Assembly (NCBI RefSeq): GCF_000317555.1 | Contig: NC_019746.1 | Coordinates: 1 to 64,000 of the forward strand | Length of the DNA stretch: 64,000 nucleotides | Source of the DNA: Gloeocapsa sp. PCC 7428 | Lineage (GTDB): Bacteria; Cyanobacteriota; Cyanobacteriia; Cyanobacteriales; Chroococcidiopsidaceae | Direction of reading: 5' to 3' | Shown: positions 1 through 64,000 of the stretch, one piece after another | Numbering within the stretch: position 1 is the first letter of the stretch | How the letters are laid out: each line of letters opens with the position of its first letter | The notes under the pieces: model-generated | Database searches by the model: none | Seen by the model: only the letters and a program-made list of their open reading frames with translations | What the model was told of the DNA's origin: nothing | Made by a program: the position numbers and the translations under genes

Positions 1-30
1 AAAACTTGCAATAAGTTTAAATCAGGGTGT

Positions 31-3000
31 ATGACCACGAATGGACTAGAAGTTGCGGTTATCGGGATGGCAGGACGCTTTCCAGATGCGGAGAGTGTCG
101 ATCAGTTTTGGCAGAATCTCAAAAATGGAGTTGAATCAATTCATCCGTTAACCGATGAATTTTTGCGACAACAAGGTGTACCTCAAACCGATTTGCAGCA
201 TCCCCAGTACGTGAAAGCCGAAGCCGTATTACCCAATATTGACTTGTTTGATGCAGATTTTTTTGGCTTTAATCCAAGAGAAGCAGAAATTCTCGACCCA
301 CAACAGCGCTTATTTTTAGAGTGTGCGTGGGAAGCCTTAGAAACAGCGGGCTACGATCCGCAAAGATATCACGGTGCGGTCGCTGTTTATGCAGGTAGCG
401 CGATCAATAGCTATTCGTTCAATCTCTACACAAATCCTCAAAGTCGCCTACTCGATAACTATCAACTGTTTTTAGCCAGCGATAAAGATTTTCTAACGAC
501 ACGAGTATCGTACAAACTGAATTTAACAGGTCCCAGCGTTGACATTCAAACCGCGTGTTCAACATCGTTAGTTGCGGTTCACATCGCCTGTCAAAGCTTG
601 CTTAGCGGTGAGTGCGACATGGCATTAGCTGGTGGTGTGGCAATTTCTCAACCAAAAGGATATTTATATCAAGAAGGCGGCATTTACTCACCCGATGGTC
701 ATTGTCGGGCTTTCGATGCTAAAGCGCAAGGAACCGTCGCCGGAAGTGGGTTAGGAATCGTTGTTCTCAAGCGTCTCGAAGATGCTGTAGCTGATGGTGA
801 CTCGATTTATGCACTGATCAAAGGTTCGGCGATTAATAACGATGGTGCGTCCAAAGTAAGTTATACCGCTCCGAGTATCGATGCCCAAGCCAGTGTAATT
901 CGTGCTGCCTTAACGATGGCAGAAGTAGAACCAGAAACAATCAGCTATATTGAAGCGCATGGTACGGGTACAGCATTAGGCGATCCGATTGAGATTGCGG
1001 CATTGACACAAGTTTTTGGCGCTAATAGCCAGCACTGTAAAATTGGTTCGGTGAAAACTAATATCGGACACTTAGACACCGCCGCAGGTATTGCGAGTTT
1101 CATCAAAACCGTACTCGTACTAAAACACAAACAAATTCCTCCCAGCCTGCACTTTGAGCAATTTAACTCCCAAATTCCTCCTGATCGCCCTTTTGAAGTG
1201 AATACAACGCTGTCGGAATGGCACGCGCATTCATTCCCGCGTCGCGCTGGCGTGAGTTCCTTTGGAATTGGTGGCACAAACGCGCACATTATTCTTGAGG
1301 AAGCACCTGAAGAGGGGCAGGGGAGCCAGTGCGTTGCGGAGGTTTCCTCCGTTGTAGCAACTGGCGTGGGTATAGCCGGTGGTTTAAACCACCGGAGAGC
1401 AGAGGTGCAGGGGAAGTATCAATTGTTAGTTGTTTCTGCTAAGACTCATTCGGCTTTAGAGACTGCGACTGCAAATTTGGTTAATCATCTCCGACAGCAT
1501 CCAGATGTGAATTTAGCGGATGTGGCTTATACACTCCAAGTTGGTCGTCAAGCATTTGCATATCGCCGTTTTTGCGTTTGTTCAAGTTTAGAAGAAGCAA
1601 GCGAAGTGTCTGCGTATGCAGAAGCAACAGTACCTCAACACGGAACTCCAGCAATTACTTTCATGTTTCCTGGGCAAGGAAGCCAATACGTTGGCATGGG
1701 GCGCGAATTGTATGCTGAAGCTGTATTTCGATCGCACATCGATCGCTGCTGCGAACTCCTAGCACCACATCTTGGAATCAATTTGTGGGATTTGGTGCAA
1801 TCAAGTACCAATTTAAACGATACTGCTTACGCGCAACCGGCGCTATTTATGATTGAGTACGCGCTAGCGCAGTCGTTGATGAATTGGGGAATTCGCCCTG
1901 AAGCGATGATCGGACATAGTATTGGCGAATATGTCGCCGCAACTCTTGCCGAAGTGTTTTCTTTAGAAGATGCTTTGAAATTGGTTGCAATCCGAGGACG
2001 ATTGATGCAACAGCAACCGACGGGGAGTATGCTGTCGGTGTTTTTGTCAGCAAAGCAGATTCAGCCTTGGTTAAGTGCAGAGATTGCGTTAGCTGCGAGT
2101 AATGCGCCGAACTTGTGTGTCGTATCGGGAAATCCTACCGCGATCGCACAGTTAGAACAACGTTTATCAGATGCGGGTATCAGCTATGGACGATTACATA
2201 CTTCGCACGCTTTTCATTCTCCGATGATGTCGCCTGTGCAAGCGGAGTTTATTGAGGTGATGAAATCGGTAAAACTTAATCCACCAAAAATTCCGTATAT
2301 TTCTAATGTCACTGGCACTTGGATAACGAACGAGCAAGCCACAGATCTTGCATACTGGGGCAAGCATCTACGCGAAACTGTACAATTCGACGCAGGGATA
2401 ACAACTTTAACCCAACAACCCCGAATTTTACTCGAAGTTGGACCAGGAAATACGCTTAGTACATTAGCAGCAACGCATCGTCCCATTTCCACACTCCGAC
2501 ATCCGCAAGCGAATGACTCGGATATTGCCTTTTTGCTCAATGCCATTGGTAAACTTTGGTTATCTGGAGTTGGCATCAACTGGGATAATTTCTGGCATGA
2601 ACGGCGTAAACGTATCGCTTTACCAACATATCCGTTTGAACGCCAGCGCTACTGGATTGAACCTCAGCCGGATTCAGTAATCAATGATCGCAATTGGTTA
2701 TACGTTCCTTTCTGGCAACGCGATCGCACGATTGCATCTGTAGATCTTAACACCGTCGAAAAATCGTGCTGGCTGATATTTATCGATGCTGAGGGATTGG
2801 GTAATAGTATTGCTCAACAATTAGCAAGTGCAGGTCATGATGTCATTACGGTTGTTGCTGGCGCTCAATTTGGAGAGTTAGACTATCGTTGTTTTAGTAT
2901 TAATCCTGAAAATCGGCAAGACTATACGACTTTAGTTGAAGATTTGCACTCGCGCGAACTAAATTTTGATCGTGTCGTGCATTTCTGGAGTCTCGATCGC

Positions 3001-4407
3001 ACCGACTATTGTAGTTTTTACAGCTTGCTATTTCTTACCCAAGCGATCGCATCATCGACGACGGTCGAAATTACACTTGTAACAAACGGCGTGTACGATA
3101 TTCTTGGCGAAGAAGAATTGCATCCTACAACCGCAACGGTGTTAGGACTCGCTAAAGTGATTAATCAAGAATATTCCCAAATCGCGTGTCGCCATATTGA
3201 TGTCATGTTACCGCGATCGCAACTCATTGGGGTGTTAACCGAATTAATCACTCCACCTACCGATTTTGCAGTAGCCTATCGAGGTCAGCATCGTTGGCGA
3301 CAAAAGTATCAACTCGTTGAAGAAACCAACGCAATTCAACTGCGATCTTTTGGTCATTACTTGATTGTCGGAGATGTCACGCAGGGATTGGGTCGCGTTT
3401 TTGCAGAATATCTTGCTAAAATGCCAGCGAAATTAGCGATTGTCAGTGATGATATCCCCACGTCTTGGGTCGATACCTTAACTGCAATGGGTGCGGAGTA
3501 TTTCCCCGTAACAGTAGATATTACGGATGAGTCGCAGATGCAACGTGCGATCGCGCAAGTAGAAGCGCAGTTTGGTGAAATTCATGGTGTGTTTTATTCT
3601 ACACCGATGAGTAATCAGTATTCTGCTGCCCCGATCGCGGAACTTGGGCAAAACGAATGCGAGTATAACTTTCGTACCAAAGTCGCTGGACTTTGCGTGT
3701 TGCAAAAAGTATTGCAGGACAAAAACCTTGATTTTTGTTTGTTGCAATCTTCGCTGTCAGCAATTATTGGTGGTTTTGGTTTGGGTGCGTATGCAGCTGC
3801 GAATACATTTATTGATGCTTTTGCCCAGCACCAATCTCGTCGAACATCGTATCCTTGGCTGAGTGTCAATTGGGATGCTTATGACGAAGCTGAGTCAATA
3901 GAATCATCCCGCGCATTAACTTCATCGGAGGTTTGGCAAGCAACCCAACAAATTCTCGCAATCGATGCTGTGCAAGTTGTGGTTTCTAAATCGCCATTAG
4001 CCGCGAAAATTGAGCAGTCAATTTCTGTTCGCGAACGTGAGTCGCAAGTTGAAAACAACAACCACAATAGACCGAATTTGTCAAGCCAATACATCGCACC
4101 GCGTAATGAAATTGAGCAGGCGGTGGCTGCTATTTGGCAAGAATTACTAGGAATTGAAATAGGAATTAATGATAATTTTTTTGAGTTAGGAGGACATTCT
4201 TTGTTAGCAATTCAAGTGATCGCACGACTGCGAACTACTTTTCAGGTAGAGTTACCGATACGGAGTTTGCTATTTGAAGCGCCGACGGTTGCTAAAATTG
4301 CGGAAGTGATTGCGGGTCAGCAACCGCAGCAAATGGCTGATCTTTTGGCGGAGATTCAAAGTTTATCACCAGCAGAAATTGAGCAGCAACTCAATGCGAG
4401 GGAGTAG
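31..4407 (+). CDS. Type I polyketide synthase, KS-AT-KR-ACP
   Basis: This is a single PKS extension module that adds one C2 unit to an acyl chain handed over from upstream. The KS (about residues 7-430) has catalytic Cys176 in TACSTS, His310 in EAHGTGT and His347 in NIGH. The AT (about 530-850) has Ser630 in GHSIGE and HAFH at 726-729, which indicates malonyl-CoA. The KR (about 890-1300) keeps the Ser/Tyr/Asn catalytic signature, but its nucleotide loop reads VGDVTQGLG rather than TGGLGGLG and no LDD motif is seen, so activity is uncertain. The ACP has Ser1390 in GGHS. Residues about 430-460, between KS and AT, are encoded by an inserted palindromic repeat. No KS-side loading domain is present, so the substrate comes from genes upstream of the window. 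Domain order is certain; the KR outcome is inference. Confidence 0.95.
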   Translation: MTTNGLEVAVIGMAGRFPDAESVDQFWQNLKNGVESIHPLTDEFLRQQGVPQTDLQHPQYVKAEAVLPNIDLFDADFFGFNPREAEILDPQQRLFLECAWEALETAGYDPQRYHGAVAVYAGSAINSYSFNLYTNPQSRLLDNYQLFLASDKDFLTTRVSYKLNLTGPSVDIQTACSTSLVAVHIACQSLLSGECDMALAGGVAISQPKGYLYQEGGIYSPDGHCRAFDAKAQGTVAGSGLGIVVLKRLEDAVADGDSIYALIKGSAINNDGASKVSYTAPSIDAQASVIRAALTMAEVEPETISYIEAHGTGTALGDPIEIAALTQVFGANSQHCKIGSVKTNIGHLDTAAGIASFIKTVLVLKHKQIPPSLHFEQFNSQIPPDRPFEVNTTLSEWHAHSFPRRAGVSSFGIGGTNAHIILEEAPEEGQGSQCVAEVSSVVATGVGIAGGLNHRRAEVQGKYQLLVVSAKTHSALETATANLVNHLRQHPDVNLADVAYTLQVGRQAFAYRRFCVCSSLEEASEVSAYAEATVPQHGTPAITFMFPGQGSQYVGMGRELYAEAVFRSHIDRCCELLAPHLGINLWDLVQSSTNLNDTAYAQPALFMIEYALAQSLMNWGIRPEAMIGHSIGEYVAATLAEVFSLEDALKLVAIRGRLMQQQPTGSMLSVFLSAKQIQPWLSAEIALAASNAPNLCVVSGNPTAIAQLEQRLSDAGISYGRLHTSHAFHSPMMSPVQAEFIEVMKSVKLNPPKIPYISNVTGTWITNEQATDLAYWGKHLRETVQFDAGITTLTQQPRILLEVGPGNTLSTLAATHRPISTLRHPQANDSDIAFLLNAIGKLWLSGVGINWDNFWHERRKRIALPTYPFERQRYWIEPQPDSVINDRNWLYVPFWQRDRTIASVDLNTVEKSCWLIFIDAEGLGNSIAQQLASAGHDVITVVAGAQFGELDYRCFSINPENRQDYTTLVEDLHSRELNFDRVVHFWSLDRTDYCSFYSLLFLTQAIASSTTVEITLVTNGVYDILGEEELHPTTATVLGLAKVINQEYSQIACRHIDVMLPRSQLIGVLTELITPPTDFAVAYRGQHRWRQKYQLVEETNAIQLRSFGHYLIVGDVTQGLGRVFAEYLAKMPAKLAIVSDDIPTSWVDTLTAMGAEYFPVTVDITDESQMQRAIAQVEAQFGEIHGVFYSTPMSNQYSAAPIAELGQNECEYNFRTKVAGLCVLQKVLQDKNLDFCLLQSSLSAIIGGFGLGAYAAANTFIDAFAQHQSRRTSYPWLSVNWDAYDEAESIESSRALTSSEVWQATQQILAIDAVQVVVSKSPLAAKIEQSISVRERESQVENNNHNRPNLSSQYIAPRNEIEQAVAAIWQELLGIEIGINDNFFELGGHSLLAIQVIARLRTTFQVELPIRSLLFEAPTVAKIAEVIAGQQPQQMADLLAEIQSLSPAEIEQQLNARE
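1316..1410. repeat. Palindromic repeat inserted in frame in the KS-AT linker
   Basis: A stem-loop at 1325-1365 (GCCAGT...ACTGGC arms with a GGAGGTTTCCTCC core) is followed by a perfect 20-bp palindrome, CCGGTGGTTTAAACCACCGG, at 1376-1395. The reading frame stays open and adds about 30 low-complexity residues. The reverse complement of the first stem matches the core of the repeats at 16634-16760 and 20228-20270 (AACGGAGGAAACCTCCGC). Confidence 0.8.
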
Positions 4408-4511
4408 GAGCGAGGATTTAGGGGTTAGTAAAGAACTAAATTTAAACTTAACTCACTCCTTGCTCCTCATCCATTACTCTTTTCTTCCCTGACCATTGCT
4501 TACTCTTACTG

Positions 4512-7500
4512 ATGAATAATATCTACCAACAACTTGCGAAACTTTCTCCACAACAGCGGCTTTTATTTGAGCGTCGGCTGCAACAGCGGGGAGTTAAGTT
4601 GGTGCAACCGCAAATTTCTCGGCGAAAGAATGATGATGAATTGCCGTTGTCTTTTGCACAACAACGTTTGTGGTTTATTCAGCAATTTGAGCCTCTAAGC
4701 AGTGCGTATAATGTGGCGAGTGCGCTTCGCTTGAAAGGTGAATTGAAGATTGCAGCGTTGGAGCAAGCATTGCGCGAAATTGTGGCTCGACACGAAACGT
4801 TGCGGACGAGTTTCGTTACAAATGCTGTGAAACAACCGATTCAGGTAGTTGCTGCGCCTCAGTTTGATTTACAGGTAATTGATTTGCACGGGAATGCGTC
4901 GCCGGAGGTACAGTTAATATCAGATATTTGCGATCGCCCATTTGATTTAACTCAGTCGCTTTTACGAGTGCGTTTGCTGCGATTGCACGAAGATGACCAC
5001 ATTTTAGTGATAGCCACACATCATATCATATCTGACCGCTGGTCAATTGGCGTTTTTTTAAGCGAACTTTCGACGCTTTACAATGCGTTTTGCGATCGTC
5101 AATCTTCACCGCTAGCAGAATTGCCGATTCAGTATGCTGATTGGGCAATTTGGCAACGTCAGTATCTCCAAGGCGATGTGTTGGCGACGCAGGCGGCGTA
5201 TTGGCAGGCGCAATTACAAAAAATGCCGTTGTTGGAGTTGCCTTGTGACCGTCCGCGACCAGCGAATCCAACGTATCAGGGCGCGCAGTACCCGTTGGTA
5301 TTATCAACAACATTGTCGAAAGAATTGCGATCGCTTGCAGCCAAAGCAGGAACGACGTTGTTTACGGTACTGTTGGCAGCGTTTAAAGTGTTGCTGCACC
5401 GCTATACGCAGCAGGATGATATCGCCGTAGGGACGGATATTGCTAACCGCGATCGCCCCGAAACCGCAGGATTAATCGGGTTATTGGTGAATACTGTGGT
5501 ATTGCGGACGCAAGTCGGGGATTTGACGTTTCGACAATTGCTAAGGCGCGTACAGCAAGTTGTGGTAGATGCGATCGCACATCAAGATTTACCATTTGAA
5601 AAATTAGTTGAAATTCTCAATCCAGACCGCAATTTGAGTCAAATGATGCCGTTGTTTCAGGTAAAGTTTGACTTGCAACTAGCTGCGGTGAAACCACTGG
5701 AATTACAAGGTTTAACAGTGGAACGTTTGTCGCTTGCTGAGCAAACAGTGAAGTATGAGCTACGGCTAAATTTACAAGATGGCGAATGTATTAATGGACA
5801 GGTAGAATACAGCACTGATTTATTCGATGAAGCAACGATTGCGCGGTTGGTGGAGCATTTCCAAATTTTGTTGCAAGGTATTGTTGATAATCCTGACGCT
5901 CAACTTTGGGAATTACCGCTATTAACACCGAAAGAACAATTGTTATTACAACCGCATCTGATACAACTCGATGACGATGACTTGTGTATTCATCACTTGC
6001 TTGAAGCGCAAGTTCGCCAAACTCCTGATGCGATCGCATTAATAGATCGTCATGAGTATATTACGTATCGCGAGTTGAATGCGCGGGCAAATCAATTAGC
6101 GCATTATCTACACAGCTTGGGGGTAAAGGGGAGAGTTGGTGTTTATTTACCCCGAACTTCGCAGTTAATCGTTGCGATACTTGCTGTTTTGAAGGTTGGT
6201 GCGGCTTGTGTTCCTTTAGATCCTGTTTATCCACAGGCGCGGTTGGATTTTATTGTTGACGATGCAGATGTTTCTGTGTTGATTCACAATACAGATTTAA
6301 CTTTTAATAGCCATATTCCCACTGAAATCGATTTGGATGGGGACTGGAGTTTGATTGCTGAATGCAGTGCGGAGGATTTGGATTTAGGAATTTGCAACCT
6401 TGAGTTGGCTTATTTGATTTATACGTCGGGTTCGACGGGGAAGCCGAAGGGTGTAGCGATCGCACATCGTAGTACAGTGGCGTTATTGCGTTGGGCTAAT
6501 GAGGTTTTTACATCTGAAGCGCTTGCTGGGGTATTGGCTGCGACTTCGATTTGTTTTGATCTTTCGATTTTTGAAATTTTTGTCCCGCTGAGTTGGGGCA
6601 AAAAAGTGGTTTTAGTAGAAAATATATTGGAATTACCGCAGGTAGCACCTGATACGGTAACGCTGATTAATACTGTACCCAGTGCGCTTGCGCAGTTATC
6701 TAAAATTAATGCAATTCCAATATCGGTTCATACTGTTAATTTAGCAGGAGAAGCACTGCCATACAGTTTGGTAGAACAATTGCGGCAACTTCCGCACATT
6801 CAACAAATTTATAATCTTTATGGTCCATCGGAAGACACAACATATTCTACGTTTGCGTGTATAACTGACACTATTCATATTGGTTGCCCGATTGCTAATA
6901 CGCAAGTATACGTCCTTGATAAATATTTACAGCTTGTTCCGTTTGGTGTTCCAGGGGAATTGTATATTGCTGGTGCAGGACTTGCCCAAGGTTATTTTAA
7001 TCGACCAGAATTGACCGCAGAGAAATTTATCCCTAATCCTTTTAATCATTCAAAATTTAATCGCCTTTATAAAACTGGGGATTTAGTTCGGTATCGTCCT
7101 GATGGCAATTTGGAGTTTATCGGGCGATTAGATCAACAAGTCAAAATTCGCGGCTACCGCATTGAAATTGGAGAGATTGAAGCGGTTTTAAGTCAATGTT
7201 CGACAGTAAAAGAAGGTGTAATTAGTGTTTCAGAACACGGTGGCGATCAACGATTAGTTGCTTATGTTGTGCCAAATTCTGATTTTACAGCCACCGCATT
7301 GCGGGAATTTTTAGCTCAAAAGTTACCGAATTACATGATACCTTCAGTTGTGATTGAATTGGAGAAGTTACCGCGTTTGCCTAATGGTAAAGTTGATCGC
7401 TCTTCGTTACCAGAAGGGGAAAATATATCTATTACGACAAATTATGTTGCGCCGCGAACGAAAGTTGAAAAGATTATTGTGCAAATTTGGCAAAGTGAAC

Positions 7501-10500
7501 TTGATGTAACTGTAGGATTGCATGATAATTACTTTGAATTAGGCGGACATTCGCTGTTAGCAATTAAAATTATTGCTGTTATTAATGAAACTTTTTCGGT
7601 TGATTTACCGTTACGTTATTTATTTGAAAATCCTACGGTTGCTGAATTAGCGAGCAAAATTGAGCAAACAACTACGAGACAGGCACCTACAATTAAATTA
7701 ACACCTGATTTAGTAAACCGTTACCAACCTTTTCCGCTCACAGATATTCAGCAAGCATATTGGATTGGACGTAACGAAGCATTTGCATTAGGAAATGTAG
7801 CGACGCATGGCTATCGGGAAGTTGAAACCATTGGGCTGAGTGTTACACAAGTCGAGAAAGCGTGGCAGCAATTGATCGCACGTCATGATATGCTGCGAGT
7901 CGTTATTCAACCTGATGGACAACAGCGCATCTTACCCGAAGTTTCACCCTACGAAATCAAAACTTGGGATTTGCGTGACAAACCAACCGCAGAAGCTACC
8001 GCAACGTTAACCAATTTACGGAATCGCCTTTCGCATCAAATTTTTGCGACGGATACGTATCCGTTGTTTGACATCCAAGCTGTGTTGTTGGATGACAACA
8101 AGATTCGGTTTTTTGTCAGCTTTGATGTGTTGATTGGCGATGCGGCGAGTTTGCAAGTGTTGGGGCAAGAATTTGTTGCATTGATGCAATCAAAATCGCT
8201 ACCACCTTTAGACATATCTTTCCGCGATTATATTTTAGTAGCAATAAAAATCCGCAATTCTGAAACGTATCAGCGATCGCGTGATTATTGGCAAAACCGT
8301 TTATCTACGCTACCACCATCGCCACAATTACCTTTACAAAAGACTTTAGCAGCGGTAGAGACTCCCCGTTTTGTGCGGTGGAGTGGCACACTCGCATCTG
8401 AATTGTGGCAAAAATTAAAACAGCAAGCAAGTCAGCACAATATCACGCCCTCTGGAATTCTCTTGGCTGCTTTTACAGAAATCTTGACGCGGTGGAGTAG
8501 TCCTCAATTTACATTGAATTTGACGCTGTTTAATCGTCTACCGTTGCATCCCCAAGTGAATCAATTGGTGGGAGACTTTACATCATCGCTGCTACTCGCA
8601 ATTGATAATAGCGAGCAAAGTACATTTATCGCCAAAGCACAAAAAATTCAAGCACAGTTGTGGGAAGATTTAGAGCATCGTCATGTAAGTGGGGTGCAAG
8701 TATTACGCGACTTAGCCCGCCTGCAACAGCGTCAAACTGGGGCGTTAATGCCAGTTGTGTTTACAAGTATTCTCACGCAAACTGCCTCAAACACAAATTC
8801 TCATCACTCTTGGCAAGCCGACGTTGTTTATAGTCTCAGTCAAACTTCGCAAGTCTATCTCGATCATCAAGTTGCCGAAGTCGATGGAACTTTAGTATAC
8901 AACTGGGATGCGATCGCCGAATTATTCCCCGACGGCTTACTCGACGAAATGTTTGCCGCCTACTCGCGCCTTTTAGAAGATTTAGCAACTACCGCCGATT
9001 GGCAAGCACCAACACAATTATTACCTTTTACAGTTGACACCCCTGCGGCGACAATTCTTTCTGAATCTCCACTACATACACTATTCTTCGCGCAAGTTAC
9101 CCAAAATCCGCATAAACAAGCAGTAGTTACTTCCACGTTAAATCTAACTTATCAACAGCTAAGCGATCGCGTTTACAATTTGGCGGCAAAGTTACAGCAG
9201 TTGGGTGTTGAACCAAATCAACTTGTTGCGGTGGTGATGGATAAAGGCTGGGAACAAGTCGTTGCGGTTTTAGGAATTTTAACTGCTGGGGCGGCGTATG
9301 TACCAATTGATCCACATCCGTGCGATCGCGCTTTGCAATTGTTGCAACAAGCACAAGTAAAATACGTTGTGACGCAACCTTGGTTAGATTCTGCGTTTGC
9401 AGACGTGGATGTTACGCGAATTTGTGTTGGTGCGGTTGAAGTGTTCAGCCCCCTAAATCCCCCACTAGTGGGGGACTTAGAAAGGTTAGGTTCCCCACGT
9501 CCCCTCTCACTCTCCCCCAATTCTGGGGGAGAAGATAAGGAAAAAACCTTTGTTCACGGGGCTAGGGGGGCAAATCCTACAGATCTTGCCTATGTCATTT
9601 ACACATCAGGTTCTACCGGAGTGCCGAAAGGTGTCGCCATCGATCATCAAGGTGCAGTGAACACAATTTTAGACATTAACCAGCGCTTTGGCGTTACAGA
9701 GCAAGATTGGGTTTTAGGACTATCTTCACTGACGTTTGACTTGTCGGTATACGACATCTTCGGGACGTTGGCTGCGGGGGCGACGCTGATGATTCCTGAT
9801 GCAGATTTGGCAAAAGATCCCGCGCACTGGGCAGAGTTGATGCAGCGCTATCCAATTACAATTTGGAATTCAGTTCCCGCGTTGATGCAATTGTTGATTC
9901 ATTCGCAGCCAAAAACGACAAATAACCTGCGCTTGGTGTTGCTGAGTGGTGATTGGATACCGTTGAATTTACCGCAACAAATTTGGTTATCGTTTGAACG
10001 TGCAGAAATTATCAGTTTGGGTGGTGCGACGGAAGCTTCGATTTGGTCAATCTTTTACCCGATTCAATTCGTCGATCCTGATTGGAAAAGTATTCCCTAC
10101 GGCTACCCATTGACAAATCAACAAATTTATGTACTAAATCAAACTCGCGATCGCTGTCCCACTTGGGTAACGGGAGAACTTTATATTGGCGGGGTGGGAT
10201 TAGCAAAAGGATATTGGGGCGATCGCGAAAAAACCGATGAAAGTTTTATCACGCATCCCCAAACTGGCGAACGATTGTATAAAACGGGCGATTTAGGGCG
10301 ATATCTACCAAATGGGGCGATTGAATTTTTAGGAAGAGCCGATTTTCAAGTCAAGATTAACGGCTACCGCATCGAATTAGGCGAAATTGAAGCTAGTCTT
10401 GCACAGCATCCAGCAATTCAAGCCGCCGTTGTGACAGCAGTAGGCGAACCGCAACGACTTGTAGCTTACGTTGTGCCACAGGTAGAACAACGCAGTGATT

Positions 10501-11723
10501 TTAAATTACAACAGCGCGGAATTCGCAATCTTGAAGCACTTCCTAGCATTGAACTACCGCAACCAACTGTAAACAACGCTCAAATCCGACGACAAAGTTA
10601 TCGTCAATTTTTACAGCAACCACTCGATTTAGCACAATTTAGCCAGTGGATGAGTAGCTTAGCACAAACACAAATCGAAGGTGCGCCGTTACCGAAATAT
10701 CGCTATGCTTCAGCAGGTAGCCTTTATCCAGTGCAAACATACTTATATGTTAAAGAGAATCGCATCGCTGGATTATCCGCAGGCGTTTACTACTACGATC
10801 CGCGATCGCATCGTTTAATTTTACTTGCTGCTGAAGCGAAAATAATAGAGCAAATTTATGACAGTAATCAATCAATTTTTGCTGAATCTGCATTTTCGCT
10901 GTTTCTGATTGCCGAACTTGCGGCAATTACCCCAGTTTATGGCGACAAGGCTAGAGATTTTTGCTTACTCGAAGCGGGATATATCAGTCAACTGCTGATG
11001 GAGACTGCCCCCGATTATGATATTGGTTTGTGTCCGATTGGGACGTTGGAATTTGCAAGTATCGAACAGTATTTTGATTTAACACCGAGTCAAATGCTGT
11101 TACACAGTTTCGTTGGTGGCAAAATTGAACCAAGTTGGCAGCAGCATTGGTCAGTCGCGTCACCACACCGGACACTTGCTACAAGTCGGGAAACCCCACC
11201 AACGCGATCGATTCCCGAAAGATTGCGACAGTATCTTCAGCAAAAGCTTCCTGATTATATGATTCCGTCGCAGTATGTATTGTTAGATAGCCTTCCTTTA
11301 ACTGCAAATGGCAAGATCGACCGTCGGGCTTTACCTGTACCACAATTAACTGCAACATCACAAGATTACGTTGTACCCCGAACTGAAGTCGAGCAAGCGA
11401 TCGCCACAATCTGGCAAAATGCGCTTAATGTCGAAAAGATTGGCATTCACGACGATTTCTTTGAGTTAGGTGGTAACTCGCTTTCAGCGACGCAAGTGAT
11501 TACCCAAATGCGCCACTTAGGGATGGAATTAACGATTCGCGCTTTCTTTGAAGCACCGACAATTGCTGCGCAAGCGCAAATTCAACAACAACACGTTAAA
11601 CCAGCTAAGACAATCCCCAAGCTAGCGCGCAGTATCGAACTAATACCGAACGTTGAACAAATGTCGGATCAAGATGTTGAGGCAATGCTTGCACAAATGA
11701 TTGCAGAGGAGGTTGATTTATGA
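4512..11723 (+). CDS. NRPS, two modules: C-A(Ala)-PCP-Cy-A(Cys, Ox)-PCP
   Basis: Domain order by residue: C about 45-470, A1 about 495-970, PCP1 (Ser1014), Cy about 1070-1500, A2 about 1520-2270 split by an oxidase, PCP2 (Ser2323). The A1 pocket reads DLFNNALTY, the code I know for Ala from microcystin McyA. The A2 pocket reads DLYNLSLIW, the classic Cys code. The Cy domain has the DxxxxD motif (Asp1205, Asp1210), so it should condense and cyclise Cys to a thiazoline. About residues 1995-2225 form a McbC/nitroreductase-like FMN oxidase between A8 and A10, which would give the thiazole. The first C domain reads HHIISDRWS, with Arg in place of the usual Gly. Residues about 1644-1688 are an in-frame repeat insertion. 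The stop overlaps the next start by 4 bp. Confidence 0.95.
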   Translation: MNNIYQQLAKLSPQQRLLFERRLQQRGVKLVQPQISRRKNDDELPLSFAQQRLWFIQQFEPLSSAYNVASALRLKGELKIAALEQALREIVARHETLRTSFVTNAVKQPIQVVAAPQFDLQVIDLHGNASPEVQLISDICDRPFDLTQSLLRVRLLRLHEDDHILVIATHHIISDRWSIGVFLSELSTLYNAFCDRQSSPLAELPIQYADWAIWQRQYLQGDVLATQAAYWQAQLQKMPLLELPCDRPRPANPTYQGAQYPLVLSTTLSKELRSLAAKAGTTLFTVLLAAFKVLLHRYTQQDDIAVGTDIANRDRPETAGLIGLLVNTVVLRTQVGDLTFRQLLRRVQQVVVDAIAHQDLPFEKLVEILNPDRNLSQMMPLFQVKFDLQLAAVKPLELQGLTVERLSLAEQTVKYELRLNLQDGECINGQVEYSTDLFDEATIARLVEHFQILLQGIVDNPDAQLWELPLLTPKEQLLLQPHLIQLDDDDLCIHHLLEAQVRQTPDAIALIDRHEYITYRELNARANQLAHYLHSLGVKGRVGVYLPRTSQLIVAILAVLKVGAACVPLDPVYPQARLDFIVDDADVSVLIHNTDLTFNSHIPTEIDLDGDWSLIAECSAEDLDLGICNLELAYLIYTSGSTGKPKGVAIAHRSTVALLRWANEVFTSEALAGVLAATSICFDLSIFEIFVPLSWGKKVVLVENILELPQVAPDTVTLINTVPSALAQLSKINAIPISVHTVNLAGEALPYSLVEQLRQLPHIQQIYNLYGPSEDTTYSTFACITDTIHIGCPIANTQVYVLDKYLQLVPFGVPGELYIAGAGLAQGYFNRPELTAEKFIPNPFNHSKFNRLYKTGDLVRYRPDGNLEFIGRLDQQVKIRGYRIEIGEIEAVLSQCSTVKEGVISVSEHGGDQRLVAYVVPNSDFTATALREFLAQKLPNYMIPSVVIELEKLPRLPNGKVDRSSLPEGENISITTNYVAPRTKVEKIIVQIWQSELDVTVGLHDNYFELGGHSLLAIKIIAVINETFSVDLPLRYLFENPTVAELASKIEQTTTRQAPTIKLTPDLVNRYQPFPLTDIQQAYWIGRNEAFALGNVATHGYREVETIGLSVTQVEKAWQQLIARHDMLRVVIQPDGQQRILPEVSPYEIKTWDLRDKPTAEATATLTNLRNRLSHQIFATDTYPLFDIQAVLLDDNKIRFFVSFDVLIGDAASLQVLGQEFVALMQSKSLPPLDISFRDYILVAIKIRNSETYQRSRDYWQNRLSTLPPSPQLPLQKTLAAVETPRFVRWSGTLASELWQKLKQQASQHNITPSGILLAAFTEILTRWSSPQFTLNLTLFNRLPLHPQVNQLVGDFTSSLLLAIDNSEQSTFIAKAQKIQAQLWEDLEHRHVSGVQVLRDLARLQQRQTGALMPVVFTSILTQTASNTNSHHSWQADVVYSLSQTSQVYLDHQVAEVDGTLVYNWDAIAELFPDGLLDEMFAAYSRLLEDLATTADWQAPTQLLPFTVDTPAATILSESPLHTLFFAQVTQNPHKQAVVTSTLNLTYQQLSDRVYNLAAKLQQLGVEPNQLVAVVMDKGWEQVVAVLGILTAGAAYVPIDPHPCDRALQLLQQAQVKYVVTQPWLDSAFADVDVTRICVGAVEVFSPLNPPLVGDLERLGSPRPLSLSPNSGGEDKEKTFVHGARGANPTDLAYVIYTSGSTGVPKGVAIDHQGAVNTILDINQRFGVTEQDWVLGLSSLTFDLSVYDIFGTLAAGATLMIPDADLAKDPAHWAELMQRYPITIWNSVPALMQLLIHSQPKTTNNLRLVLLSGDWIPLNLPQQIWLSFERAEIISLGGATEASIWSIFYPIQFVDPDWKSIPYGYPLTNQQIYVLNQTRDRCPTWVTGELYIGGVGLAKGYWGDREKTDESFITHPQTGERLYKTGDLGRYLPNGAIEFLGRADFQVKINGYRIELGEIEASLAQHPAIQAAVVTAVGEPQRLVAYVVPQVEQRSDFKLQQRGIRNLEALPSIELPQPTVNNAQIRRQSYRQFLQQPLDLAQFSQWMSSLAQTQIEGAPLPKYRYASAGSLYPVQTYLYVKENRIAGLSAGVYYYDPRSHRLILLAAEAKIIEQIYDSNQSIFAESAFSLFLIAELAAITPVYGDKARDFCLLEAGYISQLLMETAPDYDIGLCPIGTLEFASIEQYFDLTPSQMLLHSFVGGKIEPSWQQHWSVASPHRTLATSRETPPTRSIPERLRQYLQQKLPDYMIPSQYVLLDSLPLTANGKIDRRALPVPQLTATSQDYVVPRTEVEQAIATIWQNALNVEKIGIHDDFFELGGNSLSATQVITQMRHLGMELTIRAFFEAPTIAAQAQIQQQHVKPAKTIPKLARSIELIPNVEQMSDQDVEAMLAQMIAEEVDL
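9441..9576. repeat. Double palindromic repeat inserted in frame in A2 of the Cys module
   Basis: It holds two palindromes: the perfect 18-bp TCCCCCACTAGTGGGGGA at 9458-9475, and a hairpin at 9511-9532 with arms TCTCCCCCA and TGGGGGAGA. The insertion adds about 45 Pro/Gly/Ser-rich residues just before the A3 core (YTSGSTG). The block starting AGCCCCCTAAATCC is shared with the insertion at 16634 in the next gene. Confidence 0.85.
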
Positions 11724-14700
11724 CTTCAGCATCCTCCGAACAAAAGCGCCAGTTACTCGCAAAATTGCTGCAAAAAGCTCATCAACCGCAACGTTTTCTG
11801 TTATCGTTTGCGCAACGACGGTTGTGGTTCTTGGATCAGTTACAGCCAGGATCGCCTGCTTACAACATTCCCACCGCGTTGCATTTAACAGGTTCGCTTG
11901 ATATCGCGGCGTTAGAAGCAAGTTTGAATCATTTGATTCAACGTCATGAAATATTGCGATCGCGTTTTGTTGCAATTAATGGCGAACCGTTTGTCGAAAT
12001 TCATCTGGTAACGATATCAATACCATTAATTGATTTGCGATCGCTACCACCGACGCGCCAACAGCAACAAGTCAAAATCAGATGCCAGCAAGCCGCCCAA
12101 GCATCATTTGATTTAACCAAACCTCCCTTACTGCGCGCCACACTGCTGCAACTGAGTGAATGCGAGTATGTGCTGCTGTTTACAATGCATCACATCATTG
12201 CCGATTATTGGTCGATGCGGTTATTTGTACGTGAATTAACGACCATATATCAAGGATACGCTGCACAGTTGCCGGAATTGCCCATTCAATATGTTGATTA
12301 CGCTGCATGGCAACAAAATTGGTTAAATAGCCCCGAAAAATCTTCGCAACTTGCGTATTGGCAAGCACAATTAGCTGATTATCCACCACTTTTAGAATTA
12401 CCAACCGACTATCCGCGCCCAGCGGTACAAAGCTTTCGCGGTGCAAGGCGATCGTTTTCGCTTGATGCTGAATTATCAACCGCACTCAAAAATTTAAGTC
12501 AGCGTCAAGGCGTAACTTTGTTCATGCTTTTGTTGGCAGCATTCAAGATTTTACTGCATCGCTACACACAGCAGAATGATGTTCTTGTGGGTTCCACAAT
12601 CGCCAATCGTAACCGCAGTGAAATTACGCATTTGATTGGTTTATTTGTTAACAATCTTGTTTTTCGTACTAATTTAGCTGGTAATCCACAATTTCACGCT
12701 TTCTTGCAACAAGTTCGCGAGATAACACTAGGTGCTTACGCGCACCAAGATCTACCATACGAGTATTTAGTCGAACAACTACAACCTGAACGTAATTTGG
12801 GCTACAACCCGCTGTTTCAGGTAATGTTTATTTTACACAACACACCGACACAAGAAGTAAAGGTATCAAATTTATCGTTAAGCTACTTAGAACCCGAACA
12901 GCAAACTGCCCGCTTTGATCTCAGTCTGGATATGTATGAAACCGCATCCGGCTTGCGGGGTATCTTTGAGTACAATACAGATTTATTTAGTGCTACCACC
13001 GTTGACCGGATTATCGGCAACTGGCAAACGCTTTTAGCTGGAATCGTTGCCCATCCAGAACAGCGTATCGGTGAATTACCGCTATTAACATCAGCCGAAC
13101 AACGCCTGTTATCGCAATGGAATGATACAAGTTGTGAGTTTTCGTCACAGTGCGTTCACGAGTTATTCGCCGCGCAAGCCGAGAAAACACCAGATGCCAT
13201 TGCGGCTGTCTTTGAATCAGAACAGATAACGTATCGCGAATTAAATGCGCGCGCGAATCAACTGGCACATCACTTACAAGCAATCGGGGTAAGAGGCGAT
13301 CGCATCGGCATTTGCGTTAAACGTAGTATCAATTTACTCATTGGATTGCTCGGAATCCTCAAAGCTGGAGCAACATACATCCCGCTCGATCCATCGCATC
13401 CGCGCGATCGCTTGACATTTATGCTCGAAGATGCAGCAGTAGAAGTTTTAATTCAAACTGCACGATCGCTGATTCAGTCACGTACCAATGTTTACTTAGA
13501 CGATTGGACGCAATTCACCAAATATAGCCGCGCTAATCCTCCCCAAATCAGTGCCGAAAACCCCGCATACACGATCTACACCTCCGGTTCCACAGGTAAA
13601 CCCAAAGGCGTGCAAATTCTGCATAAATCCTTAGTTAACTTGTTGCAAAGTATACAAGAATATCTGCAAATAACCCCGAATGATGTCTTAGTCGCGACAA
13701 CAACCGTCGTCTTTGATATTGCCGCACTCGAATTATATCTACCACTGCTTATCGGTGCGCGGGTTGTGATTGCGAGTCGAGACACAGCAACAGATGGCGG
13801 GCAACTACAACAGTGTCTCGCCAACACGCAAGCAACCGTGATGCAATCAACACCAGCTACTTGGAATTTATTGATTGATAGCGGTTGGCAAGGAAATTCA
13901 CACCTCACGCAAATTATCAGCGGTGGCGAAGCACTGATGCCGCGTTTAGCAAAGCAACTACAGGCGCGCACAACTCAAGTATGGAATGTATATGGACCTA
14001 CTGAAACGACAATTTGGTCGAGTATCCATTGTGTAAAGGGGCGAGGGGATAAACTTGATGACCTGAATCTTGAGGTGATTCCGATTGGTAAGCCGCTGGC
14101 GAATACGCAGTTTTATGTACTTGATGGCTACTTACAACCTGTGCCGATTGGCGTACCAGGGGAATTATATATTGGCAGTGTGGGAGTTGCGCAAGGTTAT
14201 TTAAATCGACTGGAGTTGACGGCTGAAAGATTTATTCCTAATCCTTTTAGAAAGGATGCGATTTCTTCCACAGAAAACCGTCTTTATAAAACGGGGGATT
14301 TGGTACGTTATCGTGTTGATGGCACACTCGAACATTTAGGGCGGGTGGATTATCAGGTTAAGCTACGCGGATTTCGGATTGAGTTGGATGAAATTGCAGC
14401 AGTGTTGAACCAGCATCCTGATGTTCAGCAAGCCATTGTCGTGTTGGACAATCGCCAAACTGATCCGCGATTGATTGCGTATATTGTTTTCCAATCACCT
14501 GTAGCACATTTTGAACTGCGGCAGTTTTTGCAAACTAAGTTGCCTGCGCATATGATACCGGCGGCGTATGTCACGCTCGATAAATTACCGCTAACACCTA
14601 ACGGTAAGATAGATCGTCGGGCGCTACCAAGTGCGGAAGTACAACTCCAACCAAATCAATACATTGCGCCGCGCAATCCCATCGAAGAAATTTTGGCAGA

Positions 14701-17700
14701 AATTTGGGCGGAAACGCTGGAATTAGCACAAGTTGGCATTGAAGATAATTTCTTTGAATTAGGCGGACATTCGCTGTTAGCAACTCGTGTTATCTCGCAG
14801 GTTCGCCGAATGTTTGGGATTGAATTGCCATTACGCCGTTTATTTGAAACACCAACAATTGCGGAATTAGCTTTAGAAATTGCGACAACTAAATCAGCAT
14901 CACCGCTAGTAGAAATTACGCGGGTTGATCGTCAAGAAATTGTGCTTTCGTTTGCGCAACAACGGCAATGGTTTTTATCGCAACTCCATCCTGAAAGTGC
15001 TTTTTATAATATTTTTGCTGCTTTACAAATCGATGGTGAATTAGATATTGCAATTCTTCAGCGAAGTTTGAATGAAGTGCTGGCGCGTCACGAAGTTTTA
15101 CGTACGGCTGTACGCACAATTGAGGGGCAACCTATTGTACAAATATCATCAACGACGCTCGAATTTCCACTTTTAGATTTAAGCGCTCTACCCGCATCGA
15201 CTCAAGCAATTCAAGCGAGAAAAATTATTGAACAAGAAGCGCAGCAACCTTTTAAATTAGACCAGCCGCCATTGCTGCGAGTAAAGTTATTACGACTAGA
15301 CCAATCTCATGCACTCTTATTAACGCTACATCACATTGCTGCTGATGCTTGGTCAATGGGAGTTTTGGTGAGGGAAATCGTGCATTTGTATCAAGCGTAT
15401 CGTCACGACACTCCGCCTAGGTTGTTACCATTACCGATTCAATACGCAGACTTTGCCGCTTGGCAACGTCAGTGGTTGCAAAATGTCCAACAAACGCAAC
15501 TGAATTACTGGCGACAACAATTGCAAGGTGCTAATGCTTTACTCGAACTTCCTACCGATTATCCGCGTCCTCCGGTGCAAACGGGACGTGGCGGTAAGTG
15601 TCGATTTCAACTGTCACAAGAACTATCACTCGCGCTCAAGCGTCTGAGTCAAAAAGCTGGATGTACGTTGTTTATGACGTTGATCGCGGCGTTTCAGGTG
15701 TTGCTGTATCGGTATAGCGATTGTGAAGATATCATTGTGGGTACAGCGATCGCTAATCGTCATTATCCCCAAGTTGAAGGATTAATCGGCTTTTTTGCAA
15801 ATACTCTCGCCCTCCGTACCGATTTATCAGGTAATCCCAGCTTTGCGAAACTGTTGCAACGAGTCAAACAAGTTGCATTGGGCGCTTACACGCATCAAGA
15901 TTTACCTTTTGAGCAACTGATCGATGAATTGCAGATTCCCCGATCGCTCAGTTATAATCCACTGTTTCAAGTGATGTTTTTGTTGCAACCCGCAGCCCAA
16001 ACGCTGGCAATCGAAGGCTTAAACTGGAGTTTGATTGATACCGATAACGCAACTGCTAAATTTGACCTGACGCTCTCGATGAGTGAAACTAGCGATGGTT
16101 TAGTTGGGAATTTTGAGTACAGCCAAGATTTATTTGCACACACCACGATTGAACGCATGGTTGGGCATTGGCAAACTTTATTGGCTGCGATCGCTCAATG
16201 TCCGCAACAACAAATTGCGCAATTACCTTTATTAACTGAGTCTGAATATCAAATTTTTATATCACAAAACCCTCAAAATGTCAAACTAGATGTAGAAAGC
16301 TTTTGTATTCATCAATTGTTTGAAGTCCAAGTTCGAGCAAATCCTGATGCGATCGCTTTAGTATCTCAATCAACGCAGATTACGTATCAAGAATTGAATG
16401 ATCGCGCTAATCAACTTGCGCAGTATTTACGCAGACTTGGAGTTAAACCAGAAACACGGGTGGGGATTTGTCTGGAACGTTCTGCGGAATTAGTTGTTGG
16501 TATACTTGGTATTCTCAAAGCTGGTGCCGCGTATGTTCCGCTTGATCTTGCGTATCCGCAAGCGCGGTTGAATTATATGCTGGAAGATGCGCAGGTAAGT
16601 GTATTAATTCAAACGACGGGGCAAATTAATATAAGCCCCCTAAATCCACGCCACTTGCTTCAACGGGGGACACCCCACGCCAGTTTGCTCAACGGGGGAA
16701 ACCCCCGCACGCAACAGGCTTCGCAACGCAGTGGCTCCCCAACTTTGGGGGACTTTGAGAAGAATGGTTCCTCCCAAAATTCGAGGGCTAGTAAGACGAA
16801 TCATCCTTCAACTCAGCAACGCCGAAATTGCGATCGCGCTATAAGAATTGTTAACTTTGATACCGACTGGGAAATTATTACTCAAGAAAGTACCGCAAAC
16901 CTTGATGTTGAAATTGATTTAGAAAACCTTGCTTATGTGATTTACACGTCAGGGTCTACAGGTCAACCAAAGGGAGTTGCGATCGCGCATCGCAATGCCA
17001 CTACACTCGTAAACTGGGCGCATGATGTTTTCAGCACTGAAGAAATTGCTGGAGTTCTCGCCTCTACGTCGATTTGCTTTGATTTATCGATCTTTGAGAT
17101 CTTTGTGCCTTTGTGCGGCGGTGGCAAAGTGCTTTTGGCAGAGAATGCGCTGCAATTACCCGATTTAGCGGCTAAAGACGCAGTAACGCTGATTAATACT
17201 GTCCCTAGTGCTATTGCCCAACTTTCAACAACGAATGCAGTTCCGCAATCAGTGCAGACGATTAATCTGGCAGGGGAAGCATTACAACGCAATCTTGTCA
17301 AGCAACTTCAGCAACATTCGCACCTAAAAAGAATTCTGAATCTTTATGGTCCTACCGAAGATACAACGTATTCAACTTATGCAATCGTTGAGTCACAGTC
17401 GCCAAAGAATCCTCCGATTGGACAGGCGATCGCACATACGCAAACATATATCCTAGATCGCTATCTGCAACCGGTTCCCGTTGGCGTTCCTGGTGAATTA
17501 TACCTCGGTGGTGCAGGCTTAGCGCGGGGTTATCTCAATCGACCCGAACTCACGGCGGAAAAATTTATTCCAAACCCCTTTAACAATTCAAAATCTCATC
17601 GCTTATATAAAACTGGCGATCGCGTCCGTTATCTCGCGGATGGTAATATCGAGTATCTAGGACGCTTTGACGATCAAGTTAAAGTTCGCGGCTTCCGCAT

Positions 17701-20700
17701 CGAATTAGGAGAAATTGAAACCGCCTTAAGTCAGCATCCTGTGGTTCAGCAAGCGGTTGCGATTCAAAATCAATCAAGCTTGGTGGCTTACGTTGTTTTA
17801 AACTTTGAAATCGACTTGCAGCAATTGCGTCAGTTTCTCCGCCAGCAGCTACCCGATTACATGATTCCGCCAAGAATTCGGCAGTTGGCAGCGATACCGT
17901 TAACACCCAACGGCAAAATCGACCGTCGGGCTTTACTTGAATTGGATTCTACCGAAGAAGACCGCCAAGTTGTTTCACCGCAATCTCCACAAGAACAAAT
18001 CCTTACCGAAATTTGGGGTCAGTTGCTGGGAATTGATACGGTGAGTGTCAACGATAATTTCTTTGCCCTGGGTGGCGATTCAATTTTAGCAATTCAACTC
18101 ATTGCCAAAGCTAAAGCAGCGGGGTTACAACTATCACCCAAGCAAATCTTTCAGTATCAAACAATTGCTGAACTCGCCGTCGTTGCTAAAACTACGACGG
18201 TTGTTGCCCAACAAAGCCCAGTGACAGGAAAAGTTCCACTCACCCCGATTCAACATTGGTTTTTTGCCCAAAATTTCGTCGATTTGCATCATTGGAATCA
18301 GTCGATTTTACTGCAACTCGATGCATTAGTTACATTTGCAGCTTTTGCCCATAGCATCCGTTATTTGTTAACGCACCACGATGCCTTGCGGTTGCGGTTT
18401 CATCATACATCTGCATGGCAACAAACCGTTGCTGGTGTGGAAGACACAATTCCCCTTCTTTACATTGATTTATCAAGTCTGCCACCACAACAGCAAGAAT
18501 CAACAATTACATCAACAGCATCACAACTGCAAACGAGTCTTGATTTAGCTAATGGATTGGTGCGCGTTGCCTTCTTTTATCTGGGTAATCGTCAGCCGCA
18601 TCGCGTTTTATTTATTGTTCATCATTTGGCAATCGACGGCGTGTCGTGGCGAATTTTGCTCACCGATTTACAAACCGCACTCCAGCAACTTCAAGTTGGG
18701 GAAGCGATTCAACTTCCGCCTAAAACAACATCTTTTAAACACTGGGCAGAAGCGTTACAAACGTATGCCGAGTCATCACTTCAGCCAGCGTTAGCGTATT
18801 GGCAGAATCTGCCGCAGACAATTTTACCTGTAGACAATCCTGACGGTGAAAATACAGTAGCACAAACGCAAACGTATGCGATCGCATTGGATGTCGCCGA
18901 AACGCAAGCATTACTGCACAAAGTCCCCACCGCGTACCAAACTCAAATTAATGATGTGTTGTTAACCGCATTAGTGCAAGCATTTACCGCATGGACACAG
19001 CAGCAGGGGTTACTTGTAGAGTTGGAAGGACACGGACGCGAAGATTTATTTGCAGATATCGATGTATCGCGTACCGTTGGTTGGTTTACAACGCTATTCC
19101 CTATCTGGTTAAGTCTCGAATCAGATGACCTAGATACGGCATTAAAAAGTATCAAAGAACAATTACGCCAAATTCCCGATCGCGGTATCAGTTACGGCAT
19201 TCTGCGGTATCTAAAATCGCAATTACACGAAATACCCTCGGCGCAAGTCAGGTTTAATTACCTTGGTCAAGTTGACCAGGTTTTGGCATCATCTTTATTA
19301 ACACCTGCGGTAGAATCTCCAGGCGCGGTTCGCAGTCAGCGCGGAAAACGCGATGTTCTCATAGAAATCAATGCGATCGTCGCCGCTGGACAATTGCGGC
19401 TTGATTGGGAGTATAGTAGCGCCGTTCATCATCCGCAAACAATTGCTAATGTGGCTCAACAATATTTAATCAAATTGCGCAAACTTATCGACTACTGCAC
19501 ATCGCCCGATGCCGGAGGTTACACGCCTTCTGATTTTCCGCAGATGGATTTAACGCAAGCAGAACTTGACGAAAGGCGGATTTATAGGGGGAGAACAATG
19601 ATGAAAAAAGATATTGAAGATATCTATCCTCTTTCGCCGATGCAGCAAGGTATTTTGTTTCATAGCCTGCTAACACCTGAAGTTGGCGTGTATGTGCCGC
19701 AGGTTTGTTTAACAATCGATAACTTGACAAATATCAATTCTTTTGCTGGGGCTTGGCAAACAGTTTTACAGAACAATGCGAGTTTACGTACCGCGTTTCG
19801 TTGGGAACGTCGCGACCAACCGTTTCAAGTTGTTTATCGCGATGTAGAGTTACCTTGGCAGCAATACGATTGGCGTGAAGAATATGCACAACACAAGTTA
19901 GAAGCATTTCTCTTACAAGACCGCCAGCACGGCTTTGACTTGAAAACACCGCCGCTGTTTCGATTGACGCTGATTCAGCTTGATGCGACTCGTTACCTAT
20001 TAATTTGGACACAGCATCATTTGATTCTCGATGGTTGGTCAGCAGGACTGATTCTCAAAGAAGTGTTTGATGTTTATCATGCCTTAGAAGCGGGTAGTGA
20101 TATTCCCAAGGTTTACCGTCGTCCTTACGCAGATTATATTCACTGGTTGCAGCAACAAGATGCATCCGCCGCGCAAGCGTTTTGGGAAAAACGACTTGAG
20201 GGGTTTACGACACCAAATTCCTGTCTTGGAAACTTTCCTCAACGGAGGGAACCTCCGCACGGAAGTTTCCGCTTAGCAATTCCGCAATCTCAACCTTACG
20301 CACACGAGTGGGAAGAACAACAAATATCTTTGAGTGCAAGCACTACCAAGCAACTTAAGCAACTCAGTCAACACCATCAATTCACATTCAACACCTTGTT
20401 ACAGGGCGCTTTGGCAATTCTGTTGAGTCGTTATTGCGACACCGATGATATCGTTTTTGGGGCAACAACTTCCGGTCGTCCACCTGAATTGAGTCACGTG
20501 GAATCGATGGTAGGACTGTTTATCAATACTATACCTGTGAGAGTACAAGTTCCTGACCAAGAATTCCTGATTCCCTGGCTACAAAAATTGCAACTCGCGC
20601 AAGTAGCCGCGATTTCGCAATATCAATTTACGCCGTTACTCGATATCCAAACCGCGAGTGAAATTCCTAAAGGCGCAGCGTTGTTTGAGTGTATTTTAGT

Positions 20701-22819
20701 TTATGAAAACTATCCGGTCGATGCGACATCACTGCATTCGAGTGCCGGATTGCAAATTGAAAGTGTCAACACGCACGAATGGACGAGTTTCCCGTTAACA
20801 TTGGTTGTCTCTGCGGGTGAAGAATTAACAATCAAGCTAAAATTTGATCGCAGTAGGTTTAGCGATGCGATCGCGCGTTTTCTCGCAAACTTTCAGGTAT
20901 TGCTCGAAGGTATCGCCGCAAATCCCCAACAGCGTTTGGGAGACTTACCAATCCTGACTTTGCATGAACAACAGCTATTGGGAAGCTGGAATTCGACTGC
21001 TATTGAATATCCTACACAGCAATGCATTCATGAATTATTTGTCGCGCAAGTTGAAAAGACACCCGATGCGATTGCGCTTATTTTTAATGAGGCACACCTA
21101 ACTTATCGCGAACTCAATTCTCAAGTCAATCAGCTAGCCACGCAATTGCAAGATTTAGGAGTTTGCGCCGAAGTTTTAGTCGGTGTTTGCTTAGAACGAT
21201 CAGTAGAAATGGTTGTTGCAATCCTTGCGGTTCTCAAAGCTGGCGGTGCATATGTTCCCCTTGACCCACAATTACCGCAAGAACGCCTAGATTTGATTTT
21301 AGCAGATGCGCAAGTTGAAATTATTATTCAAAATTCAGCAACCGGCATCGCGGTAGATGTTAAGGATGGTGATGCGCCAGCATCAATGTTAAGCCACCTA
21401 AATTCCCCAAGTTTGGGGAACTTTGGAAGGTTTGATTCAGATAATAGTATTTATGTGATTTACACATCCGGTTCGACGGGGAAACCTAAAGGTGTCATCA
21501 ACACGCATCGTAGCTTGGTCAATCGGTTGTGTTGGATGCAAGATCGCTATCAACTTACCACAAGCGATCGCGTTTTACAAAAAACTCCTTTTGGTTTTGA
21601 TGTTTCTGTCTGGGAATTCTTTTGGACGCTGTTAAATGGCGCGTGTTTAGTCGTAGCTAAACCAGGGGGACATCAAGATAGTCAATATCTTGCAGATGTG
21701 ATTGCTAAAGAACAAATTACAACGATTCACTTTGTTCCCTCAATGTTGCAAGCTTTTTTGGAAGAACCTGAATTAAATTGTCCTTCGCTTAAATGTGTCT
21801 TTTGTAGCGGCGAAGCTTTGAGTATTGAGTTACAAAATCACTTTTTTACTGTTTTTGATGCTGAACTTCACAACCTTTATGGTCCTACTGAAGCAGCAAT
21901 TGATGTCACTTATTTTGAGTGTACGCCATCACTTAATACTAATTCAGTTCCAATCGGTCGTCCAATCGCTAACACTCAAACTTATATATTGAATTCGCAT
22001 CAACGTCAAGTTCCAATTGGAGTTGCTGGAGAGTTGTATCTTGCAGGCGATAATTTAGCACGCGGTTATTTGAATTTACCTGAGTTAACTGCTGAAAAAT
22101 TTATTCCTAATCCTTTTAGAGATAAGGGAATTGCTTCGATAGAAAGTCGAATTTATAAAACAGGCGATCGCGCGCGTTACTTAAAAGACGGTAACATCGA
22201 ATTTTTAGGACGAATTGATCGTCAAGTCAAACTACGGGGTTTTCGCATCGAACTTGGTGAAATTGAAGCAGTGTTGATGCAGCACTCAAAAGTCCAAACA
22301 AGTGTTGTCGTTGTCAAGGATGAATATTTAGTTGCTTATGTTGTTCCGACTCTTAATTCTGATGTAGCATCTGCTGAAATTCGCACTTTTTTAGAAACAA
22401 AACTGCCACCTTATATGATTCCTACAAGCTTTGTTTTTAGGGAATCATTACCGCTAACACCTAACGGCAAATTGGATCGGCGGGCGTTGGCAATCGATGA
22501 AATCAAACTAGAAGCGCGTAGCGATGTTTTACCACGTAATGATACAGAAAATGCGATCGCCGCAATTTGGCAAGAAGTTTTGCAACTCGAACAAGTAGGA
22601 GTATATGACAATTTTTTTGAACTTGGGGGTAACTCTTTACTCGCAACTCGGATTAATTCGCGGTTGCGTACATCATTTCAATTAGAGTTACCGTTACGCA
22701 GTTTGTTTGAAAAAACCACAATCGCCGCTTTAGCTGAATACATCCAAACCCTACAAATGACGATTAACCAGCTACAAACGCCAGTGACAACGAAAGGACG
22801 CAGGGAGATTGAATTATGA
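11720..22819 (+). CDS. NRPS, three modules: C-A(Gly?)-PCP-C-A(Ala)-PCP-E-C-A(Ser)-PCP
   Basis: Domains by residue: C1 26-470, A1 480-970, PCP1 (Ser1018), C2 1072-1510, A2 1524-2075, PCP2 (Ser2121, in the GGDS form typical before E), E 2171-2604, C3 2630-3080, A3 3097-3590, PCP3 (Ser3639). Pocket residues read DILQIGVIW for A1 (close to the Gly code DILQLGLIW), DLFNNALTY for A2 (Ala) and DVWHFSLID for A3 (Ser). E keeps HHxxxDG, so residue two should be D-Ala. C3 starts with YPLSPMQQG, as expected for a domain accepting a D-residue. C1 (HHIIADYWS) and C2 (HHIAADAWS) lack the motif Gly. Three repeat-derived insertions lie within it (see separate entries). It overlaps both neighbouring genes by 4 bp, so it is cotranscribed and probably translationally coupled. 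Substrates are by-eye predictions. Confidence 0.95.
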   Translation: MTSASSEQKRQLLAKLLQKAHQPQRFLLSFAQRRLWFLDQLQPGSPAYNIPTALHLTGSLDIAALEASLNHLIQRHEILRSRFVAINGEPFVEIHLVTISIPLIDLRSLPPTRQQQQVKIRCQQAAQASFDLTKPPLLRATLLQLSECEYVLLFTMHHIIADYWSMRLFVRELTTIYQGYAAQLPELPIQYVDYAAWQQNWLNSPEKSSQLAYWQAQLADYPPLLELPTDYPRPAVQSFRGARRSFSLDAELSTALKNLSQRQGVTLFMLLLAAFKILLHRYTQQNDVLVGSTIANRNRSEITHLIGLFVNNLVFRTNLAGNPQFHAFLQQVREITLGAYAHQDLPYEYLVEQLQPERNLGYNPLFQVMFILHNTPTQEVKVSNLSLSYLEPEQQTARFDLSLDMYETASGLRGIFEYNTDLFSATTVDRIIGNWQTLLAGIVAHPEQRIGELPLLTSAEQRLLSQWNDTSCEFSSQCVHELFAAQAEKTPDAIAAVFESEQITYRELNARANQLAHHLQAIGVRGDRIGICVKRSINLLIGLLGILKAGATYIPLDPSHPRDRLTFMLEDAAVEVLIQTARSLIQSRTNVYLDDWTQFTKYSRANPPQISAENPAYTIYTSGSTGKPKGVQILHKSLVNLLQSIQEYLQITPNDVLVATTTVVFDIAALELYLPLLIGARVVIASRDTATDGGQLQQCLANTQATVMQSTPATWNLLIDSGWQGNSHLTQIISGGEALMPRLAKQLQARTTQVWNVYGPTETTIWSSIHCVKGRGDKLDDLNLEVIPIGKPLANTQFYVLDGYLQPVPIGVPGELYIGSVGVAQGYLNRLELTAERFIPNPFRKDAISSTENRLYKTGDLVRYRVDGTLEHLGRVDYQVKLRGFRIELDEIAAVLNQHPDVQQAIVVLDNRQTDPRLIAYIVFQSPVAHFELRQFLQTKLPAHMIPAAYVTLDKLPLTPNGKIDRRALPSAEVQLQPNQYIAPRNPIEEILAEIWAETLELAQVGIEDNFFELGGHSLLATRVISQVRRMFGIELPLRRLFETPTIAELALEIATTKSASPLVEITRVDRQEIVLSFAQQRQWFLSQLHPESAFYNIFAALQIDGELDIAILQRSLNEVLARHEVLRTAVRTIEGQPIVQISSTTLEFPLLDLSALPASTQAIQARKIIEQEAQQPFKLDQPPLLRVKLLRLDQSHALLLTLHHIAADAWSMGVLVREIVHLYQAYRHDTPPRLLPLPIQYADFAAWQRQWLQNVQQTQLNYWRQQLQGANALLELPTDYPRPPVQTGRGGKCRFQLSQELSLALKRLSQKAGCTLFMTLIAAFQVLLYRYSDCEDIIVGTAIANRHYPQVEGLIGFFANTLALRTDLSGNPSFAKLLQRVKQVALGAYTHQDLPFEQLIDELQIPRSLSYNPLFQVMFLLQPAAQTLAIEGLNWSLIDTDNATAKFDLTLSMSETSDGLVGNFEYSQDLFAHTTIERMVGHWQTLLAAIAQCPQQQIAQLPLLTESEYQIFISQNPQNVKLDVESFCIHQLFEVQVRANPDAIALVSQSTQITYQELNDRANQLAQYLRRLGVKPETRVGICLERSAELVVGILGILKAGAAYVPLDLAYPQARLNYMLEDAQVSVLIQTTGQINISPLNPRHLLQRGTPHASLLNGGNPRTQQASQRSGSPTLGDFEKNGSSQNSRASKTNHPSTQQRRNCDRAIRIVNFDTDWEIITQESTANLDVEIDLENLAYVIYTSGSTGQPKGVAIAHRNATTLVNWAHDVFSTEEIAGVLASTSICFDLSIFEIFVPLCGGGKVLLAENALQLPDLAAKDAVTLINTVPSAIAQLSTTNAVPQSVQTINLAGEALQRNLVKQLQQHSHLKRILNLYGPTEDTTYSTYAIVESQSPKNPPIGQAIAHTQTYILDRYLQPVPVGVPGELYLGGAGLARGYLNRPELTAEKFIPNPFNNSKSHRLYKTGDRVRYLADGNIEYLGRFDDQVKVRGFRIELGEIETALSQHPVVQQAVAIQNQSSLVAYVVLNFEIDLQQLRQFLRQQLPDYMIPPRIRQLAAIPLTPNGKIDRRALLELDSTEEDRQVVSPQSPQEQILTEIWGQLLGIDTVSVNDNFFALGGDSILAIQLIAKAKAAGLQLSPKQIFQYQTIAELAVVAKTTTVVAQQSPVTGKVPLTPIQHWFFAQNFVDLHHWNQSILLQLDALVTFAAFAHSIRYLLTHHDALRLRFHHTSAWQQTVAGVEDTIPLLYIDLSSLPPQQQESTITSTASQLQTSLDLANGLVRVAFFYLGNRQPHRVLFIVHHLAIDGVSWRILLTDLQTALQQLQVGEAIQLPPKTTSFKHWAEALQTYAESSLQPALAYWQNLPQTILPVDNPDGENTVAQTQTYAIALDVAETQALLHKVPTAYQTQINDVLLTALVQAFTAWTQQQGLLVELEGHGREDLFADIDVSRTVGWFTTLFPIWLSLESDDLDTALKSIKEQLRQIPDRGISYGILRYLKSQLHEIPSAQVRFNYLGQVDQVLASSLLTPAVESPGAVRSQRGKRDVLIEINAIVAAGQLRLDWEYSSAVHHPQTIANVAQQYLIKLRKLIDYCTSPDAGGYTPSDFPQMDLTQAELDERRIYRGRTMMKKDIEDIYPLSPMQQGILFHSLLTPEVGVYVPQVCLTIDNLTNINSFAGAWQTVLQNNASLRTAFRWERRDQPFQVVYRDVELPWQQYDWREEYAQHKLEAFLLQDRQHGFDLKTPPLFRLTLIQLDATRYLLIWTQHHLILDGWSAGLILKEVFDVYHALEAGSDIPKVYRRPYADYIHWLQQQDASAAQAFWEKRLEGFTTPNSCLGNFPQRREPPHGSFRLAIPQSQPYAHEWEEQQISLSASTTKQLKQLSQHHQFTFNTLLQGALAILLSRYCDTDDIVFGATTSGRPPELSHVESMVGLFINTIPVRVQVPDQEFLIPWLQKLQLAQVAAISQYQFTPLLDIQTASEIPKGAALFECILVYENYPVDATSLHSSAGLQIESVNTHEWTSFPLTLVVSAGEELTIKLKFDRSRFSDAIARFLANFQVLLEGIAANPQQRLGDLPILTLHEQQLLGSWNSTAIEYPTQQCIHELFVAQVEKTPDAIALIFNEAHLTYRELNSQVNQLATQLQDLGVCAEVLVGVCLERSVEMVVAILAVLKAGGAYVPLDPQLPQERLDLILADAQVEIIIQNSATGIAVDVKDGDAPASMLSHLNSPSLGNFGRFDSDNSIYVIYTSGSTGKPKGVINTHRSLVNRLCWMQDRYQLTTSDRVLQKTPFGFDVSVWEFFWTLLNGACLVVAKPGGHQDSQYLADVIAKEQITTIHFVPSMLQAFLEEPELNCPSLKCVFCSGEALSIELQNHFFTVFDAELHNLYGPTEAAIDVTYFECTPSLNTNSVPIGRPIANTQTYILNSHQRQVPIGVAGELYLAGDNLARGYLNLPELTAEKFIPNPFRDKGIASIESRIYKTGDRARYLKDGNIEFLGRIDRQVKLRGFRIELGEIEAVLMQHSKVQTSVVVVKDEYLVAYVVPTLNSDVASAEIRTFLETKLPPYMIPTSFVFRESLPLTPNGKLDRRALAIDEIKLEARSDVLPRNDTENAIAAIWQEVLQLEQVGVYDNFFELGGNSLLATRINSRLRTSFQLELPLRSLFEKTTIAALAEYIQTLQMTINQLQTPVTTKGRREIEL
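16634..16830. repeat. Composite palindromic repeat inserted in frame in A2
   Basis: About 65 extra codons lie between the A2 and A3 core motifs of the Ala-specific A domain. The block contains the hairpin CGGGGGAAACCCCCG at 16693-16707, a CCCCAACTTTGGGG palindrome near 16737-16750, and two copies of a CTTGCTTCAACGGGGG-like unit. The frame stays open. Its position matches the insertions at 9441 and 21385. Confidence 0.85.
20216..20272. repeat. Nested palindrome inserted in frame in the third C domain
   Basis: The outer arms GGAAACTT (20228-20235) and AAGTTTCC (20263-20270) enclose an inner stem, CGGAGG (20243-20248) with CCTCCG (20252-20257). It encodes about 19 residues after the FWEKRLEGFTTP segment of the C domain. 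The core matches the repeat family seen at 1316 and 16634. Confidence 0.8.
21385..21432. repeat. Short palindromic repeat inserted in frame in A3
   Basis: The palindrome TTCCCCAAGTTTGGGGAA lies just upstream of the A3 core YTSGSTG of the Ser-specific A domain and adds about 16 residues. It is the third A domain hit at the same loop. Confidence 0.75.
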
Positions 22820-25800
22820 AGATAGATCAGTTACTGGCGCACCTCTACAGTCTCGGTGTCAACCTGTGGCTAGATCGCACCGATCCTACGCAAGTGCGGC
22901 TGCGGTGTAGCGCTCCAGAAGAAGTATTGACGCCGGAACTCAGTAGCCAACTCCAAGCGCGTAAAGTAGAAATTATCGCAATTCTCAATCAAGCGCAATC
23001 CGCTGCAAATCCAATTCCTAACGCAATTCCGCGCACTTCACGTTCAGCGAATATTCCTTTATCTTTTGCCCAATCTAGGTTATGGTTTCTCGAACAACTG
23101 CAACCAGGTAGTTCAACTTATCATATTCCCTGCGCAGTTCGCCTCACAGGATCGCTCGATATTCAAGTATTAACGCAAGTCTTCAATGCAATTATCGATC
23201 GCCATGAAATCCTGCGGACTAATTTTAAAACTATTGACGGACAACCAACGCAGGCGATCGCATCGAGTCGCACCTTGGCGATCAACCAGATCAATCTTTG
23301 TGGACTATCTCCAGCCGAACAACAAACTCAAATTCAACAACAAGCAATCGATGCGGCACAAATACCGTTTGATTTAGAAACAGACATGCTGTTGCGCGTG
23401 CATTTACTTCAACTCGATGCCACAGAACACGTTATTTTATTAACACTGCATCATATCATTGCCGACGGCTGGTCGATTGATGTTCTCATCCACGAATTAG
23501 CAACGCTATACACCGCGTTTTCGCAAGGACAATCGTCACCGTTACTACCATTGCAGATTCAGTATGCTGACTTTGCGGTATGGCAACGCGAATGGTTACA
23601 AGGCAAGGTGTTAGAATCGCAGCTTGCGTATTGGCGAAAACAACTCAGTGGAATATTACCATTACAATTACCGACATTGCCGCGATCGCGCGTCCAGTCG
23701 TTTGACGGTGCGTCGATTTCGTTTAAATTAGGATCGGATCTTACTGAGAAACTTAAAGCGATCGCGCTTACCGCCGATGTAACGCTGTTTGTTGCCTTGC
23801 TCGCAGCATTTAAGATTTTACTTTATCGTTACACCGGACAATCCGAAATTGTTGTTGGTAGTCCAATCGCTAACCGCAACCGGACGGAACTAGAACCATT
23901 AATTGGCTTATTTGTCAATACTTTGGTACTAAAAACCAATTTATCTGGTAATCCCACTTTTTTAGAAGTATTGCAGCAAATTCGTCAAGTCACGTGGGAT
24001 GCTTATGATCGTCAAGATTTACCATTTGAGAAGTTAGTCGAAGAACTGCAACCCGAACGCGATTTAAGCTACAATCCGCTATTTCAAGTTAAATTCCGCC
24101 TAGAAAATGCGCCAACCGAAAAATTAGAAATTCCTGGACTAACTTTAAGTTCGATTCCGCAAGTCACCGCATCTGCCAAATTAGATTTAAGCCTCGATAT
24201 GTACGAAACCCCCGATGGTTTAGTTGGAGGTTTTGAATACAACCGCGACTTATTCGCAGCTACGACAATCAATGCGATCGCTGAACATTTTCAGACATTG
24301 CTAGCAGGAATTGCACATCAACCCACACAAAGAATCAGCGAGTTACCTTTACTCACCCCTGATGAACGCCAGCAAATTTTAGTTGAATGGAATCAGACGC
24401 AAACTCCGTACGCTGATGATTTATGTTTTCATCAATTATTTGAAGCACAAGTCGAGAATCCCGATAGCATCGCCTTAATTTACCGCAATGAGCAAATAAC
24501 TTATCGCGAATTGAATTGCCGCAGCAATCAACTCGCACACTATCTCCAAAAACTAGGCATTAGTCCAGAAACTAGAGTCGCAATTTGTATTGAGCGATCG
24601 CCAGAAATGATCGTTGCGATGTTGGCTGTGATGAAAGCAGGAGGTGCGTATGTTCCCCTCGATCCTGCCTATCCCCAAGAAAGATTAGCGTTTATGCTCC
24701 AAGACGCGCAAGTTGCGGTATTAATCCAAAAGTCAGAAACGATTACGCAAAAACCAGATGCAATTACTGTAATCGATCTCGATAAAGATTGGGAAGCGAT
24801 CGCCGATTTCAGCGACCAAAACCCAACCAGCAATGTTGATACGACAAACCTCGCGTACTTGATCTACACTTCCGGTTCGACAGGAGTTCCCAAAGGAGTA
24901 CTAGTTACTCATCAAGGACTCGTCAATTTAACCGAAGACAAAATCCGCGTTTGCAACGTTCACCCCGATAGCTGCGTCCTTCAGTTTTTCTCCTTTAGCT
25001 TCGATGCTTCCATTCCAGAAATCGTGATGTCACTAGGCTGTGGTGCAAAACTTTGCTTAGCATCACGCGAAGACTTGTATCCAGGCTATCCCCTACTACA
25101 TCTACTCCGCGAACAAGCCGTCACCCACATCACAATCACACCTTCCGCCTTAGCCACACTACCCGTCGAAGAATTACCCGCGCTACAGATGGTATTAGTT
25201 GGTGGTGAAGCACCCTCACCCGAATTAATGCGACGATGGTCACAAGGGCGAAAGTTTATCAATGCCTACGGACCAACCGAGGTAACAGTCAACGCCAGCA
25301 TGGTAGAATGTGGCAACGGTTATCCTTTACAAGCAACACTCCGCCCCAGCGCCAACAAACAACTTTACGTTCTAGATTCGCATTTACAACCAGTACCCAT
25401 CGGCGTTTTAGGTGAACTGCATATCAGTGGAATTGGTTTAGCGCGTGGCTATCTGCATCGACCCGACTTAACTGCCGAAAAATTCATTCCCAATCCTTTT
25501 AGAAAGGAAAAAGATTGTCTTTCCCCAAACAGCCGTCTTTACAAAACTGGTGACTTAGCGTGTTATTTACCCGACGGTAGCATCAAATTATTTGGGCGAA
25601 TCGACGATCAAGTAAAAATTCGTGGTTTTCGCATTGAAGTAGGAGAAATCGAAACACTACTAAACCAATATCCTGGCGTACAAGCAAGCGTTGTCATTGT
25701 ACGAGAAGACGTACCAGGAGATAGACGCTTAGTCGCTTACGTTGTCACCGAATCAGTTTCCACAATCGAACTCCGCCGATTCCTCAAAGAAAAACTCCCC

Positions 25801-26190
25801 GAATACACGATCCCTTCCGCTTTCATTGTCCTTGACACCCTACCACTCACACCCAACGGCAAAATTAATATATCGGCACTTCCACCACCCAACACTTCCA
25901 ACAACCCAGATCAAAAATTCATTCCTCCAAAAACCCAAACACAAACACAACTCGCCGAAATCTTCTGCAAAGTCCTCGAAAAAGAAACAGTAGGAATCGA
26001 AGACGACTTCTTTGAACTCGGAGGACACTCATTACTAGCAACAAAAATGATTAGCCAAATCCTCCAAACCTTCAACATCGAACTAACAGTCATCGACTTA
26101 TTTGAAGCCCCTACTATTACCGAACTAGCCAACCGCATCGAAAACAAAACCCACCAAACCTCAGAAGACCGCGAAGAAATAGAATTCTAA
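22816..26190 (+). CDS. NRPS, one module: docking-C-A-PCP
   Basis: Residues 1-60 resemble a TubC-type N-terminal docking domain and should pair with the C-terminus of the preceding synthetase. Then come C (about 75-510, intact HHIIADGWS), A (about 525-1020) and PCP (Ser1072 in GGHS). The A-domain pocket reads DAPILGAVN by eye, which I cannot match to a known substrate. There is no thioesterase. Chain release is probably by the reductase in the next gene, and this PCP-bound residue is the likeliest target of the adjacent beta-hydroxylase. The start overlaps the previous stop (ATGA). Confidence 0.93.
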   Translation: MKIDQLLAHLYSLGVNLWLDRTDPTQVRLRCSAPEEVLTPELSSQLQARKVEIIAILNQAQSAANPIPNAIPRTSRSANIPLSFAQSRLWFLEQLQPGSSTYHIPCAVRLTGSLDIQVLTQVFNAIIDRHEILRTNFKTIDGQPTQAIASSRTLAINQINLCGLSPAEQQTQIQQQAIDAAQIPFDLETDMLLRVHLLQLDATEHVILLTLHHIIADGWSIDVLIHELATLYTAFSQGQSSPLLPLQIQYADFAVWQREWLQGKVLESQLAYWRKQLSGILPLQLPTLPRSRVQSFDGASISFKLGSDLTEKLKAIALTADVTLFVALLAAFKILLYRYTGQSEIVVGSPIANRNRTELEPLIGLFVNTLVLKTNLSGNPTFLEVLQQIRQVTWDAYDRQDLPFEKLVEELQPERDLSYNPLFQVKFRLENAPTEKLEIPGLTLSSIPQVTASAKLDLSLDMYETPDGLVGGFEYNRDLFAATTINAIAEHFQTLLAGIAHQPTQRISELPLLTPDERQQILVEWNQTQTPYADDLCFHQLFEAQVENPDSIALIYRNEQITYRELNCRSNQLAHYLQKLGISPETRVAICIERSPEMIVAMLAVMKAGGAYVPLDPAYPQERLAFMLQDAQVAVLIQKSETITQKPDAITVIDLDKDWEAIADFSDQNPTSNVDTTNLAYLIYTSGSTGVPKGVLVTHQGLVNLTEDKIRVCNVHPDSCVLQFFSFSFDASIPEIVMSLGCGAKLCLASREDLYPGYPLLHLLREQAVTHITITPSALATLPVEELPALQMVLVGGEAPSPELMRRWSQGRKFINAYGPTEVTVNASMVECGNGYPLQATLRPSANKQLYVLDSHLQPVPIGVLGELHISGIGLARGYLHRPDLTAEKFIPNPFRKEKDCLSPNSRLYKTGDLACYLPDGSIKLFGRIDDQVKIRGFRIEVGEIETLLNQYPGVQASVVIVREDVPGDRRLVAYVVTESVSTIELRRFLKEKLPEYTIPSAFIVLDTLPLTPNGKINISALPPPNTSNNPDQKFIPPKTQTQTQLAEIFCKVLEKETVGIEDDFFELGGHSLLATKMISQILQTFNIELTVIDLFEAPTITELANRIENKTHQTSEDREEIEF

Positions 26191-26262
26191 CCAAAAATCC
26201 CTCCCCAACTTCCTCCTCTGCGTTCTCTGCGCCTCTGTGGTTCGTTCCAAAAAACCTACATT

Positions 26263-29238
26263 ATGGACAACAAATATCTTAAACCCAACGCGATCGCCGA
26301 GCCACTCATCAACCAGTGGTACGCCTGGTCATACCTCATTTCCCCAGCCACCGCAGCCCGATACATCGCCAAATCCCACATTAAAATTTTAGAATCCTTC
26401 ATCGAGTCCCCCCAAGCACATCAAACCGCACTCAAAAACCCCGCAATGCTAGGCGGACCCTTCATCAACTACAGCATCAACTACGTAGAAAAAATTCAAG
26501 CACTCCTCGAAAAAACCAAAACCAAACAAGCCAATTTACTAACACTATCAGCAGCCATAGAAGACTTAGAAAACCTTCTTCAACAAGCAACAGGATATTC
26601 TCTCGAACCCTTATATCAACAAATTCCCGAACCCCTCAAAGGCTATGTCGAACTCGTTTACGATGCGAACAATCACGCCTCAATTCGGTATATAGAAAGA
26701 CTCCTTTACCAAAATCCAGCTTATCAAACTGCCCAACAAACCGTAGCTTTATCACTCATAAACGAAGATAGTCGTTCATTTGTTTTAAGTACACCTCGCT
26801 TAACCGACGAGCATTCGCTACATCTCAATTTTCCCTTTAAACACCCTATTTGGGATGACCTGTTTCGGATGCGAAATCATCCCGACTCATACAATAAAAT
26901 CAAAGAAGCTTTAGGAATTAAAAGTAGCGATGAAACTTTATTTTCATCTTTATTTACGCAAGAACCTCCACGTCAATCAAACAATTATACTGGAGATTCT
27001 GTTAAAATTCGTTACTTTGGTCATGCTTGTGTTTTATTTGAAACCAAAAATATTACTATTTTATGCGATCCTTTAGTAAGCTATCAACATCAAAACGGCA
27101 TTGAACGCTACACATATACTGATTTACCAGAAATTATTGATTATGTTTTAATTACGCATAATCATCAAGACCACGTAATGTTTGAAACTTTATTGCAACT
27201 ACGGCATAAAATCCGGCAGATTATCGTACCAAAAGGTAATAAAGGTGTATTAATCGACCCTTCCTTAAAGTTAATTTTAGAACAAATAGGATTTACCAAC
27301 GTCAAAGAGATTGACGAATTAGAGACAATAGAATTTAGTGATGGCTGTATTGTAGGGCTACCTGTCTTCGGCGAACATGGAGATTTAAACATTGCTACAA
27401 AAATAGCTTATTGGCTCAATCTTAAAGGTAAAAAAATCCTGTGTGCGGCTGATTCTAACAACATTGAGCCTGCACTTTACAAACATTTATATAAAATTTT
27501 AGGTAATCTCGATATTTTGTTTATTGGAATGGAGTGTGACGGCGCACCTTATACATGGGCATACGGCGCATTATTAACGCAGTCAATTCCACGCAAGATG
27601 TCACAAACACGCCGCCTCGACGGTTCTAATGCTGAAAAAGCAATTAATTTAGTCAATCAATTTCAACCACAACAAGTTTATGTTTATGCAATGGGTCAAG
27701 AACCGTGGTTAACTTACATTACTTCGATTAAATATACCGAAGATTCGCATCCAATTATTGAGTCAGATAAATTAGTTCAATTTTGTAGAGATAATGGAAT
27801 TGCGAGCGATCGCCTATTTGGTTGTAGAGAATTCATCTTAGAAGAAAATGCCAAACCATGTACCTCAAATCATCACCACAAAGCTTCCATTGACCAACTT
27901 TTAGAAGAACTTTCTCAAAAAGATATCAAAGTTTGGATTGAAGAAGATCTCAATACAACCGAACCAAAACTCAAATGCAATGCACCTAAAGGTGTTTTAA
28001 CACCCCGACTACAAGCACAAATAAAAGAACGCAAAACAGAGATCGTCGAATTTTTACGGAATCGCGATCGCCCTAAAGTAGATCTAGCCGCAGAAGCCGT
28101 CTTAGATCCAACAATTCAACCATCAACTACAACATCCTCAGTTGACTTTAATCGCGTTTTACTTACAGGAGCAACAGGGTTCCTCGGTGCGTTTCTCTTA
28201 TTTGAATTATTACAAAACCAAGCTAAAATTTATTGTTTAGTTCGAGCAGAAAGTTTTGAGGCAGCACAGCATAGAATAAAAGAATGTCTGCAATCTTATT
28301 TGCTTTGGCAAGAATCATTTAGTTCGCAAATTATACCTATAGTCGGCGATTTAACACAACCACTCCTAGGACTTTCACCAACACAATTTCAAACCCTCGC
28401 CGATGAAATTGCCACAATATATCACAACGGTGCGTGGGTGCATCACACATTACCCTACTCAATGCTGAAAGCTACGAATGTTTTAGGTACGCAAGAAGTT
28501 TTAAAACTAGCTTGTAGTAGCAAAGCCAAACCTGTCCATTTTATTTCCAGTATCAGTGTTTTTTCTCCTAATTCAACAGAAGAAACAATTTATGAATCAA
28601 ATCAACTCGATATAAAATCCGCACCCGTTGGTGGTTATGCACAAACTAAATGGGTAGCCGAAAAACTAGTATCAATTGCACGCGATCGCGGTCTTTCTGT
28701 TTCCATATATCGCCTTGGGGCAGTTGCTGGACATAGCAAAACAGGAGTATTCAATCGCGATGATTTCTTATACAAATTAATCCAAGGTTGTATTCAAATA
28801 GGAAGCGCACCCATCAGCGATATGATGCTCAATATCATCCCTATAGATTACACAAGCCAAGCCATCATTCATCTTTCCAAACAATCGCCAAATGTCTATC
28901 ACTTAGTACATCCGCAACCAGTTTCTATCGATTTATTATTCGATCAACTTCACACTATGGGTTACGACATCAAACGTTTACCTTACAAACAATGGCGCGA
29001 ACAACTCTTAAAAATTGCCGCAACTGATCAACAACATCCGTTATATGCGATCGCCTCCTTATTCCCCGCCGAAAAACAATCGCCTTCAACAAACATAAAC
29101 TTCAATTGCCATAATACCCGCACCGAACTCGCAAAAACATCAATCAATTGCCCTCCCATCGACTCAACCCTACTCAACAATTATATTACCCATCTCATGC
29201 AAAACAATTTATTAGATGTACCCAAACAACTGATCTAA
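26263..29238 (+). CDS. Fusion: CmlA-type diiron beta-hydroxylase, docking domain, thioester reductase
   Basis: Residues 1-535 match my memory of CmlA, the diiron oxygenase that beta-hydroxylates a carrier-bound amino acid in chloramphenicol synthesis. There is an N-terminal helical part, then a metallo-beta-lactamase fold with HxHxDH (His299, His301, Asp303, His304), Glu371 in GEHGD and Asp397 in AADSN. The spacing equals the CmlA ligand set I recall (305, 307, 309, 310, 377, 403) with a constant offset of 6. Residues about 545-610 resemble the TubC-like docking domain at the start of the preceding NRPS. Residues about 628-980 are an extended SDR thioester reductase with GATGFLG (636-642) and Tyr792/Lys796, which would release the chain as an aldehyde or alcohol. 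The fusion with a docking domain in mid-protein is unusual. A plain MBL hydrolase is the alternative for the first part. Confidence 0.85.
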   Translation: MDNKYLKPNAIAEPLINQWYAWSYLISPATAARYIAKSHIKILESFIESPQAHQTALKNPAMLGGPFINYSINYVEKIQALLEKTKTKQANLLTLSAAIEDLENLLQQATGYSLEPLYQQIPEPLKGYVELVYDANNHASIRYIERLLYQNPAYQTAQQTVALSLINEDSRSFVLSTPRLTDEHSLHLNFPFKHPIWDDLFRMRNHPDSYNKIKEALGIKSSDETLFSSLFTQEPPRQSNNYTGDSVKIRYFGHACVLFETKNITILCDPLVSYQHQNGIERYTYTDLPEIIDYVLITHNHQDHVMFETLLQLRHKIRQIIVPKGNKGVLIDPSLKLILEQIGFTNVKEIDELETIEFSDGCIVGLPVFGEHGDLNIATKIAYWLNLKGKKILCAADSNNIEPALYKHLYKILGNLDILFIGMECDGAPYTWAYGALLTQSIPRKMSQTRRLDGSNAEKAINLVNQFQPQQVYVYAMGQEPWLTYITSIKYTEDSHPIIESDKLVQFCRDNGIASDRLFGCREFILEENAKPCTSNHHHKASIDQLLEELSQKDIKVWIEEDLNTTEPKLKCNAPKGVLTPRLQAQIKERKTEIVEFLRNRDRPKVDLAAEAVLDPTIQPSTTTSSVDFNRVLLTGATGFLGAFLLFELLQNQAKIYCLVRAESFEAAQHRIKECLQSYLLWQESFSSQIIPIVGDLTQPLLGLSPTQFQTLADEIATIYHNGAWVHHTLPYSMLKATNVLGTQEVLKLACSSKAKPVHFISSISVFSPNSTEETIYESNQLDIKSAPVGGYAQTKWVAEKLVSIARDRGLSVSIYRLGAVAGHSKTGVFNRDDFLYKLIQGCIQIGSAPISDMMLNIIPIDYTSQAIIHLSKQSPNVYHLVHPQPVSIDLLFDQLHTMGYDIKRLPYKQWREQLLKIAATDQQHPLYAIASLFPAEKQSPSTNINFNCHNTRTELAKTSINCPPIDSTLLNNYITHLMQNNLLDVPKQLI

Positions 29239-29305
29239 TAAAGTCAATGGTAACTAGGAATTATTATTAAAACAATCTATCACCTATCATCCATAAGGAG
29301 ACAAA

Positions 29306-30151
29306 ATGCTAACAAGCGATCGCTACACTGAATACGATACCTGGGCATGGTTATACAACGAAACAATGGGGCCACAATATTATGCAAACCAAATGCCTTC
29401 TTTAGAAACTATGCTGTTGTCCCAAATCCCCCAAAAAGCAGAAATACTAGATTTGTGCTGCGGTACAGGACACTTGATGCAGCCCCTAATTCAGCGCGGA
29501 TACAGCGTGACAGGCTTAGATGGCTCCGAAGAAATGCTTAACTACGCACGTCAGAATGCACCCCAAGCAAAATTCATTTTGGGAGATGCTCGCACATTCA
29601 ACCTGCAATCACAATTTGATGGAATCTATTCTACTAGCGCTTCGCTCAATCATGTACTTAATTTAGAAGAACTCAAAGCAGTTTTTCAAAATGTGTACCA
29701 AGCGCTCAAACCAAGTGGCTTATTTCTATTTGACCTTAATCACGCAGATCAAATGCAAAAATGGTGGAAAGGTCAAATTGCTGAAGGAGAAATTGAATCG
29801 AATTATGCATGGTATTTAGTCCCTAATTATGATGCAACAATCCGGCTTGGGAATTTCAAAATTACACTATTTCAAAAAAATCAATTAAAAACATCGACTA
29901 ATTGGAAATCATTCTATAATACTATCAATAGCCCGTTACTTACAAAACTAAGATTACGGCTAATAGCTAAAGTTCCTCAGTGGCAAAACTGGCAGCGATC
30001 AGAAATTATTTATCAAGTTAAAGGCTATTTTCCTGAAGAAGTTAAAACAGCATTAGAAGAAGTCGGCTTTACTCAAGTTCAAATTAAAACGATAGAGGGT
30101 AAGTCAAATTTAGACAATAATCATTCAGCTTATTTTATCTGTAATAAGTAA
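29306..30151 (+). CDS. SAM-dependent class I methyltransferase
   Basis: The Rossmann motif I is ILDLCCGTGHLMQPL near residues 46-60, followed by the acidic residue of motif II in GLDGSEEM and a GDAR motif III. At 281 residues the length is normal for a free-standing methyltransferase. The start follows a good ribosome binding site (AAGGAGA) 5 bases upstream. It lies 67 bp after the reductase gene, so it is probably a tailoring enzyme in the same operon. Whether it methylates O or N on the peptide, and at what stage, cannot be told from the sequence. Confidence 0.85.
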   Translation: MLTSDRYTEYDTWAWLYNETMGPQYYANQMPSLETMLLSQIPQKAEILDLCCGTGHLMQPLIQRGYSVTGLDGSEEMLNYARQNAPQAKFILGDARTFNLQSQFDGIYSTSASLNHVLNLEELKAVFQNVYQALKPSGLFLFDLNHADQMQKWWKGQIAEGEIESNYAWYLVPNYDATIRLGNFKITLFQKNQLKTSTNWKSFYNTINSPLLTKLRLRLIAKVPQWQNWQRSEIIYQVKGYFPEEVKTALEEVGFTQVQIKTIEGKSNLDNNHSAYFICNK

Positions 30152-30192
30152 CTAATAATTGCTCATGACTCATTACCCATGACCTATTACCC

Positions 30193-31680
30193 ATGACATC
30201 CTTAACAAAAGACAAAACCGATTTACAAAAAGAACATCTAGAAGATTTAATTAATCGATATACGCAGCGATCGCCTGCATCAAAACGCTACGCTCAAACT
30301 TATCGCCCTGTATTTGCTGATAAAAGTTCCCTCGGATTAGGCTTTTCTCCAGAATTAAAAGAAGTATGCTATCCAATCGTTGCTGAACGTGCAACAGGTT
30401 CTAAACTGTGGGACATTGATGGCAACGAGTACGTAGACATTTTAATGGGCTTAGGAATCAATTTATTTGGTCACAATCCGCCCTTTGTCAAAGAAGCGAT
30501 CGCATCTCAACTCGAAAAAGGTTTTCCAATCGGACCACAAGCCGAGTTAGCAGGCGAAGTCGCGCAACTGATATGCGAACTCACCGCATCCGAACGAGTT
30601 ACCTTTAGTAACACAGGAACCGAAGCGATCATTACCACAATTCGTATTGCCAGAACCGCAACAAACCGTGACAAAATTGCAATTTTCACGAATTCCTATC
30701 ACGGACATTCAGATAATACACTCGTACGCGCAGGCTTGAGCGAATACGCCAAACAAGCCGCAAATCGCAAAATCGAAGGTATCGCCGCCAGAAGTCCGCT
30801 AGGATGGTTGCTGCGCCCCATTCAAACACGATTAAAAGCAAGTATCAATCCGCAAGCCGTACCCGCCGCCCCTGGTATACCCAACGATGTCGCCAAAAAT
30901 ATTTTAGTGCTTGATTATGACAATCCGCGATCGCTTGAAATCATCAAAGCGCATCAACAGCAACTCGCCGCCGTTTTAGTCGAACCCGTACAAAGTCGTC
31001 GCCCAGAATTACAACCAAGAGAATTTTTACATCAGTTACGACAAGTAACAAAAGATGCCGGTATAGTACTAGTCTTTGACGAAATGGTGACAGGGTTTCG
31101 CATACATCTCGGTGGTGCCAAAGCTTGGTTTGGCGTTGACGCTGACATTGTTACCTACAGCAAAATAGTCGGCGGTGGATTACCGATGTCAATAATTGCT
31201 GGAAAAGCCGCATATTTAGATCGTATTGACGGTGGTATGTGGAATTATGGCGACCAATCCACCCCCCAAGTCAAAACAACCTTTTTCGCCGGGACATTTT
31301 GCAAACATCCGCTAGCGCTAGTAGCAGCCAAAGCCGTACTCCAACACCTCAAAGCCGAAGGAAACGCGCTGCATCAGCACCTAAATGGGCGTACCTCGCA
31401 GTTAGTAGCGCAGCTAAACACCGAGATGACAACTGCTGGTATACCCTTACAATTTACCCATTTTGGCTCATTTTTTGCTGCCAATAATTCACAAATTTCT
31501 CTTTCACCAATGGCAATGAATTTGTTGTCATTACACTTGCTTCTCAAGGGAATCCATCTCCGACAAGGAGACAAAGGTGGCTTTCTTTCCACAGCACATA
31601 CCGAAGAAGATATCAACAAAATTATTCAGGCTTTTAAAGACAGTACCAAAGAATTAAACACCGGAGGATTTATCAATTAG
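30193..31680 (+). CDS. PLP-dependent class III aminotransferase (GSA-aminotransferase/AMT type)
   Basis: The fold-type I class III signature is clear: FDEMVTGFR, then TYSKIVGGG holding the PLP lysine, and the GTEA and HGH segments of the cofactor site. It resembles glutamate-1-semialdehyde aminotransferases and the AMT domains built into mixed PKS/NRPS enzymes such as McyE. Two roles fit. It could aminate a beta-keto thioester if the PKS ketoreductase is inactive, giving a beta-amino acid. Or it could convert the aldehyde made by the reductase into a terminal amine, as in myxochelin B. A primary role in haem synthesis is unlikely given the location. Confidence 0.88.
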   Translation: MTSLTKDKTDLQKEHLEDLINRYTQRSPASKRYAQTYRPVFADKSSLGLGFSPELKEVCYPIVAERATGSKLWDIDGNEYVDILMGLGINLFGHNPPFVKEAIASQLEKGFPIGPQAELAGEVAQLICELTASERVTFSNTGTEAIITTIRIARTATNRDKIAIFTNSYHGHSDNTLVRAGLSEYAKQAANRKIEGIAARSPLGWLLRPIQTRLKASINPQAVPAAPGIPNDVAKNILVLDYDNPRSLEIIKAHQQQLAAVLVEPVQSRRPELQPREFLHQLRQVTKDAGIVLVFDEMVTGFRIHLGGAKAWFGVDADIVTYSKIVGGGLPMSIIAGKAAYLDRIDGGMWNYGDQSTPQVKTTFFAGTFCKHPLALVAAKAVLQHLKAEGNALHQHLNGRTSQLVAQLNTEMTTAGIPLQFTHFGSFFAANNSQISLSPMAMNLLSLHLLLKGIHLRQGDKGGFLSTAHTEEDINKIIQAFKDSTKELNTGGFIN

Positions 31681-31695
31681 TAAGGAGAAACAATT

Positions 31696-31962
31696 ATGGT
31701 AGTGATGGGGAAATATTGTAAAGCATATTTAGTCAAACAATTGCGACAATTCAAGCAATGGAGTGAAACCTCAAAAAACGATGAAGAGCATCAACTCAAT
31801 GGTGATGACGTAGTGTACTTACAAGAAAATTATGTTGTCACCAACGGTATTTTTAAAGATGAAAACATCATTTTTGATAACATCACTCAGGAATGGCAAG
31901 ATTTTTGTCACGCAGTTTTGCAATTTGAACCCGATAGCGCCAAAGTAGCAACCGAGGAATAA
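31696..31962 (+). CDS. Small protein of unknown function in the NRPS operon
   Basis: An 88-residue product that I do not recognise. It starts 15 bp after the aminotransferase stop behind a strong TAAGGAGA site and ends 1 bp before the next start, so it is translated as part of the operon. It is charged and soluble, with no signal peptide or membrane segment and a single Cys near the N-terminus (GKYCKAY). The context implies a role in biosynthesis, self-resistance or partner folding, but nothing in the sequence selects one. Confidence 0.65.
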   Translation: MVVMGKYCKAYLVKQLRQFKQWSETSKNDEEHQLNGDDVVYLQENYVVTNGIFKDENIIFDNITQEWQDFCHAVLQFEPDSAKVATEE

Positions 31963-31963
31963 C

Positions 31964-32284
31964 ATGAACGAACTAGTGCAAAGACTATCACAAGGCGAAC
32001 ATCCCATCGAAGCAAGTCTTCGTCCAGAAAAAAACGTTGCCATTTTTAAAGAATGTATCGACCGTGGCTACGTTCATATCAAGTTTACAAAAACCCAAGG
32101 AGGAACCGAACTAGGAGTTCAGCTTGACCGTAGTGCATCCGATTTCAGTACAGCCAACTTTGAACAACAAACAGGAATTGCTCATATCGTTGGAGATTTA
32201 ACTTTAAATTATGTACCAGTTCGATGTGTTGCTGATATTGAACTAGAAACATTAACTGGTAAAGGGCATTTAGAAGTTAAATAA
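31964..32284 (+). CDS. Small protein of unknown function in the NRPS operon
   Basis: A 106-residue product not recognised. It looks like a compact alpha/beta protein: a short helical N-terminus, then strands rich in alternating hydrophobic residues (HIKFTKTQGGTELGVQLD, HIVGDLTLNYVPVRCVADIEL). No catalytic motif is evident. It starts 1 bp after the previous stop, so the two small genes are probably made in step and may form a pair. It is the last gene of the tight operon before a repeat-containing spacer. Confidence 0.65.
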   Translation: MNELVQRLSQGEHPIEASLRPEKNVAIFKECIDRGYVHIKFTKTQGGTELGVQLDRSASDFSTANFEQQTGIAHIVGDLTLNYVPVRCVADIELETLTGKGHLEVK

Positions 32285-32333
32285 AACTTGCAATTTTTAA
32301 CTTCTACAGAAACCTTTTTTAAAAAGAAACACT

Positions 32334-32402
32334 TCAGCCGCAGAGGAGGACACTGCGTTGGGCGGCTTCGCCGACTTGAAGCAAGTGTCCGTAGACACAG
32401 AG
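32334..32402. repeat. Palindromic repeat in spacer
   Basis: The stem elements GGCGGCTTCGCC and ACTTGAAGCAAGT, with outer GACACT...AGTGTC arms, lie between the 106-aa gene and mbtH. The reverse complement (ACTTGCTTCAAG...CAACGCAGTG) shares its arms with the repeat at 16634, so it belongs to the same dispersed family. Confidence 0.65.
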
Positions 32403-32468
32403 AAAAGACTAGGGAAAGCTTTTCACGAACAATTTAGGATGGCTATACACATTTAATAACAGAAAATG

Positions 32469-32684
32469 ATGAATCAAGAAGACACCGAAGATACTACGAT
32501 TTACACCGTAGTCGTTAATGACGAAGAGCAATATTCAATTTGGCCTGAGTACCGAGAAATTCCCTATGGATGGAAAGCAGCAGGAAAAACAGGATTAAAA
32601 CACGAATGTCTGGAATACATCAAAGAAGTATGGACAGATATGCGACCTTTAAGTTTACGCAAGAAAATGAGCGAGGCTAATTAA
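32469..32684 (+). CDS. mbtH: MbtH-like protein, NRPS adenylation-domain chaperone
   Basis: This is a 71-residue MbtH-family protein, which binds A domains and activates or stabilises them. The family signature is complete: [11 protein letters not shown], then [12 protein letters not shown], then WTDMRP near the C-terminus. An alternative start is the codon immediately before (32466). It lies downstream of the NRPS genes across a 180-bp spacer containing a palindromic repeat, so it may be transcribed with them or separately. It probably serves the A domains of this cluster and perhaps the orphan NRPS at 48872. Confidence 0.95.
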
Positions 32685-32807
32685 AATAGGCACACCAAAA
32701 AGGCTAGTAATTGGTAATTGGAAGGAAGATTTATTCTCTATTTACTATTACCAATTCTCACATCCCCAAATCATTCATAAAAATCTTTCCCTCTGTTCTC
32801 TTTATGT

Positions 32808-32885
32808 ACTTAGCGTCTAGCCTAAAGCCTGCGGCTAACGGCAACCCCCGCGGGGAAGGTAGTTCGTTTCCTAAAGCCCTTAAAA
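32808..32885. repeat. Palindromic repeat in the mbtH downstream spacer
   Basis: The 242-bp spacer 32685-32926 holds no gene. It contains a CTAAAGCCTGCGGCTAACGGC segment and the short palindrome CCCCGCGGGG, flanked by TTTCCTAAAGCCCT. This is the style of the other dispersed repeats in the window. Confidence 0.5.
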
Positions 32886-32926
32886 CATAAACAGCACTAC
32901 TTTCTAAGTTCCGATTATTCGGAGAT

Positions 32927-33406
32927 ATGACTCTAGATGACGATTTTCAGCTTGATTTACTTGTTCCTTGGGATTTACCCGTTGAGCAACAATTAAGTGA
33001 AGCTGAACGAACAAAACTAGAGACAATACTCTTCCAGATACTAAAAGCACTTGCTCAGACTGACCACCACGTTGGGCTTGTCATTATTCAAGACATATTA
33101 GAGGAACTTAGTACACTAGACATATCTCCAGCCGAGATATCCTCCACCAAAACAGCGCTGTTAAACTGGGAAGTACAAGACTTTGATCGTCATTTCGGTG
33201 TCAGCCATGTCAAAACTCAAGAACCTGCGTTTTGTCTAGTCCGAGGTTTATTGATTGCCTTACACCGAATGTTGCTTTTACTCAATGATCGCAATAATCA
33301 GTTCGATCCCGCTGAAGTTGAATATCAAAGATACGGGTATATTAGCTATGTTCATCTGTTATCAAGAGTCTTTAACTTGAATTGGAGAAATTGCGATGAC
33401 GGTTGA
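32927..33406 (+). CDS. Protein of unknown function
   Basis: A 159-residue, mostly helical acidic protein that I do not recognise. It starts after a CGGAGAT site and overlaps the next gene by 11 bp, so the two form a translationally coupled pair. There is no signal peptide and no known catalytic motif. The segment FCLVRGLLIALHRMLLLLNDRNNQF is strongly hydrophobic but too short and interrupted to be a clear membrane anchor. The position next to mbtH suggests a link with the peptide pathway, but that is inference. Confidence 0.65.
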   Translation: MTLDDDFQLDLLVPWDLPVEQQLSEAERTKLETILFQILKALAQTDHHVGLVIIQDILEELSTLDISPAEISSTKTALLNWEVQDFDRHFGVSHVKTQEPAFCLVRGLLIALHRMLLLLNDRNNQFDPAEVEYQRYGYISYVHLLSRVFNLNWRNCDDG

Positions 33407-33968
33407 TGCACAAAAAATCTGGAAGGGATTTCATTGGTCATTTTTTATTAATATTCAAGGATTGATTATTTGTCTGCGGCGTTTTGAGTATAGTTTAGTA
33501 TTAGGAGATTTAGAAGTTGCTCAAACTGAACTCGCAACAGCAACCGATTTGATGAATGCTTCGGGTGCAGCAATGCAACTAGCTGGTAGTTTCAGCCGTC
33601 AAATGTATGAATCACAAGTTCGCCCAACAATGAGTCCTCCTTATGTAAAAGCGGACAACTTCAGTGGATTAATGTGTTGGGAACACGCCGCATTAATGCA
33701 AATTTGGAAGCGGCTGGGTTCAACCTTTAAACATCTCCCCGATGAATTGCAACCTCAACACGCAGAATTTGTCCAAGCATACTTTAAATTAGTTGCAGAC
33801 CACAAAGCTGTGTGCCAAAAATTTGGCGGCGATGAAGGAGGTAGTTTGAGGTTTGAAGATGGCAAAGCCACAGAAACTCTAGATAAGTTTGCACAAGTTC
33901 GTTATGCTCAAATCGATCCTAATCAGGCGATCGCTCGCTGTCCTCCCAGTTACTTCAAGTTCTCATAA
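33396..33968 (+). CDS. Protein of unknown function, paired with the preceding gene
   Basis: A 190-residue product. The N-terminal half is helical (FINIQGLIICLRRFEYSLVLGDLEVAQTELATATDLM), followed by a conserved-looking block with RPTMSPPYVKADNFSGLMCWEHAALM. It overlaps the preceding gene by 11 bp. I do not recognise the family. The His/Glu-rich helices (WEHAALMQIW) could suit a small helical-bundle enzyme, but no metal site can be assigned. It is the last gene before the mosaic region. Confidence 0.65.
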   Translation: MTVDAQKIWKGFHWSFFINIQGLIICLRRFEYSLVLGDLEVAQTELATATDLMNASGAAMQLAGSFSRQMYESQVRPTMSPPYVKADNFSGLMCWEHAALMQIWKRLGSTFKHLPDELQPQHAEFVQAYFKLVADHKAVCQKFGGDEGGSLRFEDGKATETLDKFAQVRYAQIDPNQAIARCPPSYFKFS

Positions 33969-34063
33969 AGGAGATCGCGATCATGACCTAATACAATTGT
34001 TTTTACGAACTATTTGCTTTTAATTGCGAATTAATTTTAATAATTTTTTTCTGATACTTGCTG

Positions 34064-34252
34064 AAAAAAGATGACACTCTCCTGGCTGAATCTTATCCAA
34101 AAAAACCAGAAGAATGCCACAGCCCACCTTGTCTTTTGTAAGTGGAGTTATCTTGGTATGGACGCTTTGTCTTCCACATTATTATTGCAATTAATTCTTA
34201 ATTAAAGCAAGAGATTTAGCATTAGAAAATTCAATATTAAGAAGCACTTATC
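34064..34252 (+). promoter_or_regulatory. Leader element, copy 1 (structured, duplicated)
   Basis: About 190 bp align along their whole length with 43881-44067. Shared blocks are GATGACACTCTCCTG, AGAATGCCAC, CCACCTTGTCTTTT, AAGTGGAG, ATCTTGGTATG, TATTATTGCAAT and AATTCTTAATTAA. A hairpin with arms TCTCCTGG and CCAGAAGA and a second one with CCACCTT and AAGTGG are conserved in both copies, although the loop sequences differ. An ATTGCAAT palindrome could be a regulator site. This copy precedes a remnant coding start (34253) and a 60-aa gene. I do not recognise it as a known riboswitch or RNA family. Confidence 0.6.
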
Positions 34253-34306
34253 ATGAGCTTAGCAGTAGTAATCAAACCAACCAATTCAGGTAATGCTTAT
34301 TCTTGA
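34253..34306 (+). pseudogene. Remnant of an aldolase N-terminus (17 codons)
   Basis: A 17-codon frame, MSLAVVIKPTNSGNAYS, begins where the aldolase begins relative to the leader. Its first 40 bases align with the 5' end of the aldolase gene at 44068 (ATGAGC, then GCAGT..., AAATCAAAC.., CAGG). The rest of the aldolase is missing in this copy. A genuine small peptide is possible but less likely than a deletion scar. Confidence 0.5.
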
Positions 34307-34356
34307 TACGGGTATCCGTGCGATCGCATAAAAAAATCCCACGTATAACAACTGAA

Positions 34357-34539
34357 ATGCAACCATCAACAGGCTTACGACAACGCGAACTGTGCAAGAA
34401 ATTAGGTCTAGACTACAGACTATTGGCAACACAAGCCAAGGAACAAGGAATCAGTACCCATGCTTATATTCAGCAACTCACAGGTTGGATCTTGCGCAAC
34501 GAACTTTACTACCCACCAGAAAAGAAAGAACGCAGGTGA
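34357..34539 (+). CDS. Small HTH-like protein, copy 1
   Basis: A 60-residue protein beginning MQPSTGLRQRELCKKLGL, nearly identical over its length to the product at 45205-45384. The pattern GLRQRELCKKLGLDYRLLATQAKEQGISTHAYIQQLTGW looks like a short helix-turn-helix, so DNA binding is a reasonable guess. I chose the internal Met because that is where the two copies start to align. It follows leader copy 1 and the aldolase remnant, but no methyltransferase follows on this strand. The function is unknown. Confidence 0.6.
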   Translation: MQPSTGLRQRELCKKLGLDYRLLATQAKEQGISTHAYIQQLTGWILRNELYYPPEKKERR

Positions 34540-34633
34540 GCTTCGATGCTTTAGGAGCTTCTTGTGCAGAGGACGCAGAGGAGCAGAGGAGAATTATTAG
34601 AAGTAATATTTTTTCTTCTATTTTACTATCTAC

Positions 34634-35341
34634 TCACCCCTCACCCCTCACTCCTCTTGAATGCTTCATTGCTAATGTCAGCCCATCGGCGATCGCCACT
34701 AAACTCAGTGCAACTCTCGAATCGTGATGTAGCTTGTCATTCAACTCGCGAATTGCGATCGTACACTTATCATCATCAAAATCAGGATCGACAACTCTGC
34801 CACACCAAAGCACATTATCAATCGCAATCAATCCACCTAGACGGATGAGTTGCAGAGATTTCTCATAATAATCCTTGTACTCGACTTTATCAGCATCAAT
34901 GAAGACAAAATCAAATGTTTCTGCCTGTCCAGCCAATAGCAGTTGATCCAGCGTTTCGAGTGCTGGAGCAAGCCGCAAATCAATTTTGTGCTCAATACCA
35001 GCAGCTTGCCAATAGCGACAGGCGATCGCGGTATCCTCTTCACTCACATCACACGTTACTAAAGTGCCATCGTTGGGTAATGCTAAGGCAATCCATAGGG
35101 CGCTGTAACCTGTGAATGTACCAATTTCTAGCGCTTTTTTAGCTTTCATCAGTTGAACCAACAGTGCAATAAACTGTCCTTGATCGGGAGAAATTTGCAT
35201 ATCGCCATCAGGATGCTGTGCCATTTCCTGACGCAGTTGAGTCAAAATTTCATGTTCGCGCAGCGATACAGACAGCAAGTATTCGTAGAGATCAGGTTGG
35301 AGTTCTCCAGTGGCATCGGTGACGAGGCTTTTGTTAGACAT
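34634..35341 (-). CDS. Class I O-methyltransferase, caffeoyl-CoA type
   Basis: A 235-residue SAM-dependent methyltransferase of the CCoAOMT/COMT family. It shows ALEIGTFTGYSALWIALALP (motif I), VFIDADKVEYKDYYE (metal-binding Asp) and GGLIAIDNVLWCGRV, with the second metal-binding Asp. Enzymes of this family use a divalent cation and methylate catechol-like hydroxyls. It starts behind an AGGAG site. Upstream, at 35373, lies a MITE that may have brought or altered its promoter. It stands alone on the minus strand and may tailor a catechol product or act in general metabolism. Confidence 0.9.
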   Translation of the reverse strand: MSNKSLVTDATGELQPDLYEYLLSVSLREHEILTQLRQEMAQHPDGDMQISPDQGQFIALLVQLMKAKKALEIGTFTGYSALWIALALPNDGTLVTCDVSEEDTAIACRYWQAAGIEHKIDLRLAPALETLDQLLLAGQAETFDFVFIDADKVEYKDYYEKSLQLIRLGGLIAIDNVLWCGRVVDPDFDDDKCTIAIRELNDKLHHDSRVALSLVAIADGLTLAMKHSRGVRGEG

Positions 35342-35372
35342 TGTAGTATTCTCCTACAATAAAGGCATTAGT

Positions 35373-35539
35373 TAGACCTCCTGCATGAATCGCACTCTTC
35401 CTCCGACTGAAGTCGGGGCTACCCAAGCAAAGTGTACCTTCGTACATTAAAACAAGACTTGTAGCAGTAAGTCCACGGAGGTGGACTTTGTTTGTCTAGT
35501 AGCGAATTTATTCGCACTCACATTCATGCAGGAGGTCTA
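35373..35539. mobile_element. MITE, 167 bp, related to the IS5-type element at 61614
   Basis: Perfect 18-bp terminal inverted repeats, TAGACCTCCTGCATGAAT, lie at 35373-35390 and 35522-35539. The TIRs match the ends of the IS at 61614-62575. The interior is non-coding and holds short palindromes (GACTGAAGTC; AGTCCACGGAGGTGGACTT). The outer TA may be a target duplication. With it, the gap 35342-35733 contains no gene that I can see. Confidence 0.85.
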
Positions 35540-35733
35540 TTCTTTCAATAGTGGTGTAGGCGATGGTATCTAAGCAGCGATGAACTTTCCTGTTCTAATG
35601 ACACACCTACAGCGCGAAACTCTCTACTGATACAACAAACAAAGCGAACCTTATTTAACACCTAAAAAACAACTTGCACGCGATCGCGAACAGTTTGGTG
35701 GATTGCCATAAGAAAGAGATTAGTAAATTAGAG

Positions 35734-36027
35734 ATGAAGACATTAGACGATCTCAAGCAAATTCTGAATCAGAGTAAACTGCTGTTGTGGGAACAGTATC
35801 GAGTAGCGGTGTTGGGCATTTTTGGCTCCTATGCGCGGGGCGAACAAACCGCAGCTAGCGATCTTGACATTTTGATTGATTATGAGAAGGCTCCAACATT
35901 ATTCCAACTTGTGGAGTTGCGAGACTATCTCAGTGAGAAAGTCGGCTTAAAGGTTGATCTAGTGACTAAAAACGGTCTTAGACCAAGAATTCAGGCGCGT
36001 GTTTTATCAGAAGTCATTTATTTATGA
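35734..36027 (+). CDS. MNT-type nucleotidyltransferase (MntA antitoxin family)
   Basis: A 97-residue minimal nucleotidyltransferase. The signature GSYARGEQTAASDLDILIDY gives the GSx10DxD catalytic site. MntA-like proteins AMPylate and neutralise a HEPN RNase encoded next to them. The start chosen is the Met of MKTLDDLK; longer upstream starts exist but lack support. The stop overlaps the HEPN start (ATGA) at 36024, as usual for this pair. The partner is broken. Confidence 0.88.
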   Translation: MKTLDDLKQILNQSKLLLWEQYRVAVLGIFGSYARGEQTAASDLDILIDYEKAPTLFQLVELRDYLSEKVGLKVDLVTKNGLRPRIQARVLSEVIYL

Positions 36028-36364
36028 CGAAATGCTCTCTATTAGAATATCTCGATGATATTTTAGAGACAATCTCTGACATTGAAACTTTCACTGATGC
36101 TGTTGACTTTGATGCATTTCAAGGAAATTGAGAGAAGATTTTAGCTGTTGTTAAGTCAATTGAAATTCTGAAAGAGGCAGTCAAAAAAATTCCTGATGAA
36201 ATTCGTGCAGAATATCCACAAGTTCCCTGGCGATCAATTGCTGGAATGATGATATTTTGGTACATGAATATTGGGGGGTTGATGTTGCTGTTGTCTGGTC
36301 TACGGTTGAAGAAGGCATTTCACCTCTAAAGGCTGTTATTACTGAAATTAGACAAAGCTTTTAA
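36024..36364 (+). pseudogene. Broken HEPN toxin partner of MntA
   Basis: The frame opens MTKCSLLEYLDDILETISDIETF and hits an in-frame TGA at codon 36. Past that stop the same frame continues to GAVKKIPDEIRAEYPQVPWRSIAGM-like sequence, then shifts. In the other frame DILVHEYWGVDVAVVWSTVEEGISPLKAVITE is readable. The expected Rx4-6H catalytic motif falls exactly at the disrupted GGAATGATGATATTTTGG stretch. At least one nonsense and one frameshift are present, so the toxin is likely dead. Confidence 0.8.
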
Positions 36365-36521
36365 CAGTTTGCTTATACTTTGTTTGAGCACTGAATAGAG
36401 TTTTTGCCAGAAGCGGTTGGGAGAATTTCCCTATAAAATACGTGCGTCGGTTTTGAGTTTGCCGTTGCTCATGTTGTGAACAGTTGATTAGTGATAAGAT
36501 TTGCAGATAAAGAGGGTGTGT

Positions 36522-37528
36522 TTAGGGCTGATCGACTAGATATTTATGAAGATCGTCAATTATTCGATTAGCCACTAAATAAGGTGGACCTTCCCAATAA
36601 ACTTCATATACTCGGTTATTTTTTACCGCTTGCAACTGTGATGCTATAGGATGTTTTAAGAAAGATGAAATCTCATCAGAGCGTCCTAGCCAGGAATTTC
36701 TGACAAACAAAACATCGGCATCGTGTTCAGGCAAAGTTTCAATATTTGACAGCCAGCCTTCTGTCTTTTTATTTTGTTGGAGTGGTGGACGGCGTAAACC
36801 TATGTCATTCAAAACTCGATTATCAAAATCTGTATCCGAAAAAATAAAATTTTGCCCATCAACCTCAATTGCAGATATGGTGATGTTCTCTAATTTGTCT
36901 CCTAATTGTTGCCGCAGTTTTTGAACTTTCTTCTGATACTCCGTTTGAAGTTCTTCTTCACTATCGCTCTTGCCTAGAATCTGAGCAAGATATCTTGACC
37001 TAAAAAAGAATCATCTCTAGGTTCTATTAGCACTGTGGGCGCAATTGCCGAAAGTTGATCGTAACCGTAGCTTTCTTGCCATGCCAGTCCTAAAATTAGA
37101 TCGGGCTTAAGAAGAAGAATAGCTTCTATTGAAGGTTGACTCATACCACTCACTTTTGGAATATCGCCGACCCATTCAGGTGGAATTCCTCGAAAATCTT
37201 CACCTCCTCCGTGATCCCAATAGACAGCGCCAATTGGTTTGACACCTAATTCCAACACAGCACCAAGCACCGCATCGTGTAAGACGACGATCCTTTGGGG
37301 GTTAACTGGAATTTCGACTTCACCTAAAGCATGGCTCACTACTTGCGTTTCTATTGATGATTGCGTTGCGGTTAATTTAGTTTGGTTTTGCTTAAGCTGC
37401 AATGTGTTACTTTGGCAAGCTGAGACGACTAAAACAGCTATTGTTACCAGAAACAGTGCTAGAAACTTGTAACTGCTGCTGAGCGATCGCCTCCACCACT
37501 TCATCGCATTGTTGATATACTTGTTCAT
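36522..37528 (-). pseudogene. Siderophore-binding lipoprotein (FecB/FepB-like), frameshifted
   Basis: The N-terminal part (37528 to about 36974) has a signal peptide with a lipobox-like VVSAC, then the periplasmic binding fold: NPQRIVVLHDAVLGAVLELGVKPIG and IEAILLLKPDLILGLAW. The frame breaks near 36988, at GATATCTTGCTCAG. The C-terminal half continues in another frame, with LAQILGKSDSEEELQ and then ETLPEHDADVLFVRN...YLVANRIIDDLHKYL. One added base restores a normal-length protein. It would capture ferric siderophores for an ABC importer, which is not in the window. Sequencing error is a real alternative to decay. Confidence 0.85.
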
Positions 37529-37625
37529 TGGTATTCACTACACAAATTACCTTCACTTCAAGGAATTGTTGCGGTTCTTTGTTGTATTCAATTACTTTCA
37601 AATCGAAAGCGACTCTTCCCATCAA
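37407..37625 (-). CDS. Possible small protein overlapping the fecB-like start
   Basis: A 72-residue frame beginning MMGRVAFDLKVIEYNKEPQQFLEVKVICVV. Its ATG overlaps the stop of the DUF5615 gene, as in a tight operon, but its 3' half overlaps the signal-peptide region of the fecB-like gene in another frame. The composition looks protein-like, yet I recognise no family. Low confidence. Confidence 0.3.
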   Translation of the reverse strand: MMGRVAFDLKVIEYNKEPQQFLEVKVICVVNTNEQVYQQCDEVVEAIAQQQLQVSSTVSGNNSCFSRLSLPK

Positions 37626-37954
37626 CTGAGAGCCAGAACTGATTCCAGCGGGTCTGCAACAAATCGATGTATTTCTTCCTGAGACCTGTTTATCAAGGCA
37701 ACCAATTCAGCACGGGTGCAGTTACCAATGCGAAGCCAGACTAGCTTGGGCGGATGCCCGTATAGGACGCTACGTTGGTAAAAGTCAGAATCTTTGGAAA
37801 CAATGGTGAAATCACGATCGCGAGCATAGTCCCAAATTGCTTGATCGGTAAACCCTTTGAGACCGCAATCTCGAACGTGCAGACTTCCTGGAAATTGAGA
37901 TGAGAGTATTTCGGGTAGCTTGGGCGATAGATTCTCATCGAACAGTAGCTTCAT
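37622..37954 (-). CDS. DUF5615 PIN-like protein (putative toxin)
   Basis: A 110-residue protein of the DUF5615 (PIN-like) family. It begins MKLLFDENLSPKLPEIL, with conserved acidic residues in ARDRDFTIVSKDSDF that resemble the PIN nuclease site. In cyanobacteria such proteins are routinely encoded after a DUF433 protein, as here, where the genes overlap by 20 bp. The pair is thought to be toxin-antitoxin-like. The function is inferred from the family only. Confidence 0.85.
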   Translation of the reverse strand: MKLLFDENLSPKLPEILSSQFPGSLHVRDCGLKGFTDQAIWDYARDRDFTIVSKDSDFYQRSVLYGHPPKLVWLRIGNCTRAELVALINRSQEEIHRFVADPLESVLALS

Positions 37955-38174
37955 CAGGAAGAATAACTAAACGACGATCGCGATCAGCAGCAAAGGCAAA
38001 ACAGGCTTGAATATCTGCTAGGGTTAAGTCAGGAAAATCGTCTAGGACTTCAGCGATCGTCATGCCACCCCCCAAATAATCAAACACATCTGTGACGGTG
38101 ATGCGAGTACCACGAATACAGGGTTTTCCACTGCGGATGCGTGGATCGATGACAATGCGTTCTTGATAATTCAT
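37935..38174 (-). CDS. DUF433 protein (putative antitoxin)
   Basis: A 79-residue DUF433 protein starting MNYQERIVIDPRIRSGKPCIRGTRITV, with a helix-turn-helix-like C-terminal half (MTIAEVLDDFPDLTLADIQACFAFAADR). I chose the internal Met (38174) over a start 12 codons upstream because the family begins there. It overlaps the following DUF5615 gene. Confidence 0.87.
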   Translation of the reverse strand: MNYQERIVIDPRIRSGKPCIRGTRITVTDVFDYLGGGMTIAEVLDDFPDLTLADIQACFAFAADRDRRLVILPDEATVR

Positions 38175-38260
38175 GGCAAGAGAACCACTGAGACACCCAT
38201 AGTTTAGCACTTGGTTCTAACCCTATTATTCCTACTCTCATTCTTCACTCCCTTCTTTAA

Positions 38261-40893
38261 CTAAAACTCCCACGAAATTGTGCCCTGCACCGTCAACGGT
38301 TCGCTATAAAAAACATCAAACGCGCTACCAGTCTCAAAATAGTCAATGTCAAATAAGTTTTTGATGTTGAGAGCCGCGCGAAATCGGTTGCGTCTGTAGA
38401 AGATGGCTGCATCCGTCGTGAAATAGCTAGGTATTTTCAGAAATGTATTAGGTAATTCCCCTTCTCTTTCGCCGACAAATAAGAATCCTAAGCCGAATCC
38501 TAAGCCCTGCAATGAACCCTGTTGAATTTCATAGGTTGTCCACAGGTTAAAGGTGTTTTGAGGGATACGAGTCAAGCGATCGCCCACGGGAAGGAAATTG
38601 TCTTGGGTGATTTGGGCATCGGTATAGGCATAGCCCGCAATAATGTTCCATCCTGGCAAAATCTCTCCCCCAAGACTTAGTTCAAATCCTCGACTACGCT
38701 GCTCTCCAGTCTGAATCGAAAATTGACCAGGAGGTACACCAGGTCTGGTGTCTTCCGTCAAAACGTTGGAACGGGTGAGGTTATAAAAGGCTAGGGTTGC
38801 GGAAAGTCGGTCATTCAAGTCAGCTTTCACCCCGATTTCGTACTGAGTCCCGCGCTCTGGTTGAAAGGTATCTCCTTCAAAGGAGATTCCAGATACTGGA
38901 TTAAAGGCGCGACTGTAGCTAGCATAGAGGGAAATGGGTTCGATGGGCTGATAGACAATGCCCGTACGGGGGCTAAAGGCATTACCAGATAATCCTACCT
39001 CAGTATCAGCAAGGTGATCCCTCGTGGTTTGACTGAAAGTGTCAAACCGCAGACCGAGTAGCAGCTTTAGATTATCAACCAGAGTTACCTGGTCTTGAAC
39101 ATAAATGCCCAGTACATCTGTTAAAGAAAGATTATCATACGGAAAAGTAACTTCATCACGAGACTGATCGTATACTGGATTGAACACATCGATGGGAGCG
39201 GCTTCACCAAAAACACCAGTTTGAGAGTCCCTTCGGTGGCTGAGATTAAACCCTGTGACTAATTGATGGCGAATACTGCCTGTGGCAAACTCACCGACAA
39301 TGTAAGTGTCAACGTTGAAGTAGTTTGTAAATTCGTCATCATTGTCATAATCTTGGTAGTACCTCTCTGCAGTACGTTGATCGGCTGCTAATCCATTAAA
39401 TCCAATTGCTTCTCTTTGTGAGTTATAACGGGAGAATCTGAAGGCATTGCGAATCTGCCAATTCTCACTCAACTGATGTTCCAGATTGTAACCTGCTCGA
39501 ATGGAATAGGTATTGTCTTGGGTATCTGGTCCAGAAATAGAGCGATTACGCGGGATTCTGCCATTGGGATTGGGCAAGATAGTTCCCTCGACTGGTAAAC
39601 CTGTCTGAGCAAACGTTTTGGGTCGAGCGAGATACTCAGCTTCTAATGTGAGTCTGGTGCGATCGCTGATTTGCCAAGCTAGAACAGGTGCAACAAAATA
39701 TTGCTGTTCATCATAGAAGTCAACAAAGCTTTCTGTCGTCAGAGCCGCCAGGTTCAACCGATACAACACCGTTCTACTATCGTTGAGTGGACCCGAAAGT
39801 CTAGTGCACCGCTATAAAAGTTGAAACTGCCCGCAGCAGCTTCCAGGGAATAGTAGAGTTCACTCAACGGCTGCTTAGTGACATAGTTGACGATTCCTCC
39901 TAACGAACCTTGACCGTAGAGAACGGAGGCAGGTCCTCTAAGGACTTCAATCTGTTCAATGTTAGCGGTATTAACACCAGAGGCATAACTTATGGGGTCT
40001 CTTAACCCGTTTCTTAGAGTATCAAATTGAGCATCAAAGCCTCGGATATTAAATCGGATATTAGCACTCCTAGATGCTGATAAGTTTCCCTGCGATCCCC
40101 CAGGTATATTTCTAAGGGCTTCGTTTACGTTCCTTACCTGCCGATCGCGTAGGACTTCTTGAGGTACGACCTGAATTGATTGGGGAATATCGCGCAGAGG
40201 GGTGTCGGTTCGTGTCGCTGTACTAGCATCCGGTACGCGATATCCTGTATCTTGCTGTCCGGTCACTAAAATCTCAATCAAATCATCCTGTTGTGCTGCT
40301 GGTGTTTCCTGCGGTGTTTCACTCGTCGGCTGCTCACCTTCCGGCTGCTGTGGCTGCATTGCCGTTGTTGCAGGTGTCAAACCAAAAATCAACCCTTCGT
40401 CACTGTCAAATAACTCAACTGTTGGCAATTCTGTTTCACCCACTACTGTCACCCGAATCGTATTGGCATCAAGGTTTATCACCGTTATCTCAGTAATCCT
40501 TTCAACTGGTTTTTCCGAGCGAAATACAAACGCCTCGCCATTGGGTAAACGCAATTGAGCATTGGGAATATCAGCGATAAAGTTATTCTCAACACTGCGA
40601 TCGCTAATTTGCAGTTGTTCGCCTTGAGTTGTTTGTAATATCACCTCCACACCTTTCTCAGTGGGATTAGCTTGCACTCCCGTTACTTGCACTACTGAAT
40701 TTTGTGCGATTTGAGACAACCATTCCTTAACCGTTGTGGTGGGTTGTTGAATATCATTAAGATGGGGAAGTTGCGACTCGGACAAACTATCATTGCGATC
40801 GCGCATCACCTCTGCGCTTGCAGGAGTCGTCAGCAACAGCAACGGCAACACTCTACCAATTAACCAAACTAGCCGCACGTTGTTCATAAATTC
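38261..40893 (-). pseudogene. AMIN-domain TonB-dependent siderophore receptor, frameshifted
   Basis: The first part (start near 40893, MNNVRLVWLIG, with a signal peptide) has an AMIN domain (QVTGVQANPTEKGVEVIL...), a TonB-box region and the plug (TPLRDIPQSIQVVPQEVLRDRQ...VLRGPASVLYGQGSLGGIVNYVTKQP). The frame breaks near 39797, in a run of T where one base seems to be missing. Restoring it gives DFSGPLNDSRTVLYRLN and leads into the 500-residue beta-barrel, which ends TISWEF with a terminal Phe as outer-membrane proteins should. The intact protein would import a ferric siderophore. Earlier starts up to 40968 exist but lack a signal sequence. Confidence 0.9.
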
Positions 40894-41091
40894 CTCGCAC
40901 CAAATCCCCGCTTGTCTGTGGCTTGCGATCGCCCACAAAATTAGATAGCAAATATTCTCAACAAACACTACGACAAAGACACCAGCGATTGCTAGTGCTT
41001 TTGTGTTCGAGACGGATTTTTTTTGTCTTCAAGGCGGATTTTTTATTAATGGAGGCAGGAAGCAGGAGGTTAGAATATCAATACAAAAGTG

Positions 41092-41772
41092 ATGGTAAAT
41101 AGCCCAGGAGTCTCAGTGATGGTTATTGTTGCACCAGAACCAAAAGCTGAATTTCAACCTGTTGGCGAACAACGGGTAGTGTTGCGGGGAGTGTCCTGGG
41201 AGGCATATTTGCAAATCCTGGATGCGCTACCTCAATCTCGTGGTTCTCGGTTAACCTATGACAATGAAGTGTTGGAAATCACAGTGCCGCTGGAAGATCA
41301 TGAGTTTTCGGTTCGTTTAATAGAGTGTTTCCTGCGGACGCTGGTTGAACTAATGAGAATGCGAATTAAAACAATCGGTTCAACCACGATGAACTACCCT
41401 CAACTCAAAAAAGGCGCAGAACCTGATAGTGCTTACTATATTCAAAATCAATCGCTGGTGAAAGGTCGGAATGTGGATTTCAGCCAAGACCCCCCACCTG
41501 ATTTAGTGGTAGAGGTAGATATTACTCACACGGATATTGCCAAAAATCAATTCTATTCCAGGATTGGAGTACCAGAGTTTTGGCGGTTTGATGGCAAAAT
41601 TTGGCGGATTTACCAGCTTCAGGAAGGGGTTTATGTGGAGGTTGAAGTCAGCCCGACGTTTCCACAAGTGCCGAAAGAACAACTGTATGCGTTTCTAAAG
41701 CAAGCGAAAGAAGATGAAATTGAAGCGGTACAGTCTTTACGAACCTGGTGGCATAGCCAAGAGAAAGGTTAG
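41092..41772 (+). CDS. Uma2-family (DUF820) protein, PD-(D/E)XK nuclease fold
   Basis: A 226-residue Uma2 protein, a family greatly expanded in cyanobacteria. The nuclease-like core is visible: EPDSAYYIQNQ, then PPPDLVVEVDITHTDIAKNQFYSRIGVPEFWRFDG, with the E-V-D and following polar residues of a PD-(D/E)XK site. The biological role of the family is unclear; some members are linked with mobile DNA. It stands alone between the receptor and the AraC regulator. Confidence 0.85.
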   Translation: MVNSPGVSVMVIVAPEPKAEFQPVGEQRVVLRGVSWEAYLQILDALPQSRGSRLTYDNEVLEITVPLEDHEFSVRLIECFLRTLVELMRMRIKTIGSTTMNYPQLKKGAEPDSAYYIQNQSLVKGRNVDFSQDPPPDLVVEVDITHTDIAKNQFYSRIGVPEFWRFDGKIWRIYQLQEGVYVEVEVSPTFPQVPKEQLYAFLKQAKEDEIEAVQSLRTWWHSQEKG

Positions 41773-41800
41773 AAGCGATGCCTGCTGCCTCTTGCCCCAT

Positions 41801-42820
41801 TCAAACAATCTTGCGGCTAATTTGCCGTTGCCACAACCTGGGGCTAGTGCCAAACTGGCGTCGAAATGCGGCGGTGAAACTGCTGCGGCTTTGATAACCT
41901 ACTGCGATTGCCACCTCTTCAATCGACATTTCGGTATCGCTCAACAATTGCCGTGCCAACTCCAAGCGCTGTTCTCGAAGACAGCCAAATGGCGTTGTCC
42001 CTAAAACTTGACGAAAACCCTGCTTGAGCTTGTAGTCATTCAACCCCACCTGTCGTGCTAGTTCCACGAGCGATGGGGGATGCATCAAGTTTTGTGCCAA
42101 AATTGCTTTAGCATAATGTACTCGCTCCACATCATCAGAGCGTAGCAAAAGCCGCTGAGGAGTTGTTTTGTCTTGTTCTAGCCATTGGGCAAATTGTAGC
42201 GAGAGTAGTTCTAAAGCTTGACTTTCTAAATAAACCTGCTTGGTAAATCCTTGATAAGGACAATGCAACAATCGCTGCAACACCCGCTGCATTTCAGGAG
42301 TCGTTTGTCCTAGTGGACGGTGAAAAAAGGGTCGCGTGTCGCCTTCTAAAAATTGCTGTAATTCGGGCGCGAGAGAGGCAATGTGTTCTGTACCAAACGC
42401 TCGCAAACGCTCAGGCTGCAACCAAATCATCACAGAATGCGATCGCTCTTTCCCAGAATAAGCTTCGATTTCTTCTGTATCGGGTAAACAATAAAGATAA
42501 TTTTGACCAGCTTGCTCAACATATTCATCGGCAATCCCGCGTGTCTGAACGTTGGAACAACCTGCTAAATAAAATTTAGCCGTTAACGGAAATTGGTCAT
42601 TGTGGTTTCGCTGCAACGACCAATTAGATCTATATTGCTCATTTTGAATTTGAATTTCTAGCGACCAACTCAACCCAAACCATCGCCGCTGTCCTTGCCC
42701 TAACCAAGATGGACACGACTCGACCTCTTCAGCACCATCCCAATGCGATGTCATATCACCGCTTTGCTTGCTTTCTTCCCACCGTTGATCGAAGGTAGCT
42801 TCCGTGAACGATGTCATCAT
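41801..42820 (-). CDS. AraC-family transcriptional regulator, PchR-like
   Basis: A 339-residue regulator with a variable N-terminal sensing domain and a C-terminal AraC DNA-binding domain with two helix-turn-helix motifs (LARQVGLNDYKLKQGFRQVLGTTPFGCL and SIEEVAIAVGYQSRSSFTAAFRRQFGTSPRLWQRQ). PchR-type regulators respond to a siderophore and activate its receptor and biosynthesis genes. The next-but-one gene on the same strand is the TonB receptor, which fits that role. A siderophore ligand is inference. Confidence 0.9.
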   Translation of the reverse strand: MMTSFTEATFDQRWEESKQSGDMTSHWDGAEEVESCPSWLGQGQRRWFGLSWSLEIQIQNEQYRSNWSLQRNHNDQFPLTAKFYLAGCSNVQTRGIADEYVEQAGQNYLYCLPDTEEIEAYSGKERSHSVMIWLQPERLRAFGTEHIASLAPELQQFLEGDTRPFFHRPLGQTTPEMQRVLQRLLHCPYQGFTKQVYLESQALELLSLQFAQWLEQDKTTPQRLLLRSDDVERVHYAKAILAQNLMHPPSLVELARQVGLNDYKLKQGFRQVLGTTPFGCLREQRLELARQLLSDTEMSIEEVAIAVGYQSRSSFTAAFRRQFGTSPRLWQRQISRKIV

Positions 42821-43191
42821 AATTCAAGGCAAGTGACGTCAATTGTCATTAGTTTAAGTTTCTTAAGAATCTTTGTCAAAAAACAGTAATTTAATGACAC
42901 GATGCGATCGCGTTGCTGTCATCGTGACGACTCTCCTTATCGATACGACTGCGTACACACAAGCGATCAAATTAGCCAGAGTACCTAACGAACCGTCCCT
43001 AACGCTGTTAACAAGCATTTTTCCTTATCTTCTCCCCCCAGAATTGAGGGAAAGCGAGATCGAGTGGAAACCGTTCAAAGTCCCCCACGTGTGGGAGATT
43101 TAGGAGGCTAAAAAGACTGGAGCAAAGCCCGTATTGACTTGTGTGTACAGCGTAGAACGAGCGTCTAGCGTGAGACTTCTGGCAACAATAG
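42821..43191. repeat. Gene-free 371-bp spacer with nested palindromes
   Basis: No convincing gene. Inverted copies of GTACACACAAG (near 42953) and CTTGTGTGTAC (near 43139) bracket about 195 bp. Inside are a CTTCTCCCCCCAGAATTGAGGG palindrome-like segment (43031-43055) and CCCCCACGTGTGGGAG (43083-43098), both in the style of the dispersed repeats. It may be a MITE-like unit. Confidence 0.5.
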
Positions 43192-43605
43192 CTAAAACAA
43201 TTGAAGAATTTGGCGAAAAATAGAAGTCAATTTAGTACACTCCTCTGTACTAGGCGGAGTCATTCCCTCAAACGCCCATTCTCCAATCGTAGAAAACCGC
43301 CATTGCTGCCCACAGTAATCGTACCCCGATGCTTCAATACCAATAGCTTTGTAGGCAGTGGAATTATCCCGATGCAACCGGAGTTGCATTAAGAGACTGC
43401 AACAGTGGCAAGATAAGCTATAAACAGGAAAATGAAATGCAATATCAATAGAATCAGCATCATTAAGCTTAGCCGTTTGCCAATCATCCATTAGCCAAGG
43501 ACTCAAATCTGCTGAGACTTCGGGAAAAGTGTTTTTAAACACATTCACAATAGTTGCAATTTTACTCGCTATTTCAATATTTGTAGCTTGTTCTGTGGCA
43601 TTCAT
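43192..43605 (-). CDS. Protein of unknown function
   Basis: A 137-residue product (from MNATEQATNIEIASKIATIV) with no recognised domain. Its middle has a run of cysteines (VYSLSCHCCSLLMQ) followed by a charged C-terminal half. A start 5 codons upstream is possible. No neighbouring operon partner is intact, because the sequence immediately upstream on the same strand is a gene fragment. Confidence 0.55.
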   Translation of the reverse strand: MNATEQATNIEIASKIATIVNVFKNTFPEVSADLSPWLMDDWQTAKLNDADSIDIAFHFPVYSLSCHCCSLLMQLRLHRDNSTAYKAIGIEASGYDYCGQQWRFSTIGEWAFEGMTPPSTEECTKLTSIFRQILQLF

Positions 43606-43609
43606 AGTT

Positions 43610-43759
43610 TTACAATTCAAAGTTAGGACGACGATCCAACGCAGTTGTGGAAGTTCTTAATTGGGCAGCCTGCCAAACTTCTTGCCAGCGTTCGTTAATC
43701 AGTGCTCTTAAGCGATTGATGTCTTTATGAAATAAGCCATCGCGTTGTGCGGCATGTTA
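43610..43759 (-). pseudogene. C-terminal gene fragment
   Basis: About 49 codons without a start, reading RDGLFHKDINRLRALINER, then WQEVWQAAQLRTSTTALDRR, ending PNFEL and TAA. The composition is clearly protein-like. I do not recognise the parent family. The upstream part is missing where the leader region of the aldolase gene begins. Confidence 0.4.
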
Positions 43760-43880
43760 GTTGCGGTGATCATGGCAATTTAATGACGTGGTAATTAGTA
43801 AAGGACATTTGACTCAAAATTAGCTCGAATTAATTGAAATTGATTTTCACTAATTAAGATTTCCGATTGCTATTTACTTG

Positions 43881-44067
43881 AAGAAAGATGACACTCTCCT
43901 GCTTGAATTGCATTCAAGATGAGGAGAATGCCACTGACCACCTTGTCTTTTTTAAGTGGAGTATCTTGGTATGAACGCTTCGTCTCAAATATTATTGCAA
44001 TAAATTCTTAATTAAGGCAAGATGTTTAGCATCAGATTAAAAAATGCAATACAACAAGGAGCTTTTC
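43881..44067 (+). promoter_or_regulatory. Leader element, copy 2, upstream of the class I aldolase
   Basis: It aligns with 34064-34252 over its full length. A strong hairpin pairs TCTCCT and CTTGAA with TTCAAG and AGGAGA (about 43894-43926). A second pairs CCACCTT with AAGTGG (about 43940-43961). A TTATTGCAATAA palindrome lies near 43992-44003, and the aldolase ribosome binding site (AAGGAG) is near the 3' end. It is probably a 5' leader plus promoter; the family is unknown to me. Confidence 0.6.
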
Positions 44068-45108
44068 ATGAGCAACTATGCAGTGGAAATGAAACAAACG
44101 GCACAGGCAATGGTAGCTGCTGGTAAGGGCATCCTAGCAATGGATGAAAGTAATGGCACGTGTAACAAGCGGTTTGAAAAACTGGGCATCCCTGCTACAG
44201 AAGATCGGCGACGGGCATATCGCGAGCTAATTCTCACAACTCCTGGACTGGGTGAATTTATCAGTGGTGCTATTTTGTACGATGAGACGATTCGCCAATC
44301 AACTCAAGCGGGAGTCCCGTTTGTCAAGGTAATGCAGGATGGTGGAATGATTCCTGGCATCAAAGTAGATACGGGTGCGAAAGATTTAGCAGGACATCCG
44401 CAAGAGAAAGTCACTGAAGGACTCGATGGATTGCGCGATCGCATTGCCGAGTATTACAAAATGGGTGCTCGGTTTGCTAAATGGCGTGCAGTCATAACGA
44501 TAGGAGAAGGCATTCCTAGTCGTGCTTGCATTGAAGCTAATGCCCATGCGCTGGCGCGTTACGTTGCTTTGTGCCAAGAGGGAGGATTAGTACCCATTGT
44601 GGAGCCGGAAGTTTTGATTGATGGCAACCATACCATCGAACGCTGCTATGAAGTTACGGATGAAACACTACACGCAGTATTTGTGCAGTTATATCGCCAG
44701 GGTGTCGCCTATGACCAAATGATTCTTAAACCTAGCATGATCATTTCGGGTTTAGCGTGTCCAATTCAAGCTCCTGCAGAACAAGTCGCAGAGATGACAA
44801 TTCAGTGCTTATTAAAGAACGTTCCGGTAAGCGTACCTGGTGTCGCTTTTCTCTCTGGCGGACAAAGCAATAAACAGGCGAGTGAGCATCTCAATCTGAT
44901 GAATGCCAAATACAAATCGCATTGTCCGTGGCAAATTACCTTCTCCTATGCACGCGCTATTCAACAGCCTGCATTAGAAACCTGGCGTGGTAATGATGCG
45001 AATGTAGCTCAAGCACAGCAACAACTACTACATCGAGCAAAGTGCAACAGTGCCGCAAGTTTAGGGCAGTATCGTGCAGAGATGGAACGCGATCTTGCGT
45101 TAGTGTAA
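44068..45108 (+). CDS. fda: Fructose-bisphosphate aldolase, class I
   Basis: A 346-residue class I (Schiff-base, metal-independent) aldolase. Signature segments include ILAMDESNGTCNKRFE, FAKWRAVITIGEG and MILKPSMIISG, whose Lys is the Schiff-base residue. The start chosen (MSNYAVEM) lies 8 bases after an AAGGAG site; an in-frame Met 8 codons earlier overlaps that site. It cleaves fructose-1,6-bisphosphate in glycolysis and the Calvin cycle. Because it needs no metal, it can replace the class II enzyme when iron or zinc is short, which fits the flavodoxin nearby. A paralogous copy at 34253 has been reduced to a remnant. Confidence 0.93.
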   Translation: MSNYAVEMKQTAQAMVAAGKGILAMDESNGTCNKRFEKLGIPATEDRRRAYRELILTTPGLGEFISGAILYDETIRQSTQAGVPFVKVMQDGGMIPGIKVDTGAKDLAGHPQEKVTEGLDGLRDRIAEYYKMGARFAKWRAVITIGEGIPSRACIEANAHALARYVALCQEGGLVPIVEPEVLIDGNHTIERCYEVTDETLHAVFVQLYRQGVAYDQMILKPSMIISGLACPIQAPAEQVAEMTIQCLLKNVPVSVPGVAFLSGGQSNKQASEHLNLMNAKYKSHCPWQITFSYARAIQQPALETWRGNDANVAQAQQQLLHRAKCNSAASLGQYRAEMERDLALV

Positions 45109-45204
45109 GTATCAGTCAATTCTAAGTTGGTAAGTCTGCAATTGCTCAGCGCAGCCTTAGCCCGACTTTAAATTGCTGATAACGTACTGTTGATTTCTAC
45201 TTTA

Positions 45205-45384
45205 ATGCAACCACCAATAGGCTTACGACAACGCGAACTCTGCGAGAAATTGGGTCTTGACTGCAGATTACTGGCAACAAGAGCCAAACAACAAAGAATC
45301 AGTACCCACGCCTATATTCAGCAAGTCACGGGTTGGAGCTTGCACAACGAACTGTATTACCCACCACAAAGGAGAGAACAATGA
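45205..45384 (+). CDS. Small HTH-like protein, copy 2
   Basis: A 59-residue protein, MQPPIGLRQRELCEKLGLDCRLL, ending NELYYPPQRREQ, paralogous to 34357-34539. The predicted helices around RELCEKLGLDCRLLATRAKQQ and STHAYIQQVTGW suggest a compact DNA-binding fold. Its stop overlaps the ATG of the methyltransferase (ATGA at 45381), so the two are translationally coupled. Function unknown. Confidence 0.65.
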   Translation: MQPPIGLRQRELCEKLGLDCRLLATRAKQQRISTHAYIQQVTGWSLHNELYYPPQRREQ

Positions 45385-46418
45385 AACTCACTCTCGGTGC
45401 TGATAATTTACTTGAAGGTGCAGTTTTGCAAGCTGGACTTATTCCCCAAGCTGCATTACTCCCTGTACTCAGTATGGGCTTGAGCCAAGTAGCGATCGCC
45501 GCGATTCGGTTGAATGTGTTCGAGCATCTACATCAACAAACAATGACGGCGACTGAACTCGCCGCAGCAATCGATGCTGATGAATTTGGGGTGCAAGTTC
45601 TCTTAGAAAGCTTAGAAGGATTTGGACTCGTGCAGCGCCAGCACGAACGCTATCAATTGACTCAAGACGCAATTCAATACTTCACGGATTCTGGAAATCG
45701 CAGTAGAAAAGACTTTGTTTATTTTTTCTTGAGTGATGTCAGTCGCAATCTCGCACAACTAGAAGATAAAATTCGCACAAGCAAGCGGTCAAACTTTCAC
45801 TTTGCACCACCCTCATCTGAGTGTTGGGCAAATTACCTAACATTTCTCGAAAGCTATCCGCAGCGATCGCTCCCCAAATTGATCAAATGGGCAAAGTTTG
45901 ATCGTCCACCGCAGCGCCTTCTTGATGTCGCAGGTGGTCCCGCGCAGTATAGTATCGCCTTTTGTCAAAAATACCCCGACTTGAACACCGATATCCTCGA
46001 ATTGCCACAAACTGTTGAATATGGAACGACTGTCGTTGCCAAAGCTAACTTGAGCGATCGCATTCAGTATATAACTGGAAACTTGCTAGAAGACGAATGG
46101 GGTAGTAATTATGATGTCGTTTTGCTATTTAACATCTTGCATAACTTATCCGCAGAACAATGTCAGGTTGCCATCCAAAAAGCATTTCAGGCATTGCGCG
46201 CCAACGGAACACTCCTGATCCTAGAACCATTTCATCCTGGCAATACCCGCAAACTAACTGCATTTGAAGGATTTATCTCGCTTGTGTACTTTGCAATGAG
46301 CGGCGCGCGTACCTGGTCAAAACCAACGCTGCAACAATGGCTCATTCAAGCTAATTTTGTCAAGTTGCGATTTTCGCAACAGCAGATGACTCTCCTCATT
46401 GCTGCAACAAAACCATAG
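45381..46418 (+). CDS. O-methyltransferase, family 2 type (HTH plus SAM domain)
   Basis: A 345-residue enzyme. The N-terminal winged-helix dimerisation domain (VAIAAIRLNVFEHLHQQTMTATELAAAI) is followed by the SAM fold: RLLDVAGGPAQYSIAFCQ, DILELPQTVEYG, then DVVLLFNILHNLSAEQCQ and LLILEPFHP. This layout is shared by small-molecule O-methyltransferases of secondary metabolism. The start at 45381 has an AAAGGAGAG site. It is coupled to the small HTH-like gene and may tailor a product of the neighbouring NRPS genes; the substrate is unknown. Confidence 0.85.
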   Translation: MKLTLGADNLLEGAVLQAGLIPQAALLPVLSMGLSQVAIAAIRLNVFEHLHQQTMTATELAAAIDADEFGVQVLLESLEGFGLVQRQHERYQLTQDAIQYFTDSGNRSRKDFVYFFLSDVSRNLAQLEDKIRTSKRSNFHFAPPSSECWANYLTFLESYPQRSLPKLIKWAKFDRPPQRLLDVAGGPAQYSIAFCQKYPDLNTDILELPQTVEYGTTVVAKANLSDRIQYITGNLLEDEWGSNYDVVLLFNILHNLSAEQCQVAIQKAFQALRANGTLLILEPFHPGNTRKLTAFEGFISLVYFAMSGARTWSKPTLQQWLIQANFVKLRFSQQQMTLLIAATKP

Positions 46419-46460
46419 CGCTCTGCAATTATCTCCAGCACATCAACAAAATGTAACACA

Positions 46461-46967
46461 ATGACAAGCGGACTATTTTACGGAACCGAAACTGGAAGTA
46501 CAGAAATAGCTGCCAAAGCAATTCAGCAAGAATTAGGTAGCGAACTCGTGACCTTATATCCTATTTACAACACCGAAGCTAGCGACTTTGAGCAATACAA
46601 GTATATTATTATTGGCTGTCCAACTTGGAATATTGGCGAGTTATCGTCCGATTGGCAAGGATTTTACGATGAGTTAGATGATATCGACTTTCAAGGCAAG
46701 AAAGTTGCTTATTTTGGGTTAGGCGATCAATTGGGCTACGATGATAATTTTGTAGATGCAATCGGAATTTTAGAGGCAAAAATTTCGGCGCTTGGTGGTA
46801 CGACGGTTGGCTATTGGTCTACAGAAGGTTATGAGTTTCGGCAATCTAAAGCGGTGCAAGATGGTAAATTTGTTGGGTTGGCTTTAGATGAAACGAGCCA
46901 ATCTGACTTAAGCGAAAAGCGAATTAAAGCTTGGGTTGCTCAAATTAAACAAGAATTTGGCTTGTAA
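46461..46967 (+). CDS. isiB: Flavodoxin
   Basis: A 168-residue long-chain flavodoxin. The FMN phosphate loop reads FYGTETGSTE, followed by GCPTWNIGELSSDW and FGLGDQLGYDDNF, the two isoalloxazine-binding loops. Flavodoxin replaces ferredoxin as photosynthetic electron carrier when iron is scarce, so it is a marker of the iron-stress response. It stands near a receptor, a binding protein and a PchR-like regulator. No clear operator could be assigned upstream. Confidence 0.95.
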   Translation: MTSGLFYGTETGSTEIAAKAIQQELGSELVTLYPIYNTEASDFEQYKYIIIGCPTWNIGELSSDWQGFYDELDDIDFQGKKVAYFGLGDQLGYDDNFVDAIGILEAKISALGGTTVGYWSTEGYEFRQSKAVQDGKFVGLALDETSQSDLSEKRIKAWVAQIKQEFGL

Positions 46968-47175
46968 ATTGTACCGAAGAAAGGCAGAAGATTTAAGTAA
47001 ACATTTCTACCAAAAGATAAAGATTTAGTCTTCTGTATTTTGCTATTTGGTTTTAAGCAGAGCGAATTTATTGATGGAAAGCCTGACATTTGTATCAAAG
47101 TCCCTAATATAGAATATAAAAACCCCTATTCTATTAACGAAATTTCCCTTTTATCCCCTGCCTTCTCAGACAATA

Positions 47176-47475
47176 ATGTATCTTAATTCAACATCTCCAA
47201 CACCAGAATCGTGTGAAGCTGTGTATCCCGACTTAGCAAGTGCAATTCGCTGTGTGCGCGAACAGTGGTGCGAACTTCATGGATATACGGAACCATTTTG
47301 TCGCAATGGTGTGTGGTGGGTATTTCCGCCCAATGGAGTTATACCCGTGTGCATTCGAGATGTTATGAATTCTGATAAAGGGCAATGGGTGCGAATTGGT
47401 CGTGTTTCAGTTGCAATCTTACCCGATGGTTCATTTGCGATCGCGCCCAAATCAACTTCTGATCGCACAGATTAA
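47176..47475 (+). CDS. Small protein of unknown function
   Basis: A 99-residue product with no recognised family. It contains EQWCELHGYTEPFCRNGVWWVFPPNGVIPVCI and then a GQWVRIGRVSVAILPDGSFAI segment that looks like a beta hairpin. There is no signal peptide. The upstream spacer 46968-47175 holds no gene; it includes a weak hairpin (CAGAAGA with TCTTCTG) after the flavodoxin gene. Confidence 0.55.
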   Translation: MYLNSTSPTPESCEAVYPDLASAIRCVREQWCELHGYTEPFCRNGVWWVFPPNGVIPVCIRDVMNSDKGQWVRIGRVSVAILPDGSFAIAPKSTSDRTD

Positions 47476-47616
47476 TGACGCAAAACCCCGATTGTTGGTG
47501 TCGATTTAATTTTAGTTCTAGAAAAAGGTATCTTGGCAAACGAGGAACTCATCTAAAACTTCTCCCACAATAAGAGCGATAAACTCCATTATGGAATGCA
47601 CAGTTGTTGCAAACGC

Positions 47617-48810
47617 ATGAATCAAAATCTTAGTAAAATTCCCCGCAATGTTTGGATTTTAGGGCTTGGTAGTTTGCTAACAGATATTAGCTCCGAAATG
47701 ATTCATTCGCTGTTACCTTTATTTTTAGTTTCGGTCTTAGGAGCAAGTGTATTAACTGTTGGGCTAATCGAAGGAGTCGCCGAAGCAACCGCTTCGCTTT
47801 TGAAAGTTTTTTCAGGTACTTTAAGTGATTATCTAGGACACCGCAAGCAATTAGTTGTACTAGGTTATGGATTATCAACATTAGTGAAACCGCTGTTTGC
47901 TTTAACGACAAGCCCTACTGGAGTTTTGATCGCGCGGTTTGGCGATCGCTTTGGTAAAGGTATTCGCGTAGCACCCCGCAATGCTTTAGTTGCTGATTCA
48001 ACAAACCCAGAAAATCGCGGTGCTGCTTATGGATTACGTCAATCTCTGGATACAATTGGTGCCTTTTTAGGACCAATAATTGCTTTTAGTTTAATGGCAG
48101 CTTCTCAACAAAATTTTCGCCTTGTTTTTTGGTTAGCACTCATCCCAGGTATTCTGGCAGTCATCGTATTAGCAGGAGGTTTACGTGAAGCTAAAGTAAA
48201 CACCGCTAATAAAAATTATACTTCTTTTCGTTGGCAATTAAACAGTTTAAATAGTGAATATTGGATACTTGTTGTAGTAGCACTAATATTCAATTTAGGG
48301 AACTCTAGCAACGCTTTTTTGCTGTTACGCGCGTCGCAAATTGGTATTTCTGCTCCACTAGTACCATTAACAGTAGTTGTCATGAATATCGCTTATTCTT
48401 TTAGTGCTTATCCAGTAGGAATACTGAGCGATCGCCTAGGTAGATTTAAACTATTAGTTGGTGGATTTGTACTATACGCTCTAGTATATATTGGTTTTGC
48501 CTTTGCACAAACACCTTGGCAAATTTGGGGATTATTTGCTTTTTATGGATTGTATTTAGGCATGACTCAGGGTATAATGCTCGCGCTCATTTCTGATAAA
48601 GTACCACCTCAGCTACGCGGTACTGCGTTTGGTTTTCTAAACTTAGTTGTAGGATTTGCGCTACTCCCTGCGAGTTTATTAGCTGGTAGTTTATGGGAAT
48701 TGGGCAGTTCGCAAGCAACTTTTATTACAGGTAGCTTATTCGCAATTCTCGCAACATTATTATTGATAGCTCATAGAAATAAATATGAGAACTCTCATGG
48801 TGATTGGTAA
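47617..48810 (+). CDS. MFS transporter
   Basis: A 397-residue major facilitator protein with about 12 membrane segments. The loop 2-3 motif appears as GTLSDYLGHRKQLV and its counterpart in the second half as GILSDRLGRFKLLV. The start chosen is MNQNLSKIPRN; a start 7 codons earlier exists. It lies 61 bp before the orphan NRPS on the same strand, so it could export that peptide, and siderophore exporters of this type are known. No substrate can be read from the sequence. Confidence 0.88.
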   Translation: MNQNLSKIPRNVWILGLGSLLTDISSEMIHSLLPLFLVSVLGASVLTVGLIEGVAEATASLLKVFSGTLSDYLGHRKQLVVLGYGLSTLVKPLFALTTSPTGVLIARFGDRFGKGIRVAPRNALVADSTNPENRGAAYGLRQSLDTIGAFLGPIIAFSLMAASQQNFRLVFWLALIPGILAVIVLAGGLREAKVNTANKNYTSFRWQLNSLNSEYWILVVVALIFNLGNSSNAFLLLRASQIGISAPLVPLTVVVMNIAYSFSAYPVGILSDRLGRFKLLVGGFVLYALVYIGFAFAQTPWQIWGLFAFYGLYLGMTQGIMLALISDKVPPQLRGTAFGFLNLVVGFALLPASLLAGSLWELGSSQATFITGSLFAILATLLLIAHRNKYENSHGDW

Positions 48811-48871
48811 CTGGTAATAGGTCATTGCCAGAAACAGTCATTACCCATTACCTACCTACAGAAGGAGATTC

Positions 48872-51800
48872 ATGACATCAACGAACACTAAACAGATTGA
48901 GGACATTTATCCACTTTCTCCAATGCAGCAGGGAATGCTGTTTCATAGTCTCTATGCTCCTAATTCAGGAGTTTATATAATTCAGGTTAGTTTTGAAGTC
49001 TCTGGTGTCCTCGATATCACAGCATTTGAACAAGCTTGGCAAAAAGTAGCTGAACGTTATGCAGTATTACGCACAGCATTTGTTTGGGAGAAAGTAGAAC
49101 AGCCGCTACAGGTGGTCGGACGAAAAATTAAAATTCCAATAATTTTTTTAGATTGGCGATCAATCGATATCAAAACTCAACAACAACAGCTTGACACCTT
49201 ACTACAAAATCAACGCCAAGCAGGATTCAATCTAGCAAAAGCACCTTTAATGAATTTGACTTTAATTCATAAACAGCTAGAATTATATCAATGTGTTTGG
49301 AACTATCATCACCTCTTACTCGATGGATGGTCTGTTTCTTTATTGCTTGGAGAAGTTTTAACTTGCTACACAGCTTTGAGTAAAAATCAAGCATTAACTC
49401 TAGAAAAAACAACTCCCTACCGCGATTATATTGCTTGGTTACAACAGCAAGATATAGCCCAAAGCCGACAATTTTGGTGCAAAACTTTGGCAGGATTTAC
49501 CACACCCACACCTTTTAAAGTAGATAAAAAATCACATTTAACTCAAACTAATACTAACAATCAAGAACAGGAGAAAAAACTATCGCCACAAACTTCATCA
49601 CAATTACAAGCTTTTGCTAAACAGCACAAATTGACACTTAATACTCTGATTCAAGGTGCTTTCGCCTTGATGTTAAGTCGATACAGTGGTGAAAATGATA
49701 TCGTTTTCGGTGCAACTTGTTCGGGTCGTCCAGCATCATTACCCAACTCGGAATCAATAGTAGGTTTACTTATTAATTCTCTACCAATGCGAGTACAAAT
49801 TAAGCCGCTGCAAAAAGTTATTCCCTGGTTGCACCAACTTCAGCAGCAACAAACCGAATTACAGCAATACGAATATACTCCATTGTTTGAAATTCAGCGT
49901 TGGAGCAATGTTGATCGAGGACTACCTTTATTTGAAAGTTTAGTTATATTTGAAAATTATCCTGTAAAATCAGTAGCAGACATCAATATTCAAAATATCT
50001 ACACAATTGAGCAAAATAATTATCCTTTATCACTTTACATTGCAGTTGATTCAGTACTAAATTTACGAATTTTATATGATGGCGAGCGCTTTGAATCCAC
50101 AACAATATCACGGATGCTTGATCATTTACAAACATTGCTGGAAGCTATATTAATTAATCCAGAATGCTGTTTGTCAGAATTACCTACATTAACATCTGCT
50201 GAACGCGGATTATTTAGGCAATGGAATAATACAAAAACTGAAATATTTCCACAATGTATTCACCAATTAATTGCTACTCAAGCACAAAAAACGCCTGATG
50301 CGATCGCCGCCGTTTTTGAAAACGAACACATTACCTATGAACAACTCAATACACGTGCTAATCAACTAGCACACTATCTACTGCAAGTAACCTACATCAC
50401 AACAGAAACGAGAGTAGGAGTTTGTTTAAATCGTAGTATTGCCATGCTAATCGGGCTACTCGGAACCCTTAAAGCTGGTAGTACTTATGTCCCGCTTGAT
50501 CCCAGCTATCCACCCGAAAGGTTGCAGTATATGCTCGAAGATGCTGGAGTCAATGTAATCTTAACGCAAGACAATATCAGATTACCTCTAGTACCACACG
50601 CTATCAATATCAATCTCGATCGCGACTGGGAGATGATTGCACACTACAGCGAAGACAATCCACCTCATCAAATCATACCAAAGCATCTAGCGTATATTAT
50701 CTACACCTCCGGCTCTACCGGCAACCCCAAAGGCGTACAAGTTGTACACTCTGCCTTAGTGAATGTACTACAAAGTATGCAGCAACATTTGCAAATAACA
50801 TCCGACGATCGCTGGTTGGCAGTAACAACGATCGCATTTGACATCGCCGCAGTCGAGTTGTATTTACCGCTGATCGTTGGCGCAAGTGTTGTTATTAATA
50901 GCACCCATGCCATTGATGGCAACAGCTTACAACAATATTTAACAATGCAGCAAGCAACCGTGATGCAAGCGACACCTGCAACATGGAACTTACTTATTGA
51001 TAGCGGCTGGCGCGGTAGTCAAAACCTAAAAGCAATCAGTGGTGGTGAAGCATTATCAAGTACATTAGTGAAGCAATTACTCGCACGCGCAACGCAAGTA
51101 TGGAACGTATACGGACCAACTGAAACAACAATATGGTCAAGTATATTTTACTTAACGGAAGAAAACACCGAACTTACTACAACTCCCATTGGTAAACCGC
51201 TGGCGAATACACAGTTTTATGTGCTTGATGAGACTTTGCAACCTGTGCCAATTGGCGTACCAGGAGAACTATACATTGGTGGTGCAGGCATAGCACGCGG
51301 CTATTGGCATCAACCTGAGTTAACTGCGACGAAGTTTATTCCCAATCCGTTCACAACAGATGGTCGTGAACGGTTATACCGAACAGGAGATTTGGTACGT
51401 TATCGCAGTGATGGAGCGCTGGAATATCTAGAACGCATCGACTACCAAGTCAAGTTGCGGGGTTTTCGGATTGAATTGGGAGAGATTGCAACAGTATTGA
51501 CTCAACATCCACAGGTACAACAAGCCGTTGTTGTGTTGCATCATGACGAGAACTGCGAGGATCGTTTGGTTGCTTATGTTGTGCTGACGGCAGATTGTGG
51601 CACTAATCTCGCGAGTACGTTGCGGCACTTTTTGACGACGAAATTGCCAGCATACATGATTCCCTCCGTATTTATATCGATTGACAAACTGCCACTTACA
51701 GCTAACGGTAAAATTGACCGCAAAGCTTTACCCGTTCCAGAACTAACTCGCCCAGAACTTGAGACTCAATATGCGATCCCAAGGACAGAAGTCGAGCAAG

Positions 51801-52111
51801 CGATCGCCCAAATTTGGCAACAAGTCCTCAAAGTAGACAAAATTGGTATTCATGATAATTTTTTCGAGTTAGGTGGACATTCTTTATTGATGGTCAAAGT
51901 TCACAACCAGCTCCGTGCCAAATTTACCTTTAATATTTCTTTAGTGGAAATGTTTCGTCATCCGACGATCAGCGCACTTACAGACTACTTCAGTCAAGCA
52001 AATGATCCAAAACTTCAACTAGAGGATTTTAGAAGCGAAGAACTAGCAGCAGGGAAGCTACGTTTGCATCAACGTTTGCAACGAAGGAAGCGACCAATAA
52101 ACGGGAACTAG
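48872..52111 (+). CDS. Orphan NRPS module, C-A-PCP
   Basis: A single-module synthetase preceded by an AGAAGGAGA site. The C domain (about 1-440) begins IEDIYPLSPMQQGMLFHSL and keeps HHLLLDGWS, the pattern of domains that follow an epimerised residue. The A domain (about 455-950) pocket reads DIVQIGVIW, close to Gly-type codes and to A1 of the 11720 gene. The PCP has Ser1004 in GGHS. About 45 basic residues follow the PCP and could be a docking tail. There is no loading, reductase or thioesterase domain, so it must work with another line, possibly the main cluster 16 kb upstream. Confidence 0.93.
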   Translation: MTSTNTKQIEDIYPLSPMQQGMLFHSLYAPNSGVYIIQVSFEVSGVLDITAFEQAWQKVAERYAVLRTAFVWEKVEQPLQVVGRKIKIPIIFLDWRSIDIKTQQQQLDTLLQNQRQAGFNLAKAPLMNLTLIHKQLELYQCVWNYHHLLLDGWSVSLLLGEVLTCYTALSKNQALTLEKTTPYRDYIAWLQQQDIAQSRQFWCKTLAGFTTPTPFKVDKKSHLTQTNTNNQEQEKKLSPQTSSQLQAFAKQHKLTLNTLIQGAFALMLSRYSGENDIVFGATCSGRPASLPNSESIVGLLINSLPMRVQIKPLQKVIPWLHQLQQQQTELQQYEYTPLFEIQRWSNVDRGLPLFESLVIFENYPVKSVADINIQNIYTIEQNNYPLSLYIAVDSVLNLRILYDGERFESTTISRMLDHLQTLLEAILINPECCLSELPTLTSAERGLFRQWNNTKTEIFPQCIHQLIATQAQKTPDAIAAVFENEHITYEQLNTRANQLAHYLLQVTYITTETRVGVCLNRSIAMLIGLLGTLKAGSTYVPLDPSYPPERLQYMLEDAGVNVILTQDNIRLPLVPHAININLDRDWEMIAHYSEDNPPHQIIPKHLAYIIYTSGSTGNPKGVQVVHSALVNVLQSMQQHLQITSDDRWLAVTTIAFDIAAVELYLPLIVGASVVINSTHAIDGNSLQQYLTMQQATVMQATPATWNLLIDSGWRGSQNLKAISGGEALSSTLVKQLLARATQVWNVYGPTETTIWSSIFYLTEENTELTTTPIGKPLANTQFYVLDETLQPVPIGVPGELYIGGAGIARGYWHQPELTATKFIPNPFTTDGRERLYRTGDLVRYRSDGALEYLERIDYQVKLRGFRIELGEIATVLTQHPQVQQAVVVLHHDENCEDRLVAYVVLTADCGTNLASTLRHFLTTKLPAYMIPSVFISIDKLPLTANGKIDRKALPVPELTRPELETQYAIPRTEVEQAIAQIWQQVLKVDKIGIHDNFFELGGHSLLMVKVHNQLRAKFTFNISLVEMFRHPTISALTDYFSQANDPKLQLEDFRSEELAAGKLRLHQRLQRRKRPINGN

Positions 52112-52210
52112 GCGAAAATAGAAGGTTCGTGCAACCAGGGGCAGTGCTCAGTGTTGTCGCAAAAGTCAACCCTTTTTTTGGGCTAAATTGATAAGTAATA
52201 CAAATCATAA

Positions 52211-52285
52211 CTTTGCCTTCTTTGTCTCCTTTTAGGCAAAGTATGCTGGAAATATCTACCCCAGCATGAGGGATTGACCCATGCT
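52211..52285. promoter_or_regulatory. Three adjoining hairpins before the recombinase gene
   Basis: The arms are CTTTGCC (52211-52217) with GGCAAAG (52235-52241), ATGCTGG (52243-52249) with CCAGCAT (52261-52267), and AGCATG-GGG (52263-52272) with CCCATGCT (52278-52285). The last two overlap, and the recombinase ATG at 52281 lies in the final arm. It could be the recombinase's own core site (an internal recombination site) and an operator. Confidence 0.5.
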
Positions 52286-52902
52286 ATTTCTCACCAGCCA
52301 ACTTCCCTTTTCGGCAAAGATATTTTCTCGCCCTCTACCACCACCGAAAAAATCATCCTCATCAGAACGAGAATATCTACGCATCTTGGAAGTCCAAGCC
52401 ATGATGAGCGCCGCCAAAAAAGTAGGTCGTCATGGTGTCAGAGATGCAGCGGTTATTCTACTGATGTTTCGTTACGGGCTGAAAACCGCTGAATTAGTAG
52501 CTCTGAAATGGTCGCAGATAGATTTAGTAGGAGGCTACATCGAAGTCCGAAGAGCCAAACATGGTCATGATAGCATTCATCCCCTACGTTCTCCAGAACT
52601 CAGAGCTTTACGTCAAATTTTCAAGAGTTATCTTGATACCCAATACGTTTTCGTATCAGAACGAAAAGCTCCTCTATCAACTCGCTCAATTCGCCACATC
52701 GTAGCTAGAGCAGGACAATTAGCCCGAATACCATTAATAGCATCATCCCCATCAACTGCGCCACGCTTGTGGCTACTATTTAGCTTCCCTGGGACACGAC
52801 ACTAGGGCAATTCAAGATTATTTAGGTCATAAGAATATTCACTATACAGTTTGTTATATGCAGATGACACCCCAAAGGTTTGAGAGTTTCTTTCCGGATT
52901 AA
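52281..52902 (+). pseudogene. Tyrosine recombinase (TnpI/Xer-like), frameshifted
   Basis: The catalytic domain is readable: first Arg in MLMFRYGLKTAELVALKW-like context, then LSTRSIRHIVARAGQLARIP. After a one-base loss in a C run near 52748 the frame continues as HQLRHACGYYLASLGHDTRAIQDYLGHKN and IHYTVCYMQMTPQRF, with the HxxR box, the second His and a candidate nucleophilic Tyr. The repaired protein is about 206 residues. It probably served as the resolvase of the Tn3-type element. Confidence 0.8.
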
Positions 52903-54247
52903 GCTACCGATAGTTGCGTTAGCCGAGCAATTCTTTCGGTCATATCCAACTTGAGCGTGCCATAAGGATTGACATGACTAAAAATCAAAGGTGTAATTGC
53001 TCTTAAATTAGTTGCAGTAAGCTTTTGCTCCCAATGCTCCTGAGCTAGTACATTCTGAATCATCAAGGTATTCACATGCACCAAACATATTTGCAATAGA
53101 TGCAAAGATAACATGGATAACTCCTGAGTTTCCAAGCGATATGAGGCAAACTCCCCACCTTTACCGTAAAAGATAAAATCATTAACCCCATTCCATCTTT
53201 CCACCACATTTAAGCCTTCATTAACTTCCCGTCGTACTGCCTCATCTTGGAGATATTGACACAGGAAAATTGTCTTAATTGCTCGACCCAATTCCAGCAA
53301 AGCTGGATAGGTAGGGTGAACAATCGGATTTTTGCTAAAACGTTTTAATATGGCTTCGGTTTCTGCCGTTCCCAACCTCAAAGCTGTGGCAGACTTCACC
53401 ATCTGGTCATACTGCTGGCGAATCAAATCCCAATTAATCGGACGGATCAGAATCGGTTGTAGGTTAGGATAGGCATCACTTTGACCAATATAAAAACGAG
53501 TTTCGGCGATATTCCCCTGAATAAATCAGGAGGTAAACCAACAGATCAAATACGTTTGAGCTTTTCTATTTCAGTTAAGAAACTACATAGCCCCACTAGA
53601 CCTGGGTCAGTTTTGAGAAAAGCCAAGTCCGATGCTTTAAGTTTTTCCTGAGGCTTCTCTGATTCAGCTTTTTCTATGTTATTGGTTTCTTCGGTGGTGA
53701 GGATAATGTCGATTTGTTCAATATTTGTGGAAGTAAGTTGAGAGAAAGTTTGATTACAGAATAAGAAGTCGTGTTGGTGAATAGCACTACGAATTAAACG
53801 TTCAACCTGTTTTGGGGTTGGGGGTTCGATTTGTAAGTTACGAAACTTTTGATAGATAAGTTGAAGGAGGGGTTCAAATCTTTGTTCATTGGGTAAAATG
53901 TTTTCAATTAACCAATTGGATATCTCCTCCGAATCAGAGAGAGTAGCAATCCGAAACTCGAATAACTGACGAATTTCTGCACGATGATTTTTGAGAGAAC
54001 GCCCTTGCCAATTGTATTAAGAATACAAGTTAGGGTCAATTTTTAGTTGTGAGGCGATGTAAAAGATAATAAGGTCTGGTATTTCGGCTGAAGAGTTAGG
54101 AAAACGAGCCATTAGTTGAAAAGATTTTAGTAAAATGGCAAAACCAATCTGATTAGCACCGACTTTCTTATTGACCCGTTCTAATTCTTGGGGAAGAAGT
54201 GTTCAATTTTCGATGAGTTCTTCTGTATCCCAATGTGGTTTGACCAT
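52899..54247 (-). pseudogene. Tn3-family transposase TnpA, degenerate and internally deleted
   Basis: The C-terminal 175 residues (NPIVHPTYPALLELGRAIKTIFLCQYL, then NEGLNVVERWNGVNDFIFYGKGGE) are typical DDE_Tnp_Tn3. Upstream, from 54247, the N-terminal part reads MVKPHWDTEELIEN, a stop at codon 15, then LLPQELERVNKKVGANQIGFAILL, a second break near 54020, and AEIRQLFEFRIATLSDSEEISNWLIENIL onwards. The two parts join near 53530-53560, where several hundred residues of a usual ~1000-residue TnpA are missing. The element cannot move by itself. Confidence 0.85.
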
Positions 54248-54483
54248 TCACTCTCTTCTCCGTTCAGGTAATCTCAGTAAGAGTTGAGCATAAATGAATA
54301 GATAGTCGTATTTATCAAAAATGCAGATTTAAGATAGTTTGTCAAATATAGTCAAACTAGTATATTTAGAAAACTTATTAACAAGGGGTGAAAACGGGTA
54401 TCATTCATCATTAAGAGGCAAAAGTTGAAACCTATACACATCAGTGGTTTCAAGTCAGGGTTGCCCTCGGTTGCACCAACCTT

Positions 54484-54792
54484 CTATTTTTGCCTAGTTT
54501 CAGGCTGCTGTTGCGGTTGTACCTCTTTGTTTGGAGCAGTAACCGCATCTGGCAGATTCTGTATATCAGTTTCGCGCTTTGCTACAGTGGCGCGTTCTTT
54601 CTTCCACTTACTAATCAACTTCCGCGAACAACCCGTACCCGTCTTTTCCCGCACAAAATCAATCAGCGCGTCATATGTTGTAATACCCTGGGCTTGAGCT
54701 TCGTCTAAAGCTTGAAAAACCTCTGCTGTCCGAGAAGCGTGAGGTTGCTTCTTGGTAGTTTCTAAAGGAGGCAAAATAGAAATTTTGCTCAT
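54484..54792 (-). CDS. Protein of unknown function in the plasmid-like block
   Basis: A 102-residue protein. The middle (ASRTAEVFQALDEAQAQGITTYDALIDFVREKTGTGCSRKLISKWKKER) looks helical and could be a DNA-binding fold. The C-terminus is polar and Gln/Pro rich, probably disordered. Its start overlaps the end of the ATPase gene by 4 bp, so it is the last gene of that block. I do not recognise the family. Confidence 0.6.
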   Translation of the reverse strand: MSKISILPPLETTKKQPHASRTAEVFQALDEAQAQGITTYDALIDFVREKTGTGCSRKLISKWKKERATVAKRETDIQNLPDAVTAPNKEVQPQQQPETRQK

Positions 54793-56204
54793 TCTTCACT
54801 CTCCAATCGCTGAAAGTAAGGCATGATATCAACTTGGGACGCATCCTTGCCAAACCTACACAGTGCTTGTAAAGGTGAAAGTCGTGCTACCCTCTCTTCC
54901 GCAAACCGAAACTTTTTAGCAACTGACCGAACTTCGGTCTGGTCCACTGGCAGCACAATCTTCGTCGCTGAGTTACCAATCAGGTCTGCTGATAAATGAC
55001 GCTCGGACTGAGAGGCAGCAACCAAAGCTAATCCGTACTTTCTGCCATCAGCTGTGATGCGATCGCAACTATTACCCGAATTTTTAGGCATCTCCTTGGC
55101 TTCATCGATGAACAAAAATGTCCGAGGAATTTTGCCTGCTATTTCTCCCATTAGTCTATGTTTATCCATCAACTGTCTAGCCAACGACTCGGCAGCGATT
55201 GATTGGAGTGCGGGAGGTAACTTGGATAAATCGACTCGAATTAGTCGTTCTTCAAACTTAGGCTGCGGTCTAGAAAAGATCCCATACTGAAAAGTAGCTG
55301 CTAATTTAAGCCGGAGTTTTTCACTTTCTTTACACTTCGGTTTAAGTTCTAACTCATTAAAATTTGGCTCAAATCTTTTAATCAAAGCAGTTTCTAGTTT
55401 AAGAAGCTGTTCCCACTCGCTGTCTTGCTGATACCAATGTACTACGGCGCTCTTGCTAACCTTTTTAAGAACGTGATGGTTGCCTGTAAGTCTATTTAGT
55501 AAATTCATCGATGCCCCCACGTATATAACCTTCTCGCCTTGCAACACAAAATAAATCCCTGGGGCTTTTGGTGGAGTTGATTGCGGTAAATCTAGTGGAT
55601 TGATAGTTTGAGCCGAGGCTTGCGTTTCTTCATCAGTAACGGTTTCAATACTGCGGCGATTGATCTCTTCCTCTAAGTCATCAAAGTTAGGCGGCTCTAA
55701 TAACCAAGTGTCTGGTTTCTCCTGAACAATTCCCCGCTTTTGATAGCAAGTTTTGAAAATTTCTAGTAATTTGCCTTCTTGATTAGGACCTAATACTAAA
55801 ACTTTCTTGAGCGTTGCTGCTACTGCAATTGCTTGCAGATTGGGACCACCACCTTCGGGATCTGGGTTAACTACTAATGGGTTAATTCCATAAGGCGAAG
55901 CCATATGTAAAGGATAAACAACTTCTCCCTCAACTTCCTGGTCGCCGTGGAAATCTATCAAAATAATTTGCGTGTTTGAGTAAAGGCGGTGTAGTTCGTA
56001 GGCGATCGCCTTTAATGTTTGCGTCTTTCCCGAACCGCTTGCTCCAATAATTGCAATATGGGCATTAGGTAAAAGCTCAGGATTCCAACGAGTATTTTCC
56101 CCAAGCAAAATTCCAGGTGAAGTTGCTACTGGTGCAACCGTCGGTGCATTGCGCACTACCTTCAACACTGGCTCTGGCAATGGCTTAGCTTTTTTCTGAA
56201 ACAT
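54789..56204 (-). CDS. HerA/TraD-like ATPase with inserted GIY-YIG nuclease domain
   Basis: A 471-residue protein. The P-loop is GASGSGKT (residues about 53-60), the second strand is IILIDFHGD, and Walker B is FLFIDEA near 363-369, followed by a sensor-like VAASQSE. Together these indicate the HerA/FtsK/VirB4 class of hexameric DNA translocases. Residues about 214-290 are a GIY-YIG nuclease-like domain placed between Walker A and Walker B: GIYFVL, YVGASMNLLNRL with the catalytic Arg, and LETALIKRFEPNFNE with Glu and Asn. All key residues appear present. It is adjacent to the DUF457 membrane protein (1-bp overlap) and near ParAB, so a role in plasmid transfer, maintenance or defence is plausible. 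Confidence 0.85.
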   Translation of the reverse strand: MFQKKAKPLPEPVLKVVRNAPTVAPVATSPGILLGENTRWNPELLPNAHIAIIGASGSGKTQTLKAIAYELHRLYSNTQIILIDFHGDQEVEGEVVYPLHMASPYGINPLVVNPDPEGGGPNLQAIAVAATLKKVLVLGPNQEGKLLEIFKTCYQKRGIVQEKPDTWLLEPPNFDDLEEEINRRSIETVTDEETQASAQTINPLDLPQSTPPKAPGIYFVLQGEKVIYVGASMNLLNRLTGNHHVLKKVSKSAVVHWYQQDSEWEQLLKLETALIKRFEPNFNELELKPKCKESEKLRLKLAATFQYGIFSRPQPKFEERLIRVDLSKLPPALQSIAAESLARQLMDKHRLMGEIAGKIPRTFLFIDEAKEMPKNSGNSCDRITADGRKYGLALVAASQSERHLSADLIGNSATKIVLPVDQTEVRSVAKKFRFAEERVARLSPLQALCRFGKDASQVDIMPYFQRLESEE

Positions 56205-57250
56205 TACAATACCTCCACTGTACGAATAATTAAGCTGCCAGATGCGTAGTAATCACCTAATAAATGCATGACTTCTGTAGGACTTGCTGACTCTAAGCGC
56301 ACAACTCCCATTTCGCGACCGTATTGCAGCGTAATCGTGTCGAAAGAATCGGCATGAGTAGGCACAACTAAATCCTCAGCATCTTCGACAGTTAGAGTAC
56401 CGTTGATATACGTTCGTTCGCTTGTTGAGTTTTGATACTGTGTCAAAACTTCAGCAACAACTTGATCTGATAATTGTAATTCTTGAACTTGTAGTTGTAT
56501 TGGGCTACTGCGTTCAATTAAAATCCGGCTAGCGATAATCTGACAATTTTGCGAACTACCCACTCGGTAGAGTTTGCCTGAAGCATCCTTGAGCAACAAA
56601 TCTGTTTGCGTCAGTGGTCGCACGACTTCAAACTTTTCATTAACCGACTGCTGAGCGATCGCCCAGCGTCCGTAAACTTGAGCCATCAATAAATACTGCG
56701 ACCCCTCGCTATTGACAATTTCAACAGCACCTGATGGAATGCCTAGCGTTGAGTTAAAGGTCCTTAAAATACCGCCATTACTATTGATAGCGAGAAGCGC
56801 GATCGCTACCAGAATCAGCAATGCTATCACAAAATATTCAGCGGGACTTCCTGTTGATAGTCGCAACTGCGGATTGCCTGGAATCACGAGCCGTGCTGCT
56901 GACGGATAAAATGCTGCCACGCCACTTTTTGTAAACACGTCCGCAAACCACCCGCAAAAATACCCCAACACTAGAGCTTGCCACAGCTTGGTTGTGATTA
57001 ACGCAATTGGCAAAGTAACAAGTGCGATTGCCCCTGTTGCTAGGAAACTGTGAGTAATCGTGCGATGCGGATAGCGCTTTTCTAACCAAGATGAAATAGG
57101 TAACAAAATGCGTCCTGGAATACTTTTTGAAGTATCAACGTCTGGTAGTTGAGAAGCTAAAGCGCCCGTCAATAATAACGTTGGTTCAGCCGTTCCCAAG
57201 AACAGCGAAGTTGCAGTAGTGGCAAAAACTGCGTGAGTAATGCTTTTCAT
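56204..57250 (-). CDS. DUF457/YdjM-type membrane protein, metal-dependent hydrolase family
   Basis: A 348-residue protein. The N-terminal half carries the family motifs LPDVDTSKS and HRTITHSF (Asp/His candidate metal ligands) with several membrane segments. The C-terminal half after about residue 170 is soluble and beta-rich, an extension not expected for the usual short family members. YdjM-like proteins are inner-membrane and in E. coli are LexA-regulated. The start overlaps the preceding ATPase gene by 4 bp, so these genes form one operon. Confidence 0.8.
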   Translation of the reverse strand: MKSITHAVFATTATSLFLGTAEPTLLLTGALASQLPDVDTSKSIPGRILLPISSWLEKRYPHRTITHSFLATGAIALVTLPIALITTKLWQALVLGYFCGWFADVFTKSGVAAFYPSAARLVIPGNPQLRLSTGSPAEYFVIALLILVAIALLAINSNGGILRTFNSTLGIPSGAVEIVNSEGSQYLLMAQVYGRWAIAQQSVNEKFEVVRPLTQTDLLLKDASGKLYRVGSSQNCQIIASRILIERSSPIQLQVQELQLSDQVVAEVLTQYQNSTSERTYINGTLTVEDAEDLVVPTHADSFDTITLQYGREMGVVRLESASPTEVMHLLGDYYASGSLIIRTVEVL

Positions 57251-58185
57251 TGCCCCAACCTCGTTGATTTCTTGGGCAAGCTGTACAACAGCAAGCGCAC
57301 AATTCCCACCGTAACGCCAACAAGTCCGCCAATCAGGTACAGCGAAGTGCTATTTAGCCCAAGACCAATAAATCTAACGATTGTGAAAACCATCAATCCA
57401 GCAATGAGGAATGGAGTACCATCAACCCATTGCGTGTGGTCTGGACTGTTTTCCTCCAAACCTAAATATTCCTCGCGTACTACTCGCTTAGCAAGCATGG
57501 GATTTCCACCGCACCTTTGCTGTAGTTGTGCTAATTGTGCAGCAGATAACTCTATCCCCAGTTCTCCAGCAGCTTGCTGCATAATTTCTCGAATCTGGCG
57601 GTGCGACAAGGGTTGTAACTCAATCCGAGGTAGCTTGAGAAAAATGTCTTTAGCGGGCGGACGCGAGGCAACTAGTAGCATCGGCTGACCACCACTATGT
57701 AATTCTTCTAACCAACAGCGAATTGACACCGAAAGACGGTGAGCATCATCGATTAAGAGAAAAGCCGTAGTCTCGCTCAAAAACTCAGCGATCGCTTCCA
57801 TCAACCCTGTTACGGTAAGTGCCTTACCCTCGATGGACTCGGTATCAGCACCAAGCTGAGCAGCAATTGAGAGTAGAATTTGCTTTGGAGTTGCCGGATT
57901 AGTCGTTGCTAAAGGAAACCCAGCTTCAGCTAGATCCACAGCAACACTATCTACTAAAGTTGTTTTCCCGCAACCAGGTTCTCCGATAACGAGCAAACTA
58001 GAATCTGCTTTTAGCGCGGCGACAATCCGATTTTTTTCTTCCACTCTATAGAGGAGTGGCGAAACGGAATCGGAACTGGAACTCGTGACAACTCCTACAC
58101 TTCGCCGCTGCTCGTGACTAACTTCATAAATATAAGTCCGCTCCTCGCCGCTAGCGAGTCTGCGTCGATGTTGCTTGATGCCCAT
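57247..58185 (-). CDS. AAA ATPase with C-terminal membrane anchor
   Basis: A 312-residue AAA+ protein in the TniB/ExeA style. Walker A is GEPGCGKTTLV and Walker B is AFLLIDDAHRLS, followed by a PMLLVASRPP sensor. Residues after about 235 form two membrane segments (FLIAGLMVFTIVRFIGLGL and YLIGGLVGVTVGIVRLLLY). A DNA-associated ATPase fixed to the membrane next to a HerA-like motor suggests that the two act on DNA at the membrane. This is inference. Confidence 0.82.
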   Translation of the reverse strand: MGIKQHRRRLASGEERTYIYEVSHEQRRSVGVVTSSSSDSVSPLLYRVEEKNRIVAALKADSSLLVIGEPGCGKTTLVDSVAVDLAEAGFPLATTNPATPKQILLSIAAQLGADTESIEGKALTVTGLMEAIAEFLSETTAFLLIDDAHRLSVSIRCWLEELHSGGQPMLLVASRPPAKDIFLKLPRIELQPLSHRQIREIMQQAAGELGIELSAAQLAQLQQRCGGNPMLAKRVVREEYLGLEENSPDHTQWVDGTPFLIAGLMVFTIVRFIGLGLNSTSLYLIGGLVGVTVGIVRLLLYSLPKKSTRLGQ

Positions 58186-58242
58186 AGTAACTTCTACACT
58201 CTACGTGCGGCTTAAGATAAAGCCCAAGAACAGCGATCGCTA

Positions 58243-58782
58243 TCAGCGTCCCGCCGATGACTTGCGCCCTGATTCTTGCTTGCTTTCTTTTTCGGTACTC
58301 TTTGGCGAGTTGCTGCTGACTGGAAGCGATCGCATCGAACCACTCTCCCCAGATGCTTCCAACGCTAGAGGAGTTTGCGCTAAAAAAGCTTCAGGGTCAT
58401 ACACCGTTGCCACTCCACTAAGGAACTGTCGCAGTCTCCCCTGTGATTCATCTACTGCTTGTTGAAGGTTAGAGTCGGAAAACTTGCGAGTAGCGCACTT
58501 AACCATTGTCAGCGTGTCGAGCGCCACCAACATTCCGGCGGCGCGATTTTCTGCGGCAACTTCAATACTCTTTAAATCAGCCTCAGCTGTGGAAACTGCT
58601 TCGTCTTCCGCTGCATCAGCAGCTTTGGCACTAACCGAGCGCTTTTTTCCACATTGGTTCTTGACTTCCTCCAAAACCTCATCAGGAAATTGAGTTGTGC
58701 CTTTGGGGTAGCCCATCTTAGCAGCAATTCCTTCAACCTTACGCCGCGAACCGTGTTGCATTAAATCTTCAAGCGTTACCAT
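58243..58782 (-). CDS. Protein of unknown function in the plasmid-like block
   Basis: A 179-residue protein beginning MVTLEDLMQHGSRRKVEGIAAKMGYPKGTTQFPDE, which could be a short DNA-binding head. An Ala-rich helical centre (AAENRAAGMLVALDTL) and a Ser/Lys-rich tail that looks disordered follow. It overlaps the preceding 88-aa gene by 14 bp. No family is recognised. It may be an accessory DNA-binding partner of the ATPases. Confidence 0.65.
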   Translation of the reverse strand: MVTLEDLMQHGSRRKVEGIAAKMGYPKGTTQFPDEVLEEVKNQCGKKRSVSAKAADAAEDEAVSTAEADLKSIEVAAENRAAGMLVALDTLTMVKCATRKFSDSNLQQAVDESQGRLRQFLSGVATVYDPEAFLAQTPLALEASGESGSMRSLPVSSNSPKSTEKESKQESGRKSSAGR

Positions 58783-59035
58783 TTTGGATCTTCCTTAGTT
58801 TCTGTAAGAGTTCCCTTCGGGTTCCGCCAGAAGCGTAGTGTTGATTGACAACCCTTAGCTGCTGAAACTGCTCCTCAGTAAAATACCGCAGCCCTAGCTC
58901 AAAGCCAAGGTCGGCACACCACTTGCTGATTAAGCTCGGATCGAGCGGATATTCTGGACTTCGCCCCCGCTCCTCGGACAAAATCAGCACAGCTAACCGT
59001 CGCGGAACCTCGCGGTGAGTTGTTGAATGATTCAT
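58769..59035 (-). CDS. Small protein of unknown function, first gene of the ATPase operon
   Basis: An 88-residue protein, MNHSTTHREVPRRLAVLILSEE, with a C-terminal segment TEEQFQQLRVVNQHYASGGTRRELLQKL that could be a MerR-like or other small DNA-binding helix pair. Its start codon is embedded in the 11-bp palindrome array (59024-59065), which suggests autoregulation. It begins the co-oriented block that runs to 54484. Confidence 0.6.
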   Translation of the reverse strand: MNHSTTHREVPRRLAVLILSEERGRSPEYPLDPSLISKWCADLGFELGLRYFTEEQFQQLRVVNQHYASGGTRRELLQKLRKIQNGNA

Positions 59036-59065
59036 CGTTAGCGTGAATCGTTCATGAATGATTCA
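59024..59065. promoter_or_regulatory. Three 11-bp palindromes, candidate operator or partition site
   Basis: TGAATGATTCA occurs at 59024-59034 and 59055-59065, and the variant TGAATCGTTCA at 59044-59054. The last two abut. The first overlaps the start of the 88-aa gene. The centre-to-centre spacings are 20 and 11 bp, close to two turns and one turn of the helix. The array lies in the 134-bp gap after parB, where centromere-like parS sites or operators are often found. Confidence 0.6.
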
Positions 59066-59169
59066 CTCTCCAGAATGGCTAATTTTCTTTGAAGAAACCA
59101 ATAGGAAAATCACTTAGTCTGTGTAAGAATTTGGTGAAGTTTACTCAAAACATCAATTTTTAACTTTAT

Positions 59170-60114
59170 TTACTGTCCCTCTTCTAGCAGCTTCTCTATC
59201 TTTTGCAACCAACCCTGCACTTGCTTCCACTTTTTCGGGTCTTTGTCCCAGAGTTTTGATTGATTGAGACGACGGCTTATTGTTTGAATGTGAGATTGAG
59301 GAGATGGAGATGAAACTTTATTGGGTTGAATCGAGTTCAATCGTTCTCGAATTCGACTGAGAGATAGGTTTTCTTGAATTGCCTGTGCTAGTAATTCTTT
59401 TCTTTGCTGCTCGTCCTTCACTGAAGCGATCACCTTCGCCTTTGTGTACTCGATTTGTCCTGAGCGCAATGCCTCTAAAATCTCCTCTGGCAGCCTTAAT
59501 AAAGGCAGTCGATTGTTAATAAATGATTCCCACTCCATTAACCCTAATTCCGCGAATACCTGCTTAACAGTCTCGGCTTCGGGTTGACTAATAACGTTAT
59601 TAGTCATTCTTTGAACGTCATTCAGCATTCGATAAAGTAACGAACTGACGTCACTTTCAGCGCTTTTGAGCCGCGATGCTAAAAGTTGTAAAATGGCTTC
59701 AGTCTCCTCAACTGGATTCAAATCTTCGCGTTGTAAATTTTCGACTAAAGAAACTTGAATAGCCTGTTCGTCAGTAAGCTGCCGAATAGCCACTGGAACT
59801 TCTGTCAAACCAGCGGCTTGGGCAGCGCGATACCTTCTCTCGCCAGCAACTAGCTCGTATAAGCCTTCTTTTTCTTCTACAGGGCGAATTAGTAAGTTCT
59901 CTAAGATACCATGCGCCTTAATTGATTCTGTCAACTGCTCCAATTTCTCTGGATCGAAATAGCGTCGTGGTTGTCGTTCAGGAAGAATAATCGCATCTAA
60001 CTTTACAGTTTGCGACGAAGTTGCTACTTCCTCCTCACCAAATAACACATCAAGGTTGGCTTGAGATTTGTACGGCTTATCGCTCTTACGACGAGAGCTT
60101 GGTTGGCGGGTCAT
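59170..60114 (-). CDS. parB: ParB-family partition protein
   Basis: A 314-residue ParB. The N-terminal ParB/Srx domain shows PERQPRRYFDPEKLEQLTESIKAHGI, the CTP-binding GERRYRAAQ and ENLQREDLNP. A central DNA-binding region (AELGLMEWESFINNRLPLLRLPEEILEALRSGQIEYTKAKVIA) follows, with a Lys-rich C-terminus. The central part differs from chromosomal ParB, as expected for a plasmid-type protein. It overlaps the ParA gene by 29 bp. It would bind a centromere site, perhaps the array at 59024-59065, and segregate the replicon. Confidence 0.92.
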   Translation of the reverse strand: MTRQPSSRRKSDKPYKSQANLDVLFGEEEVATSSQTVKLDAIILPERQPRRYFDPEKLEQLTESIKAHGILENLLIRPVEEKEGLYELVAGERRYRAAQAAGLTEVPVAIRQLTDEQAIQVSLVENLQREDLNPVEETEAILQLLASRLKSAESDVSSLLYRMLNDVQRMTNNVISQPEAETVKQVFAELGLMEWESFINNRLPLLRLPEEILEALRSGQIEYTKAKVIASVKDEQQRKELLAQAIQENLSLSRIRERLNSIQPNKVSSPSPQSHIQTISRRLNQSKLWDKDPKKWKQVQGWLQKIEKLLEEGQ

Positions 60115-60865
60115 TGAGAGTCTCCATCTGAGCAGCTAGTTGGTCGAGAATTTTTAGAGCAGGATTGTGAGGATCGTAAACAGCTAGAGGTACTTGTTCT
60201 TCAGAAGCGTCAACAAACGCAGTCAAACGAGGAATAGCGTCATGAACAGTACCGACTTTACCAAATTGTTCGCGGATTGCTTGTAGCGTGCGCTTGTCTT
60301 GAGAGTTGTTAGCAGCATAGCGAGAAGGAACAAAACCTGCAATCTCTAATGTTCGGTTACCTCGCTTTCTCACTTTCGCGATCGTTTGTAAAAGTAGATT
60401 AGTTCCTTGAAATGCTTTGAAATGAGTTTCAACTGGAATCAGAACGTGAGTAGCCGCCACAAGACTTGTATAGCTAAGTAGACCCAGACTAGGTGGACAA
60501 TCAATCAAAATAAAATCATAGTTTTCTCTGATCGGGTCGAGCGCTTCTTTAAGGCGTACTTCGCGAAAATCCAGATTAACCAACTGAATCTCTGCGGCAC
60601 TCAGATTAATATTAGCCGGAGCCAAATGAATTCCCTGAAGATCCTTTAGAACAAATAGAGGTTCTTCATTAATTAGCGCATCGAATGGGGTTTTTTCCAA
60701 GGTGTCCGGATCGATGCCCATGAAGGTGGTTAGGGAGGCTTGGGGGTCGAGGTCAATCAATAATACTCGATGTCCCCGTGCTTGGAGATGATACCCCAAG
60801 TTCTGGGTCAAGGTTGTTTTCCCCACCCCACCTGCTTGATTAAAGAGTGCGATGGTACGAGTCAT
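60086..60865 (-). CDS. parA: ParA-family partition ATPase
   Basis: A 259-residue ParA with a deviant Walker A (NQAGGVGKTTLTQNL), an LIDLDPQASLT segment and Walker B (FILIDCPPSLGLLSY). There is no N-terminal helix-turn-helix extension, so it is of the short type. Together with ParB it drives DNA segregation. The presence of a complete parAB pair suggests that this part of the contig comes from a plasmid or an integrated one. No replication initiator is visible in the window. Confidence 0.95.
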   Translation of the reverse strand: MTRTIALFNQAGGVGKTTLTQNLGYHLQARGHRVLLIDLDPQASLTTFMGIDPDTLEKTPFDALINEEPLFVLKDLQGIHLAPANINLSAAEIQLVNLDFREVRLKEALDPIRENYDFILIDCPPSLGLLSYTSLVAATHVLIPVETHFKAFQGTNLLLQTIAKVRKRGNRTLEIAGFVPSRYAANNSQDKRTLQAIREQFGKVGTVHDAIPRLTAFVDASEEQVPLAVYDPHNPALKILDQLAAQMETLNDPPTKLSS

Positions 60866-60988
60866 TAAAGGTATCAGCTAACTACTTGCCCTTGTCAGCA
60901 TACCATTTCATCTCACTATTTATACTTAATTCTTTCTTTAAAAGGCTGAGGCGTTGCATAATGGAGGGAGGAATTAGGATGAGTTCTA

Positions 60989-61613
60989 ATGCAATGTCCA
61001 GAATGCCAATCTACTCATGTCCGTAAGAACGGAAAGAGAAGAGGTAAGCAAAATTACATTTGTGTCAGTTGTCGTCGTCAATTCATTGATAGCTATAGCG
61101 CACCTCAAGGATACAGTAGTGATATCAAGCAGCAATGCTTACGCATGTATGTCAATGGCATGGGTTTTCGAGGTATTGAACGAGTTACAGGGGTTTACCA
61201 TACAACTATCATTTACTGGGTCAAACAAGTTGGAGAACACCTACCTGATGCTGATGCTCCACAACAAACCCCACAAGTTGGAGAACTTGATGAACTAGAA
61301 ACATTTGTTGGATCTAAAAAAACAAAATTTGGCTGTGGACAGCAGTAGACCACTTTAGAGTAGGCATCTTAGGTTGGGTGTTAGGTGACCATAGTGCAAA
61401 GACATTTGAACCTTTATGGGCAGTGGTTAGAGCATGGCAGTGTTGTTTCTATGTCACTGATGGTTGGAGTGTCTACCCAGGATTTATTCCAGCGGCAGAC
61501 CAGATTGTGAGCAAAACTTATATGACACGAGTCGTTCGCGCAGCGTCTCCCCTTGGGAGAAGGTGAAAATATGCGATTGCGGCACTATCTAGCTCAATTA
61601 CATCGCAAAACAA
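60989..61613 (+). pseudogene. IS1-family transposase, frame change, repeat insertion and truncation
   Basis: The InsA-like part has the zinc-binding CPECQSTHVRKNGKRRGKQNYICVSC and an HTH (GFRGIERVTGVYHTTIIYWV). At a run of seven A near 61316 the frame must shift by one to continue as NKIWLWTAVDHFRVG and GWVLGDHSAKTFEPLW. IS1 elements use slippage at A-rich sites, but one lost A is equally possible. A palindromic repeat (61534-61560) then breaks the frame after YMTRV. Finally RLRHYLAQLHRKTI runs into the IS5-type insertion. Confidence 0.82.
61534..61560. repeat. Short palindromic repeat inserted in the IS1 transposase
   Basis: CGTTCGCGCAGCGTCTCCCC and TTGGGAGA lie between codons that are contiguous in intact IS1 copies (TRV then EGENMRLRHY). 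Unlike the NRPS insertions, it does not keep the frame. Confidence 0.6.
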
Positions 61614-62575
61614 TAGACCTCGTGCATGAATACTAGACATGAATACTAGAAAAGTGTGCCAGTTGGAAACACGGGGTTGCAAAGTGGAGTAAAAGTGTGG
61701 CAAGAGTCAAGAAATCGAGGAACTGCCATGTCTTACACTGATTTACAAAACCTTTCAACCACACAGTTCAAGCGATTATGTGGAGTCAGTCGTGATACGT
61801 TTGACAATATGGTTGAGGTCTTGCGTCCTGACTTAGAACGCCAAGGTCGTCGTGGCGGACAAAACAAATTGAGCGTTGAAGACCAATTGCTTGTGACGTT
61901 GGAGTATTGGCGCGAATAACGAGCACCAGTTTCATATCGCCACCAGTTGGGGACTGCACGAAACGACGGTTAGTCGCATCATCAGGAAAGTCGAAGACTT
62001 GTTAATCAAATGTGGCAGGTTGCGATTGCCAAGCAAGCGTCACTTGTATCAACCTGGATGGGAGTGGAAGGTTTTCATGGTCGATGTAGGTGAAATGGAA
62101 ATCGAACGTCCAAAAAAAAACAAAAACGCTACTACTCGGGCAAGCAGAAAAGTCACACAATAAAGTCACAACTGTTAGTCGAATTTGAAACTGGAAAGAT
62201 GATCGCTACGGCAGTTGAGAAAGGGAAAACGTACGACTTCAAGCTACTCAAGCGCAGTCGTCTGCCATTTGTACAGTCGCAATTGTGTCTAGCTGACCGA
62301 GGCTATCAGGGATTTGGCAAGCTCCATAGGGGTGTTTGTATTCCCACCAAGAAACCGCGACAACAAGTACTGCCGGATGCCGAGAAGCAACACAATCGAG
62401 CGTTAGCTAGGTTGCGAGTGCGAGTTGAGCATGTGATTCGCCGCTTCAAGATTTTCCGCATCTTTTCTGGGCGCTATCGCAATCGTAGAGAGTGGTTTGG
62501 CTTACGCTTAAATTTGATTGCTGGTTTGCTGAACTACCAACTAGCACATGCTGCTTGCTTCATGCAGGAGGTCTA
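61614..62575 (+). mobile_element. IS5-type insertion sequence, about 962 bp
   Basis: Terminal inverted repeats: TAGACCTCGTGCATGAA (61614-61630) and the reverse complement of TAGACCTCCTGCATGAA (62559-62575), with one mismatch. It is inserted in the IS1 transposase. The same termini bound the MITE at 35373-35539. Confidence 0.85.
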
Positions 62576-62579
62576 CTAA
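61728..62579 (+). pseudogene. IS5-type DDE transposase with two frame changes
   Basis: The N-terminal frame MSYTDLQNLSTTQFKRLCGVS to LLVTLEYWRE ends at a stop at 61919. After an indel the next frame reads EHQFHIATSWGLHETTVSRIIRKVEDLL to KVFMVDVGEMEIERPKK. A second change at a run of nine A (about 62112) leads to the final frame, with LCLADRGYQGFGKLHRG and RVRVEHVIRRFKIFRIFSGRYRNRREW. Metal-binding Asp (VDVGE) and DRGYQG residues are visible. Its stop falls outside the terminal repeat, in flanking DNA. Confidence 0.85.
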
Positions 62580-62868
62580 GTTGCCATAATTGTGCTCCAT
62601 TTGAATGGCTAGTTCGCGATCGCCTCATTTGAAGACGATTTCATCAAAGATGCAATTTTTGCAATTAAACTGCGATCGCCCTCACTCTCCTACCACTTGA
62701 TCGATGCGATCGCTCTTTACTCCCTTCACTGTATAAAAGGCGATCGCTCCTTTCCTCAACGCTTCCCAGGATCTTGTAGGATGTGTAAAGCCTTCGGCAT
62801 ACCAGAAAAGCGAAGCGTAACGCATCACCCAACATATATAATTCTCAACCCTTGCTCAATAAAGAGTT
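62580..62868. repeat. Gene-free spacer with HIP1 sites and REP-like palindrome
   Basis: 289 bp without a convincing gene. Several GCGATCGC sites occur. At 62774-62830 lies GTAGGATGTGTAAAGCCTTC followed by GGCATACC...AAGCGTAACGCATCACCC, whose end matches the TAACGCATCC arms found at 63505-63541 on the other side of the RAYT gene. The pair probably forms the REP-like partners of that transposase. Confidence 0.5.
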
Positions 62869-63430
62869 TCACCCATCCCAGACATCAATTGGTAGAACCA
62901 TCTTTCCCTGCAATCCCCAATCAACTGGATAAACACCCTGCGTCACATATCGATACATATCGATGAAAACTAGAATACTGCCAATCGGCAGCCCGATCGC
63001 ACAATCCATGTCGCACTGGGTTGTAATGGATATAATCACAATGCCGAGCAAAATCCGTCTCATCCCGAATGCAATGTTCCTAAAATCTCCGTTGCCAAAG
63101 AATGCCCTCTTGGCGTTTCTGGCATGACTCGCTCCTACTTGCTTGCGGCTTGATATTCCCTTGTTTTGTGACATAGGTTTTAATCAATCGCCAACGGGTT
63201 GCATAATCACAATCATCTGGTGGTAGTGTCCAGATACAATGAATATGATCGGGCAAGAGCACAATTGCATCAACGGTGAAAGGATATTTTTGTTGCACCT
63301 TGAGGAAAGCAGCCCGCAATAGAGGACGCGCAATATCTGTACAAAGCCAAGGTTGTCTTTGGTGAGTAACCTGGGTAAAGAAGTAAGTCCCTCCTGCGAT
63401 CAAAGCTCTTCGGTAATTGGTCATTGGCAT
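62869..63430 (-). pseudogene. REP-associated tyrosine transposase (RAYT), inactivated
   Basis: Y1-transposase family: AGGTYFFTQVTHQRQPWL at the start, then LLPDHIHCIWTLPPDD with the HxH metal site. A Trp codon has become TAG at 63080-63082, in the conserved RRFWEHCIRDE motif. Past it the frame continues as DETDFARHCDYIHYNPVRHGL and shows a 10-bp tandem duplication (ACATATCGAT at 62945 and 62955), which shifts the frame. The corrected end reads YVTQGVYPVDWG. It should not be active. Confidence 0.85.
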
Positions 63431-63483
63431 CAGAATATAAGGTTCTATCGCTCAATTTACCCAAATGCTTTGAGTGATTCACA

Positions 63484-63545
63484 ATGTAGTGCCACCCACG
63501 CTTTTTATGGATGCGTTAGGCACTACGTAACGCATCCTACAAGAT
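63484..63545. repeat. REP-like palindrome next to the RAYT pseudogene
   Basis: TGGATGCGTTAGGCACTACG and TAACGCATCCTAC form a long imperfect palindrome (GGATGCGTTA with TAACGCATCC) about 55 bp upstream of the transposase start. REP sequences of this type are usual partners of RAYT proteins. Confidence 0.6.
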
Positions 63546-63638
63546 CGGCGATCGTACTTATGAAAGCGTAAACGTGCGATCGCGTGGTGCGTGTAATGCA
63601 CAATCGGTTTTTAGGGGAAGAGTTCGGTTAGCATAAGT

Positions 63639-64000
63639 TTAAAGTGTGTTGACAAGGTATTTGAACAAGTCATCAACAATGGCATTCATCGCAAGAATAT
63701 CTAAGTGATGCCAGTGATAGTCTACAAGATAAGCGTGATTTTGCTGAACTGCTTTAAGTTGTTGCCATAGAGGTTTTTGCGTAAGCCTCTGTAAAAGCTT
63801 CTCTTTGCCTTCATCGCCTCCTCGAACAACGCAGAAAAGCACATCTCCATCAATTTCAGATAGAGATTCCTCAGAAATATTTTCTACGTAGTAAGAATTC
63901 TTTCTCTGCGATGGCGGTCGCTGTAATTCGGCATCATTTAAAATGACACCAGGAGCACTATTTAACCCATAAGCATAAATGTATTCAGGAAATGTGCCAG
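63639..64000 (-). CDS. Siderophore-binding ABC transporter protein, C-terminal part
   Basis: About 119 residues of a periplasmic ferric-siderophore binding protein that runs off the window edge. The sequence GTFPEYIYAYGLNSAPGVILNDAELQRPPSQRK, then LSEIDGDVLFCVVRGGDEGKEKLLQR and the closing NAIVDDLFKYLVN resemble the C-terminal half of the frameshifted gene at 36522-37528 (DADVLFVRN; IIDDLHKYLVDQP). The visible frame is open. With it there are two such genes in the window, which strengthens the iron-uptake theme. Confidence 0.82.
   Translation of the reverse strand, partial: GTFPEYIYAYGLNSAPGVILNDAELQRPPSQRKNSYYVENISEESLSEIDGDVLFCVVRGGDEGKEKLLQRLTQKPLWQQLKAVQQNHAYLVDYHWHHLDILAMNAIVDDLFKYLVNTL

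Follow-up and report, generated by a model that had tools for sequence, protein, structure and literature searches.

Motor-plus-nuclease pairs recur in defense, repair, and transfer, and proteins in which the two are joined have been described. DndH is reported to couple an REase domain, placed ahead of the ATPase in a chain with several further domains, to a motor of the HerA/FtsK kind, and defense systems have repeatedly captured such motors (PMC10853773). A second precedent dates from 2006, when a GIY-YIG domain was reported to be inserted in HsdR of Methylococcus capsulatus (MCA0838), a relative 80% identical to it being without the domain; that report describes the insertion as unique and possibly irrelevant to function and GIY-YIG domains as being able to invade new loci (PMC1564403).

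In this study, we analyzed a stretch of 64,000 bases (here called the window; bases 1 to 64000 of the 204-kb contig C2, in a genome of five contigs of which C1 measures 5.43 Mb) for which an earlier note had proposed that the Walker A and Walker B motifs of a HerA/TraD-like ATPase are separated by a GIY-YIG nuclease domain. A complete domain is located there, and the motor that carries it is of the HerA/VirB4/DndH-C type. Compared with DndFGH, the nuclease in the window is a GIY-YIG domain that lies inside the ATPase, and the 471-aa chain shows the ATPase and GIY-YIG parts only.

RESULTS

Gene neighborhood

The presence of parA and parB suggests that contig C2 is a plasmid. The neighbors named in the earlier note, a membrane AAA ATPase, a DUF457 (YdjM-type) membrane protein, and ParAB, were all recovered, and the surroundings of the motor gene are as follows.

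52899 to 53426, minus strand: Tn3-family transposase fragment, past the truncated adaptor gene (PF01526, 3e-51)
54484 to 54792, minus strand: HlyD-like adaptor remnant, 102 aa, N-terminal part only (the congener gene encodes 506 aa)
54789 to 56204, minus strand: HerA/VirB4/DndH-C-type ATPase with GIY-YIG domain, 471 aa, a single frame of 471 codons
56204 to 57250, minus strand: YdjM-type membrane protein, DUF457 (PF04307, 5.4e-22; plasmid homologues)
57247 to 58185, minus strand: AAA_22 ATPase with a C-terminal end that is hydrophobic by eye (PF13401, 2.8e-13; plasmid homologues)
58243 to 58782, minus strand: 179-aa protein without a Pfam family, present in some of the module loci described below
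58769 to 59035, minus strand: 88-aa protein without a Pfam family
59170 to 60114, minus strand: ParB (PF02195, 5.4e-29)
60086 to 60865, minus strand: ParA (PF13614, 3.9e-51)

Integrase-like and Tn3-family transposase fragments occupy positions 52281 to 54480 of the window, adjoining the truncated adaptor gene, and neighboring these fragments is a large ORF (48872 to 52111) that reads by eye as a nonribosomal peptide synthetase. A search of the genome for the relaxase family PF03432 alone found a member at positions 157671 to 158051 of contig C5 and none on C2.

The motor

The two ATPase halves of the protein gave profile matches to type IV coupling proteins and HerA; the sequence relative of the motor is DptH, and its fold relatives are DndH-C, VirB4, HerA, and TrwB, with DndH-C and VirB4 being the closest solved folds. 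Its motifs were assessed in 23 aligned sequences.

56022 to 56045, minus strand: Walker A, residues 54 to 61, GASGSGKT (G54, S56, G57, G59, K60, and T61 invariant in the 23 sequences)
55092 to 55121, minus strand: Walker B, residues 362 to 371, TFLFIDEAKE (D367 and E368 invariant in the 23 sequences)
55038 to 55049, minus strand: DGRK, residues 386 to 389, candidate arginine finger (D386, G387, R388, and K389 invariant in the 23 sequences)

Gln399, a candidate sensor 1, is likewise invariant, so that G59, K60, T61, D367, E368, R388, and Q399, the residues corresponding to those used to define the HerA/FtsK superfamily in PMC10853773, are all conserved without exception; the roles of R388 as the arginine finger and of Q399 as sensor 1 are candidate assignments by analogy with that source. 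The protein probably belongs with the DNA translocases of the HerA/FtsK superfamily and would be expected to assemble into a hexamer and to translocate DNA at the expense of ATP, our structure model of the 471-aa protein being that of a monomer. As regards a coupling protein of type IV secretion, the N terminus of the motor is not hydrophobic by eye, and other type IV secretion annotations are absent from the seven cyanobacterial plasmid neighborhoods; such transfer genes, of the TraJ and DotD/TraH types, surround a distant relative of the motor (26%) on a Hafnia plasmid.

The GIY-YIG domain

Two features define the nuclease part of the protein.

55347 to 55652, minus strand: insert, residues 185 to 286 (linker and GIY-YIG domain), missing from insert-less relatives
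55347 to 55565, minus strand: GIY-YIG domain, residues 214 to 286, with Tyr218, Tyr228, Arg238, Glu271, and Asn283

The domain lies between Walker A (residues 54 to 61) and Walker B (residues 362 to 371). In the whole protein it scores 21.8 bits against a Pfam GIY-YIG cutoff of 22.6 bits, and when excised it scores 26.2 bits; the assignment that the earlier note had proposed to check by profile search is therefore upheld by profile and also by fold. The fold matches comprise UvrC, Eco29kI, T4 EndoII, and I-TevI, together with the N-terminal domain of a plant Grx, which we take to have the same fold, and the domain displays the beta hairpin, helices, third strand, and long helix of the GIY-YIG superfamily. 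The active-site residues listed above are those originally claimed, and they or their equivalents are kept in all six carriers of the domain, including the Tyr, Arg, and Glu residues whose conservation in homologues had been singled out as decisive. Tables of the excised domains garble two of these carriers (L034, with a wrong letter, and L033, with gaps), and the catalytic residues stand in the full sequences of both. Extra loop residues occur in three of the six embedded domains; those of L034 and L055 follow the first strand, and those of L033 come later. Unlike a homing endonuclease housed in an intron or intein, the domain lies in a continuous reading frame, and Pfam matched no intein family in either the whole protein or the insert; a Pfam scan of the excised insert also found no second domain.

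The GIY domain and the motor are under purifying selection of comparable strength: dN/dS values were 0.07 (GIY) and 0.04 (ATPase) between the window and L002 and ranged from 0.02 to 0.20 (GIY) and from 0.05 to 0.10 (ATPase) in the six pairs formed by the other four carriers, with dS close to saturation in several pairs. An in-frame position, an intact set of active-site residues, and purifying selection together make a functional nuclease attached to the motor the most likely interpretation of the domain and a dead relic an unlikely one.

Insertion site, carriers, and origin of the insert

Relatives from cyanobacterial plasmids and from genomes mostly match the window protein in two pieces (approximately residues 1 to 184 and 287 to 471), and because most of those on cyanobacterial plasmids are without residues 185 to 286, the domain is an insertion at one loop. 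The gap in the aligned cyanobacterial rows falls at a single loop, with RIEEG / CKESQK as its common form, whereas two distant rows, from the Hafnia plasmid and a phage, have a different, longer stretch at this site. The insertion point is identical across the six carriers, and the insert exits the structure model between helices 174 to 186 and 293 to 307. The all-alpha part of TrwB faces the cytoplasm, and by analogy with this layout the nuclease might be positioned near the mouth of a ring.

The carriers form two groups: one consists of the window and genome G004, which shares an identical protein with Gloeocapsopsis crepidinum LEGE 06123, and the other of Hyella patelloides, Xenococcus sp. 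MO_188.B8, Pleurocapsa sp. CCALA 161, and Stanieria cyanosphaera PCC 7437, identical proteins being represented once in the set of relatives. They account for 4 of the 24 loci on genome contigs and for 2 of the 26 genomes that matched at 1e-30 among the 388 searched for the class. With the Stanieria protein as the query and a threshold of 1e-100, a search of 388 genomes from the order matched 6, and carriers alone reached the threshold; within the family of Stanieria, 4 of 27 genomes are carriers and 2 more match just the first 66 and 82 residues. Viral contigs gave no confirmed relative of the whole protein or the insert in searches sensitive to close relatives only, and among phages there was one distant ATPase match, in Dolichospermum phage Dfl-JY45, with other sequence where the insert would be.

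Besides the domain itself, the insert and standalone cyanobacterial GIY-YIG proteins have in common a leader, INPLxLP, and the stretch that follows this leader is six or seven residues shorter in both carrier groups. The linkers of the two groups are nearly equal in length and both insert boundaries coincide. Since leader, linker length, and boundaries are common to the two groups, a single capture from the standalone proteins is most likely, and a domain tree that places the six carriers on one side (support, 44/1) agrees weakly with this. Independent capture in the two groups was considered on the grounds that the GIY domain of the window is 44% identical to a standalone protein and the domains of the two carrier groups are 33 to 36% identical to each other, but it was set aside in view of the same shared features and the same tree.

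Allele exchange

In a congeneric genome (G002), the module is present but its motor allele, designated L003, lacks the insert. Comparison of the window with this congener in 90-base steps gave DNA identities of 74 to 93% upstream of the motor gene, 53 to 68% around the insert, and 71 to 83% thereafter. The best tract of divergence is the following.

55200 to 55994, minus strand: tract diverging sharply from the congeneric insert-less allele, residues 71 to 335

Identity to L003 is 58% inside this tract and 86% outside it, a contrast equaled in none of 1,000 permutations within conservation classes. In the tree of the tract, L003 lies within a mainly Nostocales clade (100/99), and a topology uniting it with the window pair is rejected at P = 0.00135; the tree of the ends, by contrast, groups L003 with the window pair (82/0). 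L003 is therefore a mosaic, and middles with and without the insert occur in otherwise close alleles. Residues 151 to 184 of the window protein, beside the insert, are 76 to 82% identical to those of the other carrier group and at most 59% identical to any insert-less row.

A single clade of carriers gave P values of 0.036 (core), 0.00115 (ends), and 0.445 (middle) when L003 was included, 0.0707 (ends) when L003 was constrained inside the group, and 0.259 (core), 0.045 (ends), and 0.0285 (core minus the columns beside the insert) when L003 was omitted. The first ATPase tree contained 51 rows of more than 290 residues; the trees for these tests additionally omit the long or incomplete rows L058, L059, L016, L076, and L015, and none of these trees includes the fragments L051, L082, L007, and L014. 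The strong rejections of one carrier clade thus stem largely from the mosaic L003, and weak ones persist. Homing with coconversion as the leading account is weakened, since the tests without L003 do not consistently reject one carrier clade, and a single capture followed by ordinary recombination can be sufficient.

The plasmid module

The motor gene is part of a run that encodes an AAA protein, a YdjM-type membrane protein, the ATPase, an HlyD-like adaptor, and often a TolC-like protein (positions 8095 to 13549 of L097; positions 54484 to 58185 of the window). This module was defined from seven annotated cyanobacterial plasmids and a profile search of 34 ATPase loci, which count one contig twice (L098 is L031) and in which contig ends account for part of the missing neighbors. 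The survey of cyanobacterial plasmid neighborhoods that the earlier note had envisaged found the YdjM-type gene in 30, the AAA gene in 27, and the TolC-like gene in 18 of the 34 loci, and an SNase-type match in 15. Since short adaptor matches cover the N-terminal part alone, adaptors were counted by matches to their body, which is present in 31 of the 34; the loci without it are the window and L039 and L048, both of which end just past the motor gene. Adaptor body and SNase profile stand in one ORF, as a nuclease-adaptor fusion, at positions 9411 to 10922 of L037 and 2133 to 3617 of L038. In several plasmids the N-terminal region of the adaptor, which no profile names and which is a separate ORF elsewhere, contains GCSRKLIS.WK and looks DNA-binding-like by eye. 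The HlyD and TolC names are weak ones: type I HlyD was matched by two of the four adaptors scanned with NCBIfam (8e-4 and 1.2e-5), and OEP, at E values up to 0.1, by four of six cyanobacterial TolC-like proteins, two of them below 1e-3 and the best at 1.5e-6. In six of six cases, the start of the TolC-like gene overlaps the end of the HlyD-like gene by 59 to 191 bases in relative frame +1.

L055, 13007 to 13092: HlyD-like/TolC-like overlap
L083, 10595 to 10686: HlyD-like/TolC-like overlap
L084, 11699 to 11769: HlyD-like/TolC-like overlap
L086, 5829 to 5887: HlyD-like/TolC-like overlap
L056, 8530 to 8597: HlyD-like/TolC-like overlap
L097, 12509 to 12699: HlyD-like/TolC-like overlap

Most of the plasmid records matched by module queries are typed as non-mobilizable (40 of 42 for the AAA protein, 25 of 26 for the adaptor, and 28 of 29 for the TolC-like protein). 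The adaptor remnant of the window is 79% identical to residues 1 to 103 of the L097 adaptor (11179 to 12699) and is the sole match to that adaptor in its own genome; the TolC-like query, which matches 29 plasmid records, had no match in this genome in a search run without a positive control. Thermus plasmid pL4C (L103) has AAA, YdjM, SNase, ParA, and TolC-family genes in one stretch without the motor, the last of these being recognized by annotation and Pfam and missed by the TolC profile of the module, and Picosynechococcus plasmid pAQ5 has AAA, YdjM, adaptor, and TolC-like genes with no motor in the 15-kb stretch analyzed. Because both stretches hold module genes without it, the motor is not obligatory for the module, which is a candidate for an envelope-spanning DNA export machinery.

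DISCUSSION

We judge the odds to be slightly in favor of the captured GIY-YIG domain being a working nuclease on the DNA translocase of a plasmid module, where it would nick or cut the DNA that the motor engages. The motor would have acquired a standalone cyanobacterial GIY-YIG domain, most likely once, in a loop flanked by two helices within the segment separating Walker A from Walker B, and is the probable cytoplasmic engine of the membrane module formed by the AAA, YdjM-type, HlyD-like, and often TolC-like proteins. The ATPase ring would bind plasmid or other DNA, the presumed substrate of the module, at the membrane and pump it; where the insert is present, the ring would be topped by GIY-YIG domains that nick or cut the DNA held there, which would either free an end for translocation, a role taken elsewhere by a relaxase, or destroy competing DNA. 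The proposal of the earlier note that one protein pumps and cuts DNA would fit this scheme. Most relatives are without the insert, and the motor in general therefore does not need the nuclease. The module possibly exports DNA, and the window copy may no longer serve in such export, because its adaptor has been cut to 102 aa and the TolC-like gene was not found.

The rather unlikely alternative that survives best is that the GIY-YIG domain is a selfish or tolerated passenger in a permissive loop, moved between alleles by recombination and without a role in the motor, its spread possibly aided by its own cutting in the manner of a homing endonuclease without an intron or intein. The capacity of GIY-YIG domains to invade loci and the possible irrelevance of the HsdR insertion, both taken from PMC1564403, are compatible with this, as are the recombination of alleles evident from the middle of L003, which falls in the mainly Nostocales clade, and the resemblance of the window to the other carriers at residues 151 to 184. 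However, the exchange documented is that of the insert-less middle of L003, so that the insert need not have moved; one carrier clade is not consistently rejected without that allele, and the insert has no second Pfam domain and is under selection comparable to that on the motor.

With the same low probability, the module may be a cyanobacterial plasmid DNA export machine unlike type IV secretion, in which the GIY-YIG domain of the pump replaces a relaxase by cutting the plasmid. The pump and the two membrane proteins would then feed DNA to the HlyD-like adaptor, in some plasmids fused to the DNA-binding-like N terminus or an SNase domain, and on to a TolC-like outer membrane duct.

A shade less probable again is a plasmid-borne defense or competition device, in which the motor would thread foreign or competing plasmid DNA for degradation by the nuclease, as in DndFGH, MADS, and HerA-effector systems. 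PADLOC matches of the motor to mad8 (2.4e-24), DndH (6.6e-17), and several HerA models (down to 4.7e-12) led us to rate this possibility marginally higher than we would otherwise have done; DndH-C is the closest relative in sequence and fold, and the AAA neighbor weakly matches IetA (1.7e-7). These matches, however, reflect a motor family common to defense and transfer, the scan of eight window proteins brought out no second gene of any one known system, and the neighbors are partition genes and envelope-type proteins in a gene order that also occurs without the nuclease. Retention of the fold for DNA binding or motor shaping without catalysis could account for the low identity between the domains of the carrier groups and for the additional loop residues in half of the carriers, but the canonical catalytic residues persist in all six, and we regard it as improbable.

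A nuclease grafted into a motor subunit as a working part, the reading that we prefer, offers a fixed geometry and also a simple genetic test, because a congeneric allele without the nuclease exists in nature. If the module exports DNA, it would provide a hint as to how cyanobacterial plasmids could move despite being typed as non-mobilizable. Neither the motor-GIY-YIG fusion nor the module was named in the titles and abstracts listed by our literature searches, from which subscription journals were mostly absent.

Set against described systems, the motor most closely resembles the C-terminal ATPase of DndH/DptH (7es4) in both sequence and fold, but in a PADLOC scan of eight window proteins neither DndF nor DndG was matched. 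Its strongest PADLOC match is mad8 of MADS, and the other seven proteins scanned showed at most weak P-loop matches to mad8. In HerA-NurA and HerA-effector complexes the effector is a separate protein, unlike the fusion in the window, and a Pfam scan of ten window proteins found no NurA. HerA possesses an N-terminal domain, for which there is no room here because the chain starts some 27 residues before the HerA-aligned part. In contrast to VirB4 and TrwB, the partners are HlyD-like and TolC-like proteins, and the motor alone is annotated as type IV secretion in the seven cyanobacterial neighborhoods. The protein with the same architecture on Stanieria plasmid pSTA7437.03 (WP_015195730.1), 60% identical and accompanied by adaptor and TolC-like genes, is annotated "GIY-YIG nuclease family protein," which leaves the motor unnamed. 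HsdR MCA0838 is alike in having a GIY-YIG domain inserted in the subunit of an ATP-driven restriction motor but differs in being another motor with a nuclease of its own and an Slx1-like GIY-YIG domain, whereas two plasmid groups keep the domain described here. The joining of a motor to a nuclease is already known from DndH and HsdR, neither of which involves this motor or this insertion site.
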